DNA from: Ochromonas danica
Lineage: Eukaryota > Sar > Chrysophyceae > Chromulinales > Chromulinaceae
Assembly: GCA_015146655.1 (NCBI GenBank)
Contig: VKHL01000050.1
Location: 1-64,000, forward strand
Length of the DNA: 64,000 nucleotides
Direction of reading: 5' to 3'
Numbering within the stretch: position 1 is the first letter of the stretch; each line of letters starts with the position of its first letter. This document shows positions 1-64,000 of this stretch, piece by piece. The notes under the pieces are model-generated. The model made no database searches. It saw nothing but the letters and a program-made list of their open reading frames with translations, and had not been told where the DNA came from. The translations under genes and the position numbers were made by a program.

Positions 1-439
1 AAGAACTTATCATAAGTAATAAGTGATGATGATCTGTTATGTGAAGCTATATTAGCTGCAATGAAGTATAATGATGACAATCACTTTCTTCCTCCTCGTA
101 GTTCCTCAGCTCTACTGATCTACGCTAAAAGAACTTTTACATTCCTAATACTACTAGTAGCACATATATTGATGGATATTGGAGTGATTTGTAGCAGGAT
201 GACAAACAGAGAGGCGATTTTGCACTCCAAAGCACACATTTATATCACGGATCCAAAGTGTACTTCAAATGATTGACCACAAACTACTTGTCAAAATTGA
301 CAACGCTAGTAAAAATATCGAAAATCAGATACGAAAGTACTTATTACAAGACCCACCTCCGCCCACTTACCAACACTATCTACAAGCTACAACAACCACA
401 AAAGAACACTAACTGCAGCCAGAGAATTAAGAATCAAAT
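1..439. other. Left edge, no gene recognised
   Basis: AT-rich sequence with only short open frames (longest about 70 codons) that resemble no family I know. It probably holds the 3' flank of the minus-strand gene that ends at 440. Confidence 0.5.
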
Positions 440-1938
440 TCAATGTGAGTCGTTGATCACCCCTCCCAACATGTCCAAATATTCATCAGGTTGTTCCATC
501 TGAGTTTCAAATTCATAAGCTGCCTGACTTTGCACCTTGATCACAGCTTCTCCAGTGCTGAGTCCCACTACTCGACCCAGCTGAGCGCTTATCTTCTTGA
601 GAGCCTCAGACTCAGTGACAGCAGTCATCTGCCTCAAAACAATCGCCACAATACGCGAGACCAAGCTGCTCAGTGCTTCTCTTTCAATTCCACCTTCCAG
701 ATCTAGCTTAATGTCATTAGATAACTCAATCCTTCCTCCCTCTGCAGAAGTCAACGCCCACTTATATCCTGTGGATACGATACCGTAGCTGGGAATGGTA
801 GCGAGCCTCTGGAAGGCCTCTTCATATTTTCTTTTCTTCTCTGAGCCATACACGTGATAGTCCACAACAGTGTTCGCAGTAAATTGCTTCGAGGCAAACA
901 GCTGTAGGTAATTCTGAACAATACCAGCATCCAAATCGTCTCTCTTTGCTTCAGTCAATATTAGGTCGAACCAATCAAATAGTATGGAATAGTCAACAGG
1001 CCCGTGGGCTTCCTGGCCCACAATCAACCTCTCACACACCAGAGTCAGCATGCTTTGAGTATCAGGATGCATCCTCTTCCAAATCCTCACACACAGTAGC
1101 ACCACCTCAATCAGAATAGGACTTATAAACTCTCTCATTGTATACTCGGAGGCAATCTTCAAGTTCACCACACTGGCTTTGTCATTAAGTACATTCAAGA
1201 CCTTGTCCACAGCAACGGACAGCTCATTTGGCGGAAGGTCAACGGCAGAGCAGCAAGGAAACATGTCGTCTCTACGTGGGATGATGTTGACTGCTTTAAA
1301 TAGTAATCCAATGGAACTGAATGCCTCGGGAGCATTCTTTGCAGCTGTTGAAAACCTCTGAGCAGTAAAAACTACAACAATCTTCAGAGGCCCTGCGGGA
1401 AGGAGACTCACATCTTCTCTGACAAGAAAGAGCTCTTTATTGCTTTCACACTTCAACTGATAAGAAGTATATTTGAGAAGTTTAGACCACTTCTCCACGC
1501 GCTCTACTTGTACGACGAGATCTTCATAGGTAGTGAATTGAATAATCTGTTTGTATTTCTTCACATGCACTACACATTCTCGCGGTAGTCGAGGTTGAAG
1601 TGGAGCTACAGAACAGAAGAGAGATAAAAAGAGAAATAAACAGGCACTATTATAGCAACACTCTACCTTGTCTTTCTCGTTTTGCTTCCAAAAACAACAA
1701 CTTCTCTTCGGCCTTCTCCAAATTGGAAATAGTACTGAATATATCCAACTCAAATAGTACTGAATATGAACTCATCTGCCTTCTCTTTAGTTAAATATCT
1801 CTCCGCCTTGAGCTTCATCCATTCCGATCTTTTCTCTTCGTCGAAGCCGAACTTCAACCTTGGAGCAAAAGATGGAATGACAACAGACTTGAGGAACTGA
1901 ATCTCCTCGTCCAATGAAACTATTGGTAAACCTGACAT
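440..1938 (-). CDS. Unrecognised protein, two exons, frame interrupted in exon 1
   Basis: I do not recognise the family. The 3' exon (440-1605) is a long open frame with typical coding composition. A 61-nt GT-AG intron (1606-1666) separates it from a 5' exon that starts at the ATG at 1938 (MSGLPIVSLDEE). The 5' exon reads as charged helix (FDEEKRSEWMKLKAERY). At 1727-1767 a 16-bp sequence occurs twice at 25-bp spacing and the frame changes across it. The frame used after the duplication is the one that joins in phase to the 3' exon and continues with helical sequence (NLEKAEEKLLFLEAKRERQ). Alternatives are an extra intron from a donor near 1862 to an acceptor in the duplicated part, or an assembly error. 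No signal peptide or membrane segment is apparent. Its start faces the membrane protein gene at 2255, with 316 bp between them. Confidence 0.6.
1727..1767. repeat. 25-bp direct duplication inside an exon
   Basis: The 16-mer AAATAGTACTGAATAT occurs at 1727-1742 and again at 1752-1767, an offset of 25 bp. Because 25 is not a multiple of three, the reading frame of the minus-strand gene differs on either side. Confidence 0.85.
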
Positions 1939-2254
1939 TCGATATAAAGAAATATGATCGAAACCGGAAACCACGAAGAGACAACGACGCGATGAAACGG
2001 CAGCACAACGCGGTGAAAACTTGCGTTTTTCTTGCACCACTACTGCACAGTGTGCGCTGCTCTTGCTCTGTTGTTGCTGGGGCCGTGTTGATTAGGTTGA
2101 TTAGATTGCTGTGCTGTTAAGAACGAGAAAGAAAGAGAAAAGAAGTCAGAAAAGAGAAACTCTCTTCTGTTTTATCAAGTGCTTTGTTTAATCTTATCTG
2201 TAGAACAAAAAATAATTTCCTTTTGTTATTATTTTCGAATTTTATTCTATTAAT
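1939..2254. promoter_or_regulatory. Divergent intergenic region
   Basis: 316 bp between two head-to-head genes, so it should hold both promoters. It contains TTTTTCTTGCA at 2026-2036, related to a motif seen in other divergent spacers here (11451, 22702, 56483). The AT-rich stretch before the ATG at 2255 may be the core promoter of the plus-strand gene. No canonical element is certain. Confidence 0.35.
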
Positions 2255-3951
2255 ATGGCCCAGCTTGACTCAAGTGGTACTATGCACGCTCAGACTCTGT
2301 TCTCTTCTGCTGGAGCAACAGAAGCTGTTGGAGGAGGAGAAGATAGTTTCTTTTCCTCTACATCTTCCTCCTCAACATTGTTTGCTAAGGTCTACTTCAC
2401 CTTGCCAGGAGGATTCCAACTGAATGCCCGCAGATATTTCGTTCTTGTCATCTTCCTCGGTGTGCTCACTTTCTACTTCGGTATTCTACTCATTGATCAT
2501 CTTCGCTTTTGTTGTCGTACATACAAGAAAGTCTATCGCCTGGCTGCGGTCGTCTTCATCACTCCCTGCTGTGTCTTCCTCACTCTCAACATTCTCTTAG
2601 CCTTTGGTCTGGCAGAACGAATGCTTTGTGATGCACTTTCTTTCTGTCTTGCTATGGGTATTCTTTTACGCTTGACTAATAAACCCACAGGACCAAACTC
2701 AGTCAAGATTGTTGCTCAAGAAGGATCGGGTCGTAGTGTCGATGTTTGGTTTGACAACAAAGACATGCTCGTTGGTGATGTGCGTAGTAAGATAGCAGAA
2801 GCTCTTTTAGTCTCTCCTGCGAACCGTGTCTCAATAGAAAGTGGGAAGGGAAGCTTCATTGAAGACTTAAACAAACCATTTCTGGGGACAGTGGATGAAG
2901 GGCTGATCACCACTGACTTCTTCGGCTTTATGACCATGCCTTGCTTTATTGTAGTCAAAGAAGATGATCGTAAGCGTTTGGGTATGGATGAGAATAGCAG
3001 TGAAAGGATCACTTTGGATCGACGGAATAGTTCTGTAGGTGGGCAGTTGTTCACTCTTCTGCAGAAGACGGAAGTGCGATACAACGAGTTGTATACACTT
3101 ACAGCACGATTGACTTGTAGTTCTGAGTCCAAGACAACCTTTTTAATTGCGGCAGTTGATCGATTCGCTGCTGCAGCTCCGAGTTCTCACCTCCACCTCA
3201 ATGCCCACAGTGTGAGATTCCATGTTTGGAAAGGAGAGACGGAGCCAGTTGGTCAAGCCAGTGATCTTCATTCTGAAGGTGGAGATAGTCATAGCAATTC
3301 GAGTGTTGTACGTGTTAATAGTGTGGGTCATCGAGCTAGTCCGATCCTAACTCGAGCTTTCCGCAAGAGATTTGGGAAGAAAGATGACGAATCATCAGGG
3401 AAGTCCCTTTCTCATGGAGACGTGGTAGTGCTGGAAGCTGGTGGCAAGTAAGTGTTTTCTGTCACGCTTGTATTACTACTCTTTTGCTTATGGTGGGTTG
3501 GTTTCAGGTACATGTCAGTGACTAGAGGGTGGTGGATGTCTTGGTCCTCCTCCGAGCCACGTCGTTCAGGTGCCTTTACCGTTGAGATCCTTGAGAAAGC
3601 ACCTCAAAATAAGCTGAAGGAGCATTTCGACAACATCAAAGAGAAGATTCGTCCTCATCATAATAACGGCGCTGCTAATAATGCCAACGCAGATCATGTG
3701 CTGCGTGTTGGCGATGTTTTCAGACTTCGTTCTGTCAAGTTCCCTGAGTTTGAGCTTGGATTAACTTCTGTCAAGTTACGAGACGACTACTGCTATTTGG
3801 GGATGCGCAAGGTCAGTACAGTAGTTGCCTCTTTCTATTTTAGATGAATGTTAATGAGATGGTGTTGGAATGTATTTCACAGATCATTACGCCGTTGGAC
3901 TCCACGGAAGACAATTGGTGTATGGAAATGCGCTTCACTCTGAAAGCATAG
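2255..3951 (+). CDS. Multi-pass membrane protein with ubiquitin-like and beta-trefoil-like regions, unknown function
   Basis: Three exons: 2255-3447, 3508-3811 and 3883-3951, giving 521 aa. Both introns are GT-AG (60 and 71 nt) and all junctions keep phase. Two or three membrane spans lie at about residues 65-85, 98-120 and 125-140. A region at about 150-240 (VKIVAQEGSGRSVDVWF...) has the length and beta/alpha pattern of a ubiquitin-like fold. The C-terminal third (HGDVVVLEAGGKYMS, later LRVGDVFRLRSV) looks like MIR or beta-trefoil repeats. Both fold guesses are inference from pattern only. A Ser/His-rich, charged linker separates the two regions. The extreme C-terminus (TEDNWCMEMRFTLKA) comes from the small third exon. 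I cannot assign a function. Confidence 0.7.
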
Positions 3952-4143
3952 CGAAGCTTCTTGCAGAGCAAGTGGCTAGCAAGTCTTGTATATGGTTCGT
4001 ATTTCAACTCCCTGTCTTGTGTTCAGTTTTCGTTCTAGTAGCCCGTCGACTTGGAGCTACTCATGTTTGTTCTCTATGTTGAATAGTGATTGATGATAAC
4101 ATAAAAGGCCATTAGTTTTCCGTCTTTGGATTGTTTTGATCTC

Positions 4144-5460
4144 TTAGATGTCTTCTTGTCGATGGCCTTCAGGGAAGACTGACCGCAGCACTGCCTTGGG
4201 GGCTTTGGCCAAAACTCCTTCCTCATTCTGTGACACTGTCCTCTGATGGAATTTCCGCTTGAATGCTGGGCGGTCAGTCTCTCTAGTAACAACACTTTCT
4301 CCTTTCTGACCTGAACTACTAGCAGATAGTTTGGCTTTCTTCTTGGCAGCAATGGCTTCAGCCACTTTCGTCCTCTCAATAAGATCCACAATCTCCGCGT
4401 TGTTCTTCTTGGCCTATTCCATAAACACCAAAGCGATTGCATCAAAGAGACCTGAGCAGTCACTTGTCATAATATAAACCAGGAGTCAAGACAAACCTGC
4501 ATCATAGCTGTTCGCAACCTATTCTCTCGAACTCTTCGCTCATATGCCAACTTCTCTGTGAGGTACTCCCATCTATAACACAATAACAACAACAGTAAGT
4601 CAGTCGAAGGTATTCTTCTTGTGTAACCAACACAGAAGACAATCGAATACTAAGTAAGTATGCTATCAGCTCAACTCACTTGAACTTCTTCAAGTATTTC
4701 AAGTTCCAAATGTCATCGTGATAGAAATCTCCTTTTCGACCACCAATAGCAGTGTTATTGAGAGAGTCTGCCACAGCTCTGGCAACTTTCTTATCAGCAA
4801 ACTCCACCCATCCTGCCCACACAACAAACACAACACACACAGCATACAGTTACTAATAAGACACAAACAAGGTGGTACTGGGTGGGTGGGAGGTAGTCAA
4901 CTAACCTTCTCGAAACTGTCTCGAGGCATTACCACCTTTATCTTTGCGTTTCTTTCGAGCTTCAGCATCTAATAGCAGACAGCCAGACGACAACATCAAC
5001 AAGAGGGAATGAGTCAGTCAGGCAGTCAGGCAGTCAGTCAGTGTGGAGGGTTTAGTTTGCCTTCTTCAGCGAGGAACAGTCTTGTGATTTCTCCGTAAGG
5101 CTCTAATAAGGTGCGCATCTTGTTGGGCTTCATGAAGGGAGGGATGCGGCTGAGGTAGACCACGCCTCGTCTGTCCAGCGCTGCGCGATAAGCCTCGGCC
5201 TCCTTGCGAAGACGTTTCTTCTCCTCCACCTGCTCCTCCTGTTCCTCCTCCTCTTCGTCATTCTCTATCAGACCTGCCTCCTCCTCCTCCTCCTCTTGTT
5301 CTTCTTCTACCTGGTCCTCGTCATCCTCCTGAGAAAGATTTCCTTCTATCTCTTCTTCTTCTTTTTCTTCTTCTTCGTGCTGAGGTTCTTCCTGCTTCTC
5401 CTCTTCTAAATCCTCGCTAATCTCTCTAGCACTTCTCTTCTTTCTCAAACTTCGACCCAT
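4144..5460 (-). CDS. ESF2: ESF2/ABT1 pre-rRNA processing protein
   Basis: Five exons on the minus strand: 5061-5460, 4906-4968, 4680-4812, 4497-4572 and 4144-4413, giving 313 aa. The N-terminal half is a very acidic Glu-rich stretch. It is followed by the ESF2/ABT1 RRM-like domain ([35 protein letters not shown]) and the family's conserved downstream block ([44 protein letters not shown]). The tail is basic. In yeast Esf2 acts in the small-subunit processome and stimulates the helicase Dbp8; animal ABT1 is the orthologue. It should act in the nucleolus. The first intron (4969-5060) has a GC donor instead of GT; the exon phases fit only with this donor. Its start faces NDUFB9, 197 bp away. Confidence 0.9.
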
Positions 5461-5657
5461 TCTTCTGCTAATTCACTTCGCTAATGGAATTGGTGGCTGG
5501 CTCCGCCACTCTTCTAGAATCTGGCCTTCTGACATACTCCTCTCTTAACTTAATAGGGATGGTAAGTTAAAGGCAGTGGTGTTAACTTCCCCTTCTGTCG
5601 CTTCATCATCTCTCGACAGCGATCAAGACCAACAAGAAGCAGAAGAAAAAGAAAGAA

Positions 5658-6356
5658 ATGAACAAAACCTTTCAATCTGTGATCGCTGCTCATGTACGTG
5701 CTCCTGTTCTTACTCATCAGCAAGAAGTAAAGCGCCTTTATCGTCGGTAAGTTTCTTATGGTATAATATGAATTAATTTCTGTGAGGTAGTGCTGATTGT
5801 TTGATTGTTTTGTCTTTCTTGTCTCTGCGGTGGGGGGTGGGGGTGATGGGCTGGTGGTGGTGATTATGATGATGGACATGATGTTGTCTAGTGCTTTGCG
5901 TACTGCATTCAGTTGGGCAGAGAATCGAGAAGTCTTCGTCGCTGAGGCTACACTAATTCGTGCTGAATTCAATGCCAACAAGAGTCACGGTGAAGGTAAG
6001 CAGTCCTCTATCTTCTCCCTATTGATGGTATAAATCTTGGTCTAATGGATTCAAAATGTGTTGTTGTTGTTGGGGGGACAGACTCTGGCCTCACGAAGCG
6101 ATTGATCCGCGAGGCCAGAGAGAGACTGGATGCTCGCCGCCACCCCGACCCTTACATCGTTGCTTACATGCCTGGAGGAACTCTCTTCATGCGTAACTCT
6201 CCTCCTCCTCTCTCTGTGGTCTACCCTGATGGCATCCCTGAGGGTGTCTCCCAGCGTCTTGTCAACATTGACATGTCCCCCGTGCCTGAAGGAGAAGAAT
6301 TCGGCAGCACTGTCTTCGTGGATTCTGTTAACAAGACCTATTACATTGACAAATAA
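5658..6356 (+). CDS. NDUFB9: Complex I LYR subunit NDUFB9 (B22)
   Basis: Three exons: 5658-5746, 5892-5995 and 6082-6356, giving 155 aa with all phases consistent. The start is MNKTFQSVIAAHVRAP, followed by LTHQQEVKRLYRRALRTAFSW. That matches the LYR-motif N-terminus of mammalian NDUFB9 (LTHQQKVLRLYKRALR). The middle (RRHPDPYIVAYMPGGTLFMRN) corresponds to the RQHPQPYIFPDSPGGT region of the family. The protein is an accessory subunit of mitochondrial NADH:ubiquinone oxidoreductase and is expected to bind acyl-carrier protein through the LYR motif. Intron 1 contains a run of G-tracts at 5829-5860. Intron 2 ends in a G-run before the acceptor, without a normal pyrimidine tract. The C-terminus is shorter than in mammals. 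Confidence 0.9.
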
Positions 6357-6522
6357 ACGGCCGCTAGGGAAGGATGATAATGAAGATGTAGTTGCTCTAG
6401 TGGGAGGATGAGTGTAGCAGGCAGTGTTTTGAGGTGTAAATGTGTGACTCAACGGAAACAACTTTACTTTTATCATCCATGTATACAGTGAACAAAGCAG
6501 ACATCCTTGCACATTCATCACC

Positions 6523-9500
6523 TCATAGATAGAGAGAAGCAGCGAAGACGACTCCGCGGCGAATCTTGGCCGCACCTTCAGTGAAGAGGTTGACTAACTC
6601 CGTATTGCCAATAGCACCACTCGCACTCGCTAACTGTCTCAACAACTCTTCCAATCGTCGCAAGGAGCGAATAATTGAACCTTCAAAGACCTCTGTTAAC
6701 TTGCAAATATCTGCGAACTTCGCCCCTTGTGCCCAGGCATAGGTCACGTCGACCAGCGCCCATTGAAACTTGTCCACAAATTCTTGTTCTTCTGAGAAAA
6801 GACGCACTTCAATACACACCTTCGCTACCTCTCGAGCAATAGTCTGTAATTGACGGAAAGGCTTTTGCATATCTTGACGAATTCTTGGCGTGGCAGAGCT
6901 GCTGCCTCCGTCTCCACCGCCCCCTCCAGGCTCATTGTGAACCATGCAGGAGAGAAGTGCCACAGTTTGTTGAACTGTGAGCTCATTGAAAACTCCTCCA
7001 AAGACCATGTTTGTTAGCACTAATTCGTCACCAGCTGATAGCTCACAGGCGAAGCGTCCCTTCGGTGAGAGGATGTCATCTGCTGAGACATAGTCCAGAC
7101 GGCGCAAGATCTTCTTCATCTTACGCAGCTCTTCCCGCATTGTCACAGATTGCAACTCTTTGGCTTCTTTGCGAAGATGAGCTGCTTCATCGATTAAGGC
7201 TTTCTTGGCTTTGAAAGCTTCCATTTGCAGAGGATTGGAAAGCACAGATTTGAATCGATCGCTGAGCAATCTCTTCCGCGTCTCTTCCGATCGTTGTAGC
7301 AATCGTTCGATCTTCTCAGCAGGAATTGACATATCTCGCAGAGGATCCAGACGAGGAAGACCTTCTCCTTTGGGTGGAGAGAAGCGACGAATGACTTCTT
7401 TCAAAGCCTTCTGGATGGATTGTCTCACAGACGCCTTGGCACTTTCTTTGGGAACATGCAGACGAACTGCTCCAATCTCCAGCAATGCTTCAAATCCAAC
7501 ATGCACGACAAGAAGTTCACAGTCTTTCTGAGGAGGAGAAGAAACGTCTTGGGATGCGGGCAGGATATCCATGCGATCAGGTCGTCCTTCTTCTGCTTGC
7601 AGCTCAGCCGCTGGTTTGCGAAGTACTTCAAGTAGCACATCAACATAGTACTCACATTGAGGAAGTCTCTTGGTGGTCAGTTTACCAATATATCGATTAG
7701 CATCAAAGGAAGAGCCTAAGGCTTTGCCAGGGCCGTCGACCTTCTTGACAGATAATGTCGTTCCCCAACCCCAAGCCTTCCCAGCATAACTAACATGAAG
7801 CATTCGACCTGTCTGTAAGAAAGGTAGAATGTACTCTGGTTGCATAATGATATTGTTGATCTCTGTCTGTAATTCTGTTGACAGTGTCTGTACAGAGGAA
7901 TACTCTTCTAACACTTCCTCTGGATTCTCTCCTTCCCCACTAATAACAATAGACTGTGCCTCACGATCTAATTCATCCGCTTTACGAAGTAAATTAGGAC
8001 TATTAGCTTCTTGTTGAAATTGATGGAAAGAGCATTTAATGAGTTTTTCAGGATCAGCTCCTTCCACTCGCATCATATTTAATACCATGTTATAGCTGAT
8101 ATGATAAGAAGAATAGAGAGGATCAGAAGCACCGTAGATCATGTTCTTGGCAATGTCAGGTTCCATCTTCTCGTCTAACATCTGAATGACAATACCTTTG
8201 TCATCCTTGCCTCTTCTACCTGCTCTTCCAGACATTTGAATATACTCACCGGAAGTAATCCAGCGGAAATCTGCACCATCATATTTACGTGTTTTGGTAA
8301 AGACTACAGTCTTGGCAGGCATGTTAATACCAATAGAGAAGGTCTCTGTGGCGAAGAGACATTTCAACAAACCTTCCTGGAAGAGAATCTCAATGACTTC
8401 CTTGAGAATTGGCAAGAGACCTCCATGATGAATACCAACACCTCGCTTGAGTAAAGGTAACAAAGTGGTGATCTGAGGAAGTTGCTTATCATCCTCAGCC
8501 AAAGCCTCGATAGCATTGTTGTAAACTTCTTCTACCAGACGCTTCTCCTCAGGACTGTTGAAATCAAATGATGCCATTTTCAAAGCATAAGTCTCACAAT
8601 CTTTCTTAGAGAAAGAGAAGATAATACATGGATCTAATCCTTTCGTCATAATCAAATTGATAATCTTGAGTAAGTCAGCTTGGATATTCTTTGTCAACTT
8701 CTTGCCTTTCTCATTTGACATTTCACTGAGAGGATTGGGTTGTAAGACTGACATGGCCTTCTGGAAGTTATCCTCTCGAAAACGAGATTTCTCGTCGACT
8801 ACCAGGTAAAGACCCTCAGCTGAGGCAGGGAAGACGTAGTGTTGGAGAGGCACAGGGCGGTAGTCTGTGTAGACTACATGGCAAGGCTGGTGATGAATCT
8901 TGGAGATCCACGAGACGAAAGCAGGTGCATTGGGAATAGTCGCAGAGAGAAAGACAAAACGCACCTAGACATAACACATATCATAGACAACGACTAGTTA
9001 GTTATCAAGTAATAACAACAACAGAGAGAGACAGACACACAACAGTACCTTGTGAGGGAGAAGAATGATCGATTCCTCCCAGACTACACCACGTTCTTTA
9101 TCTCTCATATAGTGTACTTCATCATAGATCACCCAGGCTACTTCACGTACCACTTCTGATCCACGATAGAGCATAGAACGTAAAATCTCTGTCGTCATGA
9201 TGAGACAGGCTGCATGAGGATTAATTGTCATATCTCCTGTCATCAATCCCACATCTCCAAACTCTTCTTGTAGATCACGATACTTCTGATTACTAAGAGC
9301 TTTAATCGGGGAAGTGTAGATGACACGTTGTCCATCTCGGAGAGACTTGGCGATGGCGTACTCAGCCACGGCAGTCTTGCCTGCACTAGTATGAGCAGCG
9401 ACTAAGACACTCTCGTTATTCTCAATATAACTGATAGCTTCACGTTGAAAACCATCAAGGTTAAACTTGTAGACTTTAGCGGGTGGTTTGGCAGGGAGTG

Positions 9501-9812
9501 GCAGTGATGATGATGATGATGTTGTAGATTGTGTTGATTCACCCGCAACAACTGCTGCCGCCGTGGGAGGAAAAGTAGGGATAGAGTCTTCTTCCTTCTC
9601 TAACTTCCTCGTCTATACATTTCATTTCCCAAGGGATTATCACGTCACACTAGTCGGGAAAAGAAAGGGGAATAAAGAAAAGATGATTTGCTTACCTTAG
9701 AAGGTGGGCCATCTTCATTAGTTAGTCTTTTCTTTGTTAACAAAGCACTGGAAGGTAGAAGATCATCCTTATCCGCTTGATCGTTGAAGCTGTCGAAGAG
9801 ATCCAAGTCCAT
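6523..9812 (-). CDS. MTR4: Exosome-associated DExH RNA helicase MTR4
   Basis: Three exons: 9696-9812, 9049-9612 and 6523-8964, giving 1040 aa, the usual length (human 1042). The start at 9812 gives MDLDLFDSF, like the short acidic N-terminus of other MTR4 proteins. Motif I AHTSAGKT is at residues 112-119, DEVH at 203-206, then SATIPN, HHGGLLP and QMSGRAGRR at about 470-478. The arch (beta-rich KOW-type) region follows, and the C-terminal DSHCT domain ends in [19 protein letters not shown]...FAASLYL, nearly identical to MTR4 orthologues. MTR4 unwinds RNA for the nuclear exosome, including 5.8S rRNA 3'-end processing. SKI2 is the other possibility, but the N-terminus and C-terminus favour MTR4. 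It lies between ESF2 and MAK16, two other ribosome-biogenesis genes. Confidence 0.95.
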
Positions 9813-10201
9813 GCTTATCGATTGGTTTGCCTTGCTTTGTCTTCTCTCTGTCATCCCAGAAACGCCAAGGCAGGAGATAAACTCGTTTTATCAAATATAC
9901 GAAAATCCGATATTTCCAACACGAAAGTGTAGGCCGAAAAATCTGTGAGGATAGTTTTCGAAAAGATGGAAGAAAATCCCATCTTACCTCCATTCTCAAC
10001 CGAATTCAAGGCAGAATTCCCTCCTCTTGGTACTCACCATACGATTACCATCTTTTCTACTCAATGTGGTCTCTAGAAGGGCAGCAGAGAAGGAGTCCGG
10101 AGTATCCGTCAAGGTGGAGGAAATGAAAGCATTGCAGCTAACAGCTAACCTAGTTACTCATCTCATTACAACACATCAATGACCTAATGCACTTCGTCAG
10201 T
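9813..10201. promoter_or_regulatory. Spacer upstream of MTR4, downstream of MAK16
   Basis: 389 bp between two minus-strand genes. It should contain the MTR4 promoter and the MAK16 3' flank. Short open frames here are not convincing as genes, and I see no clear motif. Confidence 0.4.
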
Positions 10202-11333
10202 CTAGAAGTTGAAGTCCATATCTCCCTGTGCCGCTTCTCTCTCAGCGGGGGTGGTCTCCTCCTCATACTCGATCTCGATATGAGCTCCACGTCGAGGTTT
10301 CTTCTTTCCATCTCTATTACTACCAGTTGTCTTTGACGAGAGGGGTCCTTTCTTCTTGTTACCACCTGCTGCCAGAGCCGAAGAGGAGGACTTCGAGTAG
10401 AAAGAGGAAGTGGTGGGAGCGAAGTGATTGCCCACGTCCTCCAAGTCATCCTCTGCATCACTTTCTTCGAAGTCCTCAACATACTGCACCTCATAGTCAG
10501 CAGGTTCAGCCTCTTCCTCTTCTTCTTCCTCCTCTTCTTCTTCTTGGCGAGAAGCGCGAGGGCGTTTGCCTTTCGGCCGCTCATTATCATCCTCTTCCTC
10601 CAGATCCTCCCATGCCTCTTCCGCTCCTTCCTCTTCTAATTCCTCCTCCTCTTCTTCTTCTTCTTCTCCCTCCTCCTTGTCGGAAGTCTTCTGAGAGGAT
10701 TTGTTCAAGACGCGGTTGAACTGTCTCTCTGGGTAGTTGTAGATGACATCCTCCGAGACCGCCTGCAGACGGTCCAACAACTCCTTTTCAATGGCACGAT
10801 CGAGTTGTGCAGCTCTCAAAGCCTTCCTCTCTCGACCCTTCTCGCGCTTTTCAATCTTCGTATTGATAGTCTCAATCTTAGGTCTAGCAATGGATAGAAC
10901 GGGTCAGCCTGACAGAGGATGGAAATGATACTAGGACTTACCTTTCTTTTAATTGTAATCTTCTCATTCGGATGAGCATCTGATGTATCTTGGTCAATCT
11001 TTGCTTATTTCTGTGTACGAGGTATTTGGGGAAATGTTCCAACAGCTGTGAGACTTGCTCCAGTGCGGCAGTGTAGTTGGCAGGCAGAGTGATCTTCTCC
11101 CAAAGATTCTTAGGAGAGTGTGCGCGCTCGATGGTCTTGAGATAGAGGTAGCATCGCCCATCCTCTTCTCGGATTGTAGCGTATTGACTGTTAGTCAATG
11201 GACATGCGCTGCGCAAACATAAACCAGTCACGTTATAAGGATTCTGACAAAAGGTTCGTTCACGAGCAAGTTTACTCTTGAAAGAGCAGAAGCCATTGTT
11301 AATAGTCTGCCAGATGATCTCGTCGTGCTGCAT
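10202..11333 (-). CDS. MAK16: MAK16, 60S ribosomal subunit biogenesis factor
   Basis: Two exons: 10942-11333 and 10202-10883, giving 357 aa, split by a 58-nt intron. The N-terminus MQHDEIIWQTINNGFCSFKS and the Cys cluster (FCQNPYNVTGLCLRSACPL, ATIREEDGRCYLYLKTIER) are diagnostic of MAK16. They include its iron-sulfur/zinc-type Cys motif. After the intron come PKIETINTKIEKREKGRER and IYNYPERQFNRVL, also family-specific. The C-terminal half is a long Glu-rich acidic tract typical of nucleolar proteins and a basic end. Yeast Mak16 is part of early pre-60S particles with Rpf1 and Nsa1. The acidic tract is purine-rich DNA and opens spurious frames on the other strand. Confidence 0.95.
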
Positions 11334-11437
11334 GATGGGGAAGAGAGGAGGTCAAGACTGATGAGACAATCCAATGGTCAAGCCCCAAGCCTTCGCCGCA
11401 TTGGACGGCACCGCCTCCACGCAGACAGACAGATGCA

Positions 11438-11459
11438 CAAGAAACACGTGTTTTTCTTG
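11438..11459. promoter_or_regulatory. Palindrome centred on CACGTG upstream of MAK16
   Basis: AAACACGTGTTT (11442-11453) is a perfect 12-bp palindrome with a CACGTG core, extended by imperfect arms (CAAG...CTTG). It lies about 110 bp upstream of the MAK16 ATG. CACGTG is the classical bHLH/bZIP E-box or G-box; its use here is inference. Confidence 0.4.
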
Positions 11460-11566
11460 CAAAAGTGTTTTCCGCTCAAAAGGATGTGGTTTGGAACCAG
11501 AAGAGGAGAATAGTCAAATAGCATGGACAATTTTTTCCTCACCTTTTCAGCGTTGGTGGATTCGTG

Positions 11567-11841
11567 TCATCTGGACCGAGTTGAGAATATAAATTGGAAC
11601 GATATCAGCAACTGACTGGCAGGGACCATGTGACGTGAAGGGGTCGACTGCAGAGACGAAGAGATACCCAGGGCTATATCACCTGTGAGAAGTGAGGCTT
11701 TGCATCCAGTTGGTAAACACCCGAAATCTTCCATGCCGAGACCGCCTCAGCACCATCCAGATTCAGCCACAACATCATCTGGTGGTGCGTTAACTTGACA
11801 CTATCGCCATTCTCAACGCAAACAGGGAGGGTTAGGAGAGT
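11567..11841 (-). CDS. Possible two-exon coding fragment
   Basis: On the minus strand 11693-11841 is open and protein-like (GDSVKLTHHQMMLWLNLDG, AEAVSAWKISGVYQLDAKP). It is bounded by an AG at its 5' side and CAG|GTGATA at its 3' side. An acceptor at 11648-11649 would join it in phase to 11567-11647, which ends in TGA. It could be the 3' part of the gene whose first exon is 12034-12540, but no junction I tried keeps the frame. The length is within what chance allows. Confidence 0.2.
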
Positions 11842-12033
11842 CTATTGTTCGATGGATTATTTAATAGATTTCATCTTAAACATCGACAGATTAGGTGGAA
11901 TCGAATGCGTTGCCCTATTTGTACCACTCATAAGACATGTCGAAACATGCTAAACTCAAAACTCATTTTCTTCAAATTACCTCTTACTCTTGATGCTTGA
12001 TATTACTAGCACCACCAACATATCATCCATCCA

Positions 12034-12540
12034 TCATAGCAAACCTGCGTGCTCCATGGAAGTCCAGCCTAAAAACAAAGCACAATCACTGAGTGCTTCA
12101 TAGGCTTCTTCGTCTCCTTGCCGCTTGTAAAAGATCAGCATTTCTTCTATTGTCATGGTACCATGGACATGTTTCCACATGTTGGACTTGAGATCCTCAA
12201 TGGAGATTTCGAGGTATGGATGTTCCTCAACGAACTGTTTTGCCTTGGTCTTGATCTCCAAACGTTGTTCCTCGGTCAATTCTAGCCAAGCTGCAGGTGC
12301 AAAAGGTCCGGCAAAGTCATTGGATTCTGGTTTCGAAAGAAAGCGCAGAAGATATTTGTAGGAGATTATGCAGAATGGTTTTTTGTGACACTGAGGGAAG
12401 ATTGCTTCACGCGCAGCCTTATCGGCTTTGATGGCCATTCGTCTCATGAGTTCGGGTTGAATCAACTCATCCAGGCGAGCTTCAACGGATGAGATTTCAA
12501 ATATCACCTCATGTTGCTGCCTTTTCAGTTCTTTTTCCAT
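12034..12540 (-). CDS. Hypothetical 168-aa protein
   Basis: An open frame from ATG at 12540 (MEKELKRQQHEVIFEISSVE) with coding-like composition. The N-terminus is a charged, probably coiled helix; the rest is soluble and mixed (PAAWLELTEEQRLEIKTKAK, EEHPYLEISIEDLKSNMWK). No signal peptide, membrane span or known motif is visible. The frame ends in EHAGLL, but CACGCAG|GTTTGC just before the stop could also be a splice donor, so the true C-terminus may lie further left. I do not recognise it. It is transcribed away from the EHD gene and shares a 366-bp divergent spacer with it. Confidence 0.5.
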   Translation of the reverse strand: MEKELKRQQHEVIFEISSVEARLDELIQPELMRRMAIKADKAAREAIFPQCHKKPFCIISYKYLLRFLSKPESNDFAGPFAPAAWLELTEEQRLEIKTKAKQFVEEHPYLEISIEDLKSNMWKHVHGTMTIEEMLIFYKRQGDEEAYEALSDCALFLGWTSMEHAGLL

Positions 12541-12906
12541 GTGTTGATGTTGTTCTTTTCTATCTTCAATTTTGTTTAAAATAGTAGTATTCGATATACT
12601 GGCAGATACTTACACTGTAAAACCACACTTTCTGAGTGCGGAAAGATTGCAAAGGATGTGATAGACTATTGATTGACTGACAGAGGCTGTTATTAGTTAT
12701 TGGTTACCAAGCAGAGGAATGGATTCTCCTGACAGTCCCACAAACTGCTGCTGTTTAGAAACACCAAGCCAAAAACAGTTTCTCTCTATCTCTCTCACCA
12801 CTGCTGGCCCTTAGCCCAGCTGGCTCTGGTCAACAAGGCAAATCCTTCCCAATCTCATCCCAAACAGTTCGGATTGGACTATAAAGGATTAGTATAAAAG
12901 ATCAAA
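12541..12906. promoter_or_regulatory. Divergent spacer, with TATA-like sites before EHD
   Basis: 366 bp between head-to-head genes. TATAAAGG (about 12880) and TATAAAAG (about 12893) lie just before the EHD ATG, too close to be an ordinary TATA box unless the leader is very short. GAGTGCGGAAAG at about 12630 resembles GTGCGGAAG sequences upstream of other genes here (44950, 63245). Confidence 0.35.
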
Positions 12907-14499
12907 ATGGCTAGTTTTGAACGTGATGCTGCAACATTACGAGTAATAGAAGAATTAAAGCGATTGTACAAGACAAAGATCCTTCCTTTAGAACAACTTT
13001 ATCGCTTTGATATCTTTCATTCGCCTTATCTCACAGATGCGGAATTTGATGCTAAACCTCAAGTCATGTTACTAGGACAATATTCAGTTGGAAAGACAAC
13101 CTTTATCCGCTATCTGTTAGGAGCAGATTTTCCTGGTCAACGCATTGGTCCAGAGCCCACGACAGATCGATTTACTGCAATTTTTGATGGACCTGATACA
13201 CGTGTTATTCCTGGTAATGCACTTGCTGTCTCAAGAGATATGCCTTATCGTGGATTAGAGCGCTTTGGTGTGGCTTTTCTCAATCGATTCGAAGGAGCAC
13301 AACTTCCTAATCCAGTTTTGCGTAATATTACTCTGATTGATACTCCAGGTGTCTTAAGTGGAGAGAAGCAACGTGTTGCACGTGGATATGACTTTTGTGA
13401 AGTGTGCTCATGGTTTGCTCAAAGAGTCGATCTCATCATTCTCTTGTTTGATGCACATAAACTGGATATTTCCGATGAATTCAAAAATGCCATCGAAAGT
13501 TTGAAAGGACAAGATGATAAGATCCGTTGTATCTTGAATAAAGCTGACCAAGTTGATCGACAGAAGCTAATGCGTGTCTATGGTGCGTTAATGTGGTCTC
13601 TGGGTAAGGTCATTAAGTCACCTGAAGTCTTGCGTGTCTATGTTGGATCCTTTTGGGATCAACCATTGATGTACACTGACAATACCGAGCTCTTTGAAAT
13701 GGAAGAGAAAGACCTTATGAATGATCTCAAGGACCTACCCCGCAACAGTGCTGTGAGGAAGATTAACGAGTTGGTAAAACGTGTGCGCATCTGCAAAGTT
13801 CATGCTTATATCATTGGACATCTCAAGGAGCAGATGCCCATGCTGATGGGTCATGCTAAAAAGCAAGCACAATTGATTGAAACGCTCCCTGCTGTCTTCC
13901 GTTCTGTGATGAAGAAGTATAATCTTGCCCCTGGAGACTTCCCGGACATCGCCGACTACAAGTCTCGCTTGGCAGAACAGGATTTCACCAAATTTAATGT
14001 CCTCAAACCAAAGGCAATCGAAGAGGCTGAGACTGTTCTTTCGGTTGATTTCCCTCGTCTCATGGAGGCTCTTCCTCGCTCTTATGATACTGACTATGCA
14101 CCCAAGCCAATCACTATGGCAGAGCCGTCGACTGCTCCTAATGGAGATGATGGAGCTGAAGGCAATCCTTTTGGCGCACAAGAGGATGCAAATCCTTTTG
14201 GTGGCGATGGTAAGGATGAGTGGATTCTTGCAGAGTATGTCAGTCTCTACAACCCACAATTCCAGTCTGTGGCCACCAATGGGCTGGTCTCGGGTGCTGC
14301 AGCGCGCAATGTCTTGGGATCAAGTGGTTTGCCAACTGCCAGTTTGCGCAAGATTTGGGACCTTTCTGATATTGATAAGGATGGTCAACTAGATCAAACC
14401 GAGTTTGTTTTAGCCATGTTCCTCATTGATATGGTGAAGAAAGGTCATGCTGTTCCAGAGCGGTTGGATGACGAGATGGTGCCACCATCCAAGCGCTGA
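12907..14499 (+). CDS. EHD: EH-domain-containing (EHD/RME-1) dynamin-like ATPase
   Basis: A single exon of 530 aa, the standard EHD length. The P-loop GQYSVGKT is at residues 57-64, DTPG is near 145 and the NKAD motif (ILNKADQVD) near 210. The helical middle region typical of EHDs follows, and a C-terminal EH domain (about 437-530) contains an EF-hand loop DIDKDGQLDQTE. A linker with two NPF motifs (GNPFGAQ, ANPFGG) precedes the EH domain. NPF is the ligand of EH domains, so intra- or intermolecular binding is likely, as known for EHD2. EHD proteins assemble on membranes and remodel endosomal tubules or ciliary vesicles. No introns, unlike most neighbours. It converges on the glycosyltransferase gene, 141 bp away. 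Confidence 0.95.
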   Translation: MASFERDAATLRVIEELKRLYKTKILPLEQLYRFDIFHSPYLTDAEFDAKPQVMLLGQYSVGKTTFIRYLLGADFPGQRIGPEPTTDRFTAIFDGPDTRVIPGNALAVSRDMPYRGLERFGVAFLNRFEGAQLPNPVLRNITLIDTPGVLSGEKQRVARGYDFCEVCSWFAQRVDLIILLFDAHKLDISDEFKNAIESLKGQDDKIRCILNKADQVDRQKLMRVYGALMWSLGKVIKSPEVLRVYVGSFWDQPLMYTDNTELFEMEEKDLMNDLKDLPRNSAVRKINELVKRVRICKVHAYIIGHLKEQMPMLMGHAKKQAQLIETLPAVFRSVMKKYNLAPGDFPDIADYKSRLAEQDFTKFNVLKPKAIEEAETVLSVDFPRLMEALPRSYDTDYAPKPITMAEPSTAPNGDDGAEGNPFGAQEDANPFGGDGKDEWILAEYVSLYNPQFQSVATNGLVSGAAARNVLGSSGLPTASLRKIWDLSDIDKDGQLDQTEFVLAMFLIDMVKKGHAVPERLDDEMVPPSKR

Positions 14500-14640
14500 G
14501 GAGAATATAGTTAATTTATTAATCACTCAATTTATGCTAGCGCAAAAGGAATTTTGTATGGTTTATCATCTATCGATTATGTAGTTGTTACATGCTCTCA
14601 GTGATAAACAAGCAACTCTAAAGAATCATGTGCAACTGTG

Positions 14641-16169
14641 TTATTCCCATGAGCTCACCATAACACATGCACAGTTATTGAACCAATCCTCCGCTGATCG
14701 GCTCTTGTTTACTCTTTCAGGAAAACCTCTCCACGAACAAGTCGTGTTGAAGGGTTTAGGTGCTCCATGGCAAAGATGATCGAAGTCCGCTGTATATAAA
14801 CAAATGACACGTGTTAGACTGACAATAGCAAAGAAGAGGAAGAAAGTGATAAGAAGTCATCTTACGCCCCACAAGTTCATAATAACGTCGCTTTGCATAA
14901 CCATGATAACCCACATAATCCCACCCTTGCAATCGATCACCTTCAACTTGCTCTGCAAATGCTCCAGGAACTAAATCAAACAGTCAATACAAGGTTATTC
15001 ATCACAAAGTGGACAGACAATAAGGTAATGAACTAGTTAGTATATTGAATACCATCTGCTTGTCGATGTCCTAGCCAATTGCCTCGATGTCGATCAGAAT
15101 GTATCTTCCCATCCACTTCAGGCCAATATTGCAACCCAGGCATGGGACCATTTGCCCAGAGAAGTGGTCGTAAAGCAACTGTTTGGGGAAAGACAACACG
15201 TGCATAATTGAAATACAGCTCATATTCACTTAATGTACTGCCTGCCCCACAAATCCCTTCCCGTGGAGCTTTACATGTCATTTCCAAAGCACTTTGATTT
15301 AATAGTACTTTCCAGAAAGGTAGACCACCATGAAGATGTTCTGCTGTGAGAGTCAAGTTCTCCAAGACTTCCTTCACTATTACCATATGATGACAAATAC
15401 CAGAACGAAATACTTTTTGTTCAGGAAGAAGATCAACTCCTGCAATTCTCTTTAATGTTGCCATATATGGTGGATGGTATTGACTAGAGGAGACATAGTT
15501 ATATCTTCTCATTGTATTCCCACCATGACCACCACTACCACTACTATGACTAATATCACTTTCATTAATAAAAGTAATATTACGAAACCAGATCACATCA
15601 GAATCCAATAAAACAAAGTCATCTAAGGATAAGATTTGTCCAGCATAAAGTTTAAATAATTGTTGCATAAACCAATGTGATCGTGCCCATGCCGTTTTTT
15701 CAAATGGTGTATGACCTGTAATAGGATAAATGCCTTTCTCTCTAACGGCATCAATCATAGCGTCGGAGACATTCCCAGCATGGAAAGGAAATCGTTCTTC
15801 ACGTACAAATTCTAAACGATTTGATGGAATATGTTTAAACTTACTTTCTAATTCTTTAACATTTGGTGTGATAATATAGAATTTATCAACTTCATACATA
15901 TATTTCATAGCTGATAGAAGAGATTTCTCAAAGACACGTAAGTCTTTCCATGTTGTTAACATGACTGCTGAGAGACGACGAGGATGATGTGTTGTTTGTT
16001 GAGATACTACAGGGTGTGTGTCATTATTCTTCAATGACAAAACCTGCTGTTGGTTATCATGTTGTTGAGGTTGTTGTGGAGGAAGAACAGGTTGTCCACA
16101 AGAAGAAAGAAAAAGACAGAATAGCAACAGAAAGAGTAAAATTATCCATCGCTCTATTAACCTCAACAT
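14641..16169 (-). CDS. Putative type II membrane glycosyltransferase (DSD motif)
   Basis: Three exons: 15053-16169, 14866-14970 and 14641-14789, giving 456 aa with matching phases. An N-terminal signal anchor (IILLFLLLFCLFLSS) is followed by a low-complexity Gln/His stem. The catalytic region has LSAVMLTTWKDLRVFEKSL and YEVDKFYIITPNVKELE. It then has DDFVLLDSDVIWFRN, with the DSD metal-binding motif of nucleotide-sugar transferases, and RSGICHHMVIVKEVL. The pattern resembles the bacterial and algal DUF6492-type glycosyltransferases, but the exact family and sugar are uncertain. A Golgi-lumenal location is likely from the topology. The C-terminal exons (GWDYVGYHGYAKRRYYEL; DFDHLCHGAPKPFN) do not match anything I know. 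Confidence 0.75.
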
Positions 16170-16645
16170 CTTTGCCTATCCCGCTATCGATCATGAAACG
16201 ATGAAATCGGAAATCAATTCACTCCTATCAAACCCGTTCCTGCGCAATAACAATACCTCCGACCCACTGTCAATACTATCATTTTATTATTACAGTACAG
16301 ATTAACCCCGCAACATGTGATAGGAATGACTAATAATAGTAAACATATATATAAACTAATGCATACAGAATCCGAGGGACAGTATAACATCTCTCCTATA
16401 CTGTACACTTCCTGTGGACGAGACATTCCTTCCTTCACAAACCTACAGCAAGAAGAAAAGGGATTCCAAAAATAGTGATTAGATTTACAACCATCACCGA
16501 ACCTAATTCAACGATTCAATATCAATGAAACTAGGAGAACTGAGAGAAAATCGAACAATGCGTTAATTGATTCAATCAAGCAGAAGCAACTAAAGCATAA
16601 CCTATGGATTAAATCATGAGAACATAGTAATTTATGCGATTTCTC
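16170..16645. other. 476-bp spacer, nothing recognised
   Basis: AT-rich DNA between two minus-strand genes, with no convincing frame, repeat or RNA gene. It should hold the glycosyltransferase promoter next to 16169 and the 3' flank of that gene's neighbour. Confidence 0.4.
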
Positions 16646-17895
16646 TTATTTAGCATTTGATTTCGGAGATTGTGCTTGCTGTTGTAATTCCTGTTGTGCC
16701 CTTTGCTCACGAATAAAGCTGCTAGACAAGATTGCAGCGTCGGCACGATTAAGCACCACTATCTTCATGGGCGAGAACCCTCTCTCATGGCGAATAGAGT
16801 TTATCTGAAAGGCTCCAAGAATCGTCTCAGAAGAAACAATCAATGCCTGTAAATGAGGATCAGTAATCGCAGGTCCGTAGGGTTCATGAAGTTGAGCGAT
16901 CCGAAGAGAGAGATTTGGTTTGATCTCTACAAGATACTTTCGCACAGAATCCACACGATCCTCATAGCTGTTAATAAAATCAGCATTTGCTTTATGAACA
17001 AGCATCGTATCGTTAGTAATCCCAATGGTCAATGTATCTCTGCACAGTGCAGCAGCAAACATTAAGAGTTTTCTATGACCATTGTGTAAATTGTCAAAAC
17101 TTCCTCCCACTGCTACATAGTCATAGATAGGGAAAGCTTGTAAATCACATTGAAAATGACTATCAATAAACAACAATCGATCTTCATTATCTTTTAATCC
17201 TTGATCAAATGGTGTAACAAAGGTTTGAGTATCCACGACTTCTACCACTTTCTGTTGATCTTCTGCTGGTGTTTGCTGTTGTAGAGATTTGTGATATTCT
17301 GGTCGAAAAGTGTAAATCTGTTTAACATCTGCTCTAGATAACACCTCTTGAGAAGAAATGAGACCAGGGATAGAGTTAGAGAGGACAACACAATCCAAAT
17401 CCAAGCATTTCTTCAAGGCTGCTTCATTCCAGGCCTTGGAGTAAAGATCAGCAATATAGGCACCCACAGCATAAGCTGGAGAGTTCTCAGTATCCACTAT
17501 ACTGAAATAATAACGTCTTGGTTCATCTAATAGAGTGTATAAGAATGTTAAAAAGTGACGCAAATAACAGACGCAGACAGGGGAATGACTTAGATAGAGG
17601 ATGAAGAAGACTTACTGACAATAATCTTGGATAGCACCACGTCATTCTTCAATCTTAACAACTCCTTGGTACCAGGGAAGCGAAGTTCAACAAGGACCGT
17701 CTCAGAAGGTGAAGAAGAAGAAGATGTGGCCAGAGAGAGTTTGTTTGAACGATGGCGATGTAGAATGCGAGGAGAAGGAGGCGGAGACAAGGCTAATGCC
17801 TGTAATTTATTATTACGGCGAAGAGAAAAGAATATCGTTGCTGCAAATAAGAAGCAAGACGTGTGGAATTGATTGAAGAACAGAGTGTCCCACAT
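16646..17895 (-). CDS. Pantetheine-phosphate adenylyltransferase-like protein (CoA synthesis)
   Basis: Two exons: 17616-17895 and 16646-17526, giving 386 aa. The nucleotidyltransferase domain begins near residue 230 with YVAVGGSFDNLHNGHRKLL, carrying the HxGH signature (HNGH at 241-244), and ends with AILSSSFIREQ (the ISSTxIR-type motif). These are hallmarks of PPAT (CoaD and the PPAT half of eukaryotic COASY). It adds AMP to 4'-phosphopantetheine. No dephospho-CoA kinase domain follows, so it is monofunctional here. The N-terminal 230 residues include a hydrophobic segment (CFLFAATIFFSL), a Ser-rich stretch and a region resembling the N-terminal extension of eukaryotic COASY. The C-terminus is a Gln-rich tail. 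Confidence 0.85.
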
Positions 17896-18044
17896 GATTT
17901 CTTTTCTTTCTTGTCAAACAAAACAGTTGATTTTCTCCTGCCATCTGGGAGGGTGTGAGTAATAACTCAATAATTCAGATATTCTAATAGTTAAAAGTGG
18001 ACTTATAGTAATCGTGAAAACCATTTATCAATTATCATCAATCC

Positions 18045-19709
18045 ATGTTAGCCATAAGGTCTATCCTTTCTCCCTTGAGGGGATCTATTTGGACTAGAGT
18101 TAGGAAGGTTAGACTCTCTTCAATCACTCAACTCTATCAGGAGAAGGTTTCTTCTGGACTACTTGAGAATGATGATCATCAAAAGAAGATCATTCGACTA
18201 TTAGACAAATTGAAATCTAACATTGAAATCTTTCCTTTCCATGAATTCCATATTGAAGAAAAGGTCAAAGGAGTAGTTGTAAATGGGAAAGAAAGACTTT
18301 CATCTGTGTCAGACGTGGTCACATCTAAACCAGCAGGTCAAATCCCACACCCCACACAATCTGCTGGTCCGTCTGCTGCTATTGAGAATGACACCCCACT
18401 ACAACAACATCAGCATCAACATCCTCGCTTACGTGGGATTTATCTCTATGGATCAGTTGGTGCTGGGAAGACTATGATGATGGACCTGTTCTTCTCTTCT
18501 TGTCAAATTGATAAGAAACGTCGAGTGCATTTCCATCAATTCATGTTAGAAGTCCATCGAAGAATCCATGCACATAAGCAAAGTCTACTTCAACAACAAG
18601 GGAAGTCTCGTCATATCTCTCTAACAAAACATGAAGACTCTATTGCCTATGTTGGACGAGAAATTGCCCGAGAAGCACATTTACTGTGTTTTGATGAATT
18701 TCAAGTCTTTGATATTTGTGATGCTGTTATACTGACACGATTATTTAACACGATTTGGAGTCAAGGTACTGTGGTCTTCGCTACATCAAATCGTCCTCCA
18801 CAAGAACTTTATGCTAATGGACTCAATCGTCATGATTTCTTACCTTTCATTGATCGTCTAGCAAATGAATGTATTGTACGAGCATTAGATAGTGGTGTTG
18901 ACTATCGTACTGTAAAAGCAGGCTCTTCTACGACTTTGCAACCTACTTATTATACTCCTTGTAATGAGACTAGTAATGTGTTGTTAAGACAGAGATATGA
19001 GAGTGATCTACGTGACTGGATAGAGAATTGCCCCACACTGTCCAGTACCTCTTCCGTAGAGATAGATGTTGGAAATGTCACTACCAAACAATCCTCTTCT
19101 AAAGTATGGGTTGAACTCACTGGTGGTAGAGGGATTCATCTTTTAGCTGCAGATGTTGCCCAAGGGTTCTGTCTGGTTGACTTTGTCACTCTTTGTGAAG
19201 AAGATCGTGGAGCAGCAGACTATCATGCTCTATCACAAATCTTCCATTCCATTTATCTACAAGGTGTGACATATCAGTCTAAAGTGTTTCATAATCAAGC
19301 GCGTCGTTTTATTACCTTAATTGATGAGTTATATAATGCACATGTGCGATTGATCTGGGTAGCTGATGCGGAACCATGGAAACTCTTTATCAATGAGCCT
19401 TTGTCGTCTAGTGAGAATAGTCAAGAGGAATCAAATAGTGTGGAAGCGCCTCTTACAATCGATTCAGGTGCTGTCCAGTCCTTTCAACGGTCATATGAAC
19501 ATCGCCCAGTTAATCTAAAAGTGCGAGAAGAAAAGAACAATCTGGGACAACAAGAGGAAATCAGTGTCGTTGTTGGACAACTTGCAGCTGTGCAAGAATT
19601 AGATTTTGCCTTTCAACGAGCTGCATCTCGTCTAATAGAAATGACCAGTGATGACTATCATACACAATGGGAGGAACTTCAAAGCAAAAGACGTGGTGGC
19701 TACTGTTAA
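18045..19709 (+). CDS. AFG1: AFG1/LACE1-type mitochondrial AAA ATPase
   Basis: A single exon of 554 aa. The N-terminus is rich in Arg/Ser without acids (MLAIRSILSPLRGSIWTRVR), as in mitochondrial presequences. Walker A GSVGAGKT is near residue 136 and Walker B LLCFDEFQVFD near 217. The family-specific blocks RGIYLYGSVG, VHFHQFMLEVHRRIH, TVVFATSNRPPQELYANGLNR, FLPFIDRL and SKVFHNQARRFITLIDELY are all present. AFG1 (bacterial ZapE) helps degrade mitochondrially encoded respiratory subunits. Relative to yeast there is an insertion of about 45 residues before Walker A, and a long loop with Ser/Thr between the last strand and the C-terminus. It is divergent from the PPAT gene, 149 bp apart. Confidence 0.92.
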   Translation: MLAIRSILSPLRGSIWTRVRKVRLSSITQLYQEKVSSGLLENDDHQKKIIRLLDKLKSNIEIFPFHEFHIEEKVKGVVVNGKERLSSVSDVVTSKPAGQIPHPTQSAGPSAAIENDTPLQQHQHQHPRLRGIYLYGSVGAGKTMMMDLFFSSCQIDKKRRVHFHQFMLEVHRRIHAHKQSLLQQQGKSRHISLTKHEDSIAYVGREIAREAHLLCFDEFQVFDICDAVILTRLFNTIWSQGTVVFATSNRPPQELYANGLNRHDFLPFIDRLANECIVRALDSGVDYRTVKAGSSTTLQPTYYTPCNETSNVLLRQRYESDLRDWIENCPTLSSTSSVEIDVGNVTTKQSSSKVWVELTGGRGIHLLAADVAQGFCLVDFVTLCEEDRGAADYHALSQIFHSIYLQGVTYQSKVFHNQARRFITLIDELYNAHVRLIWVADAEPWKLFINEPLSSSENSQEESNSVEAPLTIDSGAVQSFQRSYEHRPVNLKVREEKNNLGQQEEISVVVGQLAAVQELDFAFQRAASRLIEMTSDDYHTQWEELQSKRRGGYC

Positions 19710-19912
19710 TACTCGTAGTACCATAGCCACCACTGCTGCAACTACTACCGCGACGACTACTACCGTACCATGTGTTTGCTAATAACCTACTATCTGATTA
19801 ATTTCATAACCATCATCATACAATAGACCAATGAGTTATTTAAATTCATTGCTAATTATACAGTCTACACTTCCACTAATAACTACAGCACTAATATTTG
19901 GATAGGGAAAAT

Positions 19913-22465
19913 CTAGTTAACACGAACGCGAACAGAGTTTGCAGGTAAAGAGAGTTGACTGTCATCAATCCCTCCACTCAACATCACGTAATTAGCAGAA
20001 ATCAACTTATCTCGTAAAGCTCTTAACTTGGCGATCTTCCCTTCTAAGATAGCAATTTCTTCATTAACATCTTCTAATGACTTCTTATCACTTTTCCCTT
20101 CTTCTGTTGACTTCTTCATATATCTTTCTTGATAGTCTAAGAACTCTCGAGTACTATGATTCTCATTAATTATCATCTCTGCATACTTTAACTTTCTTAA
20201 TGTTGCTGTATTTTCATTCGCAATGGAACGATACTCTACCATACGTTCTGGTGTGTCTAGGTTAGGGAAAGCATCTAATGCTTGTAGTGCATCTTTCCAA
20301 CATTGTAATGCTTGACCTTCGTGTGATTGACTGAGATGGTCCACACCTTCATTAATGAGAACTGTAATATACTCTAATGGAGTCCATTTTAAGACATGTT
20401 GGCCATCATGAGGACCAGGACACATCCCAGGCCAAACAGGTTTGTACTTCCCTCCTAACCAATGCTGCACTTCCGTATAAAAGACTTTATCAGGAAGATG
20501 AGGTAAGCTATTGACCAGATGAATACGATTGTCATCACTCCATGGATTATAAGATACACGAATCGTATTAGTCATCTTATTTGGTAGACCAGATAGGAAG
20601 TAATTACTATGAATTGCCCATCTTTGTTTACCTGATTGACCAATACTTTCATCTAAACTATGTGTACCATTTAATAGATTCATACCATGTAGAAAAGCTG
20701 TAGGAATAATACCTTGTTCAATCTTACGTTGATCAAGGAAGAGAATATTCTTATCTAAATGAAATGCTCCAGTACGTGCCCAAATCAGTAAACTAGCTAA
20801 AGTACTGAAATGAGACGACCCTTGTGCTACGAGAGCATCACATTGAGAAAGGAAATACAAATCCTCTACTGCCTCAAGCATGACACGCATTAGTCTGTAT
20901 GCTCGAGGGACTGATCGATGCTCCTCGACTGTTTGGTAATGCACGATGGCTTGATAGTTTAGAGCACAACGCATTCCTCGGTCGAGATACTTTTCATCAC
21001 GTTGACATCCTCCATTAGCAGCTACTGTATGAGAACCATGTTCCGTGCGATAGCGATTGCTATTAGAAATGGTGAATATAGATGGAACAACACCACTATT
21101 ATACCATGTGGGGAGATTATGCTGCTTTGCACTCATTGAGGAAGATGATGGACTAACAGAGGATCGGGTGAAGTCTTCATAGTCATCATAATCCTCTTCT
21201 TCGTCCTCTTCATCATCATCATCCTCGTCATTGTCTTCGTCTTCGCTTTCACCATCATCTTCTTCATCATCATCTTCCTCTGCTATTGAATTGGTCACTG
21301 TGGTGCCATGTGGAAGTCTCTGAGACATGAATCGCCTATAGAGTAACTCCAAATGATCTGCTTCCATAGAATCGGTAGATACAAATACTCTTTGCGGTGT
21401 GGCTTTTAATCGTGAAGAAACTTGAATTGCACCCGAAAAATAATCTTCAAAATCGAAAACTTCTTTGTATCCATAGACATTGGACAAGGCCTTCAAGTCA
21501 CCATGGCGAACATGTAACCCCCAAACAGATTGTACATTACCACGATATCCTTGGAATCTCGCTTTAAATATCTCAGCTATGGGAGGTTTGATACGAAAGA
21601 CATAAGCAGTGACTGCTGCAGCCCAGAGATGCGCTTGTCTCTCTATGATCGCACCTGCTTCTGTCGATCCATAGCCTCTCTCTTTGATGATATAGTCCAT
21701 TAACCCACTAGGAGGATGATATAGAGCTATACCTCTTCGTACCTCACTTAACATGACACGAGCAGATTCATTCCATGCATTGTGACTAAAGTCCAACATT
21801 TCGATGGGAGAAATATCTGCCAATGAGCAGGTAGTAAGAGGCTCAAAGAAACACCCTATTGGCCCTGCCAACGGATCATCTTGTGTGCAGTTGAGAGCGA
21901 TGTCATTTATTCGCAGAGTTGATCTGTCTGGTCCGTCCCAGACATCTTTCGAGTGCTCAAACATGAAGGGGTAGCCATAGCCCCAGATGATAGCACGATT
22001 AGCATGCATGGCTATAGCGACAGCAAACTGAACCTGCTTTATTAAACTTCCTAACCCTTCAAAGGAGGTTGAAGACATCTGAACGACAAGCAATCGCTTA
22101 TTGCGACAGTCTGTGGCAGAGAGCTGCTGTTTCTGGCGGATGACATAGAGAAGGTCTTTCACCACCTCCGTGTATATGCTGTTTTGACTGCTTCCTTGAC
22201 TAAATAGATAGGATAGATCATTTAATGAAGCAGGCGAAACACTTCTCAGGTTGAGTTTGTGCCAGTCGAAGGCAGACGAAGAAGATCGCTTGGATTTGGT
22301 TGACTTGGGCTTATTGCCTTTAGTGGAAGCCTTCCTTTCATCTTTAGACAATACTAGACTACATAAGAGAAGATAAGAACAGATGAACAACAGAGTTATA
22401 TTTGTGTTTAGCCTCATTGTTTTGTGGATCTTTGGGATAATGAAATGGAATCCAATCAATTCCAT
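19913..22465 (-). CDS. Secretory fucosyltransferase-like protein with acidic insertion
   Basis: A single exon of 850 aa from ATG 22465. An in-frame ATG at 22417 (MRLNTNITLLFICSYLLLC) gives a cleaner signal peptide and may be the real start. A core region has RLLVVQMSSTSFEGLGSLIKQ, then WGLHVRHGDLKAL near residue 318. That resembles the HxRRTDK GDP-fucose motif of GT23/FUT8 and protein O-fucosyltransferases. The later SQCDALVAQGSSHFSTLASLL resembles the FUT8 motif with Ser-Ser near the C-terminus of the fold. Between them sits an almost purely Asp/Glu insertion (about residues 390-435). A helical C-terminal extension has a coiled-coil part. Family assignment is by motif only. The palindrome TTCCATGGAA covers the first ATG. 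Confidence 0.7.
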   Translation of the reverse strand: MELIGFHFIIPKIHKTMRLNTNITLLFICSYLLLCSLVLSKDERKASTKGNKPKSTKSKRSSSSAFDWHKLNLRSVSPASLNDLSYLFSQGSSQNSIYTEVVKDLLYVIRQKQQLSATDCRNKRLLVVQMSSTSFEGLGSLIKQVQFAVAIAMHANRAIIWGYGYPFMFEHSKDVWDGPDRSTLRINDIALNCTQDDPLAGPIGCFFEPLTTCSLADISPIEMLDFSHNAWNESARVMLSEVRRGIALYHPPSGLMDYIIKERGYGSTEAGAIIERQAHLWAAAVTAYVFRIKPPIAEIFKARFQGYRGNVQSVWGLHVRHGDLKALSNVYGYKEVFDFEDYFSGAIQVSSRLKATPQRVFVSTDSMEADHLELLYRRFMSQRLPHGTTVTNSIAEEDDDEEDDGESEDEDNDEDDDDEEDEEEDYDDYEDFTRSSVSPSSSSMSAKQHNLPTWYNSGVVPSIFTISNSNRYRTEHGSHTVAANGGCQRDEKYLDRGMRCALNYQAIVHYQTVEEHRSVPRAYRLMRVMLEAVEDLYFLSQCDALVAQGSSHFSTLASLLIWARTGAFHLDKNILFLDQRKIEQGIIPTAFLHGMNLLNGTHSLDESIGQSGKQRWAIHSNYFLSGLPNKMTNTIRVSYNPWSDDNRIHLVNSLPHLPDKVFYTEVQHWLGGKYKPVWPGMCPGPHDGQHVLKWTPLEYITVLINEGVDHLSQSHEGQALQCWKDALQALDAFPNLDTPERMVEYRSIANENTATLRKLKYAEMIINENHSTREFLDYQERYMKKSTEEGKSDKKSLEDVNEEIAILEGKIAKLRALRDKLISANYVMLSGGIDDSQLSLPANSVRVRVN

Positions 22466-22801
22466 GGAATAAACCTGGGTGGATGGTGTTGATTGGATTC
22501 GTTAATATTTCGTTGGTTCTTATCTAGTAGCTCTTTAGTCTTCTTTATTCATCTTTCTTCGTTAATTTCTCTTCATTGTCACGATTTAGCTTCATGTGAT
22601 TTAGTTTCATCTTATTTTTTGCAGGGAGCACTAACTCTTCGGCTTCACAGCAGAATCATGGAATTCATTTGATTCCATGGAATAGCCATTGTTTCCACTG
22701 AACTTTCTGCAAGAACAAATAAGATTGACAACATTATTGTGCTTTCATAAGATTAATATTGAATTGAATAGAATTAAGAGCACAGCCATTACCATGGAAA
22801 A
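22466..22801. promoter_or_regulatory. Divergent spacer between fucosyltransferase-like and giant surface protein genes
   Basis: 336 bp. TTCCATGGAA palindromes occur at 22460-22469 and again at about 22674-22683. ACTTTCTGCAAGAA at 22702-22715 recurs exactly at 56483-56496 upstream of the CUB-RBR gene. Both strands start here, so it is probably a shared promoter. Confidence 0.4.
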
Positions 22802-25800
22802 ATGATTCCATTTATTTGGAAGCTAATAACCCTTTATACTCTATTCCATCATTTTGTATTAGGAGATGTAATTCAGACTTATGTTGGATATACGAATGCA
22901 ACCTATTCTCTACGTGGTGATGGAGGAAATGCTTTGGCAGCCAAAGTGAATGAACCTGCGGGTCTCTTCATTGACTCCAATGGAAATATCTACCTGGCAG
23001 AGCATTACTATATTCGAAAAATTAGTACCAATGGGATTATCACGACGCTGGCAGGTGTGGGGAGCTCGGGGGGATCAACGAGTGAGTCCATCGCTGCCAC
23101 AGCAGCTTTCCTCAACTACACCTGGGGAATCGCTGCCAACACCGCAGGAATATTCTATTACTCGGAATATTATGGATGTCGTATTCGCACCATCTCCACT
23201 TCTCTCGTGGTGACCACCTTAGCTGGTCAATATGGTGTTTGCTCCTATTCTGGGGACAACGGGCAAGCCACCACTGCTACGTTGAACAACCCTGCAGGTA
23301 TATTCTATTATGCGAGCAAGGATGTTGTAATAATAGCAGATAGTAGCAATAATCGTATCCGCTACGTTGACACCACTGGGGCCATTTATACCTTTGCTGG
23401 GTCTGGCACAGCTGGCTTTGTCAATGCCGCTTCCGCCACCAACGGACAATTCAAACATCCCATGGATGTGTACATGGATACAACTCAATCACTTCCTATC
23501 ATGTACATTGCAGATCGGGACAATTGTCTGATTCGAAAAGTGACGATGTCAAATGGAGGTTGGCCTGGAGCTGCACAGCAATTGTCCACTTATGCTGGTA
23601 CGGGCACATGCATTCCTTCGGGAAGCAGTGGTAGTGCTACTAGCGCAGGCATTGATCATCCTGTCAGTGTCTGTGGGGATACTAATGGCAATCTGTACTT
23701 CGGTGATTACACCATCAATTACTATCGACGCTTAGACCAAACGACCACTGGTGTATCTTTAATTATAAGCTTCAATTCTTCATATCAGTACGGATTAAGA
23801 ATCAACGATGTGGGTACGCGATGCCGTATTGGTTTGTCTCGCGGTTGCAAAGTCTATGGAGGTACACTCTATCTGACAGACTTCTACTACAACATGTTGT
23901 GGCGGCTAACTTCGCCCAATACCAATGGTGGCAACCTTTTTATAGTGCAAGGCTATATTGGAGGAGTGAGTATCCCTGCTTCCTCTGCCTTCTTCCAGTC
24001 AATTACTTCAATCTATGTAGATTCTACCGGTGCATTTTATCTGACTGAACCTGACAGGCATTATGTGCACAAGATTACTGCTGCAAGCCCGCACAATGTC
24101 TCTGTCTTTTCTGGGATTGGTGTTGGAGGCTATTACGCTGAAAATATGCCGGCATCATCATCTGCTTTAAATTATCCCATCTCCGTTGTGGGGGATACGA
24201 ATGGAAATATTTTCGTCAGCGAGAATAAAGGAAATCGTGTCCGCAAAATGACTGCAGCTTCCGCAGTGACAGCCGCTGGTAACGGTCCTTCGTGTTGCGC
24301 TTCTTCGACATATAGCGGGAATGCGGCATCTTTGTGTAGCTTGTGCAATCCTCGTGCGTTAGCCTACGATTCTTCAGCAAATGTTCTTTATATTGCTGAT
24401 GATAGCTGTGTTATCCGAAAGCTTCTAATCAGCTCTGCCACTATTTCTACCTTTGCAGGCACAGGTTCTTGTAGCTTTGTTGATAATGTTGCTCCCAGCT
24501 TGGCCTCTTTTGGTATTGTGTATGGCTTATGGCTCAATCCTCAATCGTCATATCTCTATATTTCCGACCCCAATAATAATCGCATTCGGCGCACCAATAC
24601 TACAAGCCTTATCACCTATGTTGGCACGTCAAGTGGAGGTTCTAATGCTGACTATCTTGCGGCCACACTGGCTAACTTAACATACAATAGAGGAATATGT
24701 GGAGACACTAGTGGAACTCTCTACATTACTCTATTAAAAACTCCCGCCATTCGAGCGGTTAGAGCTTCTGATCGGATAATATTCACTGATGTAGGAAATG
24801 GGATGTTTGGTTTGGGCAGTGAAAATGTTGACAGTATTTCAACACCTATGGGATATTCACCCACTTGCATTGTTAGCAATACCAATATCTTCTTCGCAGA
24901 ATATGTTCCTGCTATGCAAGCGGTCAGAATCCGAAAATCAACTCTATTCGTTTCCACATATGCCCCTACGTATTTACCTACCGGTCAACCAATTGCGCCA
25001 CCAACCCTAAATCCCAGCGCAACTCCAAGTTCGCTGCCGAGTGGGGAACCCACAGAGCAACCTAGCAGTCGTCCCAGCTCTCAGCCTTCTACCCAACCTT
25101 CGAGTCAACCGTCTTGTCAGCCAAGCGGACGTCCCAGCTCTCGACCTTCTTCCCACCCTTCGGTTCAACCTTCGAGTCAGCCGAGTAACCAGCCAAGTGG
25201 TCGGCCTTCCGGTCAACCAAGCTCTCAGCCGAGTAACCAACCCAGTGGTCGGCCTTCCGGTCAACCGAGCTCTCAGCCGAGTGGACAACCCACACGGCAA
25301 CCAAGTAGTCAACCGAGCTCCCAGCCAAGCGGACGTCCCAGCTCTCGACCTTCTTCCCAGCCTTCGATTCAACCTTCGAGTCAGCCGAGTAACCAACCCA
25401 GTGGTCGGCCTTCCGGTCAACCAAGCTCTCAGCCGAGTGGACAACCCACACGGCAACCAAGTAGTCAACCGAGCTCCCAGCCAAGCGGACGTCCCAGCTC
25501 TCGACCTTCTTCCCAGCCTTCGATTCAACCTTCGAGTCAGCCGAGTAACCAACCCAGTGGTCGGCCTTCCGGTCAACCAAGCTCTCAGCCGAGTGGACAA
25601 CCCACACGGCAACCAAGTAGTCAACCGAGCTCCCAGCCAAGCGGACGTCCCAGCTCTCGACCTTCTTCCCAGCCTTCGATTCAACCTTCGAGTCAGCCGA
25701 GTAACCAACCCAGTGGTCGGCCTTCCGGTCAACCAAGCTCTCAGCCGAGTGGACAACCCACACGGCAACCAAGTAGTCAACCGAGCTCCCAGCCAAGCGG

Positions 25801-28800
25801 ACGTCCCAGCTCTCGACCTTCTTCCCAGCCTTCGATTCAACCTTCGAGTCAGCCGAGTAACCAACCCAGTGGTCGGCCTTCCGGTCAACCAAGCTCTCAG
25901 CCGAGTGGACAACCCACACGGCAACCAAGTAGTCAACCGAGCTCCCAGCCAAGCGGACGTCCCAGCTCTCGACCTTCTTCCCAGCCTTCGATTCAACCTT
26001 CGAGTCAGCCGAGTAGCCAACCCAGTGGTCAACCAAGTAGTCAACCGAGCTCCCAGCCGAGTAGTCGACCTTCTGCCCAGCCTTCGGGTCAACCTTCGAG
26101 TCAACCAAGTGATCACGCCAGCTATCGACCAAGTAGTCAACCGAGCTCCCAGCCAAGCGGACGTCCCAGCTCTCGACCTTCTTCCCACCCTTCGGGTCAA
26201 CCTTCTAGTCGTCGGCCTTCTGGTCAACCCAGCAGTGAACCTTCAGGTCAGCCATCTAGTCAGCCTTCTGGTCGGCCTTCCGGTTATCCTTCGAGTCAGC
26301 CGAGTGATCAGCCCAGCTGTCGGCCAAGCTGTCAACCAAGCTCTCAGCCGAGTAGTCGTCCCAGCTCTCTGCCTTCTTCCCACCCTTCTAGTCGGCCCAG
26401 TAGCCAGCCAAGTGTTCGGCCTTCTGGTCAACCCAGCAGTGAACCTTCAGGTCAGCCTTCCGGTCATCCTTCGGTTGAGCCTTCTGGAGTTCCTAATGGT
26501 CAGCCTTCAGGTCATCCTTCTGGAGTTCCTACCGGTCAGCCAACAGGTCAGCCCAGTGTTCAGCCATCTAGTCAGCCTTCTGGTCAACCTTCAAGTCAAC
26601 CCTCAGGTCAGCCAAGTGGTCAGCCATCCGTTCATCCTTCGGGTCAGCCTTCAGGTCAACCTTCAGGTCAGCCTTCTGGAGTTCCTACCGGTCAACCGAC
26701 AGATCAGCCAAGTGAACAGCCTTCAGGTCGGCCTGGTGGTCAGCCTTCCTCTCAGCCTTCTGGTCAACCTTCGGGTCAGCCTAATGTGTGGCCGTCTAGC
26801 CGACCTACCGCTTTCCCCAGTGAAGTGCCTCCTTCGCAACCTTCTCCTCAGCCTTCAAGTCAGCCATCGGATGATCCTTCGAGCACGCCTACGGGACAAC
26901 CATCTAATCGGCCCAATGGCTGCCCTTCGGCTCGGCCAAGTACTCAACCGAGTGCAAAGCCATCTTTAGATCCTTCGTCTCAACCTTCTTCCCAACCTTC
27001 CGTTCAACCAAGTGTTCAGCCGTCGGGTCGACCAAGTGCTGAGCCATCTTCTCGACCCAGCGTAAATCCGAGTGACAAACCTTCTTCTCAGCCCTCAAGT
27101 TGGCCATCTCACCATCCAACAAGCATACCGAGTGAGCAACCAAGTAGTCGGCCTTCCTCTCAGCCTAGTAGTCGCCCGTCATCCCGACCTACTGTTGAAC
27201 CCAGCATTCAACCCTCTTCTGAGCCTTCCAGCTGTCCAAGCATGATTCCAACATGTCGACCAACAATGAACCCGTCTACGAGGCCAAGTGGTGCGCCAAG
27301 TACTTATCCTAGTGGGCAGCCGACTTCTCAACCCAGTGGCTTAACTGCAATGACGGGGAGAGTGGGATTGGCTTCTGGGCACTTTGAGGAAGCTGGTTTG
27401 TGGATTTCGTTGGAGCAACGGTGTTATTTTTCCGATGCTGCTTTCGTTGGAAATACTGAATTTATTTGTTCTCTGGCTTTCAATTCATCTTTCCTTTCAA
27501 GTGAAATTTGCTCGTGGAGTACCTTACAGACGCTGCTTATTCGCTTTAATGAAGGAACAAAATTGAAAGCTCGTGTGCAGATTGGCTTGGCTGATAATTC
27601 CTCATTGCGAGCCTTCTGTGGTTACACTTTCTGCTCTACTACTCTGTTTGATATGCGTGCTATCGGTGTTTATGGCTCAACACCTTCAAGTTCTTCGCCT
27701 CCGCTTACTGTGCTAGCCTACCGGAACTCATCCTACAATGTTGGTATTTGGCAAATGGGGTTTTCATTCAGTGACATCATAGGTGGGTGGTCATTTCTCA
27801 ATGCCTCTTTTCAGCTTCAAAGCATTGATGACGGTTTGAACATGACCGATTTATCACATTTGATCGAAGCACGGTTTGTGAACTCTTCTTTTGTGACTCT
27901 GACGAATCAAGATTTCGCGGGGATGGTCAAACTTGGTGATCAATATCGTCTACGCTATTCTATTTGCACTGTGCTATCTTCCTGCTATAATGGAGAGCGA
28001 ATTTTCAAGGAAACCAATGTTTCCTCGTTAATTTATGTCTCTGTCATAGGATCCGCCAATCGCACTGTGCAGGCGAATGCTCCTTTACTTTTCACAGTTG
28101 ATGCCTTCTATCTCCGTAATGTTGGTGACCAGATAATAAGAGGGCAAAGCAGCTTGCGCTATCATTGGTCGCTGGAGCGAGTTGATGCCATCGACAACTC
28201 GCCTTCACGTCGTCTACTGGCGGGCCATAACCTGACCAGTGGTTGGCAGACATCAACTGTCTGGAATGCTGTGAGACTACCTAGTCAGAGCTTACTGCCT
28301 GACTCGCTCTATGTTATTTCTGTGGTGGCTACAAACGTGAACTCAAAGTTGAACTCTTCTCTTGAGATTGTGTATGTCAGAGTTGAGAGGTCTGATCTTG
28401 TCGCAAGCATTGTCCCCTCTGCATCACAGCAACTTTTGCCCGAAGGCAGTGTTCTGACTCTAAATGCGTCCTCTAGCTATGATCCAGATGGAAGTGCTGT
28501 GACATTGTCATATGAATGGTCTTGCAAGAGCAGCAACATGACGCAGATACCTAGTCGGCTGATTGACAGTTGGTTTTCCTGTTCCCTTCTGATTTCCTCC
28601 ACCAATCTTACTTCACCTGTGATTTCTATATCAGCACCTACCGGCTCATATTTGTATAACATTACGACGGTAGTCACAGTATACGTGTTCGACAGAGCGA
28701 CGGGTAGAAATGCGAGTCACAGTGTTGAGATCAAAGTAATTCCCTCTGCTAACCCCATGATCAACCTGCTAACTTCAGCTGCCAGTGTTAATCGAGTGAA

Positions 28801-31800
28801 CAAAGATGGCAATCTCCCTTTATCAAGCAGCATCATGTCGAAGGTGAAATGTAACGCGTCCTGGACTGTGAGTGGAGTGTTATTACGAGACGGAACATTG
28901 TCAACTACTCATGGATATCTTCTGACGACCAAAGCTATTCCGGCAAACCAACTCACTATGTTCTCTCTCACTAGTCTTTCTCCTTCTTCCCTTAATATGG
29001 TGGAAGGATCTACCTACACATTTAATGTGAGATGCGGTGAAAGTTCTTTAGCACTATCTGTTAGTGTTAATGCTCCTCCCCGATCTGGCCGATTGAGTGT
29101 AGATCCTCACTATGGACAGCCCTTTGACACAGCTTTCTTCCTTTACACAGATTTGTGGTGGGACGAAGATCTGCCTCTACTCTATGAATACAGCTTTCTA
29201 TATGAAGAGAACCTAGGAGACGAACTTTATCTACCTCTGAGCAAATGGTCTGAAATCGCCTATACATATGCTTTGCTGCCAGTGCAAGCAAACGGAAGTA
29301 TCTTTCTTCAAGTGGCAGTCTCTGCTAGAGATGATCTTGGGGCTGAGAGTAATCGACTATATCAAACGGTTGCTATGGACGAACGACTCCCTGGTGGGCA
29401 AACCAACTCAACACTGTCAGAGATAATATCCTCTTTGTTGATTGAATATGATAATGAAGCGAACTCTGACATGAGCAAGCTTCTCAATGTTCTGTCCACT
29501 TCGGTAGCCTCGTTGAATGTGATCAATTGCTCAGCTTCTCCGAATTGCGCTGACTTGCATCGTTCCCCCTGTCACTCCATTGCCAACACCTGTGGTAGCT
29601 GTTTGAGTGGATATGTTTCTGTAGAGGAAGATGAGAACAACAACAATCCGTGTATCTCCTACGCAGAGATCAGTCAGAACTTTTCCACTGCTACTCGCAA
29701 GTGCTCTTCTTCTCAAAGCTGTCCTTCTTGGCAGTATTGCTATCAAAATACGGGTCTTTGTGTGGATCGAAGCAAGACCTGCAATTCTCCTACTTGCTCT
29801 GGACATGGCAAATGTAACTTGGTCTCTGCTTCCAATGCCTCCAAGCTGGTTCCATCTTGCTCTTTGCTTTCTGCTTCATGTGAGGCTATTTGCCAGTGTG
29901 GCTATGGTTATGGAGGATCCACATGCTCCGTGAAGACATCAGAGCTTGCACAGGCACAGTCTGTGAGGTCTCAGCTGATCTATGGCTTATCCACAGTTGT
30001 TGAGCATCAGGCACTCTCTGTGAGTCCTTTAAATTCTTCGAGCAGTAGTGATTTAAGCCGCAGCTCTTTGCTTGATTTCGCCTATCTAATGGCAGAGATT
30101 GTTCGCAATGAGGATGACATTTCCTCTAAAGCTGTTGCTCTCTTCATCAGAAGTTTGGCAAACTATTTGTCTTCCGAGGCATTGCAGGTCAATACCGACT
30201 TCTACTTGGAGGTTGCAGATGTATTAGATCCTGTCTACACAGCCGTGACAGATTTCTTGTTCACGAGTAGCAGCAACAGTTCTTCCTCTTCTGCCGTCGT
30301 TTTGAGTGTTTTGAGTAACATCCTCTCAGACTCTAGCACAGGCTCTTATAGTGCTGTATATGACGGAATTCGCGTCACCTCCTATGTTTATGAGAGTACG
30401 GGCAGTTCCTCTTCGCAAGTGATCACGATTCCCATCGCGCTGACGACTCAGGAGCAGCTTCTTCTCAGTACTGGACAACTCACAACTCTCCCTACCGTGA
30501 CTGTCACCACCGCAGCCAACTCTTCCTCTTCCTCTGTTGCTGTCGTTGTGACGGATCAATCCGCCTGGAGCTCAGCGAATGTTTCCGGCACGCTGAATTC
30601 CAATGTTGTGGTTGTTAAAGGCACAAATGTGGAATACGTTGACGTCACATTGACGAAGACTTCAACAACTAACTCCACACCCATATCGTTTTCCATTGAA
30701 TGCGAAGCCAAAATCAAGGCGCTGAAGAACTTTACTTGCGTTGACTCAGGCACAGTGATGAAGTATCAATGTGATGGTACAGCGGGTATTTATTATGGTA
30801 AATGTCCAGTCTTGAGCTCCACTTGCACTTCGATCAATATTCCGGGGAAAATGGCAACAAGTAATAGTCAATGCTTTGTAATCAATGCCACGGAAACTAT
30901 TATCACTTGTCGCTGTGAGTTAAGTGCCACCACCGGTAGCGGAGTCGTAGCTGCTGCTTTAGTGATGAAGTACATGGCATCGGACTGGTCAAACACCTTC
31001 CAAGCATCCAGCTCTTTCACCAGCGCTGCTGCTCTGGGCAAGGCTTACATTATCATCTCGATCTTCAGCTCTCTTTGGGGTTCCTCCATCTTCCTTGTCT
31101 TCTACTTCTCTTGGGGGTGGAGGAAGAAGAGCAAGAAGCTTCATGACGAATCTGCTGTTCACGACAAAGCTAATGCATATAGAGAAAGACTCAAACAATA
31201 TTTCCCGTGGAATTTGCTTGGTCGAAGGAACAGAATTAAAGCTATTGAGTCCCTGGGTTCTAATGCTGCACTGGCTGTACATGGCGTCACTAAACCCAGT
31301 GATGAACTTGAAGATATTCGAAACAAGCTGAGTGCGTACATATCCTCTATTTTCCCTGCTGTCTTCGAGAATGATCGCTTGCTAGCAAGTCTGTACAGTG
31401 AGTTATACAAGCACCATGCCTATGTCAACTACTTCTTCCGCCTGCATCAACAGCGCTCACCCATGTTGCTGGTGATTGAGATGGTGACCATGCAGAGCTT
31501 CTTGCTATTCTTGTTAGCTTTGCTTTATGACCTCAATTATCCCGATGATGATGGCTCTTGTCCCACTCACACGAACTACTCGGATTGCATTGCTCGCAAG
31601 TATATGCTGAACAGCAAAGACAGTTATTGCAAGTGGACTGATAGCACATGTTCCTTTGCACAGCCCTCTTTCTCCGTCACTACTTCAATGTACATCTCTA
31701 TGCTTATCTCCTTCGCCACTTGTTTGGCATCAGATCCACTGGAGAACTTGATGCGGATGCTTAGTGCCCCATCATCACTATCCCCTCCAACCTCTTCAGC

Positions 31801-33976
31801 TGAAGCACATACTGAAGATATGATAGGGAGCCCTGGCATTGTAGTAGGAGGTCATGTAGTTGATCAAAGTCGTGAGATGTCTTGCTTCTCCACCGATTCT
31901 CTCAGAGAAGATCTGCGAGCAGCAACGCCTCCCGATAAGACGGGTTGTCGTCATACTGCTTCTGTTTCAAGAGTTCATTCTTCTCATTTAAGTCAAATGA
32001 ACAGCTGGAAGACATCGGTAGCATCCATATTTGCTTCTTTTAGCTCGTCATATCAACTCAGTATTACCCGCCAGTCGTCGCTTTCCTTTCGTGTAATCCC
32101 TCGGTCTGTTTCAATGCTGCATAACTTACTGCAAACATCTTACATCACACAGATCGTACATCGTGGTCGAATGCTTCACGCAGGACGAACACGAAGAAGA
32201 AATCGTTTGATCAAGCAAGTGACTCAACGCTATCAGAATGATCCTTTTCATGCCTATCTGTTCCGATTTCTTTCAGTGGCAGGAGATTCTTTACACAGTC
32301 TACAAAGAGATATTGCCTTCCAGAGAGAAATCTTGAAGTTGGATCTGCGGAATAAGTTTGATCTGGCATGGGGAGTGGATAGCAGACAAGGCGCCTTCCT
32401 GGAAAGACCTTATACTCACTATCGCCTTGGCTGCTGGAAAGAACAAACCATCTGCAATGTGCAAGACATTGTGGATCATGAGCTGAGCGAAGTCAACCAA
32501 AGTGCTGAGGAATTGATCAAAGAGTTAGCTGAAGTGTCTGACATTGAACGAGGATTTGAGCTCCTCGTGTCCTTTGTGGTGGATTTGTTGGGAAGAACCA
32601 CTCCAGCTGCTCGTATCTTCTCACTCAAAGTGGAATTAGACTTCGAGAAGCTGTCTGTTTCTTCTCGTCTGACGAAAATTGTCATCGCTTGCTTCATCTT
32701 CGGTCTGAACTTCTTCTTCGTTTACTACACCATGTTAAAGGGGTACAGCAAGGGGGTGAACTGGCAGGAGGACTTTCTCCAGCAATGGATTCTTCAGCTT
32801 GTATTGGACATGTTCATCTTCGAAACCCTGCAATGCATGTGGTTTCACTTCATTGTTCCTAATTTGGTTGCCAAGGAAGTTCGCGAGGTCTATGGTCTGG
32901 TGCAGAGCAGGATTGATGTTCTCTGCAATCCATCGCATGAAGAGAAGCAAGCGATCTGTCTCAATGCACCTTCTTATCTCTTTGTTTCTCATCGTGTTGC
33001 CAAACACTTCCCCGACCTCCTGGAGAGTCACATCGTGTTGTCATACTCCAATCATCTGCCAGGGGCTGCTGGTAGACCTTGGCAAGAGAAGCTGCAGGCG
33101 ATCAGAGAGGAGGAGAAGGAGAGGAAGAGCACAGTCTCCACCAACTACTGGCTGCTGCATAATATCTGGTCGCTTCTGCCCAGATCCTTTCTTGTATCAT
33201 TGCTCGTGAGAGTGGCGGCACATTTTCCTCTTCAAATTCAAAGTGTCGTCATTCGTGTGTTAGAGCCCTGTATATTAGCGGGTCTGACATACGCTTTCTT
33301 TATTTTCATCGACAAGCCTATTTATATCATCATCCTTGTCGTAGCATTTCTAGCTCTAGTGGCCATGCTTGTTTGGGACTATATCCGTGTGAAGCAAAGT
33401 ATGACTTATGTTGAACCCGAGATATCTGCTGCTTGGGAGGAAAACTCTGTCTCAGAGGGTAGAAGAGATGCAGCAGCAGCACATGAAGAAAGGGGACATG
33501 AGCAAGATGGAGATGATGGAGATGATAATGAAGATATCGAGGATTGTTATCTATTCAGTAGTTCAAGTAGCAATAGCCTTGATTATTATTATAGTAGTAG
33601 TGGTGATAGCAGCACAGTGTCAGGAAGTATCATTCTGAGTCTACTGCACATGAAAGATGATGATCTTGACAGTAATATTGATGTAGATAGTGATAGTAGC
33701 AGTGAATGCCATAGCATGACTTCCTTGCTGGAAGAAAAAGAAGACAGTGGTAGTTCAGATGCATATGATTCTATTGATATTACAATTCCTTCTTTCAAAA
33801 GAACTACTCCAGCAATTAGTGTTCGAAAGGTGGTACATCATCATCATCTAGTGCCTGAAGAACAAGTACGTGGCTCTGTGCGATCAGTTGCGCCATCAGT
33901 CTTCAGTACAACCAGCAGTGAGTTTGATAGTAGAGTGGTAGTAGCAGTGGTAGTAGCAGTGGTAGTAGCACTATGA
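22802..33976 (+). CDS. Giant membrane protein: NHL propellers, PSxQ stalk, REJ-like region, EGF-like module, multiple membrane spans
   Basis: One uninterrupted frame of 3724 aa. Signal peptide at 1-22. Residues 23-730 hold about ten NHL-type repeats (IIADSSNNRIRYVDTTGAIYT, YISDPNNNRIRR), enough for two propellers. Residues about 739-1512 are PSxQ/PSxR tetrapeptides. Next comes a REJ/PKD-like region: LTLNASSSYDPDGSAVTLSY near 1890 is typical of polycystin-1-type ectodomains. An EGF-like module (CNSPTCSGHGKCN) lies near 2326, then a Cys-rich GPS/GAIN-like segment before the first span (about 2748-2776). At least six more hydrophobic spans lie at about 2894, 2958, 3290, 3330, 3484 and 3505, and the cytoplasmic tail is acidic and Ser-rich. 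I see no PLAT domain or certain channel motif. It is likely a surface adhesion or mechanosensory receptor; this is inference. Confidence 0.85.
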   Translation: MIPFIWKLITLYTLFHHFVLGDVIQTYVGYTNATYSLRGDGGNALAAKVNEPAGLFIDSNGNIYLAEHYYIRKISTNGIITTLAGVGSSGGSTSESIAATAAFLNYTWGIAANTAGIFYYSEYYGCRIRTISTSLVVTTLAGQYGVCSYSGDNGQATTATLNNPAGIFYYASKDVVIIADSSNNRIRYVDTTGAIYTFAGSGTAGFVNAASATNGQFKHPMDVYMDTTQSLPIMYIADRDNCLIRKVTMSNGGWPGAAQQLSTYAGTGTCIPSGSSGSATSAGIDHPVSVCGDTNGNLYFGDYTINYYRRLDQTTTGVSLIISFNSSYQYGLRINDVGTRCRIGLSRGCKVYGGTLYLTDFYYNMLWRLTSPNTNGGNLFIVQGYIGGVSIPASSAFFQSITSIYVDSTGAFYLTEPDRHYVHKITAASPHNVSVFSGIGVGGYYAENMPASSSALNYPISVVGDTNGNIFVSENKGNRVRKMTAASAVTAAGNGPSCCASSTYSGNAASLCSLCNPRALAYDSSANVLYIADDSCVIRKLLISSATISTFAGTGSCSFVDNVAPSLASFGIVYGLWLNPQSSYLYISDPNNNRIRRTNTTSLITYVGTSSGGSNADYLAATLANLTYNRGICGDTSGTLYITLLKTPAIRAVRASDRIIFTDVGNGMFGLGSENVDSISTPMGYSPTCIVSNTNIFFAEYVPAMQAVRIRKSTLFVSTYAPTYLPTGQPIAPPTLNPSATPSSLPSGEPTEQPSSRPSSQPSTQPSSQPSCQPSGRPSSRPSSHPSVQPSSQPSNQPSGRPSGQPSSQPSNQPSGRPSGQPSSQPSGQPTRQPSSQPSSQPSGRPSSRPSSQPSIQPSSQPSNQPSGRPSGQPSSQPSGQPTRQPSSQPSSQPSGRPSSRPSSQPSIQPSSQPSNQPSGRPSGQPSSQPSGQPTRQPSSQPSSQPSGRPSSRPSSQPSIQPSSQPSNQPSGRPSGQPSSQPSGQPTRQPSSQPSSQPSGRPSSRPSSQPSIQPSSQPSNQPSGRPSGQPSSQPSGQPTRQPSSQPSSQPSGRPSSRPSSQPSIQPSSQPSSQPSGQPSSQPSSQPSSRPSAQPSGQPSSQPSDHASYRPSSQPSSQPSGRPSSRPSSHPSGQPSSRRPSGQPSSEPSGQPSSQPSGRPSGYPSSQPSDQPSCRPSCQPSSQPSSRPSSLPSSHPSSRPSSQPSVRPSGQPSSEPSGQPSGHPSVEPSGVPNGQPSGHPSGVPTGQPTGQPSVQPSSQPSGQPSSQPSGQPSGQPSVHPSGQPSGQPSGQPSGVPTGQPTDQPSEQPSGRPGGQPSSQPSGQPSGQPNVWPSSRPTAFPSEVPPSQPSPQPSSQPSDDPSSTPTGQPSNRPNGCPSARPSTQPSAKPSLDPSSQPSSQPSVQPSVQPSGRPSAEPSSRPSVNPSDKPSSQPSSWPSHHPTSIPSEQPSSRPSSQPSSRPSSRPTVEPSIQPSSEPSSCPSMIPTCRPTMNPSTRPSGAPSTYPSGQPTSQPSGLTAMTGRVGLASGHFEEAGLWISLEQRCYFSDAAFVGNTEFICSLAFNSSFLSSEICSWSTLQTLLIRFNEGTKLKARVQIGLADNSSLRAFCGYTFCSTTLFDMRAIGVYGSTPSSSSPPLTVLAYRNSSYNVGIWQMGFSFSDIIGGWSFLNASFQLQSIDDGLNMTDLSHLIEARFVNSSFVTLTNQDFAGMVKLGDQYRLRYSICTVLSSCYNGERIFKETNVSSLIYVSVIGSANRTVQANAPLLFTVDAFYLRNVGDQIIRGQSSLRYHWSLERVDAIDNSPSRRLLAGHNLTSGWQTSTVWNAVRLPSQSLLPDSLYVISVVATNVNSKLNSSLEIVYVRVERSDLVASIVPSASQQLLPEGSVLTLNASSSYDPDGSAVTLSYEWSCKSSNMTQIPSRLIDSWFSCSLLISSTNLTSPVISISAPTGSYLYNITTVVTVYVFDRATGRNASHSVEIKVIPSANPMINLLTSAASVNRVNKDGNLPLSSSIMSKVKCNASWTVSGVLLRDGTLSTTHGYLLTTKAIPANQLTMFSLTSLSPSSLNMVEGSTYTFNVRCGESSLALSVSVNAPPRSGRLSVDPHYGQPFDTAFFLYTDLWWDEDLPLLYEYSFLYEENLGDELYLPLSKWSEIAYTYALLPVQANGSIFLQVAVSARDDLGAESNRLYQTVAMDERLPGGQTNSTLSEIISSLLIEYDNEANSDMSKLLNVLSTSVASLNVINCSASPNCADLHRSPCHSIANTCGSCLSGYVSVEEDENNNNPCISYAEISQNFSTATRKCSSSQSCPSWQYCYQNTGLCVDRSKTCNSPTCSGHGKCNLVSASNASKLVPSCSLLSASCEAICQCGYGYGGSTCSVKTSELAQAQSVRSQLIYGLSTVVEHQALSVSPLNSSSSSDLSRSSLLDFAYLMAEIVRNEDDISSKAVALFIRSLANYLSSEALQVNTDFYLEVADVLDPVYTAVTDFLFTSSSNSSSSSAVVLSVLSNILSDSSTGSYSAVYDGIRVTSYVYESTGSSSSQVITIPIALTTQEQLLLSTGQLTTLPTVTVTTAANSSSSSVAVVVTDQSAWSSANVSGTLNSNVVVVKGTNVEYVDVTLTKTSTTNSTPISFSIECEAKIKALKNFTCVDSGTVMKYQCDGTAGIYYGKCPVLSSTCTSINIPGKMATSNSQCFVINATETIITCRCELSATTGSGVVAAALVMKYMASDWSNTFQASSSFTSAAALGKAYIIISIFSSLWGSSIFLVFYFSWGWRKKSKKLHDESAVHDKANAYRERLKQYFPWNLLGRRNRIKAIESLGSNAALAVHGVTKPSDELEDIRNKLSAYISSIFPAVFENDRLLASLYSELYKHHAYVNYFFRLHQQRSPMLLVIEMVTMQSFLLFLLALLYDLNYPDDDGSCPTHTNYSDCIARKYMLNSKDSYCKWTDSTCSFAQPSFSVTTSMYISMLISFATCLASDPLENLMRMLSAPSSLSPPTSSAEAHTEDMIGSPGIVVGGHVVDQSREMSCFSTDSLREDLRAATPPDKTGCRHTASVSRVHSSHLSQMNSWKTSVASIFASFSSSYQLSITRQSSLSFRVIPRSVSMLHNLLQTSYITQIVHRGRMLHAGRTRRRNRLIKQVTQRYQNDPFHAYLFRFLSVAGDSLHSLQRDIAFQREILKLDLRNKFDLAWGVDSRQGAFLERPYTHYRLGCWKEQTICNVQDIVDHELSEVNQSAEELIKELAEVSDIERGFELLVSFVVDLLGRTTPAARIFSLKVELDFEKLSVSSRLTKIVIACFIFGLNFFFVYYTMLKGYSKGVNWQEDFLQQWILQLVLDMFIFETLQCMWFHFIVPNLVAKEVREVYGLVQSRIDVLCNPSHEEKQAICLNAPSYLFVSHRVAKHFPDLLESHIVLSYSNHLPGAAGRPWQEKLQAIREEEKERKSTVSTNYWLLHNIWSLLPRSFLVSLLVRVAAHFPLQIQSVVIRVLEPCILAGLTYAFFIFIDKPIYIIILVVAFLALVAMLVWDYIRVKQSMTYVEPEISAAWEENSVSEGRRDAAAAHEERGHEQDGDDGDDNEDIEDCYLFSSSSSNSLDYYYSSSGDSSTVSGSIILSLLHMKDDDLDSNIDVDSDSSSECHSMTSLLEEKEDSGSSDAYDSIDITIPSFKRTTPAISVRKVVHHHHLVPEEQVRGSVRSVAPSVFSTTSSEFDSRVVVAVVVAVVVAL
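25015..27340 (+). repeat. PSxQ tetrapeptide-coding repeat tract
   Basis: About 2.3 kb of 12-bp repeats coding PS(S/G/N/V)(Q/R/H/E), roughly 190 tetrapeptides. The 5' half is homogeneous; the 3' half is more diverged, with inserts such as GVPTGQPT. Frames in other registers and on the opposite strand stay open for up to 640 codons because of the periodicity. Confidence 0.95.
25129..26060 (+). repeat. 156-bp higher-order tandem repeat inside the PSxQ tract
   Basis: ACAACCCACACGG recurs at 25285, 25441, 25597, 25753 and 25909, exactly 156 bp apart, so each unit is 13 tetrapeptides (52 residues). The four full units look identical by eye at nucleotide level, with partial units on both sides. Confidence 0.93.
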
Positions 33977-34562
33977 GTACAGTGGGCAGTGGGATTGATG
34001 TGAATATCACCGCCACCTTGAATGGAATCAGAACTGTCGAAGAATAGTTGTAGAGCATTGAATCGAGTTGTTTGAATGTGCACATGTCTGTCTCAATAGA
34101 AATGGTCATGTGATGCTATGTGCCACACATGACACTGTACATACAACGTGTGGGATCGAATTATTTGTCTTGTGTATGTATACCAATCCTGATGTGTGCA
34201 TGTGTATGTGTTATCTGTGTTGAACGCAACTTAGCGAGAAGATGAAATAATGGCCTATTATATATGTTGGAGTGTTTTATGTGGTGCCTTTCACTAAATG
34301 TTATTGTTTCTTTGGTTGATGAATTTATCCTCCTTTGAAAAAAAGCTCAACAAATTCTTTCCCAGCACAGAACAAGGCAGTAATTCGATAAAGAACTCAT
34401 CGTAACCACTCGTTCACAAAGAAAATGGAACAGCCCAGTGGTGGGAGAGGCAGAGCCCCAGAATCTGAGAATCTGACTCTGGCTTCACCACTTTCTCTTC
34501 CACTGGCATCTTCTCTTCACAGTCCAATCCAAGAAGAAAAAAGAAACTGAAAAATTACTTCC
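33977..34562. other. 586-bp spacer, TG-rich, no gene
   Basis: Between two plus-strand genes. The first 200 bp are rich in TGTG/CATG runs (for example near 34190), and the last 150 bp precede the PDK1 ATG. I see no open frame of note and no RNA gene. Confidence 0.4.
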
Positions 34563-36571
34563 ATGATGACTGAAAGATCTCTTCCCCTAGTAGTACCACC
34601 TGATGAGGATGATGCCCCTGAGGCAGCGAGTGATATCGAAGAAGAGGAAGAAGACGAACAAGTAGAGGAAGAGGAAGCACAGGAAGAAGAAGGACCAGCA
34701 GCACCACAGCAGACAGGAGAACCAAAAGAACAAGTCCAACCAGAAGGTCATGAACCAAATCCTACGACAGAGAAACGAAGATCATCCTATCGTGGAGCTC
34801 ATTCACGATCACCACATATTGCACGAATTGAATTACAACCTTCAGATTTTTATTTTGGATCTACTTTAGGTGAAGGTGCTTATGCTCGTGTTGTCCATGC
34901 GAAAAGTAAGAAGACAGGTGATCAGTTTGCAGTGAAAATCATGGAGAAAATGCATATTAAAAGAGAAAACAAGGTAAGACCATTTTCACTCGCAATTGAC
35001 TCCTGTATAGCAGCTACAGGCTGTGAGATAATTAATGATTAAATGGACGTGCGCTATTCTCTCGATAGATCAAACATGTCCTAATGGAGAGAAAAATCTT
35101 GACTATGGTCTCCCATCCTTTCATAATCAAGTAAGTTAAATTCTCTATTTTATTTTAATTACCATATGTCATGTTCTGTGGCTTAATCTCTTTGTGTGTA
35201 TGTATTCAGATTTCACTTCTCTTTCCAAGATGCTGGCTATCTCTACATGTGTATGGATTTAATACCAGGTGGGAATTTGTTAGACTTGATTAACCGTGCA
35301 GTAGAGGAGCGAGGTGGTGGAATCAATGGTGGCAGTGGTGATCTTGATGAAGATACATCACTGGTGGGATGTGATCAACACACCACTCGCTTTTATATGG
35401 CAGAGATTGTGGAAGGATTAGAATATTTACATAAAAACGACATCATTCACCGTGATCTTAAGCCAGAAAGTAAGAAAGTGGACTCCTATTATTCACTTCA
35501 ATGTTTTATTTTGATATTCATGTCTCCTTTTTCCATGCTGTAGATGTCCTCATTTCTCCGCAAGGACATATCAAAATCACTGATTTTGGAATGGCAACCA
35601 TTTTAAGCGACCATGAATCTCCTAGAAATTCATTTGTTGGTACGCAAGATTATGTGTCTCCGGAAGTGCTGGCAGGTGATCGGCAAGTGACCGGTGCTTG
35701 CGACCTGTGGGCACTTGGTTGTATGCTTTTCCAAATGCTCACCGGGCATTCTCCCTTCCGCCAGCCTACTGAGTATCTTACTTTCGAAGCTATTATGAGT
35801 CATTGTAAAGGTAGTCAACCTTTGCACTATCCACCCAGTATCGATACAGCGGCAGGGGATCTTATCAGTGCTCTTTTGCAACCTGACGAAAAAGATCGTC
35901 TGGGATGCAGAGCGGATACAATAGCAATAGGTTATCAGCAACTCAAAAGTCATCCTTTCTTTGAGTCAACACTTTGGGGAGAATTGTTGGAACAGACCCC
36001 TCCCTATGCTCCAGGAGAAAGTTGTTATCCTTCTCCAGACAATATGCAAGATGGTGCCACAAACCAATGGCTGCTAGAAGGGGAGCCTACACCCATTGAA
36101 CCATTTGTTAGTCGTGCGGATTTGACCAAAGAGCGGCGAGCTAGTCGTGCTGGAAGTCTTTGGCAGCAGTTTCTTTATGAGGGGGAAAAGCAAGTCTTCA
36201 CTTCAGCTGTTTACAAGCGTAAGGTGAGGTATTTTCGTTGTTTGCTGATTATCGTATGTCTGAAGACTCTACTTGTTTTGGTTGACGTTGATAATTATTT
36301 TCAGGGACTATTCTCCAAGCGGCGACAGCTCATCCTTACTGATAGACCCAGACTGATCTACATTGACCCTGCAAGTATGGAGCTTAAGGGAGAGATTCCA
36401 TGGACCCAAACACAGCCAGTCTCCTGTTCAGTTAAGAACGCGAAGGAGTTTGACGTCCACTGTGCGATCTCGCAACGATCGTATCACCTCTCAGACTCTG
36501 AGGTTGGTGCACAGACCTGGGTGGATTTCATTAATGCCATGCTTCGCAAGCAAAGAGATGGAAATTGCTAA
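34563..36571 (+). CDS. PDK1: 3-phosphoinositide-dependent protein kinase 1 (PDK1)
   Basis: Five exons: 34563-34973, 35069-35130, 35210-35469, 35544-36223 and 36305-36571, giving 559 aa with all phases consistent. The N-terminal 90 residues are acidic and low-complexity. The kinase domain has the Gly loop GEGAYARVV, FAVKIMEK, HRDLKPEN, DFGMA and YVSPEVL, with PDK1-type features (FHFSFQDAGYLYMCMDLIPGG, SFVGTQDYVSPEVL). A Gly-rich insertion lies after the hinge. The C-terminal PH domain starts at VYKRKGLFSKRRQLILTDRPR and matches the PDK1 PH domain. PDK1 phosphorylates the activation loop of AGC kinases such as Akt, S6K and PKC. An AGC kinase without a hydrophobic-motif tail but with a C-terminal PH domain fits PDK1 well. 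Confidence 0.95.
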
Positions 36572-36825
36572 CAAGCGATGTATCTCGTTCACCAGTGTGA
36601 ATTGCTTTACTCTTGACAAACAGCTCGTTCTACTTAGTCCTGTGCTCTCCTCATATGTGTAGAACTCCCTTGTGCATGTCTGTGTTTTGAGCCCTTTCTG
36701 TCTCTATCATGGTGGGGTTTTGTAATAGTTATAGCTTGCATTTGTGGAAAAGATAAGAGGAAGTTAGAGGTGGAGAAAGCTAAAGGTTTAGATAGTGATA
36801 ACAGGGGAATAGGGAAGCTAGTGGC

Positions 36826-37065
36826 CTACAGCCGAAGACCTCCACGCAGCTGCAGAACCATGTGAATAGTACCACCCGCAGTAACATTTTGTTCTTGGAG
36901 AGTCTTCTCATCGCTCAACTGCTTTCCGCTATAGATCAATCGAATTTGGTCCACCTGGATGCCTTCCTTCTCCTGGAGCGTTTGCTTCACCGCCAAGATC
37001 GTGGTCTCTGCCTCAAAGTTAAATTGCTGCTTTCTTCCAGTTAGTGTTTTAATAAAAATTTGCAT
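36826..37065 (-). CDS. NEDD8: NEDD8/RUB1-like ubiquitin-like modifier
   Basis: A single exon of 79 aa, the length of one ubiquitin fold plus a three-residue tail (LRL) after the diglycine at 75-76. Ile44, Val70, Leu8 and Lys48 of the ubiquitin surface are kept. Residue 72 is Gln, where ubiquitin has Arg and NEDD8/RUB1 has Ala or Thr. Loss of Arg72 is the known feature that directs NEDD8 to its own E1, and RLIYSGKQL with DEKT also matches NEDD8. It should be processed to expose the diglycine and attached to cullins. A diverged ubiquitin gene is the alternative. It converges on PDK1. Confidence 0.8.
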   Translation of the reverse strand: MQIFIKTLTGRKQQFNFEAETTILAVKQTLQEKEGIQVDQIRLIYSGKQLSDEKTLQEQNVTAGGTIHMVLQLRGGLRL

Positions 37066-37347
37066 GGTGGGAAGCGGGAAAAGATGATGGAAAGGGAATT
37101 GTCAGAGAGAGAGAGGCTGCTGAAATGAAATGTCTGGGGGAAACAATGGGAATTTGGACATCTGGGAGATCTCCCAACAGAAACGCCACATTCTATTTCT
37201 CCATCGTAACACGCGGAATATATAAATCCCGAAATATAAAAAGACGAAATGATATGATTATAATGCACTTCTTTGTTAAGGAAATTTAAAAATAGTTTTT
37301 TTATTGACCAAATAAACAAAAAGAGAAAGCGAAGGCACAAAAGATAT

Positions 37348-37425
37348 TGACTGAAGTGGGATTCGAACCCACGCCCGAAGACTGCGGCCTTAACACAGCG
37401 CCTTAGACCACTCGGCCATTCAGCC
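37348..37425 (-). tRNA. tRNA-Leu(AAG), copy 1
   Basis: 78 nt with a 7-bp acceptor stem (GGCTGAA/TTCAGTC), D arm TGGCCGAGTGGTCTAAGGC, anticodon loop TTAAGGC with anticodon AAG, a short extra arm and T arm GTGGGTTCGAATCCCAC. The internal A and B boxes are intact. Discriminator A. A T4 run follows a few bases downstream as Pol III terminator. No intron; CCA is not encoded. Confidence 0.95.
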
Positions 37426-38163
37426 ATTAACTTGTCATGGTAAATTAGCCTCAAAGATCAAATATAATTTCAAAAGACTACGAATGGTGGGGTTTGAGAA
37501 GATGAAGTCATTCATTCAATTGCGGTGGTTACAGTTTAATAGGACAGCAGCAATCTTGGCAGAGATGATGTCATCATCCAGTATGCAAGCCTTTTAATCT
37601 CGATCAATCTTCTTCCTGTATGGACTATTATTGCACATTGACTTTCAACTTTATCGTTCTAACCGAATCCTTAGTCCTTTGAGAAGATTCGTTGTGGTCA
37701 CTCTCCTGGGAAGAAAGACTGAAAAAGGCAATATATCATGTCCACCAGATGAACGTCACCATCATCATCATGAGCTCATCTTGAATTGATAAGAAGGAAT
37801 CAAAGGGATGACCGCCTAGTACAACTATTGGGGAGTTTGTTTGAACTTTAATCTAAGCACCTACTATGAATTCATAAATGTAATATGTAGCAACAGACAG
37901 ATATGCAAGTCTCGCCCAGCATGACAATATACAACAAGTAAATATTATATAAATCAGTCATGAGACTGGCTGACAACGACAAATAAGACACCACACATAT
38001 TGAGCTGCGGAAATGCAATGAATAGAGCGACGTGACAAATATAAACATGACTCAGCAACAAAAAACAAACCAACACGAAAAAAGTCATTGCACGCTGCAT
38101 AGTCAAAACCAACAGGCAGCAAACTACAAATGATGCTTTCGTGTTCAATTCCAGTCCAAACGG
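37426..38163. other. Spacer between tRNA-Leu and the histidine kinase array
   Basis: 738 bp. The part next to the kinase gene (about 37880-38160) weakly resembles the 3' flanks of the other kinase copies (CAGTCATGAG...GACA and neighbouring bases), so it probably belongs to the repeated unit. The rest shows nothing I recognise. Confidence 0.4.
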
Positions 38164-40816
38164 TCATATATAATATAATAATGCATCCCCTTTCGGAACT
38201 TTCTCCTGCACACGCCTGTACGTATGGTAGAAGGTATCCATGACGAATGGCTTGGCTATGAAGGCATCAGCTCCCGCGCGATAAGCTTCCGTGGCGGTCT
38301 CCACATCTGAATTGGCGGAGAAGGCAATGATGATCTGATGGAAAGGAAGCAATTTCTCGCATCCGCTCTTCATTTTCTCACAACGGTTCGCATGGAGCTT
38401 CTTCAGGACCTCTGAAGAACGCGGTGACCAACAAGAATGTCCTCCTTCCCCTCCATCTCCCCTCTGACTATCATGTCCCAACTGTCGTAGTCGCCGCGTT
38501 GCCTCCAGACCATCCATCACGGGCATTTGCAAGTCCATCAAGATTACATCAAAGCCTCGTCCATGCTCTTCCAGGCGTTTCAGAAACACTTTCACAGCCT
38601 CGGCGCCATTGACAGCCGTGAAGACCTCATGCTTGCTCCTCTTCAGCATCATGGACACAGTCTTGCGGATCGTGGGAGAATCATCCACCACAAGGATATC
38701 TAACTCAGGAACACTTGCAGGCTCAAGAAACGAACCGACAAGTCTCGTGGAAGCCGCAACCGATGGATCAGGGACGTCTGCCTGTTCAGAACATACTAAG
38801 GATGGAGAACGACCAGAGGCGACAGCTGGTGTCGTGTTACTGGACTCTTCTACTGATCCAGGAGAAGAAGCAAGTGCTTGGTGTAATTGTTTTTGAATAG
38901 CAGCCACTGTCGGAACATTGCTATCCGCAAGCAACGAGTGTGGCCTGCATGCTTGCTGCATAAAAAGAGCAGCTTGCTGGTCTGGGCGATACGGAATTTG
39001 AAACCAAAACAATGACCCTTCACCTCCATCTCGTCTCCTCCGAACACCATAAAGGCCATCCAAGGCATCCACGCGCTTGGCTAAAGAAAACAGACCCAGG
39101 CCTGTTCCCCCAGCCAGCCTCTGTGCCTGTTTGAAGGGACTAAACAGTGCAGTCATTGCCTCCTCCGAGAGACCAATGCCATTATCTTCCACCTCGATGA
39201 GAAGATAAGAAGTATTGACAGGGAGGTTACGACTAGACTTGCTACTCCGTGAAAGAGACAGCGCGGCCCATGTGTAGGCATTATAGTCTCGTGAAGCGAC
39301 TGTATTACAATTACCATCTGCTTTGCATTGCGCACATCCTTCGGGAATCGTGGAGGTCACTGAGACTGACAACCGCACCTCTCCTCCACACGAATACTTG
39401 ACTGCATTACTGAGCAAACATAAGATATTCTCTTGCAGCCATTGCTTGTCAGTGATGATATGGCTACAAATATCTGTGGGTAGAGACTCCAGGGTGATCG
39501 CCACACCGTTCTCCACATCTTTCATGCAATTCATGGGCAACTGCAATGCCTCCACCAGCTCCACTGTCTCATACTTTGGCATCAGCTTAAACCCCTTCGA
39601 AGCCTTGGTGTAGTCCAAACAACGATTAATCGCCATCAGCATGAAGGTGTTTGATGTCTTCATGTTAACGATGGAGTGGCCGATGGAGAACATCAACTCG
39701 TCCACATCTGGTCTGGAAAGAGTGAAGTCAGGATCTCCCTCCGGGAGCTTATCCTTCAGGTCAGCCAAGACCTGCTCCACAAATTCGATCCCACAAAACA
39801 AAGAGGCAAGGGGCTACGACAGCAATAACAGTATCAACAGCAGAATCAGTCAGTCAGTCATATTTGTGAACACTGGATATAACGTAGTGGATCTATTCCA
39901 TGCCATCGTGTAAACGTACCGTTTTCAAGTCATGGGCAACGTTCGCTATCATGTGACGCATCTCTGAAGCATTGGCTTCATCCACTGCCTTTTCGCGCGC
40001 AGCTAACGTGGCTTGCAGTTGTTGACCACAGAAGAAGAGGAAGAGATTCAGTCTCTTGGCCAGCACGAGAGTCGTGATACTTGCCATAGAGTAGATGACG
40101 AGGGACATGATGGATGCAATCGCGGAGGAGAATACGATACAGAAGACCAACGTGAGCAAGGACATACTCCACAGCATTAGTGCAAAGGCGAAATAGGCCC
40201 CATGAGTCGCTAGAAGGAAGAGTAAAGGGACCACCATCACCAATTGGCTTCCATCCCCTGGTAAAGCCTTGCTATCAGCCACAGGGTTGCAGTAGGTAGC
40301 ATAGGAGATGAGGTTGTCATCATTGTCACAAGGTCCTGCCACCACCCTGTTGATGAGGTCCAGGCAGAAGACAACATGCAGTACTAACACCACTGCTTGT
40401 TGATACACTACCATCCTCTTCTTCGATTCTACGACTAGTCCATCTTCTTGAGGATTCACTTGACGACTAATGCGATAGTGCAAACACCATGTGAAGATAT
40501 TTATGACCAACACCAACATGAACAGTGCGGCTGAGATCCAAAGCGAGGTGTGATGGTTCTCATGAGGAAACATCCACAAGAAGTTAATGATACCCAACAG
40601 TAAAGCGATGAAATAGAGGGAAGAAATTATCAAGAAACAACTATTCATGATGATGAGAGAGGATATGGATTGATTCTCGAGATTGAATAGGCGGTATTGC
40701 TCTTGGACGAAAGGATCTCTGATTCGTCCCAGTGCATCGACATGTTTCTTTAGAACAGCTTCGATCTTGGCAGTGAAAGAGAAGCCAAAGGTGGAAGTAG
40801 AAGGGGAAGCCTCCAT
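38164..40816 (-). CDS. Hybrid histidine kinase with multi-span membrane sensor, copy 1
   Basis: Two exons: 39920-40816 and 38164-39813, giving 848 aa. Five or six hydrophobic spans fill residues 45-270 with only short loops, so it has no large extracellular sensor domain. The HisKA box follows at once (MRHMIANVAHDLKTPLASL, His295; the intron lies between T and P). The HATPase domain has the N box LLSNAVKYSCGG (about 434), DNGIGLS (about 509) and GGTGLGL (534-540). A Ser-rich linker leads to a C-terminal receiver: VVDDS (676), VILMDLQMPVMDG (phospho-acceptor Asp726) and a Lys in IAKPF. The receiver has a Gly/Ser/Lys-rich insertion before HQIIIAFSAN. It would feed a phosphorelay through a separate HPt protein, not seen here. 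Signal unknown. Confidence 0.92.
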
Positions 40817-42106
40817 TGATATGGATATGTTAACTAATATTGATACAGGGTCACCTTCCGTTTTGTTTCATCGTGAATGGTTTACAGAGGAGCCTCACAC
40901 CTTCATGTGATTGGGTGAGCGAGTGAGGTCAGAGGTGTGATTCTGTTCTGCAGAGATTCTATTCTGGATTGCTCAACGTTACTAATGATGGCTGCTGTGC
41001 TTCATCCGTGTGAAGTTAAACAACCAGTGTTTCACTCGTACAGTTTACTAGTACGAATACAAAGAATGGAATCAGAATCCCGAATCGAGTTTTATTCATA
41101 CGAATCTTTCGAGTTGTTATCTATAGTTTTGAGCAGATCTCGTTGAAAGGATCGTTTTAATGTATTAATTGTTGCTTTGAAAGTCATTGGATCAAAAGAT
41201 ATAAATGCCGAAAGGAGTGAACCCCAAAAATTCGGCAACTCCAATCTCATATTTATTAAGCAACCATTTCTACCATAGACTGCATTATTTTTATGTTAAA
41301 TCGAATGGGGAACTCAACTTTTATGTTGAATATCATCTCAGACAATGCGTAAGCGTAATTATGAGTGAAATTGTTTGTATTTCTCCCTTTGTTAGTTTTA
41401 TTCACCACCTCGTGTGAGTGGTGACTGCTGCCTTCCTCTTCTACCCTAGAAATGTGCAGGCAGAAGGTCACATGGTGGGTGGCACTGATGATGAAATTAC
41501 CTGGAATTGGTGAGATGAGTGAACCTTGGTGATATTATCCATCAGATTTAAGAACTTTGATCCACATGCCTAACCTAATAGCATAATAACTGAATGTCTC
41601 ATCTTCAGTTGAAATGTCTAAGATGAGTAGTGCATCTAATATCACGTAAAAGAGCAGAAAAATGTGCTAGACTCTCAAAGCGCATAACCATATATATAGT
41701 AGTAGTCATGAGGTTGACAGGCAAGAACAATATAATTGCAAATCATGTACAAGTAAGTAGCAAATACCATGGAATTGATGAGATGAATAAAGCTTGGTGA
41801 TATATTGACCAGACTTCAAGCGCTGATCTGGAAGGCCTCTAGTTAGTTTAAATATCTCTGAAGAAAGTATGCTAAAAGCAGAAAGAAATGAAAGTGTCGC
41901 CAAACATAACCATATAAACAACAGCAGTCATGGCAAAGATATGCACATTGAAAATTATATGAACAAGCAAGTGGAAATAACATGCAAATGATACAATACA
42001 CACCTATAAACAAGAATGATAGAGGATTTGCACCAACCGCTATCACGAGCATTGTGCAGGTCAACAGACGTTGCAGCAACAACACAAGATAAGCGTGGCG
42101 CAACAA
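40817..42106. other. Spacer between kinase copies 1 and 2
   Basis: 1.29 kb without a convincing gene. The left part (40817 to about 41260) looks unique and should hold the promoter of copy 1. From about 41260 to 42106 it is homologous to the 45.99-46.68 kb spacer, showing the duplicated unit extends through the 3' flank of copy 2. Confidence 0.5.
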
Positions 42107-44708
42107 CTATGTACAATGTACGCACGCATCCCTTTTCAGGACTTTCTCCTGCACACGCCTGTACGTATGGTAGAAGGTATCCATGACGAATGGCTTGGTT
42201 ATGAAGGCATCAGCTCCCGCGCGATAAGCTTCCGTGGCGGTCTCCACCTCTGAATTGGCGGAGAAGGCAATGATGATCTGATGGAAAGGAGGCAGTCTGT
42301 CTTCCTCTCTAGAACGCGGCGACCAACAAGTACTTCCTCCTTCCCCTCCATCTCCCTTCAGACTATCCCAAGCCAACTGTCGTAGTCGCCGCGTTGCCTC
42401 CAGACCATCCATCACGGGCATTTGCAAATCCATCAAGATTACATCAAAGCCTCGTCCATGCTCTTCCAAGCGCTTCAGAAACACTTTCACAGCCTCGGCG
42501 CCATTGACAGCCGTGAAGACCTCATGCTTGCTCCTCTTCAGCATCATGGACACAGTCTTGCGGATCGTGGGAGAATCATCCACCACAAGGATATCTAACT
42601 CAGGAACACTTGCAGGCTCAAGAAACGAACCGACAAGTCTCGTGGAAGCCGCAACCGATGGATCAGGGACGTCTGCCTGTTCAGAACATACTAAGGATGG
42701 AGAACGACCAGAGGCGACAGCTGGTGTCGTGTTACTGGACTCTTCTACTGATCCAGGAGAAGAAGCAAGTGCTTGGTGTAATTGTTTTTGAATAGCAGCC
42801 ACTGTCGGAACATTGCTATCCGCAAGCAACGAGTGTGGCCTGCATGCTTGCTGCATAAAAAGAGCAGCTTGCTGGTCTGGGCGATACGGAATTTGAAACC
42901 AAAACAATGACCCTTCACCTCCATCTCGTCTCCTCCGAACACCATAAAGGCCATCCAAGGCATCCACGCGCTTGGCTAAAGAAAACAGACCCAGGCCTGT
43001 TCCCCCAGCCAGCCTCTGTGCCTGTTTGAAGGGACTAAACAGTGCAGTCATTGCCTCCTCCGAGAGACCAATGCCATTATCTTCCACCTCGATGAGAAGA
43101 TAAGAAGTATTGACAGGGAGGTTACGACTAGACTTGCTACTCCGTGAAAGAGACAGCGCGGCCCATGTGTAGGCATTATAGTCTCGTGAAGCGACTGTAT
43201 TACAATTACCATCTGCTTTGCATTGCGCACATCCTTCGGGAATCGTGGAGGTCACTGAGACTGACAACCGCACCTCTCCTCCACACGAATACTTGACTGC
43301 ATTACTGAGCAAACATAAGATATTCTCTTGCAGCCATTGCTTGTCTGTGATGATGTGGCTACACATATCTGTGGGAAGAGACTCCAGGGAGATCGCCACG
43401 CCGTTCTCCACATCTTTCATGCAATTCATGGGCAACTGCAATGCCTCCACCAGCTCCACTGTCTCATACTTTGGCATCAGCTTAAACCCCTTCGAAGCCT
43501 TGGTGTAGTCCAAACAACGATTAATCGCCATCAGCATGAAGGTGTTTGATGTCTTCATGTTAACGATGGAGTGGCCGATGGAGAACATCAACTCGTCCAC
43601 ATCTGGTCTGGAAAGAGTGAAGTCAGGATCTCCCTCCGGGAGCTTATCCTTCAGGTCAGCCAAGACCTGCTCCACAAATTCGATCCCACAAAACAAAGAG
43701 GCAAGGGGCTACGACAGCAATAACAGTATCAACAGCAGAATCAGTCAGTCAGTCATATTTGTGAACACTGGATATAACGTAGTGGATCTATTCCATGCCA
43801 TCGTGTAAACGTACCGTTTTCAAGTCATGGGCAACGTTCGCTATCATGTGACGCATCTCTGAAGCATTGGCTTCATCCACTGCCTTTTCGCGCGCAGCTA
43901 ACGTGGCTTGCAGTTGTTGACCACAGAAGAAGAGGAAGAGATTCAGTCTCTTGGCCAGCACGAGAGTCGTGATACTTGCCATAGAGTAGATGACGAGGGA
44001 CATGATGGATGCAATCGCGGAGGAGAATACGATACAGAAGACCAACGTGAGCAAGGACATACTCCACAGCATTAGTGCAAAGGCGAAATAGGCCCCATGA
44101 GTCGCTAGAAGGAAGAGTAAAGGGACCACCATCACCAATTGGCTTCCATCCCCTGGTAAAGCCTTGCTATCAGCCACAGGGTTGCAGTAGGTAGCATAGG
44201 AGATGAGGTTGTCATCATTGTCACAAGGTCCTGCCACCACCCTGTTGATGAGGTCCAGGCAGAAGACAACATGCAGTACTAACACCACTGCTTGTTGATA
44301 CACTACCATCCTCTTCTTCGATTCTACGACTAGTCCATCTTCTTGAGGATTCACTTGACGACTAATGCGATAGTGCAAACACCATGTGAAGATATTTATG
44401 ACCAACACCAACATGAACAGTGCGGCTGAGATCCAAAGCGATGTGTGATGGTTCTCATCAGGGAAGTAGTGAATGATGCCCAACAGTGAAGTGATGAAAT
44501 AGAGGGTAGAAATTATCAAGAAACAACTATTCATGATGATAAGAGAGGATATGGATTGATTCTCGAGATTGAATATGTGGTATTGATCTCGGACGAAAGG
44601 ATCTCTGATTCGTCCCAGTGCATCGACATGTTTCTTTAGAATAGCTTCGATCTTGGCAGTGAAAGAGAAACCAAAGGTGGTGGTGGAAGTAGAAGGGGAA
44701 CCCTCCAT
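42107..44708 (-). CDS. Hybrid histidine kinase, copy 2
   Basis: Two exons: 43815-44708 and 42107-43708, giving 831 aa with the same architecture and intron position as copy 1. I chose the ATG at 44708 (MEGSPSTSTTTFGFSF); it aligns with the start of the other copies. The end of the sensor, the H box, the whole intron and the catalytic domain are almost identical to copy 1. The first membrane span (IISTLYFITSLLGIIHYFP) instead matches copy 3. The receiver keeps VVDDS, LMDLQMPVMDG and ITKPF. Its insertion is shorter and different (LAWDSLKGDGGEGG...REEDRLPPFHQ), and the C-terminus ends in LKRDACVHCT. All catalytic residues are present, so it looks functional. Confidence 0.92.
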
Positions 44709-45222
44709 TGGCAAGGATATGTTAATTAATATGGATACGTGGTCGGTAATGGGTCACAGAGCAGGCGAGTGCTTTCTCTACTTCACGTTGATTGGGTGCT
44801 TCAAGACAAAAGAGGGACGCGACGTGGTTTTGATCTTTTGCACAGAGAAGAGAGCCCAATGCAACGTAACTCACAGCTCTGCTGCTCATCAGCAGTTTTG
44901 TCGTTTTCCGTTTTCCGGTTTCCGGTTTTCTGCAGCGAAAATAACACGTTTGTGCGGAAGGATACATACTCTCAGGGAGCCAAACATTGTTGTCGGTTGG
45001 AAAGAAGGCAAGCCCGAGCCATTGACGAAGATAATCTACTTTGATTTCGGCAGAGAACAGAATGTAACTTGATACCCTTCTTTGCTTCACATTCGGCAAT
45101 TCCCTTGGCTGGATGAAAATTCTTGTGTAGGTTCGGAGATTATGTCGAGGCAGTAGAATATTATATCAAAACTATTTAGTTAATAATGGATCAGGTAAGC
45201 ATCGAGAAACGAGTGTTTGATA
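44709..45222. promoter_or_regulatory. Upstream region of kinase copy 2
   Basis: About 510 bp. It includes a run of TTTTCCGTTTTCCGGTTTCCGG (44895-44930, given here in part) and CACGTTTGTGCGGAAGG at about 44946. The shorter TTTGTGCGGAAG also occurs upstream of the plastid gene at 63242. Overlapping short frames here are not convincing genes. Confidence 0.35.
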
Positions 45223-45850
45223 TCAACCCAGAAGCTGCTGAGACAGACGGCTTAACCAGCACCTTGGAGGGCTTGAAAGATGGATGGAAATGATCTGTAG
45301 AGGCAGTGAACTTCGAAGTGGAACGGCAGTGTTTGTGTACCTCTGCTGCCAGTTTGAAGGGGTTAAACGGCGCAGACGTTGCCTCTTCAGAGAGACCAAT
45401 GCCATTTGATCTTCCACTTCGACACGCAGGTAAGAAGTGTTATTCGGGAGGTTTAGAATAGATTGGCTACTCCTTGAAAGAGGCAGCGCCGCCCATGTGT
45501 AGGCATTATAGTCTCGTGATGCGATTGTATTATAATCGTCATCTTCTTTGCCATGACCTCCACATCCTTCGGGAATCGTGGAGGTCACTGAGACTGACAA
45601 CCGCACCTCTCCTCCACACGAATACTTGACCGCATTACTGAGCAAACATAAGATATTCTCTTGCAGCCATTGCTTGTCAGTGATGATGTGGCTACAAATA
45701 TCTGTGGGAAGAGACTCCAGGGAGATCGCCACGCCGTTCTCCACATCTTTCATGCAATTCATGGGCAACTGCAATGCCTCCACCAGCTCCACGGTCTCAT
45801 ACTTTGGCATTAGCTTAAACCCCTTCAAAGCCTTGGTGTAGTCCAAAGTG
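45223..45850 (-). pseudogene. Truncated histidine kinase gene fragment
   Basis: A partial fourth copy. It begins abruptly at the sequence coding LDYTKA(L)KGFKLMPKYETV and covers the region up to the catalytic domain. It lacks the membrane sensor, H box, ATP-lid half and receiver. Two extra bases at the DNGIG motif (it reads VEVEDQMALVS instead of EVEDNGIGLS) shift the frame, and the remaining sequence soon stops resembling the other copies. In the linker it groups with copy 3 (GKEDDDYNTIASRDY) rather than with copies 1 and 2. It is likely a remnant of unequal crossing-over within the array. Confidence 0.88.
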
Positions 45851-46689
45851 TAAGAGCATCCCCGAACAATTCCTTGAGAGGTGATAGTGCAAAAGCATAT
45901 TCCTTTAATTAGGGCGACTAATCATCGAAGTGCATGCGCTCAACAAAGACAATGGCTTCTTCTGCAATGCGATCCGTGGCTACAACATTTACCAACGAAC
46001 GATTTCTACAATAGACTTTCCGCGCAAGCGCGCTAATGGGTGAATCCTTTTGTTAGTTTTATCCTTCACCACCTCGTGTGAGCGGTGACTGCTGCCTTCA
46101 TCGCCTGTCCCAGAAAGGTGCAGACAGAAGGTCACGTGGTAGATGGCACGGATGATGAAGTTATCTGGAATTGGTGAGATGAGTAAACCTTGGTGATATT
46201 ATCCACTAGATTTCATAACTTTGAACTAAATGTCTCATCTTCAGTTAAAATGTCTTTGATGAGCAGTACATCTAATATCGAGTAAAAGAGCAGGAAAATG
46301 TGCTACGGTAGACTCTCAAAGCAAAACCATATTTATACATAGTAGCATTCATGAGGTTGACAGACAAGGATAAACAAGTTGAAAATCCTCTACAAGCATG
46401 TAGTAGCAAATACCACAGGACTTATCTGGAATTGATGAGATGAATAAAGCTTGGTGATATATTGACCAAACTTTAAGCGTTGATCATCAGACTTAAATAA
46501 ACAAAAAGTCATGATGCTGGGAAGCAAGGATATGCAAAAAACATCTATTCAAGAAAATACCATGCAAATGGTAAACCGCACATAAATAATCATGGACAAC
46601 AGAGGATTTGCACCAAACGCTATCACATGCATTGTACAGGCCATGAAACATGGCAGAAACAACACAAGATAACAAACAAAACATTATTA
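45851..46689. other. Spacer between kinase fragment and copy 3
   Basis: About 840 bp homologous to the 41.26-42.11 kb spacer (CCACCTCGTGTGAG; GAGGATTTGCACCAA; ACAACACAAGATAA) but clearly diverged. It holds the 3' flank of copy 3 and no gene. Confidence 0.55.
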
Positions 46690-49316
46690 CTATATATAAT
46701 ATAATACTGCGTCCCCTTTCGGGGCTTTCTCCTGCACACGCCTGTAGGTATGGTAGAAGGTGTCCAGGACGAATGGCTTGGCTATGAAGGCATCAGCTCC
46801 CGCGCGATAAGCTTCCGTGGCGGTCTCCACATCTGAATTGGCGGAGAAGGCAATGATGATCTGATGGAAAGGAAGCAATTTCTCGCATCCGCTCTTCATT
46901 TTCTCACAACGGTTCGCATGGAGCTTCTTCAGGACCTCTGAAGAACGCGGTGACCAACAAGAATGTCCTCCTTCCCCTCCATCTCCCCTCTGACTATCAT
47001 GTCCCAACTGTCGTAGTCGCCGCGTTGCCTCCAGACCATCCATCACGGGCATTTGCAAGTCCATCAAGATTACATCAAAGCCTCGTCCATGCTCTTCCAG
47101 GCGCTTCAGAAACACTTTCACGGCCTCGGCGCCATTGACAGCCATGAAGACCTCATGCTTGCTCCTCTTCAGCATCATGGACACAGTCTTGCGGATCGTG
47201 GGAGAATCATCCACCACAAGGATATCTAACTCAGGAACACTTGCAGGCTCAAGTAACGAACCGACAAGTCTCGTGGGAGCCGCAACAGTTGGATCAGAGA
47301 CATCAACAACCGGTTCAGAACATACTAAGGATGGAGAACGACCAGAGGCAACAGCTGGTGTCGTGTTACTGGAGTCTTCAACTAATCCAGGAGTTGAAGC
47401 AAGTGCTTGGTGTAATTGTTTTTGAATAGCAGCCACTATGGGAACATTGCTATCCACAAGCAACGAGTGTGGCCTGCATGCTTGCTGCTTAAAAAGAGCA
47501 GCTTGCTGGTCTGGGCGATACGGAATTTGAAACCAAAACAATGACCCTTCACCTCCATCTCGTCTCCTCCGAACACCATAAAGGCCATCCAAGGCATCCA
47601 CGCGCTTGGCTAAAGAAAACAGACCCAGGCCTGTTCCCCCAGCCAGCCTCTGTGCCTGTTTGAAGGGACTAAACAGTGCAGTCATTGCCTCGTCGGAGAG
47701 ACCAATGCCGTGATCCTCCACCTCGATAAGCAGGTAAGAAGTAAAATTCCGACTAGATTTGCTACTCCGCGAAACAGACAGCGCCGCCCATGTGTAGGCA
47801 TTATAGTCTCGTGATGCGATTGTATTATAATCGTCATCTTCTTTGCCATGCACACATCCTTCGGGAATCGTGGAGGTCACTGAGACTGACAACCGCACCT
47901 CTCCTCCACACGAATACTTGACCGCATTACTGAGCAAACATAAGATATTCTCTTGCAGCCATTGCTTGTCTGTGATGATGTGGCTACACATATCTGTGGG
48001 AAGAGACTCCAGGGAGATCGCCACGCCGTTCTCCACATCTTTCATGCAATTCATGGGCAACTGCAATGCCTCCACCAGCTCCACTGTCTCATACTTTGGC
48101 ATCAGCTTAAACCCCTTCGAAGCCTTGGTGTAGTCCAAACAACGATTAATCGCCATCAGCATGAAGGTGTTTGATGTTTTCATGTTAACGATGGAGTGGT
48201 TGATGGAGAACATCAACTCGTCCACACCTGGTCTGGAAAGAGTGAAGTCAGGATCTCCCTCCGGGAGCTTTTGCTTCAGGTCAGTCAAGACCTGTTCCAC
48301 ACATTCGATTCCACAAAACAAAGAGGCAAGAGACTATGACAGCAATAACAGTAGTATCAGTCAGTCAATCAGTCAGTTAGTCACATTTGCAAATACTGGA
48401 TCTATTTCATGCCATCGTGTAAACTTACCGTTTTCAAGTCATGGGCAACGTTCGCTATCATGTGACGCATCTCTGAAGCATTGGCTTCATCCACTGCCTT
48501 TTCGCGCGCAGCTAACGTGGCTTGCAGTTGTTGACCACAGAAGAAGAGGAAGAGATTCAGTCTCTTGGCCAGCACGAGAGTCGTGATACTTGCCATAGAG
48601 TAGATGACGAGGGACATGATGGATGCAATCGCGGAGGAGAATACGATACAGAAGACCAACGTGAGCAAGGACATACTCCACAGCATTAGTGCAAAGGCGA
48701 AATAGGCCCCATGAGTCGCTAGAAGGAAGAGTAAAGGGACCACCATCACCAATTGGCTTCCATCCCCTGGTAAAGCCTTGCTATCAGCCACAGGGTTGCA
48801 GTAGGTAGCATAGGAGATGAGGTTGTCATCATTGTCACAAGGTCCTGCCACCACCCTGTTGATGAGGTCCAGGCAGAAGACAACATGCAGTACTAACACC
48901 ACTGCTTGTTGATACACTACCATCCTCTTCTTCGATTCTACGACTAGTCCATCTTCTTGAGGATTCACTTGACGACTAATGCGATAGTGCAAACACCATG
49001 TGAAGATATTTATGACCAACACCAACATGAACAGTGCGGCTGAGATCCAAAGCGATGTGTGATGGTTCTCATCAGGGAAGTAGTGAATGATGCCCAACAG
49101 TGAAGTGATGAAATAGAGGGTAGAAATTATCAAGAAACAACTATTCATGATGATAAGAGAGGATATGGATTGATTCTCGAGATTGAATATGTGGTATTGC
49201 TCTCGGACGAAAGGATCTCTGATTCGTCCCAGTGCATCGACATGTTTCTTTAGAATGGCTTCGATCTTGGCAGTGAAAGAGAAGCCAAAGGAGGAGGTAG
49301 AAGGTGAAGCTTCCAT
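46690..49316 (-). CDS. Hybrid histidine kinase, copy 3
   Basis: Two exons: 48429-49316 and 46690-48333, giving 843 aa. The layout is as in copies 1 and 2. The sensor is identical to copy 2 over long stretches, and the receiver insertion and C-terminus match copy 1 (GHDSQRGDGGEGGHS...; GDAVLYYI). The Pro that normally follows the HDLKT box is Ser here, because the second exon begins TCTCTTGCC instead of CCCCTTGCC. The ATP-binding motif reads EDHGIGLSDE rather than EDNGIGLSEE. The linker is more diverged (CVHGKEDDDYNTIASRDY). Phospho-acceptor His and Asp are kept. The Pro change may alter the kinase/phosphatase balance; that is inference. Confidence 0.92.
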
Positions 49317-49593
49317 GCCTATGATATATATTTCAATTGATCAGACATATTCTTTCTCCGTTTTATACGCATTCGCCACAACGGAATTATGGAAGTCCAC
49401 GTCACAAGATATTCCAAGATAAATGCATTTCAGACAAACAAAAAGGTTGCTAAAAGTAAAAGCACCCTCTGTATGAATATTCTCTTGTTTTCAACGACAT
49501 TCGATATTGAGAACTCTTTCGTTATTGATTGTTGTTTGGTATGAAAAGCAAAATACGAAACAGCGACAAAATAAAAGAAAGGCAAAAGCGATT

Positions 49594-49671
49594 TGACTGA
49601 AGTGGGATTCGAACCCACGCCCGAAGACTGCGGCCTTAACACAGCGCCTTAGACCACTCGGCCATTCAGCC
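49594..49671 (-). tRNA. tRNA-Leu(AAG), copy 2
   Basis: 78 nt, identical in sequence and orientation to the copy at 37348-37425, with anticodon AAG, intact A and B boxes and a downstream T4 run. Flanks differ from copy 1 beyond a few bases, so the identity is confined to the tRNA itself. Confidence 0.95.
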
Positions 49672-49767
49672 ATTGAAAATGTTGTTTGATCGTGGGATTT
49701 TAATGTAACGTTATGTTTGGTTGGAAAAGGATCGAATAAATTACTTTTGCTGGGACTTGATGTGAAC

Positions 49768-50858
49768 ATGGTTTCTTTCCTGTCGATTTTGATCTGTCAG
49801 GTCATTTTGCACTTCTGTGTGTCAATTTCTAATTTCAAGGTGACTGTAAGGTAGGCTATTCTTCTTCCCCTCTTTCCTGGCAGTTGTTCTGTCTGTGTTG
49901 GTAATGTGCTGTGTGGGTGTTTTGTTGTGTGTGCCAGAGTGAATACCTTCCGCAGACTTGACCTGCTGCGAACCTTCTTGGACTACTACCAGCAGTGCCC
50001 TCAGATCCAAACCATCCAGGTGGTCTGGTCGGACACAGTCAATGCCCCTCCGCGTGACTGGTTGGCAGACTATGAGGAAGGCCGCGTTGTCTTCGAGGTA
50101 CACGACCAGAACAGCCTCAACAACCGCTTCCGAGCCTTGCTACCTATCCCTACTGAAGGGGTCCTGTCTACGGATGATGACGTCATTCTGCCCTGTGAGG
50201 ACCTGCAGCACCTCATGGAGACCTGGCAGGTCAACCCACGCGTTCTCGTGGGCTTCTCTCCTCGTATCTATGCCTACCATGAAGACAACGGACTCTTGCG
50301 CTATCTCAACTGGCAATACACTTGGTGGACGGGTGCCTATGCCATCATGCTGACGAAGATCTGCATGCTGCATCGGGACTATCTCGCAGACTTCGACAAA
50401 GTCCTGCCCGCCTCTTATACTTCCTTTGTAGACCAGTCACGTAATGGCGAAGATCTTGGCATGGCCTATGTTGTTCATTCAAAGGTGATGCATCTCTATG
50501 CTCTGCGTGGAACATGAACATTGTGTTGACTCTTGTGTTTGTGTTTGTGTTAGAATCCTGCACCACCAGTCTGGGTATCGGGACAGATATATGAGATTGG
50601 CATTGAAGGCATTAGCTCTGGATCAGCTCACTTTGACAAGAGGTGAGGGCTAACTGATTGCTCTCTTGGCAAGGTAGTGATAACGTGTTGGCCTTTCTGT
50701 TTTGTGATAGGAGCACTTGTCTGGACAAACTCTTCGCGTTGAATCAGCAAGGCATGGGATTGCGTCCTTGGCTATCTTTTGGCTATCAAAAGGTCGTCCG
50801 ATTAGATTGGTGGACTTGGTTCTCTTCATCCTTCACTCTCTTCTACGATAATAAGTGA
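49768..50858 (+). CDS. Secreted or lumenal GT64 (exostosin-like) glycosyltransferase
   Basis: Four exons: 49768-49850, 49938-50484, 50554-50642 and 50711-50858, giving 288 aa with consistent phases. A signal peptide or anchor (MVSFLSILICQVILHFCVS) is followed directly by the GT64 domain: FKVTVRVNTFRRLDLLRTFL, IQTIQVVWSD, DQNSLNNRFRAL, LSTDDDVILPCEDL (DxD at 107-109), WQVNPRVLVGFSPR, NGEDLGMAYVVHSK. This is the C-terminal catalytic fold of exostosins and EXTL proteins, which transfer GlcNAc in heparan sulfate synthesis. Here it stands alone, without the GT47 half, as in plant and algal members. Acceptor unknown. The final exons carry the end of the domain and an aromatic C-terminus. Confidence 0.88.
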
Positions 50859-51144
50859 GTGTGATGGTGGGGCAGTTTGTCATTTCCATGAGGCAGACCG
50901 CTGAGTGGTTAGTCAGTTGATAGGGAATACATGTACATAGAGATAAATTTAATGGATGGTCAATAGCAAAGCGAGGTTTGAGCAAGCAACTAGATTAAAT
51001 CGTTCACATGATCGTTCAATCTCTTGACCTGGTCGGAATGAGAAAATAAACGAATCTTTTCTATAACTATTCTAAATACTAAATACATAATCGTTCAAGT
51101 TGATACAATCGTCTGTCTCTGATGGCACAGTAGGATAGCTGAGA

Positions 51145-54100
51145 TTATCTTGTGGTCGAGTCAAAGCGAGTGCTTGTTCTGCCTCGAGGAGGTGACCCTT
51201 GCTGTTGTTGATTTCTTCCGACTTCAGGACTACCTCGACCACTGCCAACCGCAAGGCTTCCCCGATCAGTTGGGAGAGTAGAATTACCTCCCACCCCACC
51301 TGTTGCGGTGGAACTGACTCGTCGTGAAGTAGGCGGAGAGAAGGCGATGGCACTTCCTCGTGCTCCTTGCAGAATTGTCGTCCTGGCGGAGACAGGCGGA
51401 CTTGTGACAGTCGATCGAGAAGGACTCGCATTTGCTTGTGCTAACGCCAACGCAAGATCCCATTCTTGATCAAACTGATCATAGGATCCTCCACCACCCG
51501 CTGTATTAGATGCTGTGGTTGCGGTCACAGCTTGGATTAGTCGAGGACGCGGCGCATCTGAACGCACAGATCGTGTCAACGGAGATGCCGACGCGGCTGT
51601 GGCGGGAGTGCCAGGATCAGTTGACATGACTTCATCCCATTCATTTGGAGTCGTGTTGCCATTATTAGGCGCTACTTTACGACTGTTTTGAACAGCATAT
51701 TGGTTCTTTAGACGCTTACGTCTCTTTAATCGATCAATCTCAGCTTGTTTCTCTTGTATGATAATTGTCCGACATTTATTAAAGACACCCTCAGGGAAAT
51801 GATTCACTCCTAAGTTGGCAACTTCTTCGTGAGGATAGTTACTTGTTACCTCTTCACCACAGAGATCTAGTTCAACCAGAAGATAGCACAGTATAGGTCA
51901 GTATGTAATTGATGTTCAAGTATGAAAAGTGATGATGATCTTACAGCAAAAGTCAGTGCGTTCACGTACACAAGGAATTGAATCCGTGATCTTGTGAACC
52001 ATATGATTACATGTCTCTGGGTCTTCTTTCTCGATTAACTTCTTACAAGCAGGACATTTCTGTGCACCAGATCGTGTTTTCCAATCTTCCAATGATTCAT
52101 CCAAGACTTCCATAGGACATCGTGAACCATAATGCCAAGGCTTTTTACAACGAATACAAAAGCATTGGATACAATAGGGACATTCTACACGTGCCATATG
52201 TGTCATATCAGGTGGAAATGTAACATAATTCTGACAAAATATACATCTCATCCCTAACAATCATACACAACAATCAGTCAGAACAGAGAATAGATTAGAC
52301 AATAGCTTATTCTTACCATCTCCATAGAGTGCTCGATCACTAAAATCAAGAAATCTTCTAAATTGTGGCTCAGTGAGAATTCGTCGAGCAATGTTAGCAT
52401 CTAGAATTCCCGTACATTGTTCATAATGCATAGGACATTTCACAGGAAACATTCCGATATCGCCCAAAGCAGACTCCAAATAGCCTTTACAATCCTCCAC
52501 ACAGATATTATGACGACATTCTAAACGCAAGACTCGTCTACAATAGGTTTTACAAACACAACAATTCCCAGAATGTAAGAAGATATTACTACGAAAGAGA
52601 TTCCAATAACTTTTATATTTTGGTTGGGATGGAGTAACTTGTAAATAGGCTCTACGAGGAGGAGAGCTTTGTCCTGTCAGTCATCATATCCCATAGAACA
52701 ATCAATTAGTCCATCGCACAAGGGGAAAGAAGAGAGTAATAGTAAAGTTTACCTTGAGGGTAGAAGACGTATCCACGGCGAGCTTTGAGTTTAGATATGT
52801 AGACCATCGCAGCGATGATCATGATGAGACCCCCCGCACCACCCAAGGAGATGTAAACAGGTAAGAGAGGATCGCTTTTACTTGGATCAGGTTGAAGACT
52901 CTTCACTGTGAAGGAACCAAAACATGCAGGTCATACCATGAGACAGACAGAAGAAAGCAACAGTCAGAATTGAGAACTCACCATAAAGTGCACAGGCTTG
53001 TCCACTATCGTTCGGGACGAGCACATACTCCACATTGACGGAGGCATTTGAGGTGATAGCAGAAGAAGTATTTCGCTCAATTAAGACAATACTCTGCCCA
53101 CATGGAATAGTCACATTAACAGTCCCACCAGTCATCGACACCATAGCATTGTTTTGAATGACCGACTGATAGGAATCAAAGAGTAGCGAGTAGTTGGCTG
53201 TGAGGCCACCATAGACACGAACACGTGGAGTAGCAGCCATTAGAGTGTTCGTAGTGAAACTATTGCTTTGCTCACTACCAGAGAAAGACAAGATGAGATA
53301 GAAAGCAGTGAGAGGTTGGGTGGAAGGAGAATAGAATCGATAATTGCAAACATCCGCTGATTGAACTACATCATCATTATTGCTCCCATTATCCCCTGCA
53401 ATAGTATATACTCGTTGATTGTCTGAGATTGCACTTTTCTTAATAAACGCGGAAGCTAATTGTGTTGGTTGAAAGTAGACAGTTGAGGATTGTAAGATAG
53501 CATTGTTGTTACTAGTCGATGATGTCAACAATCCACACAGTGAGCTGGTATAGGATGTGCTTTGGAAAGTTCCTGGTGGTCTACCATCATAGAGCTCGAG
53601 AGAAACGTCGCTGAGAGAGCTTTCATAGGAAGGGAAGACAGAAAGACTCGACAGAGTCGTTGGCACAGTGAGGACATAAGCAGCACTTGATCCATCCAGA
53701 GACTTCGTCATTTTCAAGCTTGAAGGTAATTCCAATAGAACACTCTGTTGTTGGGATTGACTTTGAAGCTGTTCCAGAGGACTTCCTTCAGTAGTCCAAT
53801 AAGTCGCTGAGAATCCTGTACCATAGGAATAGGCCGCACTGGCTGAGGCAAAGGTGATCAAGACCTGCTCACCACGGATAATCAACAAATCGGGCAAATT
53901 CGAACATGAAGAACAACTCCAAACAATCGCTCCTGCATTAGCAGATGATCCTGAATATACAACCAATGTAGCACCTGCAAGATCAAGATTAATAAAATCA
54001 ATAACGATCACTGGATTAACCATTGTAGCCACTATATAAGGTTGAATTAACCAACTACATCGTTGTGCGGAATAGATGGCTTCCGTGCTGGACGATCCAT

Positions 54101-56411
54101 CTGAGAAGATCATGGAAGGTGCAGTGAGGGTGACAGGACTTGTCAACATACCACAACGATAATTCGATCCATCCGAGAAATAAGAAACCTCAAAATCTCC
54201 TTTCACATTGGCTGTTGAGGTTAAACTAAGTACTGCATTAGCAGCTGATGTTTCAATCCATTGATATGGATCAGGTAGACTGCGACCACAAAGTGTTGCA
54301 AGAACTGCACTCTCCAATGAAGATCCATCATAGATGGTAAGTTGTGCGCTACAATCTGGCAATGAGATGTTATTCACCATAAAGTAAATCTTCCCTTTAG
54401 CAGAAGCAGGCATGACCATCCAAGTGAGGTTACAGCCCACTCCAACGATACCTTCACTGTGTCTAGCTGAGGTGAGAGAGAAAACAGACGAGCTGTAGAG
54501 ACGAACAACACCATCTCCAGGGAAAGAGTACGCATCTTGTACTGCATAATAGGTCAATGAGAATCCATACCCTGCGGGACTACTTCCCGTGATATAAGAG
54601 AGACCAACTCGATTTGTTGGGAGGAGAATCGGAGGAGGAATCGCAGAGGTGGCATTAATGACGGTGAAAACCTTTCCTTTAGTGGGTGATCCTATATAAA
54701 TGATCAACATAGCCCCTGAAGTCAAACTAAATCGATTAAAAGAAATGAAGATAGCAGAAACATTCATATTGCTTTCTTCACCACCTGGGAGAACATCCCA
54801 CAAACAATTCTGTGAGGAATAGATTGCTTCACTGGAACTGCTGCCATCGGTAAGTACCCATGAAGTCATTTTAATGGCAGCAGGATTTCGAATAAACCCA
54901 CAATGATAATTCGAGCCGTCTGTATAATATGCTAATTGCAAATTGCCTCGTGGAGAGCTGTCAGATGCTTGGAAGACAATTGCCGCTATCTTCTGCTGCG
55001 TTATGAACCATTTCTTCGGTGTTTTCGTTGTTCCACGAAAGGTTGTCAATAATGTGGCTGTATTATTTTGCAGGTTGCCATCATAGAGATAGATTACATC
55101 ATCTTTATGTGCCAGATTTAACTGACTGAAAGCAAACATGATGGTGCCCGTGACCAAAGTGGGAGTGACGTACCATGTGTAGTTTAAACCAGGACTATAG
55201 ACAGTGGTATTACCAGGAGGAGAAATATCCAAACTGGAGGACATAGCCATTGAAGAATAACCACTGCCAATGCCTACACTGCCCATGTAATTGGAATAAT
55301 AGCTTCCATAGAATCCCTTGTAGATAACTGGAGCGGTTGCATCAGAAACGTAGACAATGTACAAGTAGCTTCCGGAGGAGGTAATAACTGGGGGTACGGT
55401 CGTAGTTCCACCTTGACCATTCCATAACAAAGTGCTAGAAGATGAAGCACCATCATAGACCAAGACACTGCTGCCGTACTTGAGACTTACCCACCCCATC
55501 ACCAAACTCACTGTTGACGAGGAGACGGGATTAATCAACCAGGAACAAGAAGCAGATCGTCTCATAAGATCAGAGGAAGCGCTTCCATCAGAGATAAATA
55601 GACTGTCTCCCAGCAGATTGTTGGGATTTGTAAAGCTGCCACAGTTGAACAAACCTGTGTCCACATAGTACGTCAAGAGGAAAGTGGACATCGAGCTGCT
55701 CGCAGTGCTGAAAATGATCAAAGCATTTCCACTCGTTGCATATAGCCACTTTGTTAGCAGAGATTCAGCATCTGCTCGACTGCTATTATAGAGTGGTCGA
55801 GCAATGTTCGCAGTGTCGTAAATCAATAACTGTTCAGAAGAAGTGATATTCACCCAAGAAAAAGCAAACGTAATAGTGTTGCTCTGGCTAATCACCCATC
55901 GTTGAACGGCATTAGCAGGGTTCATTCCTGCCATGGATTGATAAGGCGAAATAGAGGCATAGCCCATGTTGAGATTGATGGTGAGGTTGCTGAGAGGACT
56001 GGTCAATGTTGAAGGAATACCGACATAGAACAGAGTAAATGAACTTGATGTAAAGCTTACACCACTCACTCCTTTGATATAAATAATGACTGATCCCGTG
56101 CTGGAAGTGAATGGCGGAGGCACTAAGGATCCACACGAAACACAGTTCCAGATGTAGGAACTACTAGAAGAGTCATAGATGCGCAACTCTGCTTGACGAT
56201 TATTTATACTTTCGAAAATTAATTGGATCTGACTTGTAGGCACGGAGGGACTAATCAGCCATTGATATTGGTCAGAGGCAGAGTTGATTGACACGGTGAT
56301 TCTCCCTGTCGAAGTGGTCAATTGTTGGGTAGAAATTGCTTCTACATTTTCATTACCATTAGACAGTTCGAGAATGAACAAAATTAAAATCAATATCAAA
56401 ACCGCTTGCAT
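51145..56411 (-). CDS. Predicted receptor-type E3 ubiquitin ligase: CUB-like ectodomain, one span, cytoplasmic RING-IBR-RING
   Basis: Five exons: 52982-56411, 52753-52905, 52317-52673, 51945-52253 and 51145-51866, giving 1656 aa. Exon 1 codes a signal peptide (MQAVLILILILFILEL) and about seven CUB-like repeats (LTIYDGSSLESAVLATLCG, YFSDGSNYRCG). Exon 2 codes the membrane span (about 1159-1182) and a basic stop-transfer. Exon 3 has RING1 (CCVC from 1232, LECRHNICVEDC, VKCPMHYEQC). Exon 4 has IBR (CIFCQNYVTF, VECPYCIQCFCIRC, PWHYGSRC) and RING2 (QKCPACKKLIEK, ETCNHMVH). Cys1395 sits at the catalytic thioester position and FCYLCGEE closes RING2. A Ser/Gly-rich tail of 240 residues follows, with a basic coil and a weak UIM-like DLALALAQ. 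All four introns are GT-AG and phase 1. A false join of two genes is possible, but every phase fits. Confidence 0.85.
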
Positions 56412-56811
56412 TTGTTGACTTCTAGCGATTTCACGGGGAGAAACAACAGTTGAAATACAACAAACAGTTGAAAGAAATTCACACTTTCTGCAAGAAGAAA
56501 GACTTCATGGGGTCGGTCAGTCAGGACAGAAAGGTGAGTTAAGCAAGAGTACAGAACAAGGAGAAGGTTAGAGATATTCCAAAGAACAGAGTGAGGGAAT
56601 AGTAGGGAATTGCCTCAGAACATGTCCCAATGCGAAGATGTCCAAAGCAAAAGTTGGTCCTGTTGCTGTTGTTGGGTGGGAGAGAAGGAAGTCCAATTTT
56701 GGAATTAAAATCTCCTTTTCTGCTCTGACAAAGTCTCACTGAGCCGTTACGGTTCATATGGAAACAAGAAATTACTGTTAAGGTCTGAGCAAGACCAGTT
56801 CAAGAGCTTTG
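56412..56811. promoter_or_regulatory. Divergent spacer between CUB-RBR and FYVE genes
   Basis: 400 bp between head-to-head genes. ACTTTCTGCAAGAA at 56483-56496, about 72 bp upstream of the CUB-RBR ATG, is an exact 14-bp match to 22702-22715 upstream of the giant surface protein. The remainder shows no gene. Confidence 0.4.
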
Positions 56812-57903
56812 ATGATGTCCAAGACAGAATTGTTACATACAACCAATGTCCTCTTGGTAAATAGCAAGAAGAGCGGTCAAGCGATCAATCGACTCTCTCT
56901 AACAGAAGGAAATCTGCGAGTGAATCATGACGAGCACAAGATAGGGGAGAATGTCATCAAGATACGCAGATTAGCGGTGGAAACAAAAGACAACAAAGCT
57001 CCTGGATGGGTAGTCAACGAAGATATGCGATCATGCATGGAGTGTGGCAAGCAGCTTCATCTCATGAGACGTCCTCATCATTGTCGCAAATGTGGCAATA
57101 TCGTTTGTTATCGTTGTTGCCGTGATTCGATCGTGCATGGCATGGAAGTGCTCGGTTGTGTCAAGGTCTGTCACAGATGCTACTATGATGGTGAAGTGAG
57201 AAGGCAGTTTGCTGATAAATCGGTCGACGCTGAGGTCAGCAGATGCTCCGTCCAGACCTGCGACCAAGCAGTGGACACTCCCGACCTTTTACAAGAAACA
57301 CCTTGGGGAATTGATGAGGAAGAAATGGAAAGATTAGGCAAGGAAAATTTCAATCTCAGAGACGAATTAAGAGAATCTCGAGAGCAGGAGGCACTTCTCC
57401 AGTCTTCCCTGCAAGAGTCTCAAGAAGCTGTTGGCACGCTGTCCAAGGAGTTGAAGAGTTCTAACAAGCGATTCAAGAACAATATTTCTGCTGCCGCGAC
57501 TCAGATTCGACTGCTTGAACGACAGTTGACAGATGCGAAAAAGGAAATCACTCGATTGACAGAGGAGAAGCAAGGACTGATGAAGCTGCTTCTTTTCAAG
57601 CAGCCAACTCCAGCGCAGCAAACCGTCCACACAGAGAGCACCATCATCAACACCCAGTTATATTACCGCGAAGAGTTTCACAGTTCTATGACCACCAACC
57701 AAATTACCATTGAAAGGACTGTTGAAGAAGAGGAACAAGCAAACATGGAGAACAAATCTCCAAATCGCATCTCTGCCAGTAAAACATCCTTTGTAAAGAC
57801 ACCCACCAGTGCGATCACTAGAAGTGATTGTGATGACTATGAAGTGCCAGACTGTCCCTTTGGTATTGATTCTAATGAATACTTCTCTCCTATAGCTCAG
57901 TAA
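56812..57903 (+). CDS. FYVE zinc-finger coiled-coil protein
   Basis: A single exon of 363 aa from the ATG at 56812. The FYVE domain (about residues 65-130) has the WxxD-type start (GWVVNEDMRSCMECGKQ), the RRPHHCRKCG basic motif that binds phosphatidylinositol 3-phosphate, VCYRCCRD and the KVCHRCYYD end, with eight zinc-binding Cys/His positions filled. A coiled coil (about 175-265) follows, rich in Glu/Leu (LRESREQEALLQSSLQES, IRLLERQLTDAKKEITRL). The C-terminus is a disordered Ser/Thr-rich tail. It is likely an endosomal adaptor or tether like EEA1-class proteins, though much shorter. The exact orthologue is unknown. Confidence 0.85.
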   Translation: MMSKTELLHTTNVLLVNSKKSGQAINRLSLTEGNLRVNHDEHKIGENVIKIRRLAVETKDNKAPGWVVNEDMRSCMECGKQLHLMRRPHHCRKCGNIVCYRCCRDSIVHGMEVLGCVKVCHRCYYDGEVRRQFADKSVDAEVSRCSVQTCDQAVDTPDLLQETPWGIDEEEMERLGKENFNLRDELRESREQEALLQSSLQESQEAVGTLSKELKSSNKRFKNNISAAATQIRLLERQLTDAKKEITRLTEEKQGLMKLLLFKQPTPAQQTVHTESTIINTQLYYREEFHSSMTTNQITIERTVEEEEQANMENKSPNRISASKTSFVKTPTSAITRSDCDDYEVPDCPFGIDSNEYFSPIAQ

Positions 57904-58058
57904 ATGATCCTCTTTGGTTTTTCTATCTGAAATTAACTAATACTAGCGTATTGCAGACTAGGAATTGTACTTCTATATACGTCTTACTAACTGATTACTA
58001 GAACATGACTCAACTGCAGTACATTTTATACTGAATGAATTTTCCGACAGAGCAAAGA

Positions 58059-58569
58059 TTATCGCTTTTGATTGACCAGAATGCCAACGATCGCCCCCAA
58101 AGAGAGACACAAGAGGAATTTGGGAGGAGCTAATTCGGCTTGCTGAGCCAGTACCCAGTTTGCACCCAAGCACAACACACCCTGATGCGTAGCAAAGCAA
58201 TGATTTAATAAGAACAGACTAAAGAAGAAGGTGATAGACAGAAAGACATACCGGAATCAGCCCCATTCCAAAAGTGCGAATGGCCATCGTCTTGCCGTCT
58301 TGACCTTTCAGAAAGAACAAGGAATAAAAGATACCACCCATCATTACAGCTGAGAAATAAAGAGCAGGGACTTGATAATCTGCGGCATACAGGAGGGAGC
58401 AAGCCAATTCCCAGGCCCCCACCCATTTCCAAAACCACAGAGGCAATGTGGGGAAATCTTTCTGCATAGTGGATGGAGGAAGAGCAACTTTAACTACTCC
58501 TGCCAAAAGAAAAGTACCAAATAGCAATACTGCTGAGATTGATTCAATCGAATGACCTGCAATCTCCAT
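58059..58569 (-). CDS. DoxX-like small membrane protein
   Basis: Two exons: 58252-58569 and 58059-58181, giving 146 aa. Four hydrophobic spans are visible: AVLLFGTFLLAGVVKVAL, WKWVGAWELACSLLYAA, ALYFSAVMMGGIFYSLFFL and, from exon 2, FLLCLSLGAIVGILV. The spacing and the small polar loops (KDFPTLPLW, KGQDGKT) resemble DoxX/TMEM35-type four-helix proteins. No catalytic residue can be pointed to. The second exon gives VLCLGANWVLAQQAELAPP before the last helix, so without splicing the fourth span would be lost. Its start faces the isocitrate dehydrogenase gene. Confidence 0.7.
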
Positions 58570-58891
58570 GGTAATTCAGATATCTTCAACCAAAACAAAA
58601 GAAAGTTGTCATCATCCTTCACTCTTCACTCTTCACACACAACACAAACCATCAAGAAACGCGTTTCTTCCTCGGGAACACCTCTCAGGAGTTTCGCGCG
58701 ATTGCTTCAAGTGCAGAAACGCGTTGTGTCCCCACACCTGTGGCGCAGGAAGAGTGTTTCTTGTAGTTCACTCCGCCACTCCTGTGGTTCTTCCAGTGGC
58801 GGAACAATTGAGACAATTCCTCCTTCATGGCCCAGTGGTGCCCGCGTACGACTTTCAGGAAATAATTAATTGATTGATTCATTCTTATCTC
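58570..58891. promoter_or_regulatory. Divergent spacer with two ACGCGT sites
   Basis: AAGAAACGCGTTTCTT (58654-58669) is a perfect 16-bp palindrome around ACGCGT, and GAAACGCGTT recurs at 58716-58725. ACGCGT is the MCB cell-cycle element of fungi; whether it works that way here is unknown. The spacer separates the DoxX-like and isocitrate dehydrogenase genes. Confidence 0.45.
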
Positions 58892-60753
58892 ATGTTGTCT
58901 TCTAAGCTATACCTCGCTAGTCGTGTAGGGCGTTTAACTGCCCGAAATGCCTATGCACTCAATGCTGTCAATCATTTGAGCACACCCAATTTAACCCAAG
59001 AGCAAATCAATAAATATTTGACCACCCCACCTTACACCATCCCTGATAAGAGGAAGATCATTGCTCCTCCTATGGTCTACATTTCTGGTGAAGAGATGAC
59101 CCACTACACCATGCAGCTCATGTAAGACTCCATCCTTTCTTTGTGAACCATTAAACCATTGAATTGTGTGAATCACACTTTGCTTTTGTGGTTGGCTTTA
59201 TTTCGATGTTGATTTCAATCAACTTCCTGTTTGCTTTACAGTCTTGAGCAGTGGGTGAAGCCTCATGTGGACATCAAGAACTGGGAGTTTTACGACATGT
59301 CGTGCAAGAGTCGTGACGACACCAACGACAAGGTCTTGAAAGATGCCGTCGAGGCTGGAAAGAAGGTTTGCTCCATTTTCAAGGAGCCAACAATCACTCC
59401 CAGTGCCGCACAGGTCAAATCTATGGGTTTGAAGAAAGCCTGGGGCAGCCCCAATGGTGCCATGCGAAGAGGTTGGAATGGTATCACCATCTCTCGTGAT
59501 ACCATTCACATTGATGGTGTCAAGCTGGGTTTTGACTCTCCTGTCCTCTTTGAAAGACATGCTGTTGGTGGTGAATATGGTGCGGGCTGGAAAGCAGTCG
59601 GTGCTGGACGTGTGGTGACCACTTTCTTCCCTGACGACGGATCTCATCCTTCCTTCTGCGACGACCGTGTGCTCAAGGACGACAACAACGTGGTGGTCAC
59701 CTATCACAACCCTCTCGATAACGTGGGTGACCTCGCTCACCACTTCTTCACTCGTTGCTTGAAGGCCAAGGTTGTCCCCTACGTTGTGACCAAGAAGACT
59801 GTATTCAAGTGGCAAGAAGGCTTCTGGGAAATCATGAAGAAGGTGTTCGATGAGCACTACAAGCAGCAATATATCGATTCTGGCATTATTCCTGATGGTA
59901 AATTGCAGCATCTCATCTCTGATGCTGCTACCATGCAGATCATTCGCTGGACCAAGGGTGGCTTCGGCATGGCTGCTCACAACTACGATGGCGATATGCT
60001 CACCGACGAGATTGCTCAAGTCCATCGCTCCCCTGGTTTCATTACTTCTAACCTCATCGGTAAGCGCGAGGATGGTGTGATGATTAAGGAATTCGAGGCT
60101 TCTCACGGCACTGTGGCTGACCTGTGGCATGCTCACCTTCGTGGTGAGGAGACTTCCATGAATCCTCTTGGCCTCATAGAGGCTCTTTTGGGGGCCATGA
60201 ATCATTCGGCTGACTTGGCCGTTCAGCATGCTGAGAAGTCCCTGTCTGGCGCAGAGAAAGAAGAAGTGTTGGCAAATGCAAGAGAGCTCTACAGCTATAC
60301 AGATGTTCTTCGCAAAGCTTTACACAACACCTTCCGCTATGGACAGGGCACTCGCGATATGGCCGGTCCTGAGGGATTTAGCACTGAAAAGTTCGTTGAC
60401 AAGGTCGCATGGCGTCTTGGCAGATACATGGCCGCATTGTACGATGAAAATTACACGCTAGACAAGCTGGTTGTTCCTGCTCGATCTTTCCGTCGTAATT
60501 GTAAGTCATCCCATGAGTTACTCGATTTAAGTGTCGTGTTGTCTGATGATTGTTTTTGTGTTGTGCTGTCGTAGATAATGTCGATAAGAAGGCTCTTCAG
60601 AACCTTTTCGATGAGTACGATGTTAACAAGGACGGATTCATCACTGTTGATGAGTTGGAGAGCATGTTAGTTAAATGGGGTATTGCTCCTATGGCCGATC
60701 CTCTCAAGAAGGTGTCTATCCAAGAAAAGAAAGGCGAGGACAGTGCCAACTAG
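58892..60753 (+). CDS. IDH: Mitochondrial isocitrate dehydrogenase with C-terminal EF-hand
   Basis: Three exons: 58892-59121, 59242-60500 and 60575-60753, giving 555 aa. The ATG at 58892 gives a mitochondrial-type presequence (MLSSKLYLASRVGRLTARNA). The catalytic domain has MVYISGEEMTHYTMQLILEQ, KSRDDTND, the substrate motif GSPNGAMRRGWNG, ERHAVGGEYGAG, DAATMQIIRWTKGGF, EFEASHGTVADLWHAHLRGE and NPLGLIEALLGAM. These fit the algal and bacterial dimeric IDH group rather than the common NADP-IDH or the NAD-IDH heteromer. The third exon codes an EF-hand with a full calcium loop at 512-523 (DVNKDGFITVDE). Coenzyme is probably NAD, as I recall for EF-hand IDHs of diatoms, but I cannot prove it. Calcium control of the TCA cycle is suggested. 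Confidence 0.9.
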
Positions 60754-61079
60754 AATATTAGGATAGAGTATCTGTGATAGAGAGAGACGGTGGAGTGAAT
60801 TTTTGACAGTGAATTTTGAGAGATCTTTGTGGACAAAGAGCTTCTTCATTGATTGACTAAATTAAATTGTGGTAGCAGATGACAAACCGTCTTGCTTTGA
60901 AGTGTTTCCACAACATAACACAGACGTGGAACCCACATCATAACAACGTCAGCAGCGGGTGTTGAAAGCGAAACGGTGGGAGGTGCGGGCTGTTCCTCTG
61001 TGTCGGGTTCTTGGGTTGAGAGAAAAGATACAGACAGAGAAACAGACGGAGAAGATCGTGTGTGAGAGAGACATAAAGG
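60754..61079. other. 326-bp spacer, nothing recognised
   Basis: Between the isocitrate dehydrogenase and cysteine-rich genes, both on the plus strand. It should hold the 3' flank of the first and the promoter and leader of the second. No open frame or repeat stands out. Confidence 0.4.
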
Positions 61080-61845
61080 ATGGCGGCAAATGCAATCGTA
61101 CCTGAAGACACCACTGGTCTCTTAAAACAACCCTCTGATTCTAACTATGGCTATCATCCTGGCATTCAAACAGTCAATCCAGCTTTCGCACAAATTTTGT
61201 AAGAAACCCTCTCTTCCCTCTAATAGTGGATACCCTCTCTGACCTTGTCCCATATCCACATTCTCCAATAGATACAGAGCAGAATATGATTCTTTCTGCT
61301 GTGTCAAGTGCTGTGGTGGAAGATGCGATCTTTGTTGTTTGGATCGCTCTCGTAAATACTTGCACGTTTATGAGTTTGGATTTGAGCGATCGCATCCAGT
61401 CGGACAATCAGATGGCCTTTGCTGTCCTGGTAGCGACCAAGTCTTTCGTGGATATTTTGATCGTTCTATTTATGATCAGCAAGGCTGTTGTCGTAAGATT
61501 GGCTGCTGTCAAGGCACTCCAGTTGTCTACGCGAACAATGTCCAATATGTCTGTTGCTGTCAAGATTGTTCTCCGGAATGTGTAAACTGTATGGAATGTT
61601 ATTGGTCATCCCTCTGTGGTGATCGAATTCGTGTCCTTCCTATGCAGTATGCCTGTTGCTGTCTGCCCACTCGCTCTTGTTGGTGGCACAATTGCTGCGG
61701 CATATGCGGCCCCAAAGATGGAGAGCCCCTCCCTGGATGCAGCTGCCTTTTTGAAAACAGCCTGAAAATTGGCACAGGTCATCGACTAGCTCAAGCCATG
61801 GAATCTGCTCGGGTTGCGTGGAAGTCTCGGACTGGATTGGCTTGA
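61080..61845 (+). CDS. Cysteine-rich protein of unknown function
   Basis: Two exons: 61080-61198 and 61272-61845, giving 230 aa. The short first exon has no Cys. The second carries 30 Cys, many as CC or CCC pairs: FCCVKCCGGRCDLCC, GCCRKIGCCQG, VCCCQDCSPECVNCMEC, ACCCLPTRSC, NCCGICG. They surround segments of hydrophobic/aromatic beta character (KYLHVYEFGFERSHP). There is no signal peptide or membrane span, so the Cys are probably metal-binding or palmitoylated rather than secreted disulfides. Cys-rich patches recall scramblase-like proteins, but I see no other match. The C-terminus is a basic helix (HRLAQAMESARVAWKSR). Confidence 0.7.
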
Positions 61846-62118
61846 AGGCTTTCGTTCTGCTCGCTGTTTATGGTCACACAGGCCCTGCCTATGAGAGCCT
61901 TCTTCTGCATTTTATGTTATATTGTGTATTGATCAATAAGTTAGCATATCATTTTGATTCTATACCTCTGTTATGTTATTACTCAAATTCTGGTATTAAT
62001 GAATTCATTCATCGTCACTACTAAATCTTTCTTTCTTTAATACAACATACCTAGATACTACTATATACAACAATAAGAATCTCTCTCAATCCTATAAACC
62101 TTTCAAAAACAGGAATGC

Positions 62119-62919
62119 CTACGGTAGTAAGGTCTGTCCGATGAGGTCCCACAGTTCATTCGCCACATCAAAAGGAGAAGAAGTGACGCGCATGTCAATG
62201 TCGAAGGGGATCATCTCTTTCTTGCTCTCATTGCTAATCCCTGCGTGTAGAAAGAGGAAAGCACAAGTTAAATGCTGTGTAAGAGTGAACTGATAAGGAA
62301 AGGCTTACATCCAGAGAGGTGGTTGGGTGGGGCATTGTAATTCCACGTGATGTTGGAGATCTTGCTGTAGAGAGAGATGGCGTAAGCTGTGCGAGAGTCA
62401 GCCATGGTGGCACTTAGCGTGTATTCGTTTGCTCGCTCTAATAAAGCTGCAGTATTGTTTTGTGCCTTGGCAATCTTTTCTTTCTTTTGTTGTAAAGTCT
62501 GCTTGAGCTGCTCAGACTGCGCCACGATATTCTCCTTGTCAGACAGCTTTCTTAAGGTAGCAGCATGCTCAGTCTGATCAACGAGGTGGGTACATTCCAA
62601 TGATAAGCAACAACAAAGAAGGGTAGGGTGAGGGAAGGGTAGTTAGTACCTGTGTGGGGGCGGTGATCTCCACTTCTTTCTTGGTCACTGCCCCTGTCAT
62701 CACTGCAGAAAGAATCTAAGAGAGGTGTGATTGGGGATATGACTGAAGAGGGAGCTGACCTTTGATAATGTCTTTCGCTTCTTGTCTTTGTGCGGCACTG
62801 TGTGCTTCGATCTCGCGCTCCATCTTCTTGATATCCAAAATATCCTTCACATCATCTTCGCGACTGAACAAGTGTTCTAACTCTTGCAAAATCTGCTTGG
62901 TTTCATTCCACTCTGACAT
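62119..62919 (-). CDS. SPC24: Kinetochore NDC80-complex subunit SPC24
   Basis: Four exons: 62760-62919, 62650-62702, 62309-62573 and 62119-62240, giving 199 aa with matching phases. The N-terminal two-thirds is coiled coil (ILDIKKMEREIEAHSAAQRQ, LRKLSDKENIVAQSEQLKQT). The C-terminal globular part has the family pattern AYAISLYSKISNITWNYNAP...HLSG, corresponding to the LYxxVxxIxxD...ISG segment of plant and fungal Spc24. It ends with DVANELWDLIGQTLLP, also like Spc24. Length (about 200) fits. With Spc25 it links the NDC80 complex to the inner kinetochore. Spc24 is poorly conserved, so the assignment rests on the C-terminal motif and layout. Confidence 0.78.
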
Positions 62920-63317
62920 CTTTTATCGCTCTTTGATGGGGTAATGGAGTGTATGATTAGTCAGTCTCTGTTGATTGACAAAACCAAAACCTAGCCGTTG
63001 TCCCTGAGAATCTGAAGATTTGGAGGTCTGGCTTGGTGGGTGGGCTTATAGAAGTTACGAAATAGTCTACATGTGCAGCAGTGTAACTCTGTTAGACGAT
63101 ATAGTCTAGTTGTAATAGTTACTATAGCAATATTGACTAATCTACAACTTGTTAGTTAATTGTAATATAATATATTCATCCAATAGTTTTATCTTCTAGA
63201 AGAAGTTGTCAATGAGTCAGTCTTGTCTGTTCCATTGTTGCATTTGTGCGGAAGCACTTCTTTCCCAAGCGAAAGAGCAACGACCTGACCTGGTACATGT
63301 ACTGCCCACAATTAAAG
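62920..63317. promoter_or_regulatory. Divergent spacer before the plastid DUF4079 gene
   Basis: 398 bp between the SPC24 start and the plus-strand gene at 63318. TTTGTGCGGAAG at 63242-63253 also occurs upstream of histidine kinase copy 2. The middle is AT-rich (TAATATAATATATTC near 63160), possibly core promoter. No gene seen. Confidence 0.35.
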
Positions 63318-64000
63318 ATGCACTTAGTAGTCACTCTATTCGTTCTACTTTCTTCCTTAACATGGTCATCTGCTTTCCATGGCTGTGATAGAATGGTCAC
63401 CATGCCTTCTGCCATGCGATTGATGGGCAGAGGAAAGATTGTCACTTCAATGTCTAGCCCTCACCTCGACGCTCCCCCAGCCTTCCACTCTCCCTTCCAA
63501 CTACCTTCTGCCACTATCAGCGATGACTTGGAAGAGTCCCAGATAGCTTCTTCCACTTTACTCGTGGCCATACTGCCTGTGGTCGCGGCTGCCTTGTTCC
63601 TGCCCAACACTGCCCTGGCTGATGCTGGACAATACGGTGTTCTAGCTGGTCGTACTGCTTCCATGCTTCATCCTATCACTAATTTTGCTCTTTTTGCAAC
63701 TTCATTGTATTCTGCTTATCTTGGCTTGCAATGGAGACATCTGCGAGGTCTGAGCGAGGAGATCAAAGACCTCAACAAGCAACTCCCTGTGCTTGCCTCC
63801 ACGGAACCAAAATTTCCACTTTCTGACATAAAAGATGCGATTAAAAAGGAACTGAAAGTACTTCAGGATCATAAGGAGGAGAATGCTCATTCAGGTAAGA
63901 TCACAGCTCTAAAGAATGATCTTCGCCTGTTAGAAGCTGCCCAGCCATTGGATGAGAAATATCGACAGCTTACTCAAGAGCGTAAATCTCTTCAACAAGC
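63318..64000 (+). CDS. Plastid-targeted DUF4079-type membrane protein, partial (runs off the window)
   Basis: Open from the ATG at 63318 to the window edge, 227 codons so far. The N-terminus is a signal peptide (MHLVVTLFVLLSSLTWSSAF) ending in SSAF|HG. A Phe at the cleavage site is the hallmark of bipartite plastid targeting in algae with red-derived complex plastids. A transit-like stretch rich in Arg, Met and Pro follows, then a hydrophobic segment ending in ALADA (about 78-101), like a thylakoid transfer signal. After it comes the DUF4079 block: GQYGVLAGRTASMLHPITNF and LYSAYLGLQWRHLRGLSEEI. A long charged coiled coil starts near residue 140. DUF4079 proteins are found in cyanobacteria and plastids and their role is unclear to me. 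The 3' end lies beyond 64000. Confidence 0.85.
   Translation, partial: MHLVVTLFVLLSSLTWSSAFHGCDRMVTMPSAMRLMGRGKIVTSMSSPHLDAPPAFHSPFQLPSATISDDLEESQIASSTLLVAILPVVAAALFLPNTALADAGQYGVLAGRTASMLHPITNFALFATSLYSAYLGLQWRHLRGLSEEIKDLNKQLPVLASTEPKFPLSDIKDAIKKELKVLQDHKEENAHSGKITALKNDLRLLEAAQPLDEKYRQLTQERKSLQQ

What the first reader, a model, noticed from the sequence alone, without database searches (positions are those of the whole stretch)
51145..56411. Receptor-type E3 ligase: CUB-like ectodomain fused to a cytoplasmic RING-IBR-RING module
The sequence shows a signal peptide, about seven CUB-like repeats, one membrane span with basic stop-transfer, then a complete RBR triad including the catalytic Cys in ETCNHM. 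All known RBR ligases I can recall are soluble or carry membrane spans without a large extracellular ligand-binding region. This layout would let an outside signal directly control ubiquitin transfer inside the cell, a one-protein receptor-to-ubiquitin route. The first step is seen; the signalling role is inference.
Basis: partly seen in the sequence, partly recalled or inferred. Interest (0 to 1): 0.9.

Follow-up and report, generated by a model that had tools for sequence, protein, structure and literature searches.

The report
Cell-surface receptor fused to ubiquitin ligase
One predicted gene of an unidentified eukaryote encodes a protein with seven binding modules outside the cell, one membrane span, and a ubiquitin-attaching enzyme module of the RING-between-RING class inside, a combination I did not find described and which still needs cDNA proof.

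Summary
Minus strand 56411-51145 gives a predicted 1656-aa protein in five exons: signal peptide, seven CUB-like repeats, one membrane span followed by KLKARR, then RING1-IBR-Rcat. The repeats are related to each other; their profile matches cubilin at 3.3e-15, and a model of repeat 7 matches solved CUB domains. Pfam supports the IBR and, just under its cut-off, the Rcat. RING1 rests on zinc-ligand spacing only. The catalytic Cys (C1395) aligns with Ariadne-1, but weakly (E 4.6). A separate RBR gene is unlikely: no ATG precedes RING1 in its exon, nor the span in the membrane exon. No paper listed by my searches describes such a fusion; no eukaryotic proteome could be searched. Membrane ligases with binding ectodomains are known with a plain RING (ZNRF3/RNF43, GRAIL), so this is an RBR variant of that plan. 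Control of the ligase by an outside ligand is inference; targeting and turnover of a bound partner is more likely.

The parts
56355..56411 (-). signal peptide, aa 1-19
   Evidence: hydrophobic window mean 2.09 at aa 1-19
55998..56354 (-). CUB-like repeat 1, aa 20-138
   Evidence: hhalign against r3-r7 profile E 3.5e-06; no CUB hit when scanned singly
55647..55997 (-). CUB-like repeat 2, aa 139-255
   Evidence: E 1.1e-07; no CUB hit when scanned singly
55284..55646 (-). CUB repeat 3, aa 256-376
   Evidence: E 2.9e-09; Pfam CUB 22.8 bits, cut-off 21.4
54906..55283 (-). CUB-like repeat 4, aa 377-502
   Evidence: E 2.9e-06; Pfam CUB E 0.0077, below cut-off
54522..54905 (-). CUB-like repeat 5, aa 503-630
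   Evidence: E 2.9e-10; Pfam CUB E 0.033, below cut-off
54159..54521 (-). CUB-like repeat 6, aa 631-751
   Evidence: E 1.3e-08; Pfam CUB E 0.092, below cut-off
53760..54158 (-). CUB-like repeat 7, aa 752-884
   Evidence: E 7.9e-14; Pfam CUB E 0.07, below cut-off; AlphaFold pLDDT 79.6, best PDB match TSG-6 CUB_C 8.0e-06
52983..53759 (-). membrane-proximal ectodomain, aa 885-1143, family not recognised
   Evidence: segments r8 and r9 fail the repeat test; no Pfam hit above cut-off
52906..52981 (-). intron 1, 76 nt, joins ectodomain to membrane exon
   Evidence: the only one of 13 frame-keeping GT-AG joins with a GTRAG donor; read-through frame scores non-coding, -0.204
52793..52858 (-). membrane span, about aa 1160-1181, followed by KLKARR
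   Evidence: best window aa 1162-1180, mean 2.09
52674..52752 (-). intron 2, 79 nt
   Evidence: GTAAAC...GACAG
52414..52563 (-). RING1, zinc ligands C1232 to C1281
   Evidence: C-x2-C-x11-C-x-H-x2-C-x3-C-x17-C-x6-C; Pfam E 0.8 only
52254..52316 (-). intron 3, 63 nt
   Evidence: GTAAGA...GTTAG
52117..52248 (-). IBR, aa 1316-1359
   Evidence: Pfam IBR 3.8e-07 on this piece alone; 8 ligands in place
51772..52056 (-). Rcat/RING2, aa 1380-1448, split by intron 4 (51867-51944, 78 nt); catalytic C1395 at 52011-52009
   Evidence: Pfam IBR 4.8e-05, 0.5 bit under cut-off; alignment with Ariadne-1 1wd2 through CNHMV (E 4.6)
51145..51771 (-). Ser/Pro/Gly/Arg-rich cytoplasmic tail, aa 1449-1656, and stop
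   Evidence: 71.6% of its 208 residues are S,T,P,G,Q,N,R,K,D or E; no Pfam hit above cut-off

Best explanation
A single gene encodes a type I membrane RBR ubiquitin ligase. The CUB-like array, outside the cell or in the lumen of the secretory/endosomal system, binds a ligand or a neighbouring membrane protein. The RBR inside takes ubiquitin from an E2 through RING1 onto C1395 and passes it to the bound partner's cytoplasmic tail and/or to itself, so that the complex is internalised or degraded, as ZNRF3/RNF43 do with a plain RING. Shown from sequence: gene layout, CUB-like repeats, span, IBR and Rcat. Inferred: RING1 fold, one transcript, surface location, activity, substrate and outcome.
For: Gene model and frames. 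CUB family and fold. RBR. Topology: 16 N-glycosylation sequons and net charge -18 in aa 20-1158, 3 sequons and +18 in aa 1183-1656; basic residues right after the span. Codon usage is best in the predicted frame in 5 of 5 exons (exon 4 only weakly, 0.003). Working precedents: ZNRF3/RNF43 and GRAIL.
Against: No RNA evidence. No related gene found: the RBR query gave no relative in viral contigs or genome contigs (8 pattern matches, 0 confirmed), the ectodomain query none in viral contigs (3, 0 confirmed) or genome contigs (28, 0 confirmed); these are viral and prokaryotic collections, so this says little. RING1 has no significant profile match and its model failed. The catalytic-Cys alignment has E 4.6, and an unrelated protein (C5a, E 0.19) ranked above Ariadne-1 in that search. 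A His (H1400) stands where Ariadne-1 has Cys. Nothing shows a ligand, a partner or an activity.
Confidence: 0.5

Rival explanations
1. Ligand-gated receptor, the first reader's idea: an outside ligand clusters or reorients the CUB array and thereby switches on an autoinhibited RBR, starting a signalling ubiquitin chain.
For: Large repeat ectodomain and catalytic module in one predicted chain. A 208-aa low-complexity tail that could be regulated.
Against: No regulatory domain was recognised by Pfam in the cytoplasmic part. The linker between span and RING1 is about 50 aa of no recognised family. No data on a ligand.
Confidence: 0.2
2. Two genes: a secreted CUB protein ending in the read-through of intron 1 (stop at 52887) and a separate RBR gene.
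For: Gene-prediction errors are a known cause of false domain architectures (PMC3927609, listing and start of abstract only). Exon 1 does run on to a stop 95 nt further.
Against: Unspliced, the RBR frame opens at 52680 and its first Met is residue 74 of exon 3, past the first RING1 Cys (residue 37); the membrane-exon frame opens at 52930 with no Met before the span. Intron 1 is the only one of 13 frame-keeping joins with a GTRAG donor, and its read-through frame scores non-coding (-0.204). Not excluded: an undetected upstream first exon for the RBR, or a non-ATG start.
Confidence: 0.1
3. Luminal quality-control or sorting ligase of ER, Golgi, vacuole or phagosome: the CUB array reads cargo inside an organelle.
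For: Same topology; several transmembrane RING ligases are listed at ER, Golgi or lysosomes (PMC4021871, passages).
Against: CUB proteins it matches, such as neuropilins and cubilin, act at the cell surface as far as I recall. No retention signal was looked for.
Confidence: 0.12
4. Pseudo-ligase: the zinc-ligand change (His at 1400) and a lengthened Rcat loop make it an inactive ubiquitin-binding receptor.
For: H1400 where Ariadne-1 has Cys; 7 residues between H1400 and C1408.
Against: C1395 and the following NHM are kept, and His is a usual zinc ligand (general knowledge).
Confidence: 0.08

Closest known systems
PA-TM-RING / Goliath-type membrane E3 ligases (GRAIL, RNF13; ZNRF3/RNF43)
   Same: signal peptide, ectodomain, one span, cytoplasmic RING-type ligase; ectodomain binds substrates (GRAIL) or R-spondin (ZNRF3/RNF43) (passages)
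   Different: PA domain, not CUB, in PA-TM-RING; plain RING, not RBR, so no thioester on the E3
Membrane RBR ligases (RNF19A/B, RNF144A/B, RNF217)
   Same: RBR triad with hydrophobic regions (passages)
   Different: the passages seen name no signal peptide or ectodomain; here the span precedes the RBR and follows about 1140 ectodomain residues
Cubilin, neuropilins, PCPE-1, enteropeptidase, TSG-6 (CUB proteins)
   Same: CUB profile and fold
   Different: as recalled, none carries a ubiquitin ligase
Ariadne-1/HHARI and HOIP/RNF31 (RBR ligases)
   Same: IBR and Rcat motifs
   Different: soluble, no ectodomain, as recalled

Membership tests
RBR E3 ligase | RING1 with canonical zinc-ligand pattern | tested here: inconclusive
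   8 ligands in RING-like spacing; Pfam zf-C3HC4_3 E 0.8; model pLDDT 38.2
RBR E3 ligase | IBR between the two RINGs | tested here: met
   Pfam IBR 3.8e-07, above cut-off; 8 Cys/His ligands in place
RBR E3 ligase | RING2/Rcat with conserved catalytic Cys | tested here: met
   Pfam IBR on the Rcat piece 4.8e-05, 23.8 of 24.3 bits, so just under cut-off; C1395 aligned with Ariadne-1 through CNHMV at E 4.6, below a chance match to C5a. Met on motif and position, not on a strong score. Role of the Cys: PMC3305615 passages
RBR E3 ligase | E3~ubiquitin thioester | not testable with these tools
   biochemistry needed
CUB domain protein | CUB sequence profile | tested here: met
   Pfam 1.4e-16 for the protein; singly 1 of 7 repeats above cut-off; cubilin 3.3e-15 with a profile of the seven
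CUB domain protein | CUB beta-sandwich fold | tested here: met
   repeat 7 model: of 23 PDB matches with E up to 0.001, 21 are CUB proteins and 2 (ranks 18, 21) are Clostridium enterotoxin complexes; best 8.0e-06. Only repeat 7 was folded
CUB domain protein | two disulphides from four cysteines (typical, not universal, as recalled) | tested here: not met
   Cys per repeat r1-r7: 2, 0, 2, 0, 2, 3, 4 (counted from the Cys list); hence 'CUB-like'
PA-TM-RING ligase | PA domain and single RING | tested here: not met
   no PA domain among the 4 Pfam families at E up to 1; RBR instead

The most novel reading that the evidence does not exclude
A self-contained cell-surface receptor whose catalytic output is RBR thioester ubiquitin transfer, switched by ligand binding to a CUB array, i.e. 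a ubiquitin counterpart of receptor kinases.
Probability: 0.2. Interest if true: 0.85.

Novelty: new variant of a known kind. Interest (0 to 1): 0.6.

Why it matters
If transcript and topology hold, it extends ectodomain-bearing ubiquitin ligases from the RING class to the RBR class, in which the ligase itself carries the ubiquitin. It would give one protein in which to test whether an extracellular binding event can change ubiquitin transfer, and a natural model for surface-protein degraders.

Tried and rejected
Repeats 8 and 9: the membrane-proximal 259 residues looked like two more CUBs by eye (YDG-like motifs) but failed the profile test and, for segment 8, my own HMM (i-Evalue 26); dropped. 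Other copies in the window: a six-frame scan of 1182 stop-to-stop stretches of 30 aa or more found no second CUB array (next best E 0.095) and no second RBR (exon 3 piece: no other hit; exon 4 piece: next best E 0.65).

RING1 by structure: single-sequence AlphaFold of exon 3 failed (pLDDT 38.2, pTM 0.28), so no fold search was run on it. PDB sequence searches with the RBR: RNF31 best (E 0.0026), with a probable chance match to nsp10 at 0.032; Rcat alone: C5a 0.19, then Ariadne-1 4.6; RING1+IBR: RNF31 at 0.0049-0.062 through the IBR only, nucleocapsid p11 4.2.

Ubiquitin-interacting motif in the tail: EWDLALALAQA at aa 1551 fits a loose UIM pattern (recalled). Of 2000 shuffled cytoplasmic parts 3.5% also do, and Pfam shows none; not claimed. 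In one search the printed 50 of 1139 fold matches also hold Clostridium perfringens enterotoxin chains (TM about 0.45); read as shared beta-sandwich shape, not followed.

Relatives elsewhere: searches gave none. Literature: ten searches, of which I saw listings with titles and abstract starts: (1 of 1 paper listed; 20 of 69; 1 of 1; 15 of 18; 8 of 8, none holding 'IBR domain'; 15 of 133; 5 of 41, on ZNRF3/RNF43 only; 8 of 8; 10 of 6,706, too broad to mean much), 65 (15 of 30). None of the listed entries is about a CUB-RBR fusion; unlisted ones were not seen, and the one paper was not opened. Papers opened: PMC4327156, PMC3305615, PMC4021871 and PMC4931619 (passages only), PMC2904391 (abstract and outline, plus a term search with no hits).

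Full report
Gene. On the minus strand exons 56411-52982, 52905-52753, 52673-52317, 52253-51945 and 51866-51145 join into an open frame of 1656 aa through four GT-AG introns of 76, 79, 63 and 78 nt. In 5 of 5 exons the predicted frame has the best codon-usage score of the three and no stop except the terminal one; exon 4's score is near zero (0.003). All four introns fall in the same phase (in-frame offset 2 in exons 2-5). For comparison, three introns of the window's histidine-kinase paralogues have similar sites (GTACGT or GTAAGT to TAG; 106, 106 and 95 nt).

One gene or two. The join that matters is intron 1. Read through in frame, intron 1 scores as non-coding (-0.204). A separate RBR gene would lack an obvious start: the RBR frame opens at 52680 and its first Met is residue 74 of exon 3, past the first RING1 cysteine at residue 37; the membrane exon's frame opens at 52930 with no Met before the span. 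An unseen upstream exon or a non-ATG start is not excluded. This argues for one transcript, without proving it.

Ectodomain. Between signal peptide and span lie about 1140 residues with 16 sequons and net charge -18. Seven segments, r1 to r7, match a profile of r3-r7 (own segment left out; E 3.5e-06 to 7.9e-14), while 9 of 9 reversed segments do not (best 0.019); the two membrane-proximal segments r8 and r9 fail. By eye, r3, r5 and r7 share CG...DGS.SS..C.W, and r4 and r6 end in DGSNY, suggesting copies of a two-CUB unit (sequences; inference). Pfam calls CUB at 1.4e-16 for the protein, but singly only r3 passes the cut-off, r4-r7 score below it, r1-r2 are not hit. A profile of the seven finds 19 distinct PDB sequences at E up to 0.1, all named as cubilin, enteropeptidase, PCPE-1, neuropilin or TSG-6, best cubilin 3.3e-15. 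AlphaFold of r7 with the other six as alignment gives pLDDT 79.6 and pTM 0.77. Its best PDB match is the TSG-6 CUB_C domain (8.0e-06, TM 0.66); of 23 matches with E up to 0.001, 21 are CUB proteins and 2 enterotoxin complexes. The usual four cysteines are not kept (2, 0, 2, 0, 2, 3, 4 in r1-r7), so I call the repeats CUB-like.

RBR. After the span (aa 1162-1180) and KLKARR come RING1 (ligands C1232 to C1281), IBR (C1317 to C1359) and Rcat (C1380 to C1448). Pfam IBR matches the IBR at 3.8e-07, above its cut-off, and the Rcat at 4.8e-05, 0.5 bit below it. RING1 is not recognised by Pfam (best E 0.8) and its single-sequence model failed, so it rests on spacing and on its place before an IBR. phmmer aligns the Rcat with Ariadne-1 (1wd2) through CNHMV, putting C1395 at the catalytic position, but at E 4.6 and below an unrelated C5a match at 0.19. 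That this Cys is the active site (C357 in HHARI) is from PMC3305615, passages. The next ligand is His1400 instead of Cys.

How it works. Best-supported: a membrane ligase that finds its target through the CUB array and ubiquitinates the partner or itself for internalisation or degradation. The model is ZNRF3/RNF43, whose ectodomain binds R-spondin and which promotes ubiquitination and internalisation of Frizzled and LRP6 (PMC4931619, passages); in GRAIL the PA domain binds substrates (PMC4021871, passages). Direct ligand gating of the RBR remains possible, but nothing in the sequence shows it.

Novelty. The domain types are known; the order CUB array - span - RBR was not among the papers listed by the ten searches named under Tried and rejected, in an open-licence library that lacks many journals, and several of those listings were cut short. 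No eukaryotic proteome could be searched, so relatives may exist undescribed.

Noticed in passing
36826-37065 -: 79-aa ubiquitin-family protein ending LRGGLRL (Pfam ubiquitin 1.1e-22), NEDD8-like by eye (recalled), about 14 kb from the RBR gene.
   Followed up: partly
38164-40816, 42107-44714, 46690-49316, all -: Three tandem hybrid histidine kinase genes (HATPase and response regulator), each with an intron at the same place; two tRNA-Leu(AAG) genes of equal Rfam score lie near the outer copies at 37347-37426 and 49593-49672.
   Followed up: partly
22802-33976 +: 3724-aa ORF with NHL repeats, PT repeats and a REJ domain, a second very large, perhaps surface, protein.
   Followed up: no
52887-52981 -: If intron 1 is retained, exon 1 reads on for about 31 residues, partly hydrophobic (FSILTVAFFC..), to a stop: a possible short form without span and RBR.
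   Followed up: no
51945-52905 -: All four introns are in the same phase, so exons 2 (span), 3 (RING1) and 4 (IBR and start of Rcat) are symmetric, as expected of exons that can be moved as units (inference).
   Followed up: no
12907-14499 + and 56809-57903 +: EHD-type dynamin-family protein and a FYVE protein, both of endosomal families as recalled; the FYVE gene is divergent from the RBR gene, about 400 bp away.
   Followed up: no
34563-36571 +: Kinase C-terminal half plus PH_3 domain in 35501-36571, with a probable kinase N-terminal part at 34563-35042 by eye (not scanned); PDK1-like by layout (recalled).
   Followed up: no
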